Shown here one piece after another: positions 1-64,000 of a stretch of 64,000 nucleotides of DNA; the first letter of the stretch is position 1; each line of letters opens with the position of its first letter. Source of the stretch: Bolinopsis microptera (lineage: Eukaryota > Ctenophora > Tentaculata > Lobata > Bolinopsidae); contig NC_087083.1 of assembly GCF_026151205.1 (NCBI RefSeq), forward strand, positions 1,793,501-1,857,500. The letters run 5' to 3'. A program made the translations under genes and the position numbers. A model generated the notes under the pieces. The model worked only from the letters and a program-made list of their open reading frames with translations. It was not told the origin of the DNA and did not search any database.

Positions 1-825
1 TGTTGGGTCTTCTGTGTGATGAGCGATTGAGTCTATGATTTCAAGGAGTGGGTGATTCGTGGGAATATCAAGTGGTTTGTGTACTGTTCTGCCAAAAAAT
101 GCTGTCTGTCGATGCCCTATCTTAGTAAAATGTACTCCGTGGCAAACTGTCTCCAGGTCTAAATGGTCAAAGTTTATATCACACGGTTCAACAGCACCTG
201 GTATAGTTGGTAACGTCACCGTGTTGAGCTGTGCTAGTGCTGGTGGTGGCGGTGGGGTTGATGGAGGAGTTCTTCTAGAGTTGGCGGCGCTTTCATAAGC
301 TAACATGTCCGTGATACACTGTTTCGCTGCCGCTATCGACTCTGTTAGTTGTTCAATAATCCTCGCATGATGGCTTTCTGCTTCTTGAAGTTTCTCGGAA
401 ATGAGGGAGGTTACGGAAGTGAACTGATGCAAATTTTTAGAAATATCATCTACATTGCTAGTTAGGTGTTGCTCTAGGTGTTGCTTTAAATGTTCATAGG
501 CATGTGCCTTTCTATCCCTAGTTAGCATCCCTACTCCTATTGTATGATCTGTAAAACCACAGATTGTTGAATGGTATTCCGATTCATGTTTAAGTTGTTC
601 TTCTGTCAGGGTTGAGAAGAGCTCTAAACTTGTTTTAGGAGATAATAGTGCCGTCCTAAAAGTTTTATCGTACGTACCGTCTTGTTGTGGGGGTACCAGG
701 CAGGTCTTTGAAGAGGTAGTGAGTGGGTCACTACCTGGTAGCCCCTTGTCATCTGATGAAGGATTCGTCTCGTGAGATGGGTGGGTGGTTGGCTGATCCA
801 ATAAGTTGAGCGCGGCGTCGACCAT
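1..825 (-). CDS. 5' part of a probable mobile-element ORF (runs off window edge)
   Basis: An uninterrupted frame of 275 codons starts at ATG 825 (context ttaccATGG) and is still open at base 1, so the C-terminus lies outside the window. In order it shows a polar Ser/Thr/Pro-rich N-terminus (about residues 1-65), a helical probably coiled-coil part (about 75-180, motif SEKLQEAESHHARIIEQL), a proline-rich linker (about 190-205, TPPSTPPPPPAL), then a folded-looking part with HGVHFTKIGHRQTAFFG. That last part faintly resembles the N-terminal edge of AlkB-type 2-oxoglutarate/Fe(II) oxygenases, but the His/Asp metal-binding motif would lie beyond the edge. The ATG is 70 bases inside a module at 895-1010 that acts as a long terminal inverted repeat elsewhere in the window, so I infer a transposon gene. 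The function is unknown; the AlkB idea is weak. Confidence 0.75.
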   Translation of the reverse strand, partial: MVDAALNLLDQPTTHPSHETNPSSDDKGLPGSDPLTTSSKTCLVPPQQDGTYDKTFRTALLSPKTSLELFSTLTEEQLKHESEYHSTICGFTDHTIGVGMLTRDRKAHAYEHLKQHLEQHLTSNVDDISKNLHQFTSVTSLISEKLQEAESHHARIIEQLTESIAAAKQCITDMLAYESAANSRRTPPSTPPPPPALAQLNTVTLPTIPGAVEPCDINFDHLDLETVCHGVHFTKIGHRQTAFFGRTVHKPLDIPTNHPLLEIIDSIAHHTEDPT

Positions 826-878
826 GGTAAATTTTCTTATCAGCAAACGAATTTCATGCGTAATGTAAAAGACAAATA

Positions 879-894
879 TGATATATATATATAT
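879..894 (-). promoter_or_regulatory. TATA-like alternating AT run upstream of the 825 ORF
   Basis: An alternating TA run ends 54 bases upstream of ATG 825 on the minus strand. It is the only TATA-like element close to that start, but it could equally be a simple dinucleotide repeat. Confidence 0.3.
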
Positions 895-1010
895 CGGTAT
901 CAATTTGCATTAGCGGACTGTTCCTCAAATTAATATCATTTCCTTTAGTTTGGAAAAGAGAGACACTGGCAGCGGTACACTCTACCCATGATTATGGGTT
1001 TTGGTCAAAT
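895..1010 (+). mobile_element. R1 terminal module (right end of TIR element)
   Basis: The module runs from cggtatcaatttgcat to ccatgattatgggttttggt. It recurs at 59000-59130 and 61226-61338 in the same orientation, and inverted at 57922-58030 and 60838-61005. At 60838/61338 and 57922/59130 two copies face each other as inverted termini, so this single copy reads as the right end of an element extending left past base 1. Confidence 0.6.
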
Positions 1011-2030
1011 ATCATCTCTTTTTGATTATAATGTCAGAATAATTTACACAGCTAGTCGAAACTTCATTAACAAGGAGGTAATTTCGACGATTTCGAAATT
1101 CTGCCTTTGAAAACGTGTCCTTGTGTTTAGTTAGGTATATCTGTCGATAACCGACTGAATATGGCACTTTTTACTCATTCAAGTTGGCATTAAATTCATA
1201 GATAATGCCATTTAGATATCGTGGGAAGCAGAATATGTTCGAAATCACGAATGAGCAAAATTCTCACCTTTCGCACGTGCAAACTTTGAGCGGACGTTGC
1301 GTGCGCATACAATATTGAATCACCGTAAATTTTTGCATAGTGGTATTTAATATATAGTTTGATAAGCATGCAATGTTTCAGAAGATTTCAAAAAGAACTT
1401 GGATCACAACGGGACTCCAAAGTTGATAAAAATCGTGAAAATCAAAATTTTTAGTGATTTTAGCTATTTTAAATCAATTTGGGCGTGTCCCCACGTGTGC
1501 AACTTTTCGATTTTTAACTTTAAAACTAGCCTATAACACAATTTACACCTTTAAGAAGCAAAATTGAGCTCCACAACCCAAGGGATAGCCCAACACCAGA
1601 GAATACTAATTCACAACTTTTGTGTTTTTATAAAATTATTCTTCAAAAAAGCACTAACTTCAATAGCAAATATCTTTATGAAGGAGTAAGGTAGGAAACT
1701 TTTCCGGTAGATTTTTAGAATGCTTGAACAATTATCTAAGGTGAAAATGTCATCAGATTTTGAATAAAATTACTCTTTAATGGTGTAAAATCGATTTGAA
1801 AAGTTGTTGTTTTGTCAAAAATCAAGTTTTAAAAACACTTAAATTGATGACGTCATCAAGTGATGATGATGATGATAAATTATTTTTCAATATAAAGTAA
1901 AGTAAAGTATAAACGATTATCTTTAAAACCTGAGGTTCAAAATGACTGTATCTTTTATACTTTTGAATATACGGACACTTAAATGTAGGCTACAATTGAC
2001 TGCAAAAAGCGTCTATACATATTATTATAT
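1010..2030 (+). repeat. R2 dispersed repeat, copy 1
   Basis: About 1 kb of non-coding sequence shared with 61343-62380, including agattt/ccggtagatttt stretches and the tract gggcgtgtccccacgtgtgc. A fragment of R2 also lies inverted at about 58320-58543. Stops occur in all frames. It also carries a gatgatgatgatgataa microsatellite near 1861. Confidence 0.7.
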
Positions 2031-2033
2031 ATC

Positions 2034-2858
2034 TTCACGACAATCTGTTGTAAAACAGGGGTTCCAGAAAACCCACTTCCCGATACTCCTGAAACATGAA
2101 ATTTTTTTAACTGTCGACTTGGAGAAGGTCTAGACGCCCTGCAAAGTTTCAGATCTCTAACTCAATTTTAACATGGTTTTTAAGGCACCTGAATATGGCG
2201 ATTTTGGGTTTTTTACCTAATTTCGTATAACATGCTGGCGCGTATTTTGCGCAAATTTCTTAAAAACCTCCATATAACTATTTCTTATTCCTGTCATCTT
2301 TAACATTGAATTAGAATGTTTTGAACTTAAATGTACCTGCTGAACTACTTTCGAAAAAGTCTTAATGCCTGGAAAACAATAAAGGGGATATAATAGTATA
2401 GGGGGTAAATAGTATTGTGAATATAAGGGCGACGGTAATGCTTGCCAGCATTGTGATACTTCACGACAATCTGTTGTAAAACAGGGGTTCCAGAAAACCC
2501 ATTTCCCGATACTCCTGAAACATGACATTTTTTTACAGTCGATTTGGACAAGGTCTAGACGCCCTGCAAAGTTTCAGATCTCTAACTCAATTTTAACATG
2601 GTTTTTAAGGCACCTGAATATGGCGATTTTGGGTTTTTTACCTAATTTCGTATAACATGCTGGCGCGTATTTTGCGCAAATTTCTTAAAAACCTCCACAT
2701 CACTATTTCTTAGTCCTGTCATCTTTAACATTGAATTAGAATGTTTTGAACTTAAATATACCTGCTGAACTACTTTCGATGAGTCTTAATGCCTGGAAAA
2801 CAATAAAGGGGATATAATAGTATAGGGGGTAAATAGTGTTGTGAATATAAGGGCAACG
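2034..2858. repeat. Tandem duplication, two copies of ~426 bp
   Basis: Copy one starts at 2034 and copy two at 2460; both begin ttcacgacaatctgttgtaa and run through cctggaaaacaataaagggg. Divergence is a few substitutions. Small open frames here read straight through the repeat and are not gene-like. Confidence 0.85.
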
Positions 2859-2859
2859 T

Positions 2860-3150
2860 TTTAAAGTTTAACGAAAGTGACACAAGAATTGAAGCTTATG
2901 ATAATCCTATAAATTTAATTCGATAATTGATTAATTAATTATCTATGCCTATTGTTTTGCTAGTTAAAAATAGGACAAGTAGAGCGAAATACCAAACAAA
3001 AAGTCGAATGCAAAAAGAGCATGATATATAAGTTAACTGGCTTTTATCGCGATCATTATGAAATTAAAAACCTGTTATGTGATACCCTAAAAGAATCATA
3101 ATTACAAAACCATTAAAAAAAATTTAAATAAAAATTTAAAATTTTTTTAA
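2860..3150. other. AT-rich spacer
   Basis: Very AT-rich, with taattaatta and long A/T runs; no gene seen. It leads into the satellite. Confidence 0.4.
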
Positions 3151-6100
3151 TTACTATTGATAAATAACTGGACTCACCAAAAAACGACAATAAAAACTAA
3201 TATACCAGCAGCTTAATCATATCCAAACTGAATACGTTGCCATTTTTTTTTCTTTTTCTTTACTTCTGTTTTATGTTAAATTTTATTCTTAAGCAAATAA
3301 AATGAGCAACAATTTTTCAGTGATTGGTGTATTCGTATTAGCAAATGAATATGAATAACACACAATTAATAAACAATTGATAAAAAACAGACATAAAAAA
3401 CTACATATAGCAGCTTTTTGAGTTTTCCATATCCCAAAAAGAATACGTTGTCAACGACAATTTTTTTCTCATTGTTTTTATTTATTTCTGATTTTTGTTT
3501 AAGTTTTATTCTTATGCAAACATTTAACAGCTGAATATGATAAAATTAACAACATGACATAATGAATAAAATAAATTGATAAAACAACTGACTACAAAAC
3601 GGAACATAAAAAACTTATAGAAAGCAGCTTAATCATATCCAAAAACTGAATACGTTGGCCATTTTTTTTTCTTTTTACCTTTATTCTGATTTTTTTGTTT
3701 TAAATTTTATTCTTAAGCAAAAAAATTGCAGCAACAATTTTAACAGCTGAATAGTGTATACGTATTAGCAACATGGAATATGAATAAACACACAATTAAT
3801 TAAACAAATTGACTAACAAAAACGAAAATAAAAACTAAATATAGCTGCTTTTGATTATCATATCCCAAAAATGAATACGTTGTCAACGACAATTTTTTCT
3901 CAATTTTATTTATTCTGATTTTTGTTTAAATTTTATTCTTAGCAAAACATTTAACAGCTGAATATTATTATAAACATTAACAACATGATATTGAATTAAT
4001 ACAATTGATAAAACAACTGACTAACAATAACGGAAACATAATAAACTAATATACAGCAGCTTAATCATATCCCAAATGAATACGTTGCCATTTTTTTTCT
4101 TTTTCTTGTATTCTGTTTGTTGTTAAATTTTTTTCTTAAGCAAATAAAATGAGCTAAATTTAAACTGTGAATAGTGTATACGTATTGCAACATGAATATG
4201 GAAAACACACAATTAATAAAAACAATTGACTAACAAAACGAACATAATAACTAACATATAGAAGCTTTATTGATTTATCATAGCTCCATAACTGAATTCG
4301 TTGTCATCGACAATTTTTTTCTCATTTGCATTTATTCTGATTTTTTTGTTAAATTTATTCTTAAGCAAACATTTAACAGCTGAATATTATATAAACAGTT
4401 ACAACATGAATATTGAAATACATTACAATTGATAAAAAACTGAACTATCAAAACGCCGACATAAAAAATTAATTTACAGCAGCATTAATCTTATCCCAAA
4501 ACTGGAATTACGTTTGCCATTATTTTTCTTTTTCTTTATCTGATTTTGTTAAATTTTATTCTTAAGCAAAATAAAATGAGCAACAATTTACAGCTGAATA
4601 GTGTTAAGTATTAGCAACATGAATATTGAATAAACACACAATTAATATAACAATGCCTAACAAAACGAACATAAAAACTACATTTTTCAGCTTTTATGAT
4701 TTATCATATCCCAAAAACTGAATACGTTTCAGTCAACTGACAATTTTTTGCTCATTTTATTTATTCTGATTTTTGTAAATTTTATTCTTAAGCAAACATT
4801 TAAACAGCAGAATTTATATAAACATTAAACAACTTGAATATTGATAAAATACATGATAAAACAAAATGACTAACCAAAACGGAACATAAAACTAAATATA
4901 CAGCAAGCTTAATCATATCAAAACTGAATACGTTGCCATTTTTTTTTCTTTGTTTTATTCTTGATTTTTTGTTAAATTTTATTCTTAAGCAAATAAAATG
5001 AGCAACAATTTAACAGCTGAGAATTGTGTATAAGTATTTGCAACATGAATATTGGAATAACACACAATTAATAAAATTTGACTAACAAAACGAAACATAA
5101 AACTAAACATTATAGCGTTTATGATTTAACATATCCCAAAACTGTTTTACGTTGTCATCGACATTTTTTTCTCATTTTATTTATTCTGATTTTTTTGTTA
5201 AATTTTATTCTTAAGCAAACATTTAACCAGCTCTGAATATTATATAAACATTAACTAACATGAATATTGAAATTAAATACAAATTGATATTAAAAAACTA
5301 CTGGACTAACAAAACGAACATAATTAACTAATATACTGCAGCTTAATCTATCCCAAAACTGAATACGTTGCCATTTTTTTTTCTTTTTCTTTATTCTGAT
5401 TTTCTTGTTAAATTGTATTATTAAGCAAATAAATGAGCAACAATTTAACGCATGAAAGTGTATACGATTAGCATCATGGTGAATATTGAATAACCACAAT
5501 TAATTAAAACAATTGACTAAACAAATCGAACATAAAAATAACAATAGCAGCTTTATGATTTATCATATCCCAAAACTGAATACGTTGTCAACGACAATTT
5601 TTTTCTCATGTTATTTATTCTGATTTTTTGTAAATTTTATTCTTATGCAAAACATTTTAACAGTGAATATTATAAAACATTAACAACTTGAATTCAGGAA
5701 TAAAAATTCGATTGATACAACAACTGACATAACAAAAAGGACATAAAAACTAATATCAGCAGCTGAATTTGTTTTTCATATCCCAAAAACTGATTACGTT
5801 TCCTTTTTTTTTCTTTTTCTTTATTCTGATTTTTTGTTAAATTTTATTCTTAAGCAAAATAAATGAGCAACATTTTAAACAGCTGGTATAGTGTATACGT
5901 ATTAGGTCATCATGAATATTGAATAAACACACAATTAATTAAAAAACAATTGGATAAACAAAAACGAACATCATAAACAAACTAACATTTAGCAGCTTTA
6001 TGATTTTATCATATCCAAAAATGAATTCGTTGTCAACGACAATTTTTTTCTCTTTTTTTTATTCTGATTTTTTGTTAATTTTTTTGTAAGCAAACATTTA

Positions 6101-9100
6101 ACAGCTGAATATTATATAAACATTAAAACATGAATATGAGAATAAAAATTCAATTGATAAAAAACAGACTAATCAAAACGGAAACAAAAAACTAATATAC
6201 AGCAGCTTTATCATATCCCAAAACTGATTACGTTGCCATTTTTTTTTTCTTTTTCTTTCTTCTGATTTTTTGTTAAATTTTATTCTTAAGCTAATAAAAT
6301 GAGCAACAATTTTACAGGCTGTATAGTGTATACGTATTAAGTGTGCAACATGATATTGAAAAACACACAATTAATAAAACCCCATAATTGTCTAACCAAA
6401 ACGATAAATAAAAACTAAACATATAGCAGCTTTTGATTTATCATATCCCAAAAACTGGAATACGTTGTCAACGACAATTTTTTTCTCATTTTAATTTTAT
6501 GTCTGTTTTTTGTTAAATTTTATTTCTTAAGCAAACTTTTAAAGCTGAATATTATATAAACATTAAAACATGACTTTTGAATAAAATACAATGATAAAAC
6601 AATGACTATCAAATCCGGAACATAAAAACTAATATACTGCAGCTTAATCATTATCCCAAATGAATACGTTGCAATTTTTTTTTCTTTTTTCCTTTATTCT
6701 GATTTTTTGTTTAAATTTTATTTAAGCAAATTCATATGAGCATCTAATTTAACAGCTGAATAGTGTATAGGAATTAGCAACTTGAATTTGAATATACACA
6801 CATTAATAAAAACAAATGTCTAACAAAACGAACATAAAATCTAAATTTTTTATTGAAGCTTTTTGATTTATCATATCCCAAAACTGGAATTCGTTGTATT
6901 TCAACGAACACTTTTTTCTCATTTTATTATATTCTGATTTTTTGTTAAAATTTTATTCTTAAGCAAACATTTAACAGCTGAATATTATTTAAACAATACA
7001 CATGAAATTGAATTAAATACATTTGATAATACCAACTGACTAACAAAACGGAACATATTAAATTATATACAGCAGCTTAATCCAGATCCCAATTCTGAAT
7101 ACGTTGCCATTTTTTTTTCTTTTTCTTTATTTGATTTTTTGTTAAATTTTATTGTCTAAGCAAATAAATGAGAACAATTTAAACATGAATAGTGTATACG
7201 TATAGCACATGAATATTGAATAACAACACAATTTAATAAAACATTTGACTAACAATAACGAACATAAAATCTAACATATAGCAGCTTATGATTTATCATA
7301 TCCCAAACTGTATACGTTGTCAACGAAATTTTTTTATTTTATTATTCTGATTTTTTTATTGTTAAATTTTATTTCTTAAGCAAACATTTAACAGCTGAAT
7401 ATTATAATAAACATTAAAACAACAAGAATATGAATATAATACAATTGATAATAAACAACTGACTAACTAAACGGAAACATAAAAAAACTATATATACAGC
7501 AGATTAATTCATATCCCAAAACTGAATACGTTGCCATTTTTTTTTCTTTTTCTTTATCCTGTTTTTTTGTTAATTTTTATTTCTTAAGCAATATTAATAT
7601 GAGCAACAATTTAACAGATGAATAGTGTATAGTATTAGCACCATGAATATTGAATAACACACAATTAATATAAAACAATTGACTAACAAGAAAGAACATT
7701 AAAACTAACATATAGCAGCTTATGATTTATCATATCCCAAACTGTATACTTTGGCAAGACACTTTTTTCACATTTTATTTATTCTGATTTTTGTTAAATT
7801 TTATTCTTATTGCAAACATTAACAGCTGAATTTATATAAACATTAAAAACATGAATATTGAATAAAATACAAATGAATAAAACAACTGAACTATAACAAA
7901 ACGGACATAATAAAAACTAATATACTGCAGCTTATCTTAACCCTAAAAACTGATTACGTTGCCATTTTTTTTTCTTTTTCTTATCTGATTTTGTTGTTTA
8001 AAAATTTTATTCTTAAAGCAAATAAATGTGCAACAATTTAACGCTGAATAGTGTATACGTATTATTAGCAAACATGATATTGAATAACACACATTAATAG
8101 AACAATTGACTAACAAAACGAACATATCAAAACTACATTATAGAAGCTTTATGATTTATCATATCCCAAAATGAATACGGTGTCAAACGACAATTTTTTT
8201 CTACTTTTTATTATTTGATTTTTTGTTAATATTTTATTCTTAAGCAAACATTTTACAGCTGAATATTATTTAATCATTAACAACATGAATATTGAATAAA
8301 ATACAATTGATAAAACAAAACTGACTAACAAAACGGAAAATAAAAACTAATATTCAGCAGCTTAATCATATCCCAAACTGAATACGTTGCTTTTTTTTTT
8401 ACTTTGTCTTTATTCTGATTTTTTGTTTTAATTTTATCTTAAGCAATATAAATTGAGCAACAAGTTAACAGCTGAATAGTGTATTCGTTATTAGCAACAT
8501 GAATATGAATAAACACACAATTAATAACAACAATTTGGTATAACAAAACGAACATAAAAAACTAACATATATAGCAGCTTTATGATTTAGTTACCCAAAA
8601 ACTGGAATACGTTGTCTACGGACTCAATTTTTTCTCATTTTATTTATTCTGATTTTTTGTTTAAATTTTTTTTTAAGCAAACATTTAACAGCTGAATATT
8701 ATATAAACATTAACAACAAGATATTGAATAAAAATACAATTGATAAAAACATACTGACTAACAAAACGGAACTTTAAAAAAACTAATATTCAGAGCTTAT
8801 TCATATAACCAAAACTGAATACGTTGCCTATTTTTTTTTTCTTTTTCTTTATTATTTGTTTTTTTGTTAAATTTTATTCTTTAAGCAAATAAAAATGAGC
8901 AACAATTTAACAGCTGATTAGTGTATACGTATTAGCACAGGAATATTGAATTAACACACAATTATTTAAAAAATTGACTAACAAAATCGAACATAAAAAA
9001 ACTTAACACTATACAGCTTATGTTTTATCATATCCCAAATCTGAATACGTTGTCACGACATTTTTTTTCTCTTTTTATTTTTCGGATTTTTTTTGTTAAA

Positions 9101-12100
9101 TTTTATTCTTAAGCAAACATTTAACAGTCATATTTTTTTAAACATTAACACATGAATATTGAATTAAAATACAATTGATATAAAACAATCGACTAACAAA
9201 ACGGAACATTAAAAACTAATATACGCAGCTTAATAATATCCCAAAACTGAATACGTTGTGCATTTTTTTTTCTTTTTCTTTATTCTGATTTTTTGTTAAA
9301 TTTTTTCTTAAGCAATTAAAATGACAAAATCTTAACAGTGAATAAGTGTATACGTATTGCAACATGAATATTGAATAAACACTATTAATAAAACAATTGA
9401 CTAACAAAACGAACATAAAAGTAACATTATAGCAGCTTATGTTTTTATCATATCCTCAAAACCTGAATACGTTGTCAACGACAAATTTTTTTCTCATTTT
9501 TATTTATTCTGATTTTTGTGTAAATTTTATTCTTAAGCAAAACATTTAAAAGCTGAAATATTATGAAAACATTAACATACTGGAATATTGAATAAAATTC
9601 AATTGATAAAAAAAACTTATAACAAAACGGAACATAAAAAAACTAATATACAGCAGCGTAATCATATCCCATAACTGAATCGTTGCCATTTTTTTTTCTT
9701 TTCTTTATTCTGATTTTTTTTGTTAAATTTTATTCTTAAGCAAATTAAAAAATGAGCAACAATTTAACAGCTGAATAGTGTGTATACGTATTAGGCATCA
9801 TGAATATTGAATAAACACAATAATAAAAAAATATGACTAACAAAAAGAACATAGAACACTAACATATAGCAGCTTTATGAATTATATATCCCAAAACTGA
9901 ATACGTTGTCAACGAAAAATTTTTTTCTATATTTTATTTATTCTGATTTTTTGTAAATTTATTCTTAAGAACATTAACAGTGAATATCTATATAAACTTT
10001 AACAACATGTATATTGAATAAAATACAATTGATAAAAACAACTGACTAACAAATCGGAAAACATAAATACTAAATATACAGCAGCTTAAATTCATATCCC
10101 TAAAACTGAATACGTTTGTCCTTTTTTTTTCTTTTTTTCTTTATTATGATTTTTGTTAAATTTTATTCTTATGACATATAAAATGAGCAACAATTTAACA
10201 GCTGATTAGTGTATACGTATTTTTAGCAACATGAATATTGAATAACTCACAATTAATAAACAAAATGACTAACCAAAAACGAATAAAAATCTAAAAATAT
10301 TAGCAGCTTTATGATTTTCATATCCAAAACTGGAATCGTTGTCAACGACAATTGTTTTTCTCATTTTTATTTATTCTGATTTTTTGTTAAATTTTTATTC
10401 TTATTGCAACAGTTTTAACAGCCTGAATATTATATTAAACATTAAAAATCTTGAATATTGAATAAAATACAATTGATTAAAAACAACTGACTAACAAAAC
10501 GGAAATAAAACTAATATACAGCAGCTTAATTCATATCCCAAAACTGAATACGTTGCCATTTTTTTTCTTTTTCTTTATTCTGATAAAGATTTTTTTTGTT
10601 AAATTTTATTCTTAAGCAAATTAAATGTGCAATCATTTAACAGTGAATAGTTGTATTCGTATTAGCTACAATGAATATTGAATATCACACAATTAATAAA
10701 ACAATTGACTAACAAAAAACGAACATAAAAACTAACTTATAGCAGCTTTATGGATTTACTACATATCCAAAACTGAATTCGTTGTCAACGACAATTTTTT
10801 TCTCATTTATTTTATTCTGATTTTTGGTTAAATTTTATCTTAAGCAAACATTTAACAGCTGAATATTATATAAACATTAACATCATGAATATTGAATAAA
10901 TCAATTGATAAAACAACTGACTAACAAAACGGAACATAAAAACTAATATCAGCAGGCTTAATCATATCCCCAAAACTGAATACGTTTGCCATTTTTTTTT
11001 TCTTTTTCTTATTCTGATTTTTTTGTTAAATTTTATTCTTAAGCAAATAAAATGAGCAACAATTTTAACAGTGAATAGTGTTATACGTATTAGCAAAATG
11101 AAATTGAATAAATCACACAATTAATATAAACTATTGAACTTACAAAAGAACATAAAAACTAAATATAGCAGCTTTTTGATTTATCATATCACAATTCTGA
11201 ATACGTTGTCAGCGGACAATTTTTTTCTCATTTTTTTATTCTGATTTTTTGTTACAATTTTATTCTTAAGCAAACATTTAACAGCCTGTATATTTATATA
11301 AACATTAACAACATGGTTATTGATAAATACAATGATTAAAACAACTGACTAACAAAACGGAACATTAAAAATAATATACAGCTGCTTAATCATATCATAT
11401 CTGATAGCGTTGCCATTTTTTTTTCTTTTCTTTATTCTGATTTTTTGTTAAATTTTATTCTTAAGCAAATATTAATGAGCAACATTTAACAGTGAATGTG
11501 TTCTACGTATTAGCAACATGATTTTTGAATAACTCACATTTGATAAAACAATTGACTAACAAACGAACTAAATAACTAACATTTTGCAGATTTATGATTT
11601 ATTCAATCCCATAACTGAATTACGTTGTCAAACGACCAATTTTTTTCTCATTTTATTTATTCGATTTTTTGTTAATTTTTTATTCTTAAGCAAAATTTAA
11701 CAGCTGTCTTTTATATAAACATTTAACAACATGAAAATGTGATAAATACAATTGAAAAACAACTGACTAACAAAACGGAACATAAAAACTAATGACAGCA
11801 GCTTAATCATATCCAAAAACTGAATACGTTGCCTTTTGTTTTTTTTTCTTCTTTCTTTTTCTGATTTTTTGTTAAATTTTATTCTTAAGCAATGAAGATT
11901 ACTGTACAAATGAGCAACAATTTAACAGCTGATAGTGTATACGTATAGCAACATGAATATTGAATAAACTCACATTAATAAAAACAACTTGACTAACAAA
12001 AAACGAACATAAAAAAACTAACATATAGCTGCTTTATGGATTTATCATAATCCCAAAAATGAATACGTTGTCAACGACATATTTTTTTCTCTATTTATTT

Positions 12101-15100
12101 TATTTGATTTTTTTGTTAAATTTTATTCTTAAGCAAACCATTTAACAGCTGAATATTATAATAAACATTAACAACATGATTTTGAATAAAATACACATTG
12201 ATAATACAATGACTAACAAAACGGATCATAAAAACTAATATACAGGCAGCTTTAATCCATATCCCAAAACTGAATCGTTGCCATTTTTTTTTTCTTTTTC
12301 TTTATTCTGATTTTTTTGTTAAATTTTTTTCTTAAGAAAATAAAATGAGCAAACAATTTAAACAGCTGAATAGTGTATAGATATTTGCACATGAATATTG
12401 AATTATCACACAATTTTTAAAAATTGTATAACTAAACGAAATTAAAAACTAACATATTGCAAGCTTTATTGATGTTATCTTATCCAAAATGAATTCGTTG
12501 TCAACGGACATTTTTTTCTCATTTTATTGATTCTGATTTTTTTTGTTAAATTGATTCGTAAGCAAAACATCTAAACGCTGATATTATATTAATCCATTAA
12601 CAACATGGATTATTGTATAAAATACAATTGATAAAACAACTGACTAACAAAAGGAACTATATAATACTAATAGACTGCAGCTTAATCATATCCAAAACTT
12701 GAATAGTTGCCATTTTTTTTTTCTTTTTCTTTTTTCTGATTTTTTGTTAAATTTTATTCTTAAGAATAAAATGAGAAACATTTAACAGATGAATAGTGTA
12801 TACGTTATTAGTCATCATGATATTATAGAATAAACACACAATTAATAAACAATTGACTAACAAAACGAATCATATAACTAACATTTAGCAGCTTATGATT
12901 TTCTTATCCCTAAACTGATACGATTGTCAACGACAATTTTTTTTCTCATTGTATTTATTTGATTTTTTGTTAAAATTTTATTCTTAAGCATACATTTAAC
13001 AGCTGAATATTATATAAACATTTAACAAATGAATATTGAATAAAATACATTTGATAAAACAACTGACTAACAAAACGGAACATAAAAACTAATATACAGC
13101 AGCTTAATCATATCCAAAACTGAAATCGTTGCCATTTTTTTTTCTTTTGCTTTATTCTGATTTTTTGTTTTAATTTTTATTCTTAAGAAATAAAATGAGC
13201 AACATTTAACAGCTGAAATTGTGTATACGGTTTAGCAAACATGAAATTGATTAACACACAATTAATAAAACAATGTAGACTAACAAACGAACATCAAAAT
13301 ACATATAAGCAGCTTTAGATTTTTTCATATCCCAAAACTGAATACGTTTGCAACGACAATTTTTTTTCCTCATTTTATTTATTCTGATTTTTTTGTTAAA
13401 TTTTTATTCTTAAGCAAACATTTAACTGCTGAAAATTATTTAAAACATCTAACAACTTGAATTTGAATAAAATACAATGATAAAAACAACTGATATACCA
13501 ATCGGAACATAAAAACTAATATTTCGCAGCTTTAATAATATCCCATAACTGATTTCGTTGCCAATTTTTTTTTCTTTTTCTTTATTTCTGTTTTTTTGTT
13601 TTAAATTTTTTCTTAAGCAATAAAATGTGCAACTATTTTAACAGCTGATCTGTATAGTGTATACGTATTAGACAAACATGAATATTGAAATAACACACAA
13701 TTAATATAAAACCAATGACTAACAAAACGAACATAAAAAACTAACATTTAGCAGCTTATGATTTATCATATCCCAAAACTGAATACGTTGTATCGACATA
13801 TTTTTTCCGTTTTATTTATTCTGGATTTTTGGTTTAAATTTTTTTCTTAAGCAAACATTTACAGCTGAAATATTACTTTAAACATTAACAACATGATTAT
13901 TGAATAAAATACAATTGATAAAACAAACTGACTACAAAACGGAACATACTAACATATATACAGCAGCTTAATCATATCCCAAAAATGAATACGTTGCCAT
14001 TGTTTTTTCTTTTTCTTTATTCTGATTTTTTTTGTTAAATTTTATTCTTAAGCAAAATAAAATGAAGCAACAATTTAACAGCTGATAGTGTATACGTATT
14101 AGCAACATGAATATTGAATAACTCTATACATTTAATTAATACAAATTGACTAACAAAACGAACATAAAAACTAACATATAGCAGGCTTTTTGATTTATCA
14201 TATCCATAATCTGAATACGTTGTCAACACAAATTTTTTCTCATTTTATTTATTCTGATTTTTTGTTAAATTTTATTATTAAGAAACAATTTCAACAGCTG
14301 AATATGATATAAACATTACTACATGAATATTGAATAAAATACAATTGATAAAAACAACTGCTAACAAAACGGAAAATAAAAACTATATACAAGCAGCTTA
14401 ATCATATCCCAAAACTGATACGTTGCCTTTTTTTTTTCTTTTTCATTTATTCTGTTTTTTGTTAATTTTATTCTTAAGCAAATAATCATGAGCAACAATT
14501 TAACAGCTGATTAGGTGTATTACGTATTAGCACATGAATATTGAATAACACACAATTAATAAAAAACAATTGATAACAACACGAACATTAAACTAACATT
14601 TAGCAGCTTTATGATTTAATCAATATCCCAAATGACTACGTTGTCAACTACTATTTTTTTTCCATTTTATTTATTCTGATTTTTTGTTAAATTTTTATTC
14701 TTAAGCAAACATTTATTTAACAGCTGGAATATTATAAAACATTAAACAATATGATATATTGAATAATATACTATTTGATAAAACACACGACTAACAAAAA
14801 GGAACATTTAAATAATATACTGCTGCTTATATCTTATCCCTAAAACTGAATACGTTGCCATTTTTTTTTCTTTTCTTTATTCTGATTTTTTTGTTAAATT
14901 TTATTTTAAGCAAATAAAATGAGCAAACAATATAACAGCTGATTTGTGTATTACGTTTTGCACATGATTATTGAATAAACAAATTAATAAAACAATTTGT
15001 CTAACAATACGAAAATAAATACTAAAATATAGCTGCTTTATGATTATCATATCCCAAACTGAATACGTTGGTCAACGACAATTTTTTTCTCATTTTTATT

Positions 15101-18100
15101 TATTATGGATTTTTTGTTAAATTTTATTCTTAAGCAAACATTTAACAGCTGAATATTATTATTAGACATTACAACAAGCATGGAATATTGAATAAAATAC
15201 AATTGATTAATAAAAACAACTGATAAAACAAAACGGCACATAAAAACATAATATACAGCAGCTTACTCATATCCCAAAACTGAATACGTTGCCATTTTTT
15301 TTTCTTTTTTCTTTATCTGATTTTTTGTTAAATTTTATTCTTTAAGGCCAAATAAAATGAAGCAACAATTTAACAGCTGATAGTGCTACTAGTATTACGA
15401 ACATGGAATATTGATTAACACACAATTATAAAACAATTGAAATAACATAAACGAAACATAAATTACTAATCATATAGCAGCTTGATGATTTATATATCCC
15501 AAAACTGAATACGTTGTCACGACCAATTTTTTCTCTTTTATTTATTTGATTTTTTTGTTAAATTTTATTCTTAAGCAAACATTTAACAGCTGAATATTAT
15601 ATAAACATTAAACAACATGAATATTGGAATAAAATACAATTGATAAAGACAACTGACTAACAAACACGGACATAAAAACTATATACAGCAGTTATATATT
15701 CCCAAAACTGATTACGTTGCCATTTTTTTTTTCTTTTTCTTTTTATTCTGATTTTTTGTTAAAATTTTATTCTTAAGCAATAAAATGAGCAACAATTTTA
15801 ACTAGACTGATAGTGTGATACGTTTTAGCAACTGAATTTTGAATAACACACAATTTTAATAATACAATTGACTAACAAAACGATACATAAAAATAAACAT
15901 ATAGCAGCTTAAGATTTATCATATCCCAAACTGAATCGTTGTCAACGACTTTTTTTTCTCATTTTATTTATTCTTGATTTTTTGTTAAATTTTATTCTTA
16001 AGAAACATTTTATCAGCTGAATATTATATAAAACATTAACAACATGAATATTGAATAAATACAATTGATAAATAAAAACCACTGACTTAACAAAACGGAC
16101 ATAAAACTATATACTGCAGCTTAATCATATCCCAAAACTGAATACGTTGCATTTTTTTTTTTTCTTTATTTCTGATTTTTTTGTTAAATTTTTATCTTAA
16201 GCAAATAAAATGAGCACAATTTAACAGCTGTATAGTGTATACGTATTAGCAAAATGAATATTGAATTACTCCACAATTAATATAACAATTGATATAACAA
16301 AACGAACCATAAAAACTAACATATAGCTGTTTATGATTTATCAATCCCAATTCTGAATACGTTGTCAACGTACATTTTTTTCTCATTTTTTTATTCTGAG
16401 TTTTGTTTAATATTTTATTCTTAAGCAAACATTTAACAGCTGATATTATTAACATTAAACACATGATATTGGAATAAATACTAATGATTAATCAATGACT
16501 AAACAAAACGGTAAAATAAAAAACTAATATACAGCAGCTTAATATATCCAAAATGATTACGTTTGCCATTTTTTTTTCTTTTCTTATTCTGATTTTTTGT
16601 ATAATTTTATTCTTATAGCAAATTAAATGAGCACAATTTTTAACAGTGATTAGTGTTACGTATTTGCAACATGAATATTAGAAATAATACAAATTAATAA
16701 AACAATTGATAACAAAAACGAACATAACAACTACTTATAGCAGCTTTATGATTTATATATCCAAAAACTGAATACTTTGTCAACGCATTTTTTTCTCATT
16801 TTATGTATTCTGATTTTTTTGTTAAATTTTATTCTTAAGCAAACATTTACAACAGCTGATATTTATATAAACATTAACAACTTGAATATTAATAAAATAC
16901 AATTGATAAAACAAATGGATAACAAAAAAGGATACATTAAAAAAACTAATATACAGCAGCTTATCATATCCCAAAAATGATTCGTTGCCATTTTTTTTTT
17001 CTTTTTTTTATTCTGATTTTTTGTTAATTTTTATTTTAAGCTAATTAAAGTTGAGCAACATTTATACAGCAGTAGAGTGTATACGTATTAGCAATGAATA
17101 TTGAATAAAACACAATTAGATAAAAACAATTAGACTAAAAAACGAAATAAAAACTAAACATATAGCAGCTTATGATTATCATTTATCCCAAAACTGAATA
17201 CGATGTCAACGACAATTTTTTTCTCATTTTTTTTTATCTGATTTTTTGTTTTAAATTTTAATTTTAAGCAAACATTTAACAGCTGAATATTATATAATAA
17301 TTAACAACATGGAATATTGATTAAAATTACAATTGATTAAAACAATGACTAACCAAACGGACATAAAAACTAATATACCAGCCAGCTTAATCATATCCCA
17401 AACTGAATACGTTGGCCATTTTTTTTTCTTTTTCTTTATTCTGTTTTTTTGTTAAATTTTATCTTAAGCAAATAAAAAGAGCAACAATTTAACAGCTGAA
17501 TAGTATGTATACGTATTAGCAACATGAATATAGAATAAACAACAATTAATAAAACAATGACTAACCACAAACGAACATAAAAACTAACATATAGCAGCTT
17601 TATGATTTTCATATCCCAAATGAATTCGTTGTCAACGACAATTTTTTTCTCATTTTATTTATTCTGTTTTTTGTTAAATTTTATTCTTAAGCAAACATTT
17701 ATCAGCTGAATATATTTAACATTTACACATTGAATATTGAATATAATATACAATTGTATAAAACAACTGACTAACAAACGGAAAATTAAAACTAAATATA
17801 CAGCAGCATAATTCTTATCAAAAACTGAATCGTTGCCATTTTTTTTTCTTTTTCTTTATTCTGATTTTTTGTTAAATTTTATTCTGAAGCAAATAAATGA
17901 GCAACAATTAACAGCGAAATAGTGTATACCGTATTAGCAACATGAATTATTGAAGAACACACATAATTAATAAAACAATTGACTTACAAAAAACGAACAT
18001 AAAAACTTCCTATTAGCAGCTTTATGATTTATCATATCCAAACTGAATACGTTTGTCAACGACAAATTTTTTTCTCTTTTATTTATTCTGATTTTTTGTT

Positions 18101-21100
18101 AATTTATTCTTAAGCAAACATTTAACAGGCTGAATATTATTTATAACATTAACAACTGAATATTGAATAAATCCAATTGATAAAACAACTGGACTAACAA
18201 AAACGGAAATTAAAACTAATATAAGCAGCTTAATCATATCCCAAAATGAATACGTGCCATTTTTTTTTCTTTTTCTTTATCTGATAATTTTTTTGTTTAT
18301 AAATTTTATTCTTAAAGCAAAAAAAATGAGCAACTAAACTTTAACAGACTGAATAGTGTTATACGTAGTAGCAACATGAATATTGACTGAACACACTATT
18401 TAATAAAACCAATTGACTAACAAAACGAACATAAAAATAACATATAGCAGCTTTATGATTTATCAATCCCAAAACTGTATACGTTGTCTAACGACAATTT
18501 TTTTCTCATTTTATGTATTCTGATTTTTTGTTAAATTTTATTCTTAAGGCAAAAATTTAACAGCTGGAATATATTATAAACATTAAACAAACAGATTTTG
18601 ATTAAAATACAATTGATAAACAACTGACTAACAAAACGGAACATAAAAACTATATACAGAGATTAATCATATCCCAAAACTGATACGTTGCATTTTTTTT
18701 CTTTTTCTTTATCTGATTTTTTGTTTAAATTTTATTCTTAAGCAAATTAAAATGAGCAACATTTTAACCGCTGAATAGGTGTATACGTATTAGCAACATG
18801 ATTATTGAATATACACACAATTAATAAAAACAATTGACTAAACAAACGTAATTAAAAACTAACATTATTAGCAGCTTTATTATTTATCTTATCCCAAAAA
18901 CTGAATACGTTGTCAACTTACAATTTTTTCTCATTTTATTTATTCTGATTTTTTGTTAAATTTATTCTTAAGCAAACATTTAACAGCTGAATTTTAGTAT
19001 AAAACATTAACAAAACATGAATATTGAATCAAATACAATTGATAAAAAACAATGACTAACAAAACGCAACATAAAAACTTAATATACAGCAGCTTAATCA
19101 TATCCCAAAACTGAATACGTTTTGCCATTTTTTTTTCTTTTTCTTTATTCTGTTTTTTTGTTAATTTTTAATTCTTAAGCAAATAAAATGAAGCAACAAT
19201 TTAACAGCTGAATAGTGGTATACGTATTTGCAACATGATATATTGAATAACAACACAATTAATAAAACTATTATGACTAACAAAACGAAACAATAAAAAC
19301 TAACTTATAGCAGCTTTATGATTTATTCTTTTCCAAAACTGATACGTTGGTCACGACAATTTTTTTCTCATTTTATTTTATTCTGATTTTTTGTTAAATT
19401 TTATCTTAAGCAAACATTTAACAGCTGAATATTCATTATAATTACATCATGAATATTGATAAAATAAATCTATAAACACAAACTGATAAACCAAAAACGA
19501 ACATAAAAACTATATACAGCAGCTTAATAATATCCCAAAAACTGGGATACGTTGCCATTTTTTTTTTTTTTCTATATTTGATTTTTTTGTTTTAAATTTT
19601 TTCTTAAGCAATTATAATGAGCAAACAATTTAAAAGATGATTTAGTGTAACGTATAGCAACATGAATATTGAATAACTCACAATTAATAATACATTGACT
19701 AACAACGAACATAAAAACTATACATATTGCAGCTTTTATGATTTATCCATATACACAAAAGAATACGTTGTCAACGACAATTTTTTTCTCATTTTATTTA
19801 TCTGATTTTTTGTTAAATTTTATTCTTAAGCGAACATTGAACAGACTGAATATTATATTAAAATTAAACAAACAGAATATTGAAATAAAATAAAATTGAT
19901 AAAAACAAATGATAACAAAAAGGAAACTTTAAAAACTAATATACAGCACTTAATTCATATCCCAAAATGATATACGTTGCCATTTTTTTTCTTTTTCTTT
20001 ATTTGATTTTTGTTGTAAATTTTATTCTTAAGCCAATTAAAATGAGCAAAATTTACACTGTGAATAGTGTATAAAGTATTAGGCAACATGATTATGAATA
20101 TCACACAATTAATAAAACAATTGACTAACAAAACGAAATAAAAACTAACTTATAGCAGCTTTATGATTATCATTATCCCAAACTGAATCGTTGTTCAACG
20201 GACATTTTTTTTCTCATTTTATTATTCTGATTTTTTGTTAAATTTTATTCTTATGCAAACATTTTAACAGTCTGAATATTATATAAACATGTAACAACAT
20301 GAATATTGAATAAATGTACAATTGATAAAACAATCTGACTAACAAATCGGAACATAAAACTATTATACAGCAGATTTATCATATCCCAAAACTGGAATAC
20401 GTTGCCATTTTTTTTTTCTTGTTCTTTATTCTGATTTTGTGTTAAATTTTATTCTTAAGCAAATAAAATGAGCAACAATTAACAGGATGGAATAGTGTAT
20501 ACGTATTAGCAACATGAATTAGATTGAATTAACACACAATTTAATAAAACAATTGACATATCACAATAAACGAACATAAAAACTATCATATAGCAGCTTT
20601 ATGTTTTATCATATCCCAATAACTGGAATACGTTGTCAACGACAAATTTTTTTATCATTTTATTTATTTTGATTTTTTGTTAAATTTTATTCTTAAGCAA
20701 ACATTTAAAAACAGCTGAATATTATATTAATAACATTAAAAACATGGAATATTGAATAAAATAAATTGAATAAAACAACTGACTAAACAAAAACGGAACA
20801 TAAAAACTAATATACAGCAGCTTATCTATCCCAAAACTGATTACGTTGCCATTTTTTTTTCTTTTTCTTTATTCTGATTTTTTGTTAAATTTTATTCTTA
20901 AGCAAATTAAATGGAGCAACAATTTAACAGATGAATAGTGTATAGTGTTTAGCAACTGGAATATTGAATAACACACAAATCTTAATAAAACAATTGACTA
21001 ACAACGGAATACTAAAAACTAAACATATAGCAGCTTTATGATTTATCTTATCCCTATATGAATACGTTGTCAACGACAATTTTTTTTTCTCTATTTTATT

Positions 21101-23680
21101 ATTCTGTTTTTTTGATAATTAAATTTTTTTCTTAAGCAAAACATTTAACAGTGAATATTATATAAACATTAACAACATGATTATTGAATAAAATTCAATT
21201 GATAAAAACTGACTAACAAAACGGAACTAGAAAACTAATATCCAGCAGCTTAATCATATCCAAACTGAATACGTTGCCATTTTTTTTTCTTTTTCTTTAT
21301 TTGTTTTTTTTGTTAAATTTTATTCTTAAGCAAAATAATGAGCATACAATTTAACCAGCTGAATAGGTGTATTCGTATTAGCACCTTTGAACTATTGAAT
21401 AACACACAATTATAAAAAATGACTAACGAAGTCGAACATAAAATAACATTATAGCAGCTTTATGATTTATATATCCAAAAACTGAATACCTTTGTCAACG
21501 ACACTTTTTTTTATCATTTTTTTTTATTCTGATTTTGTTAAATTTTATTCTTAAGCAAACATTTAACAGCTGTATATTAATATAAACATTAACATACTTG
21601 ATATTGAATAAAAATCAATTGATAAAACAACTGACTAACTAAAACGGAACATAAAAACCTAATTACTGCGCTTAATCATATCCCAAATAGTGATACGTTG
21701 CCATTTTTTTTTCTTTTTCTTTATTCTGATTTTTGTTAAATTTTTATTCTTAAGAAAATAAAATGAGCAACAATTTAACAGCTGAATAGTGTATACGTTA
21801 TTAGGCAAATGAATATTGAATAAACACACAATTAATAAAACATTGGGACTATCCAAACGAACTTAAAAAAACTAACAATATAGCAGCTTTATGATTTTAT
21901 CATATCCCAAAACTGAATACGTTAGTCATCGACAATTTTTTTTCTCATTTTATTTATTCTGATTTTTTGTTAATTTTTATTCTTAAGCATACATTTAAAC
22001 AGCTGAAATATTATATAACACATTAACAACTGAATATTGAATAAAATACAATGGTTTAAACAATCTGACTAAACAAAAAAACGGTCATAAAACTTAAATA
22101 CAGCAAGCTTAATCATATCCCTAAAAATGATAATACGTTTGCCATTTTATTTTTCTTTTTCTCTTTTCTGATTTTTTGTTAAATTTTATTCTTAAGCAAT
22201 ATAAAATGAGCAACAATTCTACAGCTGAATGTTGATACGTATTAGAAAATGATATATTAGATATACACAAATTAAAAAAACAAATAAAAAAAAATTGACT
22301 AAAAAAAACGAACATATAAACTAAATTTTAGCAGCTTTAGATTTTCATATCACAAAACTGAATACGTTGTCGCGCTCCCATTTTTTTCTCATTTGATTTA
22401 TTTCTGATTTTTTGTTATATTTTATTCTTAAGCAAACATTTAACAGCTGATATTATATTAACTTAACAACATGAATATTGAATAAAATACAATTGGATAA
22501 AACAATGCTAACAAAACGGAACATAAATAAATAATATACAGCAGCTTAATATATCACAAAACTGATACGTTGCCATTTTTTTTTCTTATTTCTTTATTCT
22601 GATTTTTTGTTAAATTTTAATTCTTAAGCAAATAAAATGAGCCAACAATTTAACAGCTGAATAGTGTTTACGTTTTAGCAACATGAATATTGGAATACCT
22701 CAATTAATAAAAACAATGACTAAACTAACGCAACATAAAAAACTAACATATAGCAGCTTTATGATAATCTTATCCCCAAAATGAATACGTTGTCAACGAC
22801 ATTTTTTTCTCATTTTATTTATCTGATTGTTTGTTAATCTTTATTTAAGCAAAACCATTTAACAGCTGAATATTATATAAAACATTAAACAACTTGGAAT
22901 ATTGAATAAAATACAAATTGATATAAACAAACTGACTAAACAAAACGGAACATAAAAACTAATTACAGCAGCTTAATCATATCCCAAAACTGTATACGTT
23001 CGCCATTGTATTTTTTTTTTCTTTTTTCGATTTTATGTTAAATTTTAATTAAGCAAATAAAATGGCAACAATTTAACAGCTGAAATAGTGTATACGTATT
23101 AGCAACATGAATATTGAATAACCACACAATTAAATTATAAAACAATTGACTAACAAGACAGAACTTAAAAAACTTACATTTAGCAGCTTTATGATTTATC
23201 ATATCCAAACTGAATACTTGGCAACGACACAATTTTTTTCTCATTTTATATATTCTGATTTTTTGTTAAAATTTATTCTTAAGCAAACATTTAACAGCTG
23301 AATATTATATATAAACATTAAAACAACATGAATATTGATTAAAATTTCAATTGATAAAAAACAACTGACTAACAAAAGGAAAATAAAACTTATATACAGC
23401 AGCTTATCATATTCCCAAAACTTGAATACGTTGCCCATTTTTTTTTCTTTTTCTTTATTCTGATGTTTGTTAAATTTTATCTTAAGCAATATACAAATGA
23501 GCAACATTAACTGCTGTATAGTGTATTTACGTATTAGCAACAATGAATATTGATTAACACACAATTAATTAAATCTATTGACTAACAAATCAGATAATAA
23601 AAAACTTTAAGCATTTACAGCTTTATGATTTATCAGAATCCTATACTGAATACGTTGTCAACGTACAATTTTTTTTATCA
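3150..23680. repeat. Satellite array, ~430 bp dimeric unit, about 47-48 copies
   Basis: Two related ~210-220 bp monomers alternate. Both share gaatacgttg, a T-rich tract, attcttaagcaaa, aacagctgaat, catgaatattgaat and gactaacaaaacg. One type has cgttgtcaacgacaa then ttctcattttattt. The other has cgttgccattttttttt then ctttttctttattctg, plus aatgagcaacaattt and gtgtatacgtatt. The type-2 landmark recurs near 5361, 6231, 6667, 7103, 7531, 7961, giving the ~430 bp period. Nearly every copy carries many single-base indels, mostly in runs, and A/T swaps. No credible gene lies inside; the small open frames reported by six-frame translation repeat the unit and are artefacts. The array ends abruptly near 23680. 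Confidence 0.95.
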
Positions 23681-24490
23681 TCAGTTCATGGGTTTCAAGT
23701 TTTGTCGAAATGGCTATGTATAATGTGGCCATAGCCCATAATCCTATCATTATAATTATTATTAGTATTTCAGCCCAATACAAGGTTACATTTAATTCAG
23801 AAATTTTGTTATTAAGCATTACACAATATGTCGGTGGATGTCGGTGACTACGATAATCTTATCTATAACGAAGGCTTAAACAGAAATGCCCCAAGTTCCA
23901 GTTCACTGCACAACCATGGGAGGGCTAAATTACCACATTGGTAAAAGTCACTTATTGCGGATAAACTAAAGGGAGACAAGAAGTTAGTAAAATAGATATT
24001 CTCACTACTGAGAAGTTATTAAAATAAAACGTACCGTGCTCTCTGTCTACCATAGTACTGTGTAGTGTGTGTACTACCTCCGTTGAACTTTTGCTTTATT
24101 AACTGGCACCAACTCACTGACAGAAGAAATGATATTAACTGCGATATAGTGAGTTTATTGTTTATTGACCAATAAAATTATTGACCAATAAAATAAATCT
24201 AATAAGTTCAGCGTATTAATTGTGCATCAATTAAACCAACAACATACTATTCTACTTGTTGAGGTTATAATATTATATTGAACATCAGTCAATTTGAATA
24301 AACACAGCTCTACTTACAACAGGTTGTTTGGACAATTGCAATTATAGCGACAACAAGAAGCCGCCGATCAGGGAAACAGGCCCTCCTCACGAACTCTCTG
24401 CTGTGCTGGCGCAACAAGCGATACTGGTGGGGTGGTCAGAAGATGTGATGGCCCGTCAAGTCTTGGCGAAACTCAGCAGAGGTCACATAT
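23681..24490. other. No gene recognised
   Basis: Unique-looking AT-rich sequence after the satellite, with a short direct repeat (ttgaccaataaaat) near 24157-24195. No convincing exon or RNA gene seen. Confidence 0.4.
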
Positions 24491-24493
24491 AGG

Positions 24494-25135
24494 ATAGAAA
24501 ACAATGTTACCCAAGAACTTCTTGGTCCAACCTATTGAACTTATATAGAAGAGTAGAAATAGGTAAGTTCACGGTTATCACGCAATCTGCGGTTTCCCGT
24601 TTCCGAGAAATGTCTTGAAGCTTGCCAAAGTCTTTTGATATTGTCACTATTGTCAATTTAGGGGAGAAAATTCCAAGTCTTCCAGCTTTCACAGCAAATG
24701 AGTAGTCGTAGGCATGGAGCGTGCAGAAGCTGATTTTTTTTGGGGAGAGAAGATAGTATTACTTTAACTCTCAGTCTGGCATTCTCTCTGAACTGTACAT
24801 CGATCATCTATAGGTAATTTGGACATATCCCTGGAGAACTTTCCACAGATGTATGATGGAGTCTAGCCTTCTCAGCATCTTAGCAGCCAGCAGGGATATA
24901 AGTTTCAGTTCCTTCGGTCTATTCCAATAGTCGGTGTTTTTGAGGCCTAGAATCTGTCTACAATTAACTGGCGTTGTATGCTCTCGACTGACTGGATATT
25001 ATAGATCTTTTTTGGATTCCAGAGCAGCAGTACTCCACTCGCTGGATCTTAATACCATGGATTTGTAGAGCTGGAGCATTATAGGTTTTGTCCTGTCTTT
25101 GAATAGTCCAAGAACCCAAGGTGTATAGTGTGTGA
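24494..25135 (-). pseudogene. Decayed LINE (non-LTR retrotransposon), 3' end of reverse transcriptase ORF
   Basis: Minus-strand translation in shifting frames gives pieces typical of the C-terminal end of LINE reverse transcriptases: LQLYKSMV, then RVEYCCSGIQ, then DYWNRPKELKLISLLA with HLWKVLQGYV (family pattern: YweRLkeLKL... yiwKil.G). Finally AGRLGIFSPKL corresponds to the usual LFN.LP segment. Stops and frameshifts break it throughout, so it is an old dead copy. The closest clade (Jockey/CR1-like) is a guess. Confidence 0.65.
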
Positions 25136-25139
25136 TGCC

Positions 25140-26700
25140 AGTCATAAATGGCAGCTCCTAGAAAAGTTACACTGGTTAATACTCAGGTTTGTGAGAGAAC
25201 AAGATAAAATTAGATGACCAATTTCTGTCAGTGTAAATATTGTCAAACATGAGCGGGCTTTACAATCATTTGAGGGGGACTATAATTGGGAGCAAAGTAA
25301 AGTCTAAAATATGTACAATTGTAGCTGCTGTAGTGATGTGTTGCATCAAAACAAATATTAAAGATCAAAACGTACACACAACGAGAGCGTGTATATAACG
25401 ACGGTATACATGCCATGATTATGAAACGATCTGTTTGATCATAACACGTGTGCGCGCGCAATTCTGGAATAATCCATTAAGAGATGAACTGTAGATCAGT
25501 GTAACTTTACACTGTAATGTGTATTATATAGCGTGTACACTGCAGTACATCAATCATCAATGTATGCTATTTCTGACGACCTATGATCCTTTGTATAATA
25601 AGGGGTCATCCACATGTTTAGTAATCACTCGCTCAGGAGAAGGGGGTGGTGGGGGGGGGGGGAGATGTTGGAGGGTTTTAAACGCAATTAATATGTAAAC
25701 ATGTATATTGTATACTGTATAGCAGGGTACCAGATAATGAGATAAAGCTAAACTAGTAGGAAGGGCATAGCTAATACTGTGGTACTGTTGGCTAACAAAT
25801 ACTGGGGTATAGGTTCGCTTACATAGTATTTTTCAGAGATCATGGCTGTAAAAAATACAAGAGTATTATACCCAACAATCAACATTCAAGACCAGCGAAC
25901 TGATAGCTACTTCAGAAGCAATGAAACTACGATCTTCTAGATAAAATGAGTCATAGTACTTTCAGCCGGAGCCATCATAAGTGACATAAATCTAAAAGAT
26001 AGTATGGTTATGGTTTTCAATACTATTTAAACAATGTACTATGTCAGCAAGTTGGTTGATATTGGATTTCTAGAATGTTCTACATTCGATTTTAGCGTAA
26101 AAAATATTACTGGTATTTTTTATCCGAATCTATTGGAGTCCGATTAGGCGTTGCACTGTGGTTACCTAATTACGAGAAATATTTAAAAGGTCGAAATTAA
26201 ATACGGTGGTTTTCCAAAAACAAAAAAACATCATATTTTCACGTATTTTCTTAGATTATGACTTTGTCGATTTACTATCAATATAGTTAACTATCAGTAT
26301 ATGATTCATCTAACAAATGAACACTAGTATTTCAACTAGGGGACTACACTGGAGAGAGAAACGTCCCTGAACCAGAAGATCAAGAAGAAATTGACTTGTA
26401 ATTTTTCACATTTTATTTAATTGATTTTCTCATATAATATTGGGTTTTACTTTTTGTAAAATGTTAAGAAATGAAAAAAATCTCTAAATACCATGATTGA
26501 ATGTGGGGTATGAAATGAGATGGTTTTCGGTAAGAAATCCCATATTTTCGGTCCCAAATCAAATTTAGGTCACCGGAATTTCGTACCTTTTAAATATGTC
26601 TCGTAAGGTAATCAGAGTGACTCTTACCTACAAAGCAATCTCAAACCGCCAAAATTCCTGACCTTCAAGTCTAAGAGAGGTGGGCTTCCGACAAATAAAA
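25140..26700. other. No gene recognised; G-run at ~25650
   Basis: AT-rich intergenic DNA with a G-rich run (gggtggtggggggggg) near 25645-25665. The block ggggtcatccacatg before it faintly recalls the ends of the TIR element at 59514-60587. No exon with supported splice sites found. Confidence 0.35.
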
Positions 26701-26756
26701 AGTACAAGAATCAGTGCAGACAGTGATATCGAGAAGGGAAGAAACCAGTGGCGTAA

Positions 26757-26915
26757 CGTTGCCTGTTGGCAATCCTACGCAGTACTTCAGACGGGTCCGA
26801 ATATCTGAACAACGTGATAAGGGACAAGGTTACAAGATATTTGAAAGACAAGCTGGAGCCCCAGAGACGAAATCTCCTGGAGGTCTGTCGGAAAAATCAC
26901 TCTCTGTACATCTGA
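26757..26915 (+). CDS. Possible exon or gene fragment of unknown function
   Basis: This frame is open for 52 codons and contains a strongly charged stretch (SEYLNNVIRDKVTRYLKDKL, then EPQRRNLLEVC) that looks protein-like. There is no ATG. A possible acceptor (cctacgcag) precedes 26783 and a possible donor (CTGGAG/gtctgt) follows. I recognise no family. A further small ATG frame starts at 27142 (MNKDDSYDESMVTESNEEPV) with a possible donor after ACGGATCAG. These could be pieces of one plus-strand gene, or chance. Confidence 0.2.
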   Translation, partial: RCLLAILRSTSDGSEYLNNVIRDKVTRYLKDKLEPQRRNLLEVCRKNHSLYI

Positions 26916-27249
26916 ACCAGCTTGTCTGAATCTATCTGTGTCCACCTCCTTTCTCAGTCGCGAGTGAAAGTGGGCCGGCTTTCAAGGTGACGAAAAACGT
27001 TGACTGAGCAGATCCTGCCGGAAAACTTAGAAATCAACTTGATGATCAACTACGACTGAAGAGCCAGAAACTACGAAATATTATATCAGTTCAAGTTCCC
27101 TCCTGATTGTTTATTGTTTATATTACATTACCCCGAACAATATGAACAAAGACGACTCGTACGACGAGAGTATGGTTACGGAGTCAAATGAAGAGCCAGT
27201 TAGATTTATACTGACGGATCAGGTGATGAGGACATTGCGTAGGGTAGCA

Positions 27250-28390
27250 TACTAGCATGTGTTAATTTACAGATTCTGACACAACAACTTTTGTATCCTT
27301 TTATAGCTGTACTGATTACAAGCCGTCTCACCATAATTAAAAACTGCAGCACTTAACTCTGACACTAAAACCTGGTATCCGCTACTTTATAGGTATTACA
27401 ATACCTATTTTATAATTACAATAGTATGTACAAGCCAAACACAGCATAAGCTTACCCAACAAACCAGCTTACCCAACAAACCAGCTTATTTAATTTTGCC
27501 TGGGCTATTATATTGACTATTGAGGTTTAATGATGATATGGAATTGAATTCTATATAAATTTACACTATGTGGTTGGGGCATTTTGCATAATAAATATGG
27601 TTACTACTCATATATATCATATTATTTGATTGGTATTCGATTTCTGATTATTTCTTAGGAATATGATTATTATATCTCAATTTGGCTTTAGTATCTAGGT
27701 AGGGTGCCCCGCTAAAAGAACTGGATTCTTCCAGGAAGCATCCCGTGCACAGACCTTGGTCTACATATATATTAAATTATTAACCATTCATTCTGTATGT
27801 GCACGAAAATTTATTTCAATCAAAAAACCAACTCTGACACTATAACGACCCCATGGTATCCTTTATTGATTACAAGCACAAGCACATCTCACCTAACAAA
27901 CTGGCACTTTTAACTCTGACAGTGTTTCATTGATTAATTAATAACGAATTAATTGAGGACGAATAATTGGAAGATTTTTCACCGACATCGGGATTAAGCC
28001 GGGATCCCGGTCGAACCTTAACCGCAATCATAACAGTAGCCTCAGACCGGACCGAAACAGTTTTTGCCCCTAATTCTTTAGGGAAGCATTTTTACTACGT
28101 CATCGACCGGGTGATTTGGAATCAGCGTCCAAAAATACACCGGTTCAGGTTATTTTCATACCCTGATTAGGACCTTTTTATTTCACACAATATTTTATTG
28201 AGACGAGCGATTTAGTAGGAGCGGATTATTTGAATTGTTTTGATATGGTGTGATGAAAACCCCGTTAATTTATTAAAATGGTTTTAAAATCGATGGTCAT
28301 TCTTGTTTCTCAATTCTATGCGAAAGATTAAAAACTTGATAATCTAGTTGAGAACTTTATATTGGCTGTAACTAATACTATAAGTGCCTC
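27250..28390. other. No gene recognised
   Basis: AT-rich, with short direct repeats (aaccagcttacccaacaa near 27455-27485; aactctgacac several times). No supported gene. Confidence 0.35.
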
Positions 28391-28397
28391 AACTTTG

Positions 28398-28820
28398 ACC
28401 CGGGGATATACTTTAATATACTTTAATATACTTTAATGTACTTTAATATACCTATATTATCTCCATTAAAATTTTGAACCATATTAAAGTATATTAAAAT
28501 GTAGGTTTTTTTCCAATTTTGACCCGGGATATACTTTAATATACTTTAATATACCTATATTATAAAAATATATGTGAAAAATGTTGTTTTATTTCATGTA
28601 TAGATTAGATTTACCTTTCATGTAAAGTTAGTCTTGTTCAAAGATATTGATACTTGACCAATTTATGAGCCAAAATAGGCCTATATGAAGTATGAGTTCA
28701 GGGGACTAGCAACTGGCTTATCTTCTAATCTACTAATTGTAGGTATATTAAAGTATATTAAAATGTAGGATTTTTTCCGATTTTGACCCGGGATATACTT
28801 TAATATACTTTAATATGGTT
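28398..28820. repeat. Foldback-like repeats with TTTAATATAC core
   Basis: Blocks of gacccgggatatactttaat with tandem tttaatatac appear at 28398, 28518 and 28783, and their inverted form (tatattaaagtatatt) at 28480 and 28742. Together they form several inverted pairs. A C-run at 28827-28847 ends the block. Confidence 0.6.
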
Positions 28821-28933
28821 GGTTGCCCCCCCCCCCCCCCCCCCCCCATATATTATGAATTTTAAAACATATACCTGTTGTGAACTCGGAGATCATAATA
28901 ACAGTATTCACTATTCATGGGGTTCCGGGTTGC

Positions 28934-30290
28934 TTAAAGTTGTCTCCCTATGAATCATCCGCCGAATGATCTGATCAGCTGCCGAATAAAAGCAACGAAC
29001 AAAGAAACATCCGCCGAATAATCTGATCAGCTGCCGAATAAAAGCAACGAACAAAGAAACATCCGCCGAATGATCTGATCAGCTGCCGAATGATGGCAAC
29101 GAACAAAGAAACAGGAAACAGTTGTGAAATGAAATGACTGAACTATACTATAAGTGCCTCAATATATTATGAATAAAACCCATACCTGATGTGAACTCGG
29201 AGATCATAATAACAGTATTCACTATTCATGGGGTTCCGGGTTGCTTGACCAAAGAGACTAAATTAGTTCCCCACAAAACTCTATTTCGAAAATATAGACA
29301 ATGACAACCTTTAACATTTTTTAAGTCCAATTGCAAATGACAAAAGTGTAGCAAAGTCTGCTGATTACTGACAATTTAACAGAAACCTTTAAACCTAGAG
29401 GGGATATTAAAAACATATAAGTGATACGCAAGGATTTAATTAGCAGGAGCTTTCAAAATATTTATGTAAATCGTCTTCAGCTGACCTTCAGATGACCTTC
29501 AAACACCTTTAAAGTTGTCTCCCTATGAATCATCCGCCGAATGATCTGATCAGCTGCCGAATAAAAGCAACGAACAAAGAAACATCCGCCGAATAATCTG
29601 ATCAGCTGCCGAATAAAAGCAACGAACAAAGAAACATCCGCCGAATGATCTGATCAGCTGCCGAATGATGGCAACGAACAAAGAAACAGGAAACAGTTGT
29701 GAAATGAAATGACTGAACTATACTATAAGTGCCTCAATATATTATGAATAAAACCCATACCTGATGTGAACTCGGAGATCATAATAACAGTATTCACTAT
29801 TCATGGGGTTCCGGGTTGCTTGACCAAAGAGACTAAATTAGTTCCCCACAAAACTCTATTTCAAAATTATAGACAATGACAAGCTTTAACATATTTTAAG
29901 TCCAATTGCAAATGACAAAAGTGTAGCAAAGTCTGCTAATTACTGAAAATTCAACAGAAACCTTTAAACCTAGAGGGGATATTAAAAACATATAAGTGAT
30001 ACGCAAGGATTTAATTAGCAGGAGCTTTCAAAATATTTGTGTAAATCGTCTTCAGCTGACCTTCAGCTGACCTTCAAACACCTTTAAAGTTGTCTCCCTT
30101 TGAATCATCCGCCGAATGATCTGATCAGCTGCCGAATAAAAGCAACGAACAAAGAAACATCCGCCGAATGATCTGATCAGCTGCCGAATGATGGCAACGA
30201 ACAAAGAATCAGGAAACAGTAAAATGAAATGATTGAACAAAGAGATTAAATTAATTCCCTCCAAAAACTCTTATCCAACGAGAAAATATT
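28934..30290. repeat. 575 bp tandem repeat with nested 52 bp repeats
   Basis: Units start with aaagttgtctccct at about 28934, 29509 and 30083 (the last incomplete). Each holds two or three tandem 52 bp repeats (catccgccgaatgatctgat, then cagctgccgaat...caacgaacaaagaaa), three in units 1 and 2 and two in unit 3. The rest of the unit (cggagatcataataacagta etc.) also appears once before unit 1 near 28870. The small open frame at 30052-30264 on the minus strand is a shadow of this repeat. Confidence 0.85.
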
Positions 30291-30392
30291 GCACTGATTA
30301 TATATGTGCAAATGCAATGTACGAGTCTAACAGTTGCAGTAACTAGACATGACTAACACGTCGCGCGCGGCATCAGAAATATAGGAGGAAAT

Positions 30393-30417
30393 CTGGCACC
30401 ACGATTTGTGGTGCCAG
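30393..30417. repeat. Perfect short palindrome
   Basis: ctggcaccac and its complement flank a five-base loop. It lies in the tail of the tRNA-like SINE that follows. A second inverted pair (agagccctct...agagggctct) encloses ccgcctacggcgg at about 30435-30488. Confidence 0.7.
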
Positions 30418-30419
30418 TT

Positions 30420-30617
30420 TGTGGCCATCTATAGAGCCCTCTTTTGCCGCCTACGGCGGTCGCGCGCTACTGCAAGCGAGAGGGCTCTGGTTAGAGCAAC
30501 CCCTGCCGCTCACCCTATGACTTGTGGCACAGGCGGGGATCGAACCCGCAACCTCGTGATTGAGCAGCATATCACGAGTAAGGCAGGTCGACTAACGAAC
30601 TGCGCCACTAACCCACT
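30420..30617 (-). mobile_element. tRNA-derived SINE
   Basis: Read on the minus strand, 30615-30525 has an A-box-like tract (gtggcgcagttcgttag), an 8 bp stem (ctcgtgat/atcacgag) and a perfect T-arm with B box (gcgggttcgatccccgc), ending ctgtgcca. The 5' acceptor half does not pair with the 3' half, so it is a SINE head rather than a working tRNA. The body continues to lower coordinates with the palindromes noted above. Confidence 0.6.
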
Positions 30618-30635
30618 TTTTGTTTGTATGTTGAA

Positions 30636-30725
30636 GGTTTATAACCTACTGCACTACCAGGACGCGCGCTGAGTTGGACTCGCCGACGGTCCCTGGAACA
30701 AATATTGTACGAGTATCACCCGTTG
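30636..30725. repeat. R3 dispersed repeat (three copies in window)
   Basis: The order is gtttataacctactgcac, then gacgcgcgctgagttggact, then acaaatattgtacgagtat. Related copies lie at 53303-53385 and 59779-59970. Probably a SINE or MITE; no ORF. Confidence 0.6.
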
Positions 30726-30899
30726 TGACAAGTGTATGACAATTTCCAACCAGGTTGAGGGGCCGGGCATCGAGAAAAGCGGTAATACTAATAAGCGCCT
30801 TTTAATTCCTGCAGACACTTGCCCGGCGCCCGCGTTGTATTGCAACTATGTTGAGGGATGTTAGGAAAATTAAAGCGCTTATTAGCGCAAGCAAGCGCT

Positions 30900-33590
30900 G
30901 TTAGGTAGGGGTATAGTGAATTGAGGGTGAACAGGTTTGCAAATATCTCACGGCCTGTATTAGTATCTTATAAAATATTTGTACTGAGAGACCGGTAGTC
31001 GGTCGATTAATTTAAAGTCTTTATCAATTTAGAAAATATTTGGAGTCAGCGTTACAAGCTGAAAGTTGTAAGGTTTATATGATTGCAATGTCCCACGGCG
31101 TGAAGCTGTAGTTAGTATTTTAAGTCTTCGAAAATTAGTAGTTATTTAGAATTGTGAAGCTTTCTCGGTGGGAAAAGCAGTGGCTTAAAGATTGTTAAAG
31201 TTTCAAATTTATTATAACTTATAGTTAAAAGAATACTTACAATTATTTTAACAGCATTGATTTTTGATCATTGTGTTGACGAACTAGCCGAGGTGTTACA
31301 AGAGTGCCATGAGAACCAGCTCAGCCTTCAACTCCCCCTTCAACTCCCCAAAGACCTGTCAACCAGCACTATACAATAACATAAACCCGCCACGCAAAGG
31401 GTTTATATAACAGATCATCCCGCGCTAGCGGGATGATCTGATAAACACATACGAGTGCGCGCAGCGCACGAGTTTTGTGTTAATATGTAATCCCGAAGCG
31501 CCAGCTGAGGGATTACATTTATTTAGCCCTGAGCGTGAAGTGTTTATGGATTATAATTATCTCCGGCGATTTCGACAAGGGATTTATACTTTAGAAGAGA
31601 GTGATAAAATAGTTTTTATTTGTCATAGTGGAGCAATATCTCGAACGTTAGCAGGAACAAGAGCTGGAAGGAGAGCAAGCAAAACAATACTATTTTTAGG
31701 GCACGGACAAGGGTAGCTGGCTAGTCGCCAACTTTTCACGCCACGCGTTGGAGAAATTCCAAGAATTGGCTGCTTTGGCAACGTTCCCAGGAATTTGCGT
31801 GTAAAAGAAGTGGACGGTTACGATGTTTCATATCACGTGGTGCGCTTTCGTGTCACGTGGTATAGACTCGGCGTATGCTATTGGTGGCACGTGGTACGCA
31901 CGTGACGCGCCCACGTGATCGCGCGTCTAACTGTTCTACTATTATCGAGTTCTAATCAGCAGTATCATTGATTATTGTAAGTCGGAGAATTGAATGATAA
32001 ACATCAGTTACGACTAAAAAGCGGGCCGGGTTTATACAAATTTCCGGGGCGGGATGATATCACCTTGAGATGTTTATCTAACAGCGGGCCGGGCTGAGTG
32101 ATAATATGATCCCGCGTCGAAATCCCGGAGATATTTATAAAAAGGGAAGCTCGCCTGCTGCTCGCTGCCTTTAGCCTTTCGCCTTTAGCCTTTCGCCTTT
32201 CTGCCTTTTCCCTTATCTCCGGCCCGGGGTCATGCTCTGTTGTGCCCGCTCTCTCTCCACTCTTTACTAATTTTCATTATAGGTTTGTAGTTTTAAAGTT
32301 AAGTTTTTGTCATATTGTTATCGTTGCTTCAAATCGTATCAAAATGTTGATGTTAAGATTAGTTCATACTTAGGTTAAGTTCTGTTGCAGAATGCATAAT
32401 ATGCGGTTAAGATATTTATACACAATTATACCTCACCAGATAGTCTCGCCGCTACTACTTGTTCCCGATCGATCCTTCCAGTAACTAGGCTAAGCTATGG
32501 GGATCTTTTCCCGAGGTATTGTTCTTACATTAAATATTAATCAAATGTTCATAAAAATAGTATTTTCCACTTGTTTAATGTTGATACACGTTTTGTAGCA
32601 TTAGAATTAGATTCATTTATTGTCCGCTAATTATTTGGTTTCTAATAGTTTATAAATTCCTAGGTGATATTACGGTGAGACCCATCCCACCTGCTCTGCT
32701 TGTCCTTACCTAAGTTCCACCCGTAATATTGCATCGTAAGTTATTTGAGCCTTATTTGTTAAGTTCCTACAAAAGTTGTACTTTCCTTTATTTAATTTAG
32801 CCTAATTAGTTAATAATTGTTACTAGATAGTCGGTCCTTTTATTTATAATTTGTCTCTTTTCAGACCGTTCCTAACCGTTGTAGGACTCAGTCTATGAGT
32901 ATGATATGAGAGAATGAAGCTTAGTCACGGTCAGTCACTATAGACTTAGAGTTATTGTATTTTTGAGTGTTGATAGTTATTAGTATTACATATTATTGTT
33001 TGATCCGTGCGGCCGTGTCCCGACATTCTTAATTAAGTTCATCGTTATAATTAATGCGGTCTGGAAACATTGTATTGATCTACGTTTACTTCAGAGAGAG
33101 AGAGACAACTGGCACTGCAACCTCGTGAAACATCATCCAATCGACCGATCGTCCTTACTAATTGCTTTCCACCTCACCACATCCGCTGCCACCTTACTTG
33201 GGGTAAACGGACTTTCGTTATGATAGCTGATTCAATATTGTGGTCATATTGAAAACAATTATTTTACAATCTTATTTTCTTGTTTCAATTGGTTATCTTC
33301 CAGATATAAATTCACATAAAATTCTGAATCCATAATTACAATAGAAATTACTGTCCTAAAATTGTATCTGTACAAAGAGAGTTTGGGCTGGGACTACTTC
33401 CCCGAGTGAGTCTCAAACCGGAAGACTTCCATAACATCGGAACTTGAATTTCCATACTCTAGTTAAAAGGAGCCCCTTATACGTAGTTAAATTAATACCA
33501 TCACAATTTAATGAAATATAATAAATAAATAATCTCTAGAAGTCATGAAAAATTGGAAGCATTAAATAGGCCGTTAAGTAAGTTGTCGTG
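30900..33590. other. Gene-poor stretch; no supported gene
   Basis: Contains a perfect inverted repeat at 31411-31440, a cttt-agcc-tttcg-cc short tandem repeat near 32165-32205, and direct repeats such as ttcaactcccc. An open frame at 31477-31716 (plus, 79 codons) and one at 32996-33223 (plus, 75 codons) resemble nothing I recognise and have no splice or domain support. GC rises around 31.7-32.2 kb, possibly a promoter region. Confidence 0.35.
31411..31440. repeat. 13 bp perfect inverted repeat
   Basis: cagatcatcccgc, four-base loop, gcgggatgatctg. It could form a strong hairpin in DNA or RNA; no T-run follows, so not a terminator-like signal. Confidence 0.7.
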
Positions 33591-34015
33591 CTGAAACCCG
33601 AGTACGCCTCTTAACAAGCGCTTTATAATTCCTGATACACAAGAAACTAAACGGTAATATAATCGCCATATTTTAACAAGGCGCTAAGCCTAAACGAGGA
33701 AAGCGATTGTAATCGCTTACAGTTATAAACATAAGTGCTTGTGAGTCGTTAATAATAATATGCCTAAAATTATAAATACGATTTTTAGAGATTTCTAAAC
33801 GGCTAAATTGTAATCGCCTATAAACGCTCATAGTTATGTTGTTTTCAGTGTTGAAAGTTTAGTTTCTTAAATCCTGGAGTAGTCATTCGTGTCCCTGATA
33901 TTTGGGTTAATCCTAACTCTCCGCTCATAGTTATAATTGCTTATATTTATAGTTATAGTTATAAATGGTTCGACAACAAAAAACGACTACCAGTACCAGT
34001 AGAGCCGACCTTATT
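33590..34015. repeat. AT-rich region with aatcgctt/ataatcgc motifs
   Basis: Repeated aatcgcc, gcgatt and agttataa motifs. It shares gaaagcgatt and accagtaccag with the flank at 46325-46560, which lies beyond another foldback arm. No gene seen. Confidence 0.4.
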
Positions 34016-34352
34016 ACGTAAATGTGGCACTATGGCACTTGCGGCACTAACATGTGGCACTTGCGGCACTAACATGTGGCACTTGTGGCACTTTCATATG
34101 TAGCATGCGGCACTTGCGGCACTCACATGTGGCACATGTGGCACTATTCACTAACATGTGGCACTTGCGGCACTATCATTTGTAACATGTGCACTATCAT
34201 TTGATAGCATGCTGCATATGATAGTGCCGCAAGTGCCACATGTGAGTGCCGCAAGTGCCACATGCTACATATGATAGTGCTGCAAGTGCCAAATGTGAGT
34301 GCCATAAGTGCCACATGTTAGTGCCACAAGTGCCACAGTGCCACATTTACGT
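34016..34352. mobile_element. Foldback element, hairpin form
   Basis: The two ends are inverted (acgtaaatgtggcac ... gtgccacatttacgt). Each arm is built from tandem variants of atgtggcacttgcggcact, meeting at a gcatgctgcatatgatag centre. Left arms of the same family are at 41718-41822 and 45412-45516, and a right arm at 46138-46322. Confidence 0.8.
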
Positions 34353-34595
34353 TATCAGGTTGTCTGAATTGAATAACACAAAAATAATAATAAAATTGAC
34401 TAACAAAAAGGACATAAAAACTAATATACAGCAGCTTTATCACATATTTTTATATCCTGTCATCACTCCTGGAGTAATATATGTTTATTGCAATAAATGT
34501 TTATTGCAATAAATATAATAATCAATAAACTAGAATATAATCTTGTCTTCTATTCAGCTCACTCTTCTGAAAACTCTTCCTCTACATTCTCAACC

Positions 34596-34670
34596 TCATC
34601 ATCAACTTCATCAACTTCATCATCTTCATCATCTTCATCATCTTCATCATCTTCATCATCAACATCATCA
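34596..34670. repeat. cat/ctt trinucleotide microsatellite
   Basis: Tandem tcatcttca units with variants. It creates spurious Ser-rich (plus) and Met/Lys-rich (minus) open frames. Confidence 0.85.
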
Positions 34671-35058
34671 CCCCTGTCTTCATCGCTTTATCATATCCCA
34701 AAACTGAATACGTTGTCAAATTTGTTTTTCTCTTTTTCTTTATTCTGATTTTTTGTAAAATTTTACTCTTAAACAAATAAAAAGAGCAAAAACTTAACAG
34801 CTGAATAGTATATAAATATTAAATATTGGCAACATAAATATTGAATAACACACAATTGATAATATAAAACAACTGACTAACAAAACGAACATAAAAACTA
34901 ATAATAATATAATTATACAGCAGCTTTATCATAATCATATTCAAAAACTGAGTACGTTGTCAATTTTTTTTCTGATTTTTTGTTCAATTTTATATAACTC
35001 TCCAGCAAATACAAAATAAAAAGAGCAAAAAGTTAACAGTTGAATAGTATATAAATAT

Positions 35059-35144
35059 TTACTGGGCGCCGCTCAGCCTGTCATTCCGCAAAATTTCCAT
35101 TCGGATTATGAACATAAATATAATAGCCTAGGGTCCCCAGGTTA
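35059..35144. mobile_element. 86 bp MITE with 8 bp TSD, copy 1
   Basis: Starts ttactgggcgccgctcagcc and ends gtccccaggtta. It is flanked by ataaatat at 35051-35058 and 35145-35152. It sits inside a satellite monomer, so the empty-site sequence is known from neighbouring monomers. Confidence 0.8.
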
Positions 35145-37464
35145 ATAAATATTAGCAACATAAATATTGAAAAACGTATATTCACGCCATTAATTTAAAA
35201 AAACTGACTAACAAAACGGAAAATAAAAACTAATATACAGCAGCTTTATCTCATCCCAAAACTGAATACGTTGTCAACGACAATTTTTTTCTCATTTTAT
35301 TTATTCTGATTTTTTGTTCAATTTTATTCTTAAGCAAAAATTTAACAGCTGAATAGTATATAAACATTAGCAACATGAATATTGAATAAAATAAAATTGA
35401 TAAAACGACTGACTAAAAAACAGAACATAAAAACTAATATACAGCAGCTTTATGATTATCATATCCCAAAACAGAATACGTTGTCAATGTCAATTTTTTT
35501 CTCCTTTGCTTTATTCTGATTTTTGTTAAATTTTATTCTTAAGCAAATAAAAAGAGCAAAAAATTACCAGCTGAATAGTATATAAACATTAGCATCATGA
35601 ATATTGAATAAAACACAATTAATAAAACAACTGACTAGTAATAGTGACTAACAAAACGGAACATAAAAACTAATATACAGCAGATTAATCATATCCCAAA
35701 ACTGAATATGTTGTCAATTTTTTTCTTTTTCTTTATTCTGATTTTTTGTTGAATTTTATTCTTAAGCAAATAAAAAGAGCCAAAATTCAACAGCTGAATA
35801 GTATATAAACATTAGCATAATGAATATTGAATAACACACAATTAATGAATATTGAATAACACACAATTAATAAAACAATTGACTAACAAAACGGAACATA
35901 AAAACTAATATACAGCAGCTTAATCATATCCCAAAACTGAATACGTTGTCAATTTTTTTTCTTTTTCTTTATTCTGATTTTTTGTTGAATTTTATCCTTA
36001 AGCAAATAAAAAGAGCCAAAATTCAACAGCTGAATAGTATATAAACATTAGCATAATGAATATTGAATAACACACAATTAATTAAACAACTGACTAACAA
36101 AACGGAACATTAAAACTAATATACAGCAGCTTAATCATATCCCAAAACTGAATACGTTGCCAATTTTTTTTCTCTTTCTTTATTCTGATTTTTTGTTAAA
36201 TTTTATTCTTAAGCAAATAAAATGAGCAAAAATTTAACAGCTGAATAGTGTATACGTATTAGCAACATGAATATTGAATAACACACAATTAATGAATATT
36301 GAATAACACACAATTAATAAAACAATTGACTAACAAAACGGAACATAAAAACTAATATACAGCAGCTTAATCATATCCCAAAACTGAATACGTTGTCAAT
36401 TTTTTTTCTTTTTCTTTATTCTGATTTTTTGTTGAATTTTATCCTTAAGCAAATAAAAAGAGCCAAAATTCAACAGCTGAATAGTATATAAACATTAGCA
36501 TAATGAATATTGAATAACACACAATTAATAAAACAACTGACTAACAAAACGGAACATTAAAACTAATATACAGCAGCTTAATCATATCCCAAAACTGAAT
36601 ACGTTGCCAATTTTTTTTCTCTTTCTTTATTCTGATTTTTTGTTAAATTTTATTCTTAAGCAAATAAAATGAGCAAAAATTTAACAGCTGAATAGTGTAT
36701 ATGTATTAGCAACATCAATATTGAATAACACACAATTAATGAATATTGAATAACACACAATTAATAAAACAACTGACTAACAAAACGGAACATTAAAACT
36801 AATATACAGCAGCTTAATCATATCCCAAAACTGAATACGTTGCCAGTTTTTTTTCTCTTTCTTTATTCTGATTTTTTGTTAAATTTTATTCTTAAGCAAA
36901 TAAAATGAGCAAAAATTTAACAGCTGAATAGTGTATACGTATTAGCAACATCAATATTGAATAACACACAATTAATAAAACAATTGACTAACAAAACGGA
37001 ACAATAAAACTAATATACAGCAGCTTTATCATATCCCAAAACTGAATATGTAGTCAATTTTTGTTTCTCTTTTTCTATATTCTGCTTTGATTTTTTGTCA
37101 AATTTTATTTTTAAACAAAAAAAGGAGCAAAAATTTAACAGCTGAATAGTATAAAAGTATTAGCTACATGAATATTGAATAACACACAATTAATAAAACA
37201 GCTGACTAACAAAACGAACATAAAAACTAACATATAGCAGCTTTATGATTTATCATATCCCAAAACTGAATACGTTGTCAAATTTGTTTTCCCTTTTTCT
37301 TTATTCTATTTTTTTGTTAAATTTATTGCAATGTGCTCATCCTTGGCATAAACCCTCTTGAGCAGATAAAAGGCTCCACAGTGTATAATATCAGCAGCAT
37401 GAATAGCACACGATTACTGATGTTAATCAAGGTAAATGTTGATAGAAAAACAAGTTACATTTTG

Positions 37465-37470
37465 TTTATT
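37465..37470 (-). terminator. Candidate poly(A) signal of receptor copy A
   Basis: AATAAA on the minus strand, about 130 bases past the stop codon of the receptor gene. Confidence 0.4.
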
Positions 37471-37596
37471 CTACATTTTACGGTCATAGCGGTAAATGCT
37501 TTTACCTATATTTGTGTCAATACTTCTGACCCATATTATTCATATAATATGAGATATGTTATGAGATATTCGTCAGCTTTCCTCAGTCTGTTAAAT

Positions 37597-40255
37597 TCAT
37601 GGCCGATTGATATTGTTCATTTCATACTCTGCTGTTTGGTCAGATGGATTAACTCTTTTGTTAATTCTATTAACAATAGCACTAATAATATATGAACCTT
37701 TATGCTTGACAATTTTATACATGTCACTGTAAAATATTGGGTTAAGCAAACTGTTGATGGGCATCACAAACAGGGCGAAAACTTCAAATACATATTCTGG
37801 TACAGAACTTCCGTCAGCACCGATGAAATAGTTAGCGGTTATTATTAGGGACACCCAGCTTACCAGTTGAGATCCGATCATCAAGCAAACCTTGATCAGG
37901 AGGTCTTTGTTTTGCTGATTATCTCCCTGGTTGTCGTTTGCAATTGCTGCTGACTTGTTATGCTTCACCACTATCAAAATATATGATACTGAAACTACAG
38001 CTAACAGCACAGATATGGCAGTACAATATCCAATTTTAAAAGCTCGGTAAGATTCCTGATCCTTGAATATATTGCTTATGCAAATTGGCGTGGTCCCGTA
38101 ATACCCAATCATTCTGAAGTCGAAGATCTCAGGCATATTTGTTATTTGCTTCAAATCATCCAGCATCGTTGTAATGTACTCAGTAGTCTGGTTTGGAAAG
38201 AATTTGTTATGCAGATCTGTTATGTTCTGTTCATCAAAGGAGCTCAACAAGGGATTTTCGGCAATGTTCACCATGAAGATTTTCGATTTGAAGATGTGTT
38301 CAATTAGGGGAAGCTTTACAACTGGAAGTATTGCATGAATCAAGTTGAGGGTGAAAATGATGCAGGAACTTAAAATTATGGCTTTATAAGGAATCCTGAT
38401 AAATGATACAGTGCACTGGATGCTCCTTACAATACTCATCAAAGAAACTATCAAGAGAGATCCGTGACTTGCAAAAGAGAAGATCACCCCCAAAATATTG
38501 CAGTAAACGCTCGACCTCCACCAGTCAGAGCGTACACAATAGCCTCCAGTATATCGGAGAACGAGGGATGCCAGCACGATGAAGCAAAGATAAATTCCCA
38601 TCATAAAGTCATATGCAAATATTTGTATGCAAAGAAGTCTATCAGTTTTCGCAATAACATTAGTGGCTGTGCGTTTCATTGCTTTATAACCGTTCCTTAA
38701 ATTCAGAATCAAAACAGCTAATCCAAAGATGAGATTTAAACACGAGAGAGCATTCGATTTTATGAGGGATTTTGGAGAAGCTATGTTGCCTAGGTCACAG
38801 TCAATATTACACTCATCCATATTATTTGGACAATCTTTAACTTGATCGCATTTCTTATCCAGTGAAACCGACATTGCCCTTTCGCTTGTGGACACATTTT
38901 CAAGGTGGTTATAGCAGTAGAATCTGCCCGGACATCCAACTTCATCTTCACCATTTGTACAGTCTATTTCATTGTCACAAATTGACAACAGACTGGGCTT
39001 TTTATCGGCATCAAGGCTTTGACAAAAATGTAGTGCAGGAGTTTTAAAAACATTGTTTAAGCCTAGGAGCTTGCAAAACTTATACCATTGATCTGATTTT
39101 GAAAAATAACTGCTGCAATTATTTTCACAGAACATTATTAACTGCTCATGCTGGTTAAACCATATTCTATTTTCAGAACGACTGTAATCGATTATGCATT
39201 GCGCAACTGGATTTTCCCTTTTTAACCTATTCTGGTGTCTCTGATCGTTGTTTGGACAGAAACTCTCGTCACTACCGTCTAAACAGTCTTCTTTGTTATC
39301 GCAAATCTGAGGTGGGAGGTGCAGTCATATTCATAAAACAAACAGGAATATGTTCATTATTATTAGAAACGTGCGATAAACAAGTGGGGAGTTAATAATC
39401 TGTCGATGATCGCTTAAATTTAAGAGTTGTTTAAATGTAAATTATCAGTGACTGTTGACCCTTCGATCGCTTACACACAAAACTAAAGGGTTGCTTAAGG
39501 ATTCTTAAGCATGCTAAATGCACGAAATTATATAAGGGCCGATTATGGATTGACTACAATGAGACACAATAAGCTGCCCAATCTATGACCAAGTAATCTA
39601 CCGACGAACGGAAGTTAGGGGCGACAAGGTTTGTTATTAAATTTGGTTAATTTTCGAACTTTGTTGACAGTGACAAATTTAAACGCCGTAGTATTATATA
39701 GGAATGTTGCCATTAGTGATCATTCGCACTGTTGTATTGATAAAGAAAAATATTTTCTTATGTTTTCGTTACCTGTGGAAATGGGACACATCCAGGCTGT
39801 TGAGCACAGTAGAAGACCGGAGTCTGGGTTACTGACTGCTCAGTTAGGCAACTAGAGAAACCATCACAGACGTAATATACAGGAATCAAACAAGTCCAAT
39901 TTGTTGTGTCCAATACTGGATATTTGTGTATCGACATGGGGCAAGCATGAATGTCTTCAGGTGATAGAAGTAATGTGTCCATATTCTTCATTATGTTGTT
40001 ATAAAATGGTCTATTGTATGTCAATGAGGTTTCATTGACATTCTGATGAAGGAAATAGTCAACATCATCTCTGCACGTTCCTCTCGGAAAATCTGCAAGT
40101 CCTATCGAGTAAAGAGGTGGACTTTTGTACACTTCCGCGGTTATTATTACCTTTTCTTTAGACAAGGGTTCTCGTGGGTCATTGGAGCCGAGGACGAGGT
40201 CAAGGATGAAAACTTGAATTAATATTCCTATTATTAAATGGCTCCTTCTTGTCAT
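37597..40255 (-). CDS. LDLa-containing LGR-like G protein-coupled receptor, copy A (complete, 730 aa)
   Basis: Two exons: 40255-39773 and 39306-37597, joined in phase 0 (CCACAG/gtaacg ... cctcag/ATTTGC). I chose ATG 40255 because MTRRSHLIIGILIQVFILDL is a signal peptide; the open frame to 40312 begins with TTG. The ectodomain has LDL-receptor class A modules: a degenerate one at exon 1's end, then CDNKEDCLDGSDESFC across the intron, then CDNEIDCTNGEDEVGC (about 255-287) and CDQVKDCPNNMDEC (about 291-327). Seven TM segments follow from about residue 346. TM2 YDFMMGIYL and TM7 PINSLLNPIFYS match the signature of glycoprotein-hormone/relaxin-type (LGR) class A receptors. The usual DRY is SIVR. 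No leucine-rich repeats are seen, so it is LDLa-7TM without LRR. Likely a plasma-membrane peptide or protein receptor; the ligand is unknown. Copy A lacks 10 residues of LDLa present in copy B. Confidence 0.88.
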
Positions 40256-40360
40256 GACACTAATTTTCAAGGACTGCCAGAAAATTCGGTATGCACGAGT
40301 GCAGCTGTCCAACGTTCAAAGAAAGAGGAAGAAAACTCGACTGCCCTATATCTAAGATAG

Positions 40361-40617
40361 TTTATTAAATACAGAATAAATACACGAATCAACGCTCGCG
40401 TTCTTGAAGATATTATTTTTAAGAAACCACTCAGCAAAATAATATAATTTGATCAATAGCAATTATTCCATGTTTGATGCTGTATCGAAAAATAAATTTG
40501 TAAAACTAAGCACTAAGAATAAGATCCTGATCAGTAAGAGAGCGTTGATTTGTGAGAAAGCGCGATCCGCGAGCGTTGATTCGTGGATTAATAAACATTT
40601 ATTCTGTATTTAATAAA
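40361..40617. mobile_element. ~257 bp inverted-repeat element upstream of receptor copy A
   Basis: Left arm 40361-40400 (tttattaaatacagaataaa then cacgaatcaacgctcgcg) is matched in inverse orientation at 40569-40617, with an 11 bp extra piece. It lies ~105 bp upstream of the receptor start. The duplicate is at about 44105-44361. Confidence 0.65.
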
Positions 40618-40936
40618 TTTTTATCGTGGTGTCTGCAGTTTCTGTTGCGGCTACTGCTGCAGCCTCGGGCATTGCATCATAGATTTTTAAAGAATTGATT
40701 GAGGCGATGAAAAAATGTCAAGGTATAGATACGCGTGTTTAAGTACGCTCCCAACCGGGCAACATTTAGAGATACCGCATTTTTTCCAGCCATGCCGGTA
40801 TCCAGTCTTCTCCTTTTATAGCAGAGAGGTGGAACCGTACCACAGTAGGACTCCACATCGCCGACATTGTAAACATTGTATTGCAATGTCAAATTTTAAT
40901 TGAATATGTAAAGTTTTTTGTCGCACTTTAGGTCGT

Positions 40937-40973
40937 GTCGCACTACAGTACAGGTATCGTACTGTAGTGCGAC
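40937..40973. repeat. gtcgcactac palindrome (15 bp arms)
   Basis: gtcgcactacagtac, seven-base loop, gtactgtagtgcgac. Diverged forms follow to 41098 (gtgttgcactacgatccagg, agcgtactttagtgcgac). Copy B keeps one unit (44681-44717). A related palindrome is at 63147-63192. Confidence 0.75.
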
Positions 40974-41229
40974 AGTGTCGGCCTTGAAAATTCTCTGTCG
41001 CACTACGGTACGTGTTGCACTACGATCCAGGTAGCGTACTTTAGTGCGACAGTGTCGAACTTGAAGGTTTTGCACTAGGGTACGTGTCGCACTACAGTAC
41101 GGAAACCAGACTCATAATATTAATAACAAGGTTGGAAATGTCTCGTCCGTATATAAAAGTTTGGCATTGAAATCAGATTTACCGTGGACGATCAGAGTAT
41201 TATACCCATCTACGGATGGTACCCGTAAT

Positions 41230-41315
41230 CTTACTGGGCGGCGCTCAGCCTGTCTTTCCGCCGAATCTCTATGCAATTATGAACATAAATATAATAGCCT
41301 GGGGTCCCCAGGTAA
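41230..41315. mobile_element. 86 bp MITE with 8 bp TSD, copy 2
   Basis: cttactgggcggcgctcagc ... ggggtccccaggtaa flanked by cccgtaat at 41222-41229 and 41316-41323. Duplicated with unit B at 44924-45009. Confidence 0.8.
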
Positions 41316-41717
41316 CCCGTAATAAAAATGGTTAATATTTGTTTTAATTGTTCATGTTTCAGAAATTAGAACCGGCAACGAGACGCATCTCATTTTCAGC
41401 ATGTTATAAACATTTAAGTGTAAGTTCATATGCTCTGTTATGTGTTGAGTTCAGCTTTTATGGTTAAGGTTCAAGCTTGCTGGTCTCTTGCTCGCTTCTC
41501 AGCAAGAAAGACTAGCAAGCTAGGTAACTATAAACTTAAACCGTATTACTCCAAACTCTGACCATAAACAATAAAATTTGCTGTTTGCGTTTAACTGGTA
41601 TTTAACGTGTCCAAAATAGCAGTGTTTTTGTTAATCAACAATAACAAATAATGAAATAAACCATTAGGGAAGCAATTTTTTATGTCATGGAGAGATTTGG
41701 AATGAGTCGACCTTATC

Positions 41718-41822
41718 ACGTAAATGTGGCACTGTGGCACTTGTGGCACTATATCATGTGGCACTTGCTGCACTCACATGTGGCACATGTGGCACTAACA
41801 TATGTAACATGTGGCACATGTA
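41718..41822. mobile_element. Foldback element left arm (truncated by duplication junction)
   Basis: acgtaaatgtggcac followed by tandem gtggcact-type repeats. Its interior continues to 42082, where the sequence switches to receptor exon 2. The right arm is absent in this unit. Confidence 0.7.
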
Positions 41823-41946
41823 GTTGACCGATGATCACAATAGTAATACAATCATGTCATTTGTAATTCGTAATCGTATGTAATTATGGTTCATATATAT
41901 GATAAGAACACTGATCAATTCAAGCTTAACAAGCCAAATTATGATA

Positions 41947-43999
41947 TCAATCATTAAACAAATTAATATCGTCTTGAGCGTTATTTATGATTGCTGATCG
42001 CAGTATGAATCGGGCAGAATTATATTTCACGATAATATCGTAAAAATCAATTTTATAACTTAAAGTTGAAGTAGCAACCAGTCTTAAAATTATGGCTTTA
42101 TAAGGAATCCTGATAAATGATACAGTGCACTGGATGCTCCTTACAATACTCATCAAAGAAACTATCAAGAGAGATCCGTGACTTGCAAAAGAGAAGATCA
42201 CCCCCAAAATATCGCAGTAAACGCTCGACCTCCACCAGTCAGAGCGTACACAATAGCCTCCAGTATATCGGAGAACGAGGGATGCCAGCACGATGAAGCA
42301 AAGATAAATTCCCATCATAAAGTCATATGCAAATATTTGTATGCAAAGAAGTCTATCAGTTTTCGCAATAACATTAGTGGCTGTGCGTTTCATTGCTTTA
42401 TAACCGTTCCTTAAATTCAGAATCAAAACAGCTAATCCAAAGATGAGATTTAAACACGAGAGAGCATTCGATTTTATGAGGGATTTTGGAGAAGCTATGT
42501 TGCCTAGGTCACAGTCAATATTACACTCATCCATATTATTTGGACAATCTTTAACTTGATCGCATTTCTTATCCAGTGAAACCGACATTGCCCTTTCGCT
42601 TGTGGACACATTTTCAAGGTGGTTATAGCAGTAGAATCTGCCCGGACATCCAACTTCATCTTCACCATTTGTACAGTCTATTTCATTGTCACAAATTGAC
42701 AACAGACTGGGCTTTTTATCGGCATCAAGGCTTTGACAAAAATGTAGTGCAGGAGTTTTAAAAATATTGTTTAAGCCTAGGAGCTTGCAAAACTTATACC
42801 ATTGATCTGATTTTGAAAAATAACTGCTGCAATTATTTTCACAGAACATTATTAACTGCTCATGCTGGTTAAACCATATTCTATTTTCAGAACGACTGTA
42901 ATCGATTATGCATTGCGCAACTGGATTTTCCCTTTTTAACCTATTCTGGTGTCTCTGATCGTTGTTTGGACAGAAACTCTCGTCACTACCGTCTAAACAG
43001 TCTTCTTTGTTATCGCAAATCTGAGGTGGGAGGTGCAGTCATATTCATAAAACAAACAGGAATATGTTCATTATTATTAGAAACGTGCGATAAACAAGTG
43101 GGGAGTTAATAATCTGTCGATGATCGCTTAAATTTAAGAGTTGTTTAAATGTAAATTATCAGTGACTGTTGACCCTTCGATCGCTTACACACAAAACTAA
43201 AGGGTTGCTTAAGGATTCTTAAGCATGCTAAATGCACGAAATTATATAAGGGCCGATTATGGATTGACTACAATGAGACACAATAAGCTGCCCAATCTAT
43301 GACCAAGTAATCTACCGACGAACGGAAGTTAGGGGCGACAAGGTTTGTCATTAAATTTGGTTAATTTTCGAACTTTGTTGACAGTGACAAATTTAAACGC
43401 CGTAGTATTATATAGGAATGTTGCCATTAGTGATCATTCGCACTGTTGTATTGATAAAGAAAAACATTTTCTTATTTTTTCGTTACCTGTGGAAATGAGA
43501 CACATCCAGGCTGTTGAGCACAGTAGAAAACCGGAGTCTGGGTTACTGACTGCTCGGTAGTCTCCCCTCCGCAACCACACTCGTCAGTTAGGCAACTAGA
43601 GAAACCATCACAGACGTAATATACAGGGATCAAACAAGTCCAATTTGTTGTGTCCAATACTGGATATTTGTGTATCGACATGGGGCAAGCATGAATGTCT
43701 TCAGGTGATAGAAGTAATGTGTCCATATTCTTCATTATGTTGTTATAAAATGGTCTATTGTATGTCAATGAGGTTTCATTGACATTCCGATGAAGGAAAT
43801 AGTCAACATCATCTCTGCACGTTCCTCTCGGATAATCTGCAAGTCCTATCGAGTAAAGAGGTGGACTTTTGTACACTTCCGTGGTTATTATTACCTTTTC
43901 TTTAGACAAGGGTTCTCGTGGGTCATTGGAGCCGAGGACGAGGTCAAGGATGAAAACTTGAATTAATATTCCTATTATTAAATGGCTCCTTCTTGTCAT
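41947..43999 (-). pseudogene. LDLa LGR-like receptor, copy B (truncated after TM3, 528 aa)
   Basis: Exons 43999-43487 and 43020-41947. Identical to copy A apart from a few substitutions (e.g. DF/DYPRG, HQ/HRN, NNV/NNI, YCN/YCD) and 30 extra bases at about 43558-43588. Those bases encode the stretch with DECGCGG that completes the first LDLa. Homology stops at residue ~482 (KAIIL) at base 42083; the frame then reads 46 residues of foldback-element DNA and stops. TM4 to TM7 are missing, so it cannot be a working 7TM receptor. It retains the signal peptide, all LDLa modules and TM1-TM3, so it could at most make a membrane-anchored or dominant decoy product. Called a pseudogene from structure only. 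Confidence 0.85.
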
Positions 44000-45730
44000 G
44001 ACACTAATTTTCAAGGACTGCCAGAAAATTCGGTATGCACGAGTGCAGCTGTCCAACGTTCAAAGAAAGAGGAAGAAAACTCGACTGCCCTATATCTAAG
44101 ATAGTTTATTAAATACAGAATAAATACACGAATCAACGCTCGCGTTCTTGAAGATATTATTTTTAAGAAACCACTCAGCAAAATAATATAATTTGATCAA
44201 TAGCAATTATTCCATGTTTGATGCTGTATCGAAAAATAAATTTGTAAAACTAAGCACTAAGAATAAGATCCTGATCAGTAAGAGAGCGTTGATTTGTGAG
44301 AAAGCGCGATCCGCGAGCGTTGATTCGTGGATTAATAAACATTTATTCTGTATTTAATAAATTTTTATCGTGGTGTCTGCAGTTTCTGTTGCGGCTACTG
44401 CTGCAGCCTCGGGCATTGCATCATAGATTTTTAAAGAATTGATTGAGGCGATGAAAAAATGTCAAGGTATAGATAAGCGTGTTTAAGTACGCTCCCAACC
44501 GGGCAACATTTAGAGATACCGCATTTTTTCCAGCCATGCCGGTATCCAGTCTTCTCCTTTTATAGCAGAGAGGTGGAACCGTACCACAGTAGGACTCCAC
44601 ATCGCCGACATTGTAAACATTGTATTGCAATGTCAAATTTTAATTGAATATGTAAAGTTTTTTGTCGCACTTTAGGTCGTGTCGCACTACAGTACAGGTA
44701 TCGTACTGTAGTGCGACAGTGTCGAACTTGAAGGTTTTGCACTAGGGTACGTGTCGCACTACAGTACGGAAACCAGGGGACCAGGGTGAGAAGATATTAA
44801 TTAATTAATAATATCAATAACAAGGTTGGAAATGTCTCGTCCGTATATAAAAGTTTGGCATTGAAATCAGATTTACCGTGGACGATCAGAGTATTATACC
44901 CATCAACGGATGGTACCCGTAATCTTACTGGGCGGCGCTCAGCCTGTCTTTCCGCCGAATCTCTATGCAATTATGAACATAAATATAATAGCCTGGGGTC
45001 CCCAGGTAACCCGTAATAAAAATGGTTAATATTTGTTTTAATTGTTCATGTTTCAGAAATTAGAACCGGCAACGAGACGCATCTCATTTTCAGCATGTTA
45101 TAAACATTTAAGTGTAAGTTCATATGCTCTGTTATGTGTTGAGTTCAGCTTTTATGGTTAAGGTTCAAGCTTGCTGGTCTCTTGCTCGCTTCTCAGCAAG
45201 AAAGACTAGCAAGCTAGGTAACTATAAACTTAAACCGTATTACTCCAAACTCTGACCATAAACAATAAAATTTGCTGTTTGCGTTTAACTGGTATTTAAC
45301 GTGTCCAAAATAGCAGTGTTTTTGTTAATCAACAATAACAAATAATGAAATAAACCATTAGGGAAGCAATTTTTTATGTCATGGAGAGATTTGGAATGAG
45401 CCGACCTTATCACGTAAATGTGGCACTGTGGCACTTGTGGCACTATATCATGTGGCACTTGCTGCACTCACATGTGGCACATGTGGCACTAACATATGTA
45501 ACATGTGGCACATGTAGTTGACCGATGATCACAATAGTAATACAATCATGTCATTCGTAATTCGTAATCGTATGTAATTATGGTTCATATATATGATAAG
45601 AACACTGATCAATTCAAGCTTAACAAGCCAAATTATGATATCAATCATTAAACAAATTAATATCGTCTTGAGCGTTATTTATGATTGCTGATCGCAGTAT
45701 GAATCGGGCAGAATTATATTTCACGATAAT
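42083..45730. repeat. Segmental tandem duplication, unit B
   Basis: Second copy of 38369-42036. The junction with unit A is agtagcaaccagt/cttaaaattatgg at 42082/42083. It contains the truncated receptor, the 257 bp inverted-repeat element, the palindrome and the 86 bp MITE. Confidence 0.9.
44924..45009. mobile_element. 86 bp MITE, copy 3 (duplicated with unit B)
   Basis: Same element and flanking cccgtaat repeats as 41230-41315; it moved by segmental duplication, not by a new insertion. Confidence 0.8.
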
Positions 45731-46322
45731 GTATTCTGGGTAAAATTATCTTTATCCCGGTTGTTGCGACAAGTAAAAATGCTCTTATTAGGGAAAGGAG
45801 ATTACTCGACGTTTCAATGTAACTACATCGTATTCATGATCTAAAAACAAGTGTTAAAAATTCAAAACGTAAAAAACATATATCTGAGGCAAAATTTGTG
45901 TACATTAATTTATTTTTAATCAATCAACTTTATCCAAAAATTCGATACAAAAAAGTCATAACAAAATTCATAACAAAACTAATTTATACGACGACAAACT
46001 TTTATAGTAAAAACTGTACATTCCTAAAACTACTACTAAATACGATAATATCGTAAAAATCAATTTTATAACTTAAAGTTGAAGTAGCAACCAGTTCAGT
46101 TGACGATTCTTGCAACAACAAAAAAAGCAGTATTGTACCACAAGTGCCACATGTGAGTGCCACTAGTGCCGCATGCTGCATATGATAGTGTCGCAAGTGC
46201 CACATGTGAGTGCCACAAGTGCCACATGCTACATGATGATAGTGTCGCAAGTGCCACATGTGAGTGCCGCAAGTGCCACATGATATAGTGCCACAAGTGC
46301 CACAGTGCCACATTTACGTTAT
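45412..46322. mobile_element. Full foldback element with interior
   Basis: Left arm 45412-45516 (acgtaaatgtggcactgtgg...) and right arm 46138-46322 (...cacagtgccacatttacgtt) are inverted and made of gtggcact-type tandem repeats. The ~620 bp interior has no long ORF and itself carries a 311 bp insertion at 45731-46041. Small minus-strand frames at 46002-46380 rich in Cys-Gly-Thr are shadows of the arm repeats. Confidence 0.7.
45731..46041. mobile_element. 311 bp insertion with 8 bp TSD
   Basis: acgataat occurs at 45723-45730 and again at 46042-46049. The matching site in unit A (42029-42036) has a single acgataat followed directly by atcgtaaaaatc. So a 311 bp sequence with an 8 bp target duplication was added to unit B after the segmental duplication. 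No clear terminal inverted repeats or ORF. Confidence 0.75.
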
Positions 46323-46324
46323 AA

Positions 46325-46920
46325 GGTTGTCTGTACCAGTACCAACCGCTTTTCCATTGGCTGTTGTGATATTGATACACTTATTATAGTTATATAGCAC
46401 TTTACTTTACATTTTAGGCGCTTTTAGACAATTATAATCGCTTTCCCGGTCCGTATAAGAAGCTATTATAAATCATGTTTATAAGTAACTATTTTCGAAC
46501 CGCTTATAATCGCTAAAAAAAGATTATCGCCGAATAAATTATATAAATGTATTCTAATCGTGACTGGTTATTTTCTCAGCAAAGCCTTTGTAGTTGTACG
46601 TAATTGAAATTCAAATAATTTACTTTCAGTAATTTGTTTGAACTCGATAAAATTAAAACTTTATATTTAAAAAGATTTCATATAAAAGAATCATAACTAT
46701 TATTGTAGCGCGATGCGTTACTGTGCCGCGCCGCGCACTTAATAAGGCTTCTCTGGCTAGATCGGCGAGATTCGCTACTGTGCCGCGCCGAGCTGCCATG
46801 AATTGACATCGTAAATTAAAACTATAACTATAAGTGAAACAAGTTTTTGAATAATAAAACTAATTGCAATAACGAAAAATAGATTTATCAACTCTCGGTT
46901 AAAACAGATAAAAATGACTA
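46325..46920. other. AT-rich spacer, no gene recognised
   Basis: Holds aatcgc-type motifs shared with 33.6-34.0 kb and a near-duplicate GC-rich pair (tactgtgccgcgcc at ~46721 and ~46773). Confidence 0.35.
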
Positions 46921-46925
46921 AAATG

Positions 46926-46931
46926 TTTATT
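46926..46931 (-). terminator. Candidate poly(A) signal of the PAN/apple gene
   Basis: AATAAA on the minus strand, 84 bases beyond the stop codon at 47015-47017. Confidence 0.55.
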
Positions 46932-47014
46932 TTTAATACTTCGTATTGTTCTATTAACGAGAAATCATTCATTCACATTTCGTTCTGCATACTTATAACT
47001 GACCGATCAGTTAA

Positions 47015-50000
47015 TTAGCAAAGGGTCCACGATGTTTCGTTAGTAGGACTCCAATCGTGGATGACAGGTCCTTTTCTCAAAGTATATTTGTTGCTGCTAT
47101 ACGGTTCCTGAAGTTTGATTTGTTAATAAAGGCCTAAATTTAACGAGTGTTTTCTTAAACTTAAAGTTAAACCAACATATTATTATAATAGAAGAAAGTT
47201 TCGCCCAATATAATAGCGATATAGTTACTTTGAAATCAATAAACACAAACAAATGCAAGCAATGTTTTGAATCGTTTGACTGTCGAATCTAGCGAATATG
47301 TCCTAATATAAAAATAAAAGTTTACCTGGGTGATAATCGATTAATTAATTAATTACTCTATTACCTGGGTGATAATTAATTAATCAATTAAGTAATTAAT
47401 TAATTAATTTATTAATTACTCTGTTACCTGGGTGATACCCTTGCAGGCGTCGTTTTCCACGCAGGCTTTTTGAGCATCCTCCAAGTTTACATATTTAGTT
47501 CGGGAAGCGTAAGAATAAAGGAAACTACCCAGGTGCATGCACCAAACATCTGGGAGAGTGATATAATTATATAGAATTTTAACAAACATCGTCATTTATA
47601 TGATGAAATCAAAGATGGGACCACATACTACCATAATCATTATCAGCAATTAAAACTTCAGCACCAGGGTCAACATGGAAAATGAAGGAAATAAAGCTGT
47701 CGATAAGAAGAATTAAAATAATTTGATAAACTAACCTACACGATCATGAAATTAATAAGCAATCAACTAATTAACGCGCAATTAACCTCCACATTTGAGA
47801 TTTCTGCTGTTAACTCCTGCCATATCCTGAGGATCAGCACCGAACTCTTTGTTCTTCAGCCAGCACCGGGAGGTGGATGGTTGGTGGGTCACAGAAACAC
47901 AGCCAGCCTGGTCAGCACATAATGCTGCACAGTCCTCTATGGACACTACGTTATCAACCTGAGATGTGGTTCGGGTCGAGAAGATGATAAGACTTTTGGT
48001 ATTATTTTCGAAAATTTTGGCTTGTTTTATCTTTACTCAAGCGCGCTGTAATATGCCTAAACGTAAAAGACTTCAGGCGATAATTGGATATCTCGCGAAA
48101 TTAAATCAGTACCGCTCAGAAATTGTATTTAATTAAATATATCATACCCGTTTGATGTCAGCTCCACGGAAATCGTAGCTTTCTTTTACACATCCCTCCT
48201 CGACTATAAAGATTCCATGGTTATCATTAGAAGGACGATTGTCACAATGGGAGAAGATTTTATTCCGGCTTGTAGCTTTAGATTGTTGATAGATGTTTTG
48301 CCTCAAAAAACAAATTCTAACAATCCTAATGTCCACTTACGATTTAACTTTAAGAGTCTTAGGCGATGCTATAGAGAAAAATCAAGTTTTGTAATTTTTG
48401 AGTTGTCACCATGAAGGCACTCAACCATGAATTATGATCCTTGTCAAATGCTCCAAGATCTACATTATATTCTACTTTATACTCTACTTTATACTCTACT
48501 TTATACTCTACTTTATACTCTACTTTATACTCTACTTTATACTCTACTTTATACTCTACTTTATACTCTACTTTATACTTTACTTTATACTCTACTTTAT
48601 ACTCTACTTTATACTCTACTTTATACTCTACTTTATACTCTACTTTATACTCTACTTTATACTCTACTTTATACTCTACTTTATACTCTACTTTATACTC
48701 TACTTTATACTCTACTTTATACTCTACTTTATACTCTACTTTATACTCTACTTTATACTCTACTTTATACTCTACTTTATACTCTACTTTATACTCTACT
48801 TTATACTCTACTTTATACTCTACTTTATACTCTACTTTATACTCTACTTTATACTCTACTTTATACTCTACTTTATACTCTACTTTATACTCTACTTTAT
48901 ACTCTACTTTATAATCTACTTTATACTCTACTTTATATTCTACTTTATACTCTACTTTATACTCTACTTTATACTCTACTTTATACTCTACTTTATACTC
49001 TACTTTATACTCTACTTTATACTCTACTTTATACTCTACTTTATACTCTACTTTATACTCTACTTTATACTCTACTTTATACTCTACTTTATACTATACT
49101 TTATACTTTACTTTATACTCTACTTTATACTCTACTTTATACTCACCGCTGTTAACGAGGAAACAGCTCAAGTTAATACTGTTCACAGTATCTTGAGCTG
49201 ATTTTCCATTTTCACCATTAGGTTTGCTCTTCAACCAACAGTCCTGAGTCGATGGTCTGAAAGGGGTGGTACTTTATTTCAGCCATAAAAACATTGGTTG
49301 GGAGCAAAACTCAGAAAAATGAGACACTTAGCATTTCTACAAAAGATCTGCAGCCACTCAACCTGTGAGTAAGTGAAACACAACTGTCCTCTACGTAGCA
49401 GAGCGCTTCACACTCCTCGATAGTGTAGATGGGGTTAACGTTCTTAATATCAGCACCCCAGTAGTCAACTCCTTCATCAACACAGTCATTACCAGACGAC
49501 ACTTGAGCTGCTACTCCGTCTGAGGTAAAAGCAAACGAGAATCTGAGTTTTACAGTGGATGATGTCGGTTGGGAGCTTTATTTTCAATTCAGTTAAAGTT
49601 TAGACTTTTAAAGAACATCATATATGCCCGATAGAACACAATACAAGAATAGCTTAGTAAAGGTGCTGGGATACTCCAGAAAAATCTTGTTATGATACCC
49701 GTAAAATATTTATATGAAATATTGAAATATCGTCAATATATAAACCTACAACACAACGCACGGCTCCAAAATATTCATCTCACACAGAGAAATAAATCCT
49801 TGGGTTTAAATACATACCGAGGCAAGATAAAGCAACACTATCGACTCGATCGTTATCTTCAGGTCTGGCTCCGTTCTCCGAATACTTGACCCAGCAGTCT
49901 CCATTGACCTTAACAAATGCCACAGACTTTGCATCTTGGGTTTTCCTGTGGGGTTTATATCTTTACCGTCAATGAAATATTAAATAAACATCACTTTTTG

Positions 50001-52269
50001 TGCAGTTAAGAATGGACGCTATATGGGTCAGAGGAATTTCGGATTTATTCGCGTACGAAAAATAATGAATTTAATAAAAAATAATGACTTTTTCTCTTTC
50101 GTGCAACAATTATGGGATAATTGAAATTGTACAATGGCTGAAATACTGACAGAGATCTGACCTGGCTTCTCCAACACAATCCATGACAGACGAAACACCT
50201 GAGACCTTCTTAATGTCAGCTCCCCAGAAGTCGAAGTTAGTTTTCACGCAGTTGTTGTTCATCAGCATTGCACCTGAAATTAACGGTTTATTTTAACTTC
50301 ATTAAAAGTCGTTGATTCTGGTGGGGAGGTGAGAGTGTGAAACATATTTTTGACAGTAATAATCATTAATCAAAGCTGATTGGTTGGTTTTTCATTTTTG
50401 TCACGTGTCAAAAAAATTTATTAGTCCTACCTTGACAGGCAAGGTTAGCGCTGACACATCCAACTTTTGGGGCGGGGTTCTGACCGTACATGAGGTTCTT
50501 CAACCAGCAGTCGGTGCCATAGTACGTCATCGACAGACATCCTGCTTGTTTTCCGCACTGAAAGTATGTGATTGTGTTTTTAATTTTAAAGCCATAATTT
50601 TGAGAAAAAAAGTGAAAATAGTAAGGAAAGATTATGGATGTTTTCTGTATAAGATTTTCAGATTTACTTTAAAAAATTAAAACTTATTTAAATTGAAAAA
50701 AGTTTAAAGATTGTACAAACCATAGCAAGACAGGAATCGGCAGAGTCGACGTTTGTTATTTTCTTGATATCAGCTCCTTGGTAGTTGAAATCCTGGACAA
50801 AACAGCTTCCTTGACTCACAAGGTTGACTGGGGAAACAGGATTATCAATTACTTAATTGAATAAACATGGTATTGAAAAATACAATAACAAGATCGAGTT
50901 GTAATTGAGAACGATGAGCAAGGTTAAAAATATTGAGCAGCTTAAGTCAACAATGTTATGGCTTCAGCTGCTTGATTATTTTGATTTAAATAACCTGAAT
51001 TAATTAAAAACTTCCACAACAAAAAACAGCAGCTAACAAAAAAAGCAACAGAACTTACGTGGAGCGGAGTTATCGAAGACAGCGAGACCCAGGCTGTCAT
51101 CGTAGTTCCAAACTTGTGTTTTGACGGTCGTGGTAGCTTGACGGCAGTTTGCATCATTGTCAGAGAAAGCCTTGGTGTACAGAACTTGTCCTTTGTTCTT
51201 GATAGTTACTCTGTCAGCTGTTTTCTCCACCCTGGTAATTGTTTTAGATCAGTGAGTACGATTTACAAATTCAATATGTAAAACACACTTTGACATTAAA
51301 AAAACAAATTTAAGCATATATTTTAGCATTATTTGGGAGATATAAAAACATTTATAGTGTCTTCCCAAGGTCTCCACATGCCAAACTCACACAAGGATGA
51401 TGTTTTTGTCGCCAGATTCACATTTCATTGCCCCATCCTCCATGGTGAAATCAGTTTTCTCCCCATCATACCAGTTCCTCGCACCAGCAGCGTTACAATA
51501 AATGTTTCCTTTTACCTATAGAGGTAAAACTACACGTAACGACTACAGCTAATCATTGCTTTCCTCCATTCTTATACCCAGGCAAATCTCAATCTTAGTA
51601 CATATCTTGTGAACTTATCTAAATAAATATGAAATAAGCCTAAAACGGGAACCTAAAGTCCAAACGAACCTGAAAAAAGAACTTAACCACACAAATGTGA
51701 ATGACGAAAGCCAATAAATCATGCAAGGTGGTTCATGACTAAAGGATAACTCACCTTACTGTAAAGCTCGACATGGGAGTTGGCACCATCAGCACGTCTG
51801 AGGAAGAGCTTGAACCAAACAGATCCCTCGCAAGGGAGCTTGACGTAGAACCGCTCCACGGCTAAGTTAGAAAAGTCTGTGGAGACGACGGCTTGTTCCG
51901 AGACGGAGAAAGGAAGCCAGTTAACACCACTTTGCGCTGTAAGAAAGAATTGAGAATCGATATTTTGCTCAAGTTTTTATTGGGCATATTTCTGAATAGA
52001 TATACCGCCAGATCATTAAAAATGTTTTTTAAAGCCATAGCTATAGCAAAGGGCTTATTAGACTTAATAACCAAATTTTTCGAAAATCATTTTTGTATAA
52101 GGACTCATATATTGTATAAGGACTCATATATTGTATAACTATAACTATAAGGAATCATATATAATAAGAACAAAAAACGAAGCTTGAAGCTTAAATTTTA
52201 ACTTAACTTACCACTAGCGCAGAGCACGTAAATCAATCCCAGAAGGGTGATAGAAACGAGGCGTGTCAT
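47015..52269 (-). CDS. Secreted protein with four PAN/apple modules (15 exons, 581 aa, complete)
   Basis: Exons: 52269-52212, 51936-51755, 51515-51391, 51231-51059, 50827-50721, 50557-50431, 50273-50162, 49945-49818, 49519-49363, 49256-49147, 48203-48148, 47958-47787, 47655-47632, 47549-47428, 47107-47015. All introns are GT-AG and the frame is continuous; total 1746 nt. Residues 1-19 are a signal peptide (MTRLVSITLLGLIYVLCAS). About 20-180 form a cysteine-poor beta-rich domain I do not recognise. Four modules follow (about 180-257, 258-337, 338-426, 427-502). Each is split over two exons and carries GADIK after the first Cys (NYQGADIKKI, DFWGADIKKV, DYWGADIKNV, DFRGADIKRV), then C..C....CVS.T and DCWLK-type motifs typical of PAN/apple adhesion folds. 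A fifth, divergent Cys-rich module (about 503-581) ends SWTLC-stop. Probably extracellular binding or matrix/defence function. Exon 13 is only 24 nt and is the least certain. Confidence 0.9.
47321..47440 (-). repeat. Donor site of intron 14 repeated three times
   Basis: atcacccag/gtaa occurs at the exon 14 end (47428/47427) and twice more in the intron (near 47365 and 47325), separated by taattaatta runs. The two extra copies look like tandem duplications of the exon-intron boundary. Confidence 0.75.
48471..49145. repeat. 12 bp minisatellite, ~56 copies, in intron 10 of the PAN gene
   Basis: Unit tactctacttta with a handful of single-base variants. It starts at the donor of intron 10 (AGCG/gtgagtataaagtagag, minus strand), within about five bases of the exon. 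In plus orientation the unit has no stop in any frame, which creates false 157-255 codon LLYT/ILYF/STLY frames. Confidence 0.97.
52095..52165. repeat. Short tandem repeat in intron 1 of the PAN gene
   Basis: aaggactcatatattgtat repeated two to three times with variants, followed by aactataactataagg. Confidence 0.6.
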
Positions 52270-52352
52270 TTTGATAAAACCAACTCTAACCTTTTAATAA
52301 TATAACCGATACGCAAGTTAAAAATGAATGGTAAAATTAAAAATGAGCTCTG

Positions 52353-52362
52353 CTATTTATAG
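52353..52362 (-). promoter_or_regulatory. TATA box of the PAN/apple gene
   Basis: CTATAAATAG on the minus strand, 84 bases upstream of the ATG at 52269. It predicts transcription start near 52325 and a short ~55 nt leader. Confidence 0.6.
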
Positions 52363-52784
52363 TTACTTCTCAAATCAATCATGTCCCCATCGAAAGGAGT
52401 CTACAGTAATATGAAACGAGAGAAAGGTCATCTTAGATTCAGAATGCGATGAGAGTTATATAGACTATATGCAGGTATAGTGCTTTATTTTTCGGCGACA
52501 GCTTATAGTTCTTGACCGAGGTCCTTTTTCTTAATACTTAGATAACTTAACTAAATATCCCACACGGTGCTCGTGCGGTGGACGCCTTGAGCAAAGCACG
52601 TGTCACTCCGCTACTAACCTGCGGACATCCTGTCAAAATTCATTTTTCATGCGGCTCAAATCATTTTCTTTATATATTTTCTCTATATATTGTGTTATCG
52701 CTCCAAATTAAAAGCAGCTTCGAATTGAGTCACGAAGTTCAATAAATGGCTCATAACGTGAATCTCTTCTGCACGCACAGCACA

Positions 52785-52905
52785 TTGCAATGTTAATGAC
52801 CTGAACCTTTGCAGTTGCTCACACTCCAATACACGAGCAGGACATTGCAATGTTAATGACCTGAACCTTTGCAGTTGCTGACACTCCAATACACGAGCAG
52901 GACAT
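52785..52905. repeat. 60 bp tandem duplication
   Basis: Two near-identical copies of gcaatgttaatgacctgaac ... cactccaatacacgagcagg. A minus-strand frame at 52695-53021 (108 codons) reads through both and shows the same repeat, with no other support for coding. Confidence 0.75.
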
Positions 52906-53302
52906 TTCTTGAGTCTGTAATTCCGGCATCTCCAGGTATAGAGATAGTTGGGGTCAGTGGCGTAACGCGTTGTTTTAAAAATTGTCCCACATTCAAACGG
53001 CGCCTCCCCCCCCCCCCCCATGATGTATTGTAAAGTTACTTAAAAGTTAGTAATCAAGGAGCTGGTTATAACATTCCCGACTAAACAACTTCCAACCCGG
53101 TGTTTAAGAGGTGGATTAATTAAATTTAAACTGCTACTTGCGTGAGCGTAAAAAAAGGGTGTGGCCTATTAACTTAATAAACTTAACAACCTGAAGTCTG
53201 AATAATTTGATTTGGAACCATGGTTTACCCCACTCAAAATAATGATGCAGTTTTAAGACAAATTAAAATATATCATAAGGTAGTATAAAATATTGTACTT
53301 TT

Positions 53303-53385
53303 AGGTTTATAATCTACTATTACCAAAACGCGCCGAGTTGAAATCGTCGACGTTCTTGAATATTTGAAATAAATATTTTACGAGT
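53303..53385. repeat. R3 dispersed repeat, diverged copy
   Basis: ggtttataatctactattac then acgcgccgagttg and aaatattttacgagtat, matching 30636-30725. Confidence 0.5.
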
Positions 53386-53569
53386 ATATCCCTTTATTAA
53401 ATAACATACTAGTAAACATATATAATAATAATATGCGTATATCCTGATTTAAAGACGTTTGATGCTCCAAAAAATTATATGCATAAAGACTTTATAATAT
53501 GAAAACAATGAAGTTCAAAAAAAACTTAAACAGTCCAGTTGCTGCAAATTTCAGTCACTAAATTTAAAT

Positions 53570-53637
53570 TGTATAATCCTTTTCGTTTGAACTTCTTGTA
53601 CATCAGCTCCTTTTTAGTTGTCTGGCTAACTGATGAC
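53570..53637 (-). pseudogene. Relic of a PAN/apple exon
   Basis: After tatttgcag, the minus strand reads ..caactaaaaaggagctgatg.caagaag..aaacg. This aligns with PAN exon 5 (ttcaactaccaaggagctga, tatcaagaaa) with small gaps. The Cys codons are lost and the frame is broken. Probably a decayed neighbour copy of the apple module. Confidence 0.45.
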
Positions 53638-54399
53638 CTGCAAATATTTATTCGACAATTAGATATAAACATTTTAAATATAACCGTAACTTAAATTGAT
53701 CATTACAAAAACCAAATATGACCGATGCGATACTTCAACTCCAAATATTTCGCCGGAGAAAAAATAACGGAAGCTTTTTTGTCAATCCAATCACCTGATC
53801 ACACGTGGATGATGCAAATGATTGATTATTCTATACACTCCACTGTCACGTGACTTTTTAAAACTTGTTCTCTATTATTTTTCAATCTGTTCTCTAATAT
53901 TATATAGCTGGCCCCGAAGGACTATTCGACCCTCTAATCTGATCCCAACCCGAACTCTAACCAAATCCCATGCAAAAGTATATGCTAAGACCCTAACCCT
54001 AACGAGAAATTAAACCAACTTCCTTATACGATCATTTCACGTGATCTATACAGTTTTTTGCCAATATCTCGCCAGGGGAGCATTTTAACCCTATGTCATA
54101 GGGGTGATTCCGAAAATACATCTATTCAATTTGGTTTAAACTTTTTTTAAAATCTCGAAGATCGACTGTAGAGTGATTTAGCAAGGTCGATCACACGTAA
54201 TGAATAAACTCGTTATTGCTTTATTCATATTGGTGATGCCTCATAACTTGCCCCACGAAAAACCTCACTGAAATTCCACGCGGTGTGGGCCGGGGTGGAT
54301 GGCTCGAACAGGAGGTGCATGGGTGTTTCTAACCTAAGGAAGGGACTAGCCATATCTACAACAAAGGAAAGGCCTTAATAGCCTCTACTAACTTTAGAA

Positions 54400-55010
54400 C
54401 CTCAGCATAATTGATTTGTCCACATGCAAATAACACCTTCCGCAGGAAACTAACACGCTCACAGGCTCCCATAATCCATATCTTGTGTAACCCAAGGATT
54501 TTATTTTGGATCGGACACTCAAAACAACGATAGAGGAGCAGTCTACACGTTCACAGGCTACCACGACTCGTGTACCCTAGGAAATGATTTTGGATCGGAC
54601 GCTCAAAACAACGATAGAGGAGTGGTTTACACGCTCACAGGCTACCACCATTTCTCGTGTAATTACCTCAATATTTGAAACGTTCACAGGCTACCACTGA
54701 CCACGTCTTGTGTAACCTCAGGATTTAACACGCTCACAGACTACCACGTCTCGTGTAACCCCAGGACTCTAACACTTAACAGACTCTAACATGCTGACAG
54801 GCTTCCAAATCTCGTGTACCCTAGGATTTGATTTTTGATCGGACACTTAAAACAACGATAGAGGAGCGGTCTACACGCTCACAGGCTACCATGTCTCGTG
54901 TAACCCCAGGATTTGACCAGCTCACAGGCTTCCATGTTTCGTGTAACTTCAAGATTTGGTTTTAGATTGGTCACTGAAAAAAACCGATGGAAGAGCGGTC
55001 TACAGTGATG
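54400..55010. repeat. Irregular tandem repeats (cacgctcacaggctaccac)
   Basis: At least eight variants of cgctcacaggctaccac followed by tctcgtgtaaccccaggatt. Several are joined to ttggatcggacactcaaaac aacgatagaggagcggtc. Period is variable, about 40-110 bp. Confidence 0.75.
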
Positions 55011-55490
55011 TTACAGGAAGTAGGAACATTGCATACATTGCATACTCTTTGTTTTATATTATTAAATATTTGTTTTATTAAAATTATCTATCAAATAATT
55101 GCAAAAATGAATCTTCATTCGAAAAAATTAACATGAATTTTCTTTGATTGGATATATTCCACGAATGAGTGATAATAGCAAGTCATAACAATATAATCTT
55201 AATCAGGCACTCACTGACTGAGCTATAAAGGCCAAGGTATGTTGACTGACCTTTGGTGTTCATTTTAATGTCCGTTCAAAATTATTAATAACTTCCAATG
55301 AAGTAGCTAGGACTAGCTACACAAACTGTGGCCGTAAGTGATTTGAGTTATCAATAACTTATTACAAGTTAGAATAACTTATTTAACTCGATTCAATTGC
55401 AAAAAACCTTGTGCAAAAAGTGCACACGCCACAGTTCCCTACTATAATACAAGTAATAAATTGGACCTTAAAAAATTACAGAACTCACCA
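55011..55490. other. No gene recognised
   Basis: AT-rich sequence between the tandem repeats and the kringle exons; no exon with good splice sites found. Confidence 0.35.
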
Positions 55491-55493
55491 CAG

Positions 55494-56152
55494 TTAATTA
55501 CCACATGTAGGTATAGCACAGAGCTCAAATCGAGGACTAGTTCCCTCAGCATTATAACACCAGGCGCCTGGTTCACTGAGGAAAATAATGACATCTGTTA
55601 AAATGGAAAATTTCAGAAAAGAAATTTCATAGATCATTTATATTTCCAAATCCATCTTCATTGCAATTTTTTGTAGATTTTATTTTATAAATGTTTGTGC
55701 CCATACCTTGTGGTCGACTTGATGACAATAATTATGGAACACTACCAGATATTGAAAACTTACCCGTCTGGATTTCTGCAATAATTCTCTTGCAGTCCTG
55801 AATTAGGGTACCTGAAAATGTTTTTATGATGAGGTCTTTTCCTAAAATATTATAATTATACTTATGTGGGTAAACAGAGTGATTATTAACAATATACCAT
55901 CTGCAAAGTTACCATGATGGTCTCAAACATAAAAAAGAATAAATCCAAATAAGAAGCAACAAGAAAAAGTTTGGATAACTTTAGAAGTGTAGAACGGTTT
56001 AAAAAGCAACAAGAAAATTTACTTCGATGGTGTTACACCATGTATGTTAGGTGATTGAGAGTCCCATTTCTGGCATTTGTGTCCTGATTCTGTGACAGCT
56101 ACCTTTCCCCTGTACTCTGATCCATCATTGTCTGCTCTGTCAACACAATCGT
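55494..56152 (-). CDS. Kringle-domain gene, three exons seen (partial)
   Basis: Exons 56152-56023, 55811-55764 and 55575-55494 join in frame (phases 1, 2, 2) and encode one complete kringle. It carries six Cys and the family motifs EYRG, VTESGHKCQKW, TPSKYPNSGL, NYCRNPDG, AWCYN and CAIPTC. In frame it ends GN-stop at 55494-55496. Alternatively a donor TGT-G/gtaatt lies just before, which would keep the usual phase 1-1 symmetry of kringle modules, so the gene may continue. The first exon's frame is open upstream to ATG 56582 but without a signal peptide, so the true 5' end is not found. Kringles bind proteins or lysines in extracellular proteins, often together with PAN/apple modules (as in HGF and plasminogen). 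Closeness to the PAN gene is suggestive only. Confidence 0.8.
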
Positions 56153-56339
56153 CTGGAAGTGGAGTGGGAGATAATCCATTGGGTATTCTTTTTAGAAACA
56201 TTGTTATAGCAAAAACAAGAACAGTTTCTCGCTTACAATAGTGAATAGTGAGGTATATTGGGGTTTGCAATAAATTGGGGCGCATTAAATCGGGTATCTG
56301 TGAATCAGGCGCGGTAAAGGCGACCAAGTGATCAGTGGA

Positions 56340-56582
56340 CAGTGTTAATAACGCAGTATAACTGTTTGAGAAACTATATGATTTTTCAGTGGCTGAATCC
56401 GCTTTATCAACACAATCGTCTCCCGTTGGAGTTTCTTCAGATAACCTTGTGACGCTTTGAGGCACTGATGCACTGAAGGCACCACTTTGAGGCCCTTGAA
56501 GCACAACTTTGATCAGGCCCTTGAAGCACCAGTTTAGAGGCAGTGAGGCACCTGAGGCAACAATTTGCAACACTTCATGCAT
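56340..56582 (-). pseudogene. Upstream half-kringle start and low-complexity frame
   Basis: GGGAG/ACGATTGTGTTGATAAAGCG at about 56429 matches the start of the real kringle exon (ACGATTGTGTTGACAGAGC) but decays after about 20 codons (ADSATEKS...). Upstream, the open frame from ATG 56582 consists of short repeats (gtgcttcaagggcct twice, gtgcctca several times). Likely a relic of a duplicated kringle exon. Confidence 0.45.
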
Positions 56583-58174
56583 CGTACAGGGTTAGAAACA
56601 TAACATGATGATTAAATGGCTTGATTTCGTGACTAACAAGACCACTCAGTTAGATAACAGTTTTTATAAATAAGTATGGCAGTTAATTGTCGTCATAAAA
56701 CCAATATTTGGTCCATGACTGTTGTTTTGCTCAACATGAATCACTCGAAAAACTTATTCAACTATTAAGATCGAAAGTTATACTCTTATTCACTCGACAA
56801 TCACGTGACTTATACTTTAACACGTTCTCTGAGTGTTTCTTAGTGACTATTCAAAACCTTATCAGCTTATCCCTCTAATCTGACTCCAGCCCTAACCCTA
56901 GCCATTAAGCAAGATGCTTCATCTTACTGTATGTCTGCTTTAAACGAAATTAGAGTTATAGGAGTATATCTGAGGACAAGACATTGCTGAGATGATTACT
57001 ACCAACAAGGGTCATCTTTAAGTATGAAGCTGTGTTAGTTAACTGTTCTTAGATTTAAAAAATTGTAAATAAAGAAAGTTGAAGTAAGTCGAGTTTAGTT
57101 TATTATGAATCTTCGGCCGTATTAAACAAGCGTGCCTTCCATTTTAAAGTAGTGAGACATAAAAAGACTTGAATAATTTTTTCCTTTTCCCCCTTTTGAA
57201 AAAAGGCAATAGTGAAAGGTTACGGATGGAGGTTTTTGCAGAAAAACGTGGATTTTGGAGAACGAGATAGGTGGGTTTAAATATGTCGTGTGTCCTTCCT
57301 TCCTTACGTCCGTTACCATGCAACGAAAAAGTTGCGCGCGCGCGAGGATTGCTTGCGGAGATGTGATGTATAGATAGCCTGTGATCTATGAATGCGCGGC
57401 GCGACTGTGTTTTAATGTATATGATGCATGTAATGTATAATATTACTATTAGGTAATACGCCCAATTTGTTCGTGGCACGCGTAGTGTATTGATGTGTAC
57501 ACGAGTATAGTTTAGTTTTACCTTTGCTGATAATTTCTTGAATTACAGATACAAGTTAAGTTCTACGGCAATTGAACTGAATTTCAAGTGTTTGCCGTAT
57601 TTGATGCATAATTTATCAATATTATTATCAGATCATAAAAATTGAAATGAGCTGATTGGAGCTTATACTTAAATTTATAGTAAATGTGAAATGGAAATCT
57701 AGCGTCCGCCAAAACGAAACAACGGGCGCAATTCTTGTTATAAACTGAAATTGATCTGATCAATAATTTTGTTAACTCACTTTCAGGCTCCGTAGAAATC
57801 TGCCAAGGCTTTTCTGAAAATACATTCGTTACCTTTATGAAGGAGCACTAGCAACTGTTGCTCTGTACAGCGCATCTTTTAACGATACTTTCATTGCCTT
57901 ATCAACTTTCCGAGAAAGCAACAAGTTTCTGTTTCCCAAACAAAAGGAAATGATATCAATTGGAATAACCGTTCTCAAATACAAAATGATACCGTTAATG
58001 AATCGGTCGCTCGCTTTTCCCATTTATTCACGGCTTACGAATTTTAATCAGTTTAATTTTAGGTTTATTACATCGATGGCACTTTCTGGAAACCCCTTAG
58101 GCATAGGGTTTGTTTTCAAGCCAATACCTAGTACTTTGGGATAAACTAGACGTTAATAACTAGTTAGTGTCCAA

Positions 58175-58318
58175 TTAGCTGAGGTTTATCGAATCTTTAT
58201 TTCCGAGTACTGCTTCTGGGTAGTGTTGCTTGATTAATCGCAATTGTAGATGAAAGGTATGTCCGGTCTTGGTGAGGAGGTTGCGGAGAGTAGTTGCTGA
58301 TGAGTGGGTGACAAAATC
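58175..58318 (-). pseudogene. C-terminal coding relic of the R1 element ORF
   Basis: 48 codons in one frame ending in TAA: begins DFVTHSSATTLRNLLTKTGH and ends HYPEAVLGNKDSINLS. The last 17 codons are conserved at 61115-61168 (NYPKAAVLGNKDSINFS-stop) in another deleted copy. Protein-level conservation in two independent copies argues this is the real C-terminus of the element's protein, probably the same ORF that begins at 825. Confidence 0.6.
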
Positions 58319-58543
58319 TACCGGAAAGGTTTCCTACCTTGCTCCTTTATAAAAATATTCGCTATTGAAGCTAGTTCTTTTGGAAGAATAATTTTATAAA
58401 AACACAAAAGTTGTGATTTAGTATTTTCTGGTGTTGGGCCATACCTTGGGTTTTGGAGCTCAATTTTGCTTCCTGAAGGTCTAAATTGTGTAACACTAAC
58501 AGGCTAGTTTCGGAGTTGAGAATCAAAAAGTTGCACATGTGAG

Positions 58544-58925
58544 GCGCTCCTACTAAATCGCTCGCCCAAATTTTAAGAAAATTTTTGTGAAATAGGGCCC
58601 TTTGGGTGTGAAATTGATCTAAATCGGTGTATTTTTGGACGCTGATTCCGAATCACCCCACATGACGTAGGATAAAAATGCTTTCACGGATCGAGAGTTA
58701 TGGGCAAAAAACCGTTTTGGTCACGTGACAGGCTAGTAAACCATGAATTCGATTGTTTAGGGCTCGGGTTAGGGTTAGGGTTGTGGTAAGGGTTATGGTT
58801 AGCTTCGGGGTTACGGTTAGGGTTAGGGTTGGGATTAGGGTTTATGTAAAACCGTTTTGTACGGCTGCAAAACCATAAAAACCAAAGTCACGTGAAATTT
58901 TTGGGCGAGCGAATTAGTAAAAGCC
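58544..58925. mobile_element. 382 bp MITE carrying telomere-like repeats
   Basis: Flanked by catgtgag at 58536-58543 and 58926-58933. Ends are inverted: gcgctcctactaaatcgctc gccc versus gggcgagcgaattagtaaaagcc. Inside lie a stretch shared inverted with 54030-54130 and, at 58760-58845, imperfect ttaggg repeats. Undisturbed R2 copies (e.g. 1480-1507) show the empty site. Confidence 0.7.
58760..58845 (+). repeat. Interstitial telomere-like (TTAGGG) tract
   Basis: gggttagggttagggttgtg then diverged units and gttagggttagggttgggat. Minor ccctaaccctaa pieces also occur near 53992 and 56890. Confidence 0.8.
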
Positions 58926-59156
58926 CATGTGAGGACACGCCCAAATATTTTTAATCCATTACAATTGCAAATGAATGGGAAAAGCGAGCGACCGATTTCA
59001 TTCTCGGTATAATTAATTTGCATTTGCGAACGGTAATTATTCGAATTAATATCATTTCTTTTTGCTTGGGAGAGAGAGACACTGCATGTTGCGGTCCACT
59101 CTACCCATGATTATGGGTTTTGGTCAAATAAATACTGACAAATTTATATATCCTAC

Positions 59157-60786
59157 CTGGTACGATAAGTCCGTTACACAAGCCATAGTTGCATGTTTCA
59201 ATTGCACAGGCTTAACCCTTAAATCGTCCAAAGCATTTTCAAATTCAGATTTTAACCCCCTACATTTATCCAATTCTGATGACACATCTGCCGCCTTCAT
59301 ACATTTATAACTTTTCATATAGCTGAACCTGCTACCCTCATAGAAGGTCGTGGCAAGAGATGCGCACACGTCTTTTCCGGCCGGACACTGAGAAAAGACA
59401 ATTTTATTACTTACCACCAATTTTCACATATAAATCAATCAATAAACATACATTCGATTAAATAATACCCAACTAAATTTTGGCCCTAGATGCTTAGATG
59501 GTAACATACTATAGGGGTCGTTCACATATTACGTAATCAATTTTTTGACTATTCCCCCCCCCCCCCCCCCCCCCCAAGGATGGTAAATACGTTTTGCCTT
59601 TGGGGAGACTACGCGTAGATACTACGCATACGTATTTCCCGATGATAAATTACGTATTTCAAATTTATGGATTAATTATGAACGCGAACGAAAGTGAAAG
59701 TGAGGCGGTTCACTCTGGCCACAGAATATGACAGCTAGGCTACAGACCAGAACTTTCGACGCGACTCAAAGCACACATTGTAGGTTTACAACCTACCGTG
59801 ACTTACTGGGCGGCGCTCAGCCTAGCCTGTCATTCCGCCGAATCTTTATTGTTTATTATGAACATAATAGCCTGGGGTACTTAGGTAAACCGTGACGCGC
59901 GCCGAGTTGGACTCGTCGACGGTCCTGATGACCTGATAATGATATATGGAACAAATATTTTACGAGTATCTCCTGTTAAAGCACACAGTGAACGTGTTAT
60001 TGTTAATCTGATTTTTAAAAATGCAGGGATTTGGCTGGCGCAGGCCAATCCGCACGCATTCAAATTCTTAATAAAATCGCCCGATGTGCGCGGCTCACCC
60101 AGGCGTTGCCTGTCCGCTATGATCATCTTAAAACTTATTTTCAAATTTAATAATTTTTAATTCAAAATTTTCATCAAATAAAATTTTTCGTAATTTGTTT
60201 AAAAGGTAATTTCAATGAGATCCAAATCGAACATTTCGCATTTTCTTGGTCTGTAAGTATTGCTATATACCACTAGGCCAGCGACGCGCGCGCAAATATC
60301 ACTAATCTGTAATCACGTATTTCGAAAGAAATAAGCGCGTATTTTGAAAAAGTTTACCATTGCAAAGAATTTAAGCACTAAATTTTGCTTTATTTCACGT
60401 ATTTCTTAAAATTTTTAAATACGGCGTATTTGGTATTTACAGGCGATTTTTTGACGTATTTACCATCGATGCCCCCCCCCCCCTCCGTAATCAGTTTTAC
60501 ACATAGCTATTGTATCAAGATTACACTAGCGTAATCATTTGGAAACCACATCCCCCTCGGCTGATTACGTAATATGTGAACGACCTTTTATTATAAATAG
60601 AATTGAGTGGAATAAATCCATACGCTAGCACTAGCAGCTAACTGGCTATAAGTATACTTGTTGAACGCTGTATTTGGTACAGGCATTTTTAACCCCTGAT
60701 TTCAAATTTGCGTCCAGGCATTTCCAACAAGTAAGCGATTGAGCTTGTGCCACCATTGCCACTATTATAACTATTGCTATATTCAT
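59157..60786 (-). CDS. Ly6/uPAR-type secreted or GPI-linked protein, exons 1-2 (partial)
   Basis: Exon 1 60786-60658 (43 codons) holds a signal peptide (MNIAIVIIVAMVAQAQS) then LTCWKCLDANLKSGVKNAC, the usual N-terminal L.C..C of three-finger (Ly6/uPAR) domains. Donor CAACAA/gtatac. Exon 2 59387-59157 (77 codons) follows a strong acceptor (ttgtcttttctcag) in phase 0. It reads QCPAGKDVCASLATTF at the junction, with more Cys at YKCMKA, DKCRG and MACVTDL, then donor TACCAG/gtagga. The last exon (expected C-N motif and any GPI signal) was not identified; a 33 nt exon-like piece at about 57782-57814 is possible but weak. It is longer than a typical Ly6 exon 2. A TATA-like tract lies ~25 bases upstream of the ATG. 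Function unknown. Confidence 0.78.
59803..59888. mobile_element. 86 bp MITE with 7-8 bp TSD, copy 4
   Basis: ttactgggcggcgctcagcc ... ggtaa flanked by accgtgac at 59795-59802 and 59889-59896. It splits the R3 repeat that is uninterrupted at 30636-30725. Confidence 0.8.
60215..60300 (-). mobile_element. Possible tRNA-derived SINE head
   Basis: Minus strand has tggcctagtgg (fits the pol III A box) followed ~50 bases later by gttcgatttggatc (weak B box). No folded tRNA. Confidence 0.3.
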
Positions 60787-60837
60787 TTTAGCTTCTTTGC
60801 TTTAGGCTATTGTAGATATATTATTATTGTTAATTTG

Positions 60838-61338
60838 ACCAAAACCCATAATCATGGGTTGAGTGGACCGCTGCCAGTGTCTCTCTTTCCCAAACAAAAG
60901 GAAATGATATTAATTTGATTGACCGTTCTCAAATGCAAAATGATACCGAGAATGAAATCGGTCGCTCGCTTTTCCCATTCATTCACGGCTTACGAATTGT
61001 AATAAGTTTCGATTGATTAGGTACATCAATCAGATGCTGTAAAAATCTCTTTGGGTTGCGTTCGGGTCGATACCTAGTATTTCGGGGTAAGGGTGGTAGT
61101 TATTACTTATTGAATTAGCTGAAGTTTATTGAATCTTTATTGCCGAGTACAGCTGCCTTTGGGTAGTTCTTTTTAATCTATTACAATTGTAAATGAATGG
61201 GAAAAGCGAGCGACCGATTTCATTCTCGGTATCATTTTGCATTTGAGAACGGTCAATCAAATTAATATCATTTCCTTTTGTTTGGGAAAGAGAGACACTG
61301 GCAGCGGTCCACTCTACCCATGATTATGGGTTTTGGTA
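60838..61338. mobile_element. R1 TIR element, short derivative with ~165 bp inverted ends
   Basis: 60838-61005 and 61175-61338 are near-perfect inverted copies (gaccaaaacccataatcatg outward, cgctcgcttttcccattcat inward). The ~170 bp centre includes the C-terminal codons of the element ORF (61115-61168, minus). It begins ~50 bases upstream of the Ly6 start codon. Confidence 0.8.
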
Positions 61339-61342
61339 AAAT

Positions 61343-62380
61343 ATCATCTCTTTTTGATTATAATGTCAGGGTACTTTATAAAGTCGAAATATAAACTGAT
61401 ATCTTCATTAATAAGGAGGAAGTTTCAACAATTTCGAAATTTTTCCTTTAAAAACATTTCCTTGTGTTTAGGTAAGCATATCGGTCGATCACTGACTGAA
61501 TATGCCACTTAATACTCATTCCAGTTGGCATTAAATTCATTTATATTGACATTAAACTGTCGTGGCAAAGCAGAATTTGTTGGAAATCACGAATGAGCAA
61601 AATTCTCACCTTTCGCACGTGCAAACTTTGAGCGGACGTTGCGTGCGAATCCAATATTGAATCGCCGTAAATTTTTGCATGTGATTGTTTTATATATAAT
61701 TTAAAAAGCATGCAAAGTTTCAAAGTATTTCAAGAAGAACTGTAATCACAACGGCACTCTAAAGTTGACAGAAAATGACGAAAACAGCAATTTTCAGTGA
61801 TTTTAGCAATTTTCTATCAATTTGGGCGTGTCCCCACGTGTGCAAATTTTCGATTTTTAACTTTAAAACTAGCCTAATGCACAATTTATACTTATAGGAA
61901 GCAGAACTGAGCTCCACAACCCAAGGCATGGCCCAACACCAGAGAATACTAAATCGCAAAATTGACGTTTTTATAAAATAATTCTTCAAAAAAGCACAAA
62001 CTTCAATGACGAATATCTTTATGAAGGAGCAAGCTAGAAAAACTTTCCGGTAGATTTTCAGAATGCTTGAACAATTATCTAAGGTAAAAATTTCCTCAGA
62101 TTTTGAATACAATTACTTTTCAATGGTGTAAAATCATTTTTAAAAGTTATTACTTTGTCAAAAATCAAGTTTTAAAAACGGTTAACTTGATGACGTCATC
62201 AAGGGGTGTTCATGACGTCAAATAATTTGTTTATTCAATGTAAACTAAAGTGTAAACAATTATTTTCAAGACCTGTGGTCGGAAATGGCTGTATCTTTTA
62301 TACTTTTGAATCTATGGACAATTAAATACAGGCTACAATTGACTGGCAAAGCGTCTATCCCTGAATATGTATATATATAA
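61343..62380 (+). repeat. R2 dispersed repeat, copy 2
   Basis: Co-linear with 1010-2030, again directly following an R1 terminal module. Contains tgatgacgtcatcaa near 62188. A 117-codon minus-strand frame at 61759-62112 has no support and is broken in the other copy. Confidence 0.7.
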
Positions 62381-62634
62381 GCCCCCTCCCGGGTTGCAAC
62401 ATTGCCATGTTACGCAAATAATTGCCGCGCTAACGAAATATTTGCCATCTTAGCAAAATATGCGCCGTGTTATGATGTATTTGCCAGGCTGCGCGTGATG
62501 ATGCAAATATTTCATAAGGAGGCGAATTTTACGTTAGGAAAATGCGCATTCTTAGCAAAATATTTGCCAAACGGTCTGACGCGCGCTGCACGCTCCTTTT
62601 TAGTTTGTTTACGCGAGAATGAAATCTTCGCATT

Positions 62635-62905
62635 CTTAGCAAAATATTCGCCTCCTTATAATTTATTTGCGCGAGAGTTAAATCTACGCTTTCTTAGCAA
62701 AATATTCGCCACCTTATAATTTATTTGCGCGAGAGTTAAATCTACGCTTTCTTAGCAAAATATTCGCCACCTTATAATTTATTTGCGGGAGAGTTAAATC
62801 TACGCTTTCTTAGCATAATATTTGCCGCCTTATAATTTATTTGCGGGAGAGTTAAATCTAGCTACGCTTTCTTAGAAAAATCTTTGCCACCTTATATTTT
62901 ACATA
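62635..62905. repeat. 58 bp tandem repeat, ~4.5 copies
   Basis: Unit ttagcaaaatattcgccacc ttataatttatttgcgcgag agttaaatctacgctttc. Copies start near 62636, 62694, 62752, 62810 and 62871. Diverged single pieces precede it from 62440. The plus-strand frame at 62402-62719 is repeat-derived. Confidence 0.85.
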
Positions 62906-63146
62906 ACTTCATTTGTGATAGGAATTAGGATCATATGCTGCTTACGACTCTGCAGTGGATCACATACTGTATACGTGGATTGAACTGACCCGAAGGAATT
63001 ATGATCAGTGGATCGAAATACATAACGTGACCGACGAATCGCGTCCACAAGATCACTTCGAAATAAGTAACGTGAACCGGCCTGAGTTTATGATCCAAAA
63101 GAAGGATAGGATCTGACCTGAACTTGGAAATAAGATAGGATATTGT

Positions 63147-63192
63147 GTCGCACTGAATATAATAAAGTACGCTACCTGGATTGTAGTGCGAC
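63147..63192. repeat. gtcgcact palindrome, second site
   Basis: gtcgcactgaatataataaa then gtacgctacctggattgtagtgcgac: same arms as 40937-40973 with a longer centre. Confidence 0.6.
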
Positions 63193-63199
63193 ACATACT

Positions 63200-64000
63200 G
63201 TAGTCAGTGTAGTGCGAAGGATTACCTTTATAGTGTTAGCAGTTAAAAATCTAAACTTCATCCCGTTTCAAATATCAAACCACAGTACGAATTATTGCAC
63301 TAATGCCGGTTATAATGAGGTCTAAAACACACGCTCAAAGTTAAAGTGTGTTTATATTTACCAATTAAACTTTAGTTGATGTTAACTTGTTAATTATAAC
63401 TGTGTACGAGTACGACTACCTACCTAACAGTAACCGCTTCGATTTGTTTAACAAAACATCATTTTCCGAACTAGAGTGCGGTACCTATGACTTAGACTTT
63501 ACTCCGCTAGAAACAACAAAATTTAAACAATTGGACAGTAGCGAATCTACCTAGCGAACTTTAGTGTTAGAACTTAGCGGTGACCGACAACTAGGAACCT
63601 CTCATTCCGGCCTCCCACATGTATCACATCACATGGCCCAATCAGTGACGTATCATTTGTGATGTGATCCATATTATTCACATGACAGTTTAGTAAGTGG
63701 TTGTGTATTATAAAGGATTTTAAGAAGTGTTTGAGTTCTCGGCATGTGTTCACATAACGGACGTGAGCCAGGTCCAAAAGGGGCTGGTTCTCGTATCCAA
63801 GGATGTGAGCCGAGCATGCGCTGAAGCGGAAAGCTGCTAAACAGCCCAAGGTTTCAGAACCTATAAACAAATCCTTATTCCTCAAAATTTATGTTTTATA
63901 GTTAATACGAGCAACAAGCAACGCCAACATGTAGGTATATTGTATTGATCCTTCGGTTCTACAGCTCTTGACCTAGGTCTGAAACCGTAAGATCGAGGCA
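63200..64000. other. No supported gene at the right edge
   Basis: A minus-strand open frame at 63574-63885 (103 codons) has no ATG near its start, but its composition is protein-like (e.g. HILGYENQPLLDLAHVRYVN). It might be an internal exon of a gene extending right of the window; no family recognised. Confidence 0.3.

What the first reader, a model, noticed from the sequence alone, without database searches (positions are those of the whole stretch)
1..1010. Large edge ORF coupled to a TIR module: candidate undescribed mobile element
The frame 825-1 is open for 275 codons, starts in a good context and sits 70 bases inside a module that forms long inverted ends in two other elements of this window (57922-59130, 60838-61338). 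In those, the C-terminal codons of an ORF lie on the same strand relative to the same ends. So the window start is probably the right half of an autonomous element with ~165 bp TIRs and a protein with coiled coil, proline-rich linker and a domain around GHRQTAFFG. It has no transposase motif I know; an AlkB-like oxygenase is a weak suggestion.
Basis: partly seen in the sequence, partly recalled or inferred. Interest (0 to 1): 0.78.

Follow-up and report, generated by a model that had tools for sequence, protein, structure and literature searches.

The report
Jumping genes carrying an AlkB enzyme
The open frame at the window's edge is the first gene of a copy-and-paste jumping gene (a LINE) that landed inside a small unrelated transposon; its protein joins an AlkB-type demethylase to an esterase, and the same enzyme pair occurs in other LINEs and in a Helitron of this genome, which hints that such elements clean methyl groups off their own RNA or DNA.

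Summary
The 275-codon edge ORF is real; its full length is about 600 aa. It is not half of a TIR transposon but ORF1 of a two-ORF LINE of about 6.6 kb (ORF2 = PHD, endonuclease, reverse transcriptase). Nine copies (97-99% alike) share their 5' end but not their flanks. Of these only the window copy has "TIRs": it landed inside a TIR element like the one at 60838-61338. The window copy is dead (7 residues missing in ORF1, a 1.3-kb insertion in ORF2).

In this genome (by its figures the ctenophore Bolinopsis microptera) the pair recurs in four RT groups and in a Helitron-type polyprotein. AlkB dN/dS is 0.04-0.20 in 6 of 12 pairs; the others are saturated or have at most five changes. My searches of an open-access library found no AlkB in a LINE or Helitron; the nearest is an orchid Gypsy element.

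Most likely role (inferred): removing m1A/m3C-type methyl groups from the element's own RNA or single-stranded DNA. Main rival: erasing host marks.

The parts
1..825 (-). 5' part of LINE ORF1 (first 275 of 598 codons of this copy): N-terminal region, proline-rich linker, start of the AlkB domain (about 1-213). The rest lies left of the window (G000:C12, L007:6933-8726).
85..93 (-). Junction of a 7-residue in-frame loss, including the YxY motif of AlkB, relative to the sister copies; the window copy is damaged here
   Evidence: the place is read
826..883 (-). LINE 5' leader, up to the point where the match to most sister copies begins; very short
894..1011 (.). Arm of the TIR (MITE-like) element into which the LINE inserted; the other arm lies left of the window at L007:685-802
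60838..61338 (.). Uninterrupted relative of that TIR element (501 bp, 149-bp terminal repeats at 98.7%): serves as the empty site; the break corresponds to its positions 387/389
57922..59130 (.). Longer relative of the same TIR family; no LINE ORF in it

Best explanation
The window edge holds the 5' end of a non-LTR retrotransposon (LINE) nested in a TIR (MITE-like) element. Its ORF1 protein combines a helical N-terminus, an ALKBH2/3-type AlkB dioxygenase and an SGNH esterase; ORF2 supplies PHD, endonuclease and RT and presumably moves the element by target-primed reverse transcription. The most likely role of the AlkB domain (inferred) is in cis: ORF1p binds the element's RNA and removes methyl groups such as m1A and m3C that would stop reverse transcription, while the esterase takes part in membrane association as proposed for ZfL2-1. 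In the Helitron the same pair would act on single-stranded DNA or mRNA. Shown: architecture, copies, nesting, conserved catalytic residues, purifying selection in one LINE group and in the Helitron, recurrence in four RT groups. Inferred: substrate and role.
For: Nine copies with one 5' end and different flanks; 7 of 8 printed 3' ends have a TAC-rich tail; 0 of 8 sisters have the TIR element. RVT_1 2.8e-37 and Exo_endo_phos 1.7e-11 in ORF2, PF13532 9e-17 to 2e-20 in ORF1 of three families. AlkB profile nearest ALKBH3 (3e-24) and ALKBH2 (5e-23); model nearest ALKBH2/ALKBH3. SGNH profile hits ZfL2-1 ORF1p 4c1b (9.7e-8). AlkB H, D, H, R, R and SGNH S, G, N, H residues invariant in 11 ORF1 rows. 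AlkB dN/dS 0.04-0.20 in 6 of 12 pairs. 59 of 150 listed AlkB places have a downstream RT, control mean 0.34. SGNH, AlkB and Helitron_like_N in one frame. m1A and m3C block common RTs and bacterial AlkB removes them (PMC12140624, passages).
Against: No activity was tested. The substrate is guessed from ALKBH2/3 likeness (23-26% identity to ALKBH2 in the fold search). A Helitron has no reverse transcription step, so template cleaning for RT does not explain its copy of the module. The window copy itself is damaged. dN/dS within the window's own family is not low (L009/L015 0.45 on 5 changes; L009/L014 no change) and four wider pairs are saturated. No target-site duplication was recognised.
Confidence: 0.6

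Rival explanations
1. Counter-silencing: the AlkB domain erases marks or lesions that the host puts on element DNA or RNA (for example 3mC as a by-product of DNA methyltransferases, 6mA in DNA, or m6A/m1A in mRNA), so that elements with unlike transposition mechanisms profit alike.
For: It explains why LINEs and a Helitron share the module. An orchid Gypsy AlkB is an m6A RNA demethylase in vitro (PMC9289625, passages). ALKBH2 is listed beside DNMTs and TET as part of the DNA methylation toolkit in krill (PMC11294593, passages).
Against: The domain is ALKBH2/3-like by sequence, and the m6A eraser ALKBH5 comes only at rank 46 in the fold search. In human cells m6A helps L1, and ALKBH5 suppresses it (PMC7873242, passages). 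No methylation data for this genome were seen.
Confidence: 0.25
2. Non-catalytic use: the AlkB fold is only a nucleic-acid-binding part of ORF1p, in place of the RRM or zinc knuckles of other ORF1 types.
For: Pfam reported no RRM or CCHC knuckle in the six full-length element ORF1s scanned; esterase-type ORF1s are reported to lack RRMs (PMC3905857, passages).
Against: The Fe(II) and 2OG ligands (HxD, H, R, R) are invariant across 11 divergent rows and kept in the Helitron and group C rows.
Confidence: 0.1
3. One reading: right half of an autonomous transposon with long TIRs encoding this protein.
For: The ORF does lie between two 118-bp inverted repeats at 99%.
Against: 0 of 8 sister copies have the repeats and their flanks differ; an uninterrupted relative of the TIR element without the ORF lies in the window; the same gene is followed by PHD-EN-RT.
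Confidence: 0.01

Closest known systems
CR1/L2-type LINEs with esterase ORF1 (ORF1 type IV; zebrafish ZfL2-1, PDB 4c1b)
   Same: Two ORFs, APE endonuclease and RT in ORF2, SGNH esterase in ORF1; the SGNH profile hits 4c1b at 9.7e-8
   Different: An AlkB dioxygenase stands before the esterase; the ORF1 survey PMC4120745 has no occurrence of AlkB and found esterase ORF1 only in two vertebrate subgroups (passages)
Orchid Ty3/Gypsy elements with an AlkB ORF (PMC9289625)
   Same: A retrotransposon that captured an AlkB-type 2OG dioxygenase (passages)
   Different: LTR element of a plant, separate extra ORF, m6A demethylase; here LINE ORF1 and a Helitron, ALKBH2/3-like, fused to SGNH
Bdelloid rotifer LTR and other retroelements sharing GDSL or DEDDy ORFs (PMC5408684)
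   Same: One accessory enzyme ORF shared by elements of unlike type (passages)
   Different: No AlkB; sharing was among retroelements, not with a Helitron
Helitrons (Rep-Pif1 helicase rolling-circle transposons)
   Same: Helitron_like_N 3.2e-22 (L025) and 1.6e-23 (L034), PIF1 1.3e-25 (L034)
   Different: N-terminal SGNH and AlkB domains in the same frame as Rep; element ends not determined
AlkB domains of plant RNA viruses and giant viruses
   Same: Replicators that carry an AlkB domain; matches in the viral structure library
   Different: Viral replicase or stand-alone contexts; no relative found in IMG/VR with two single-protein queries

Membership tests
Non-LTR retrotransposon (LINE, APE type) | Reverse transcriptase and APE-type endonuclease in ORF2 | tested here: met
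   RVT_1 2.8e-37 and Exo_endo_phos 1.7e-11 in L009 ORF2
Non-LTR retrotransposon (LINE, APE type) | No terminal repeats; simple 3' tail | tested here: met
   No inverted end repeats in the sister copies (L009 shows only a palindromic stretch in its flank); TAC-rich tail in 7 of 8 printed ends
Non-LTR retrotransposon (LINE, APE type) | Target-site duplications | tested here: inconclusive
   No convincing duplication
CR1/L2 lineage | Place in an RT tree with named reference elements | not tested
   No reference library at hand; the tree holds only elements of this genome
AlkB family, ALKBH2/3 type | Fe(II)/2OG ligands HxD, H, R and R in a double-stranded beta-helix fold | tested here: met
   Invariant in 11 rows; PF13532 over its cut-off; fold nearest ALKBH2/ALKBH3
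AlkB family, ALKBH2/3 type | Demethylase activity | not testable with these tools
   Needs the bench
SGNH/GDSL hydrolase | S, G, N and H catalytic residues in order | tested here: met
   S395, G438, N440, H534 invariant; profile hits to SGNH structures. Single sequences stay below Pfam's cut-off
Helitron | Rep (Helitron_like_N) and Pif1 helicase | tested here: met
   PF14214 in L025 and L034; PF05970 in L034 in an adjoining frame
Helitron | 5'-TC and CTRR-3' ends with hairpin, insertion between A and T | not tested
   Element ends not determined
   0 of 8 sister copies

The most novel reading that the evidence does not exclude
In this ctenophore an AlkB-SGNH two-enzyme module has become a shared accessory of transposable elements: it moved between LINE lineages and into a rolling-circle DNA transposon, and it works as a self-repair kit that strips replication-blocking methyl groups from the elements' own RNA and single-stranded DNA. 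That would be direct-reversal repair run by animal transposons for themselves.
Probability: 0.4. Interest if true: 0.87.

Novelty: new variant of a known kind. Interest (0 to 1): 0.74.

Why it matters
LINE ORF1 proteins are poorly understood, and the types described in the papers seen here bind RNA or lipids. Here a direct-repair type enzyme is built into ORF1, with its active site kept, and shared with a Helitron. That makes questions testable: do methyl lesions on RNA or ssDNA limit transposition, or do hosts use methylation against elements, and do elements answer with an enzyme? It also means that many AlkB matches in this genome are transposon parts (at least 59 of 150 listed places sit before an RT), a trap when counting host repair or demethylase genes.

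Tried and rejected
Rejected: (1) Autonomous TIR transposon. (2) The 303-aa ORF between EN and RT in L007 as part of the element: it lies in a 1,319-bp stretch absent from every copy that spans this place (7 of the 8 sisters; L013's match ends before it). (3) The edge ORF as a host ALKBH gene: likely host genes are separate loci: L020 (ALKBH2, 3.8e-60), L022 (ALKBH3-like, 1.7e-27), L021 (grouped with L022 in the tree; no structure search made) and L047 (called ALKBH8 by eye from AlkB plus methyltransferase). (4) A viral source: two scans of IMG/VR found no relative; BFVD gives general AlkB folds.

Unresolved: whether all element AlkBs come from one capture. In the 23-row tree the 20 element rows form one side of a branch with unstarred support 91/79; with ALKBH8 added one clade is neither shown nor rejected (p-AU 0.107). 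The Helitron AlkB groups with three group-D rows (83/88), but a LINE-only clade of groups A, B and D is not rejected (p-AU 0.325 and 0.203), nor is Helitron plus C (0.105), nor C plus the ALKBH3-like genes (0.25). Group C may be a separate capture nearer ALKBH3 (8.8e-15). Long branches weaken all of this.

Led nowhere: Pfam on the 275-aa stub; TSD search; pattern search with alignments; PHROGs gives only a general AlkB family.

Full report
WHAT IS AT THE WINDOW EDGE. Frame 825-1 (-) is open for 275 codons. The window is G000:C12:1793501-1857500. Extending left (L007 = C12:1785600-1795500), the ORF runs to 598 aa from that ATG. Downstream on the same strand lie ORFs of 615 aa (PHD and endonuclease by comparison with L009), 303 aa and 614 aa (RT).

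WHY IT IS NOT A TIR TRANSPOSON. The genome search lists nine places that match all 275 residues, at 97-100% identity. I fetched all nine with about 10 kb each. The other eight match L007 from nearly the same 5' point (oriented position 1107-1133), at 97.0-99.3% DNA identity over the matched pieces, and their 5' flanks differ. Eight 3' ends were printed; seven end in a TAC-rich tail, L015 does not; L013's match stops before the 3' part. None of the eight contains the TIR element (0 of 8). In L007, parts of that element lie at 691-896 and at 8795-8906; against the uninterrupted relative at window 60838-61338 the break falls between positions 387 and 389. The LINE therefore inserted into the TIR element with little loss. 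No convincing target-site duplication was seen. The 303-aa ORF sits in a 1,319-bp stretch that only L007 has among the copies spanning this place. ORF2 is one frame of 1,222 aa from its ATG in 5 copies whose coordinates I computed or listed, and an open frame of 1,231-1,233 codons in 6 of 9 (L008-L012, L014). ORF1 is uninterrupted in 7 of 9 (not in L008 and L015). The window copy also lacks 7 residues just after GHRQTAFFG, including the YxY motif. It is a dead copy.

WHAT ORF1 IS. The 275-aa stub gives no Pfam AlkB match because only the start of the domain is in the window. Full ORF1s of three families score 4e-19, 1.8e-20 and 9.4e-17 with PF13532, over its cut-off. A profile of ten AlkB domains matches human ALKBH3 (3e-24) and ALKBH2 (5e-23), with E. 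coli AlkB at 1.3e-9. An AlphaFold2 model of L016 ORF1 (578 aa, 11 rows; mean pLDDT 68.9, ten-residue means of 82-96 from residue about 191 to 360) has ALKBH2 and ALKBH3 chains as its first 24 PDB matches, TM 0.63-0.76 by target length. The N-terminus is predicted helical at low confidence; no coiled-coil program was run. C-terminal to AlkB is an SGNH domain: weak with single sequences of this group (0.03-0.05), clear as a profile (2hsj 9.3e-11; 4c1b, the ORF1 protein of ZfL2-1, 9.7e-8). In 11 ORF1 rows (two of them 98% alike) the AlkB residues H281, D283, H337, R349 and R355 and the SGNH residues S395, G438, N440 and H534 (L016 numbering) are invariant; that these are the catalytic ones is inferred from the families.

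HOW FAR THE MODULE EXTENDS. A PF13532 search of the genome reported 151 matches; of 587 first-look candidates only 150 were scored, so this is a lower bound. I entered the 150 places that I copied from the list. Four that I read look like host genes (L020, L021, L022, L047). Of the 150, 59 have an RT downstream on the same strand within 6.5 kb, using 207 RT places from four RT queries (groups A 8, A4 12, B 25, C 14), at median distances of 1.1-3.1 kb; fifty shifts of the coordinates by 0.1-5 Mb give a mean of 0.34 and a maximum of 3. Three neighbours lay on the other strand or upstream. Architectures read: group A (L007-L019, L029) AlkB-SGNH ORF1, then PHD-EN-RT where ORF2 is present; group B (L023, L028, L030) AlkB-SGNH ORF1, then EN-RT; group D (L031, L032, L033 with RT; ORF1 or parts alone at L037, L038, L040-L046) with a PHD-like stretch before AlkB-SGNH in ORF1 where that part was covered, and PHD-like-EN-RT in ORF2; group C (L027, L035) AlkB-long linker-SGNH, then EN and RT. 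In L024, L025 and L026 the order is SGNH-proline-rich linker-AlkB, with Rep behind it in L024 and L025 (frames of 3,388 and 2,459 aa; L026 is interrupted after AlkB, 1,012 aa). L034 has AlkB then Rep; L036 and L048 show AlkB in the same setting, without reaching Rep; L039 is a broken piece. L025: GDSL 1.2e-6 (below cut-off), AlkB 5.8e-22 and Helitron_like_N 3.2e-22 in one frame; L034: AlkB 1.1e-17, Helitron_like_N 1.6e-23, and PIF1 1.3e-25 in an adjoining frame. RT groups A, B, C and D share 25-43% identity between groups.

SELECTION. I ran 12 pairs (Nei-Gojobori). AlkB dN/dS is 0.04 for L027/L035 (dS 0.90), 0.04 for L016/L018 (7 changes), and 0.20, 0.15, 0.16 and 0.14 for four overlapping Helitron pairs; in the latter the stretches before and after give 0.40-0.93, some at high dS. 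In L027/L035 the neighbours give 0.19 and 0.22. Against this, L009/L015 gives 0.45 on 5 changes, L009/L014 has no change, and four wider pairs (L016/L009, L031/L033, L019/L029, L028/L030) are saturated. So the domain is kept by selection in group C and the Helitron; for the window's own family the test has no power, and the invariant residues carry the argument.

HISTORY. In the 23-row AlkB tree the domains of LINE groups A, B, D and the Helitron lie apart from host ALKBH2, the ALKBH3-like genes and LINE C (99/97). With ALKBH8 added, it falls on the element side (91/85), and the 18 element rows without C are joined at 86/84. The Helitron joins L037, L041 and L044 of group D (83/88). One capture for all elements is neither shown nor rejected (p-AU 0.107), nor is a Helitron outside the LINEs (0.325, 0.203). 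The simplest reading, capture of an ALKBH2/3-type gene by a LINE, spread with LINE diversification, and transfer from a D-type LINE to a Helitron, is inference.

HOST. 264.65 Mb in all and a contig C1 of 26,206,493 bases agree with Bolinopsis microptera (265 Mb, 13 chromosomes, largest 26.2 Mb; table in PMC11797021, passages). The scaffold count differs (232 here, 346 there). No gene was used to test this.

MECHANISM. Shown: genes, architecture, recent dispersal, conserved active-site residues, selection as above. Inferred: m1A, m3C and related methyls hinder common reverse transcriptases, and bacterial AlkB removes m1A and m3C (PMC12140624, passages); an ALKBH2/3-type domain in the protein expected to coat the LINE RNA would clear the template, and in the Helitron it could serve ssDNA or mRNA. 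The esterase would act in membrane targeting as proposed for ZfL2-1 (PMC3905857, passages). Rival: erasure of host marks, with the orchid Gypsy AlkB (PMC9289625, passages) as precedent and the human L1/ALKBH5 result (PMC7873242, passages) as caution.

NOVELTY. Searches of the open-access library: 'AlkB + non-LTR retrotransposon' (15 papers), 'retrotransposon + AlkB + ORF1 + esterase' (0), 'AlkB + LINE + retrotransposon + ORF1 + dioxygenase' (5), '2OG-Fe + reverse transcriptase + transposable element + AlkB-like' (0), 'ctenophore + AlkB' (3), 'Helitron + AlkB' (15), '2OG-FeII_Oxy + RVT_1' (0). Of the papers listed there I looked into four, passages only (PMC9289625, PMC7873242, PMC11294593, PMC12140624); the others I saw as listings and judged by title. 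The ORF1 survey PMC4120745 and the GDSL paper PMC5408684 contain no occurrence of 'AlkB'. Repbase, preprints and most subscription papers were not searched, so an entry may exist.

Noticed in passing
window 1012-2000 and 61344-62343; L007:1-655 and 9247-9901: The flank of the nested TIR element is itself repeated: 84% identity to the flank of the 60838 element, and a 655-bp direct repeat (95.7%) on both sides of the insertion, 9,246 bp apart. The TIR element seems to lie inside a larger repeat unit.
   Followed up: partly
L007:3174-4492 (G000:C12:1788773-1790091): 1,319-bp insertion in ORF2 of the window copy with an open 303-aa ORF whose text looks like a LINE ORF1 of another kind (Pfam only weak Toprim, 0.0008).
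   Followed up: partly
L022:1087-1953 and 2704-3438: An ALKBH3-like ORF has an SGNH-like ORF about 750 bp downstream on the same strand. They look like separate genes, but it may be a relic of the module or its source.
   Followed up: partly
window 37597-39135, 39758-40312, 41947-42849, 43472-44056 (-): Tandem duplicate of a receptor-like gene (LDL-receptor-type repeats followed by several hydrophobic segments, by eye); the second copy is cut short.
   Followed up: no
window 48427-49201: Long tandem array of a short AT-rich unit, open in three frames on the + strand.
   Followed up: no
L031, L032, L033, L037: Group D LINEs have a PHD-like cysteine/histidine stretch in ORF1 and, in those with ORF2, another before the endonuclease (weak Pfam PHD 0.0071 in L032 ORF1, the rest by eye).
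   Followed up: no
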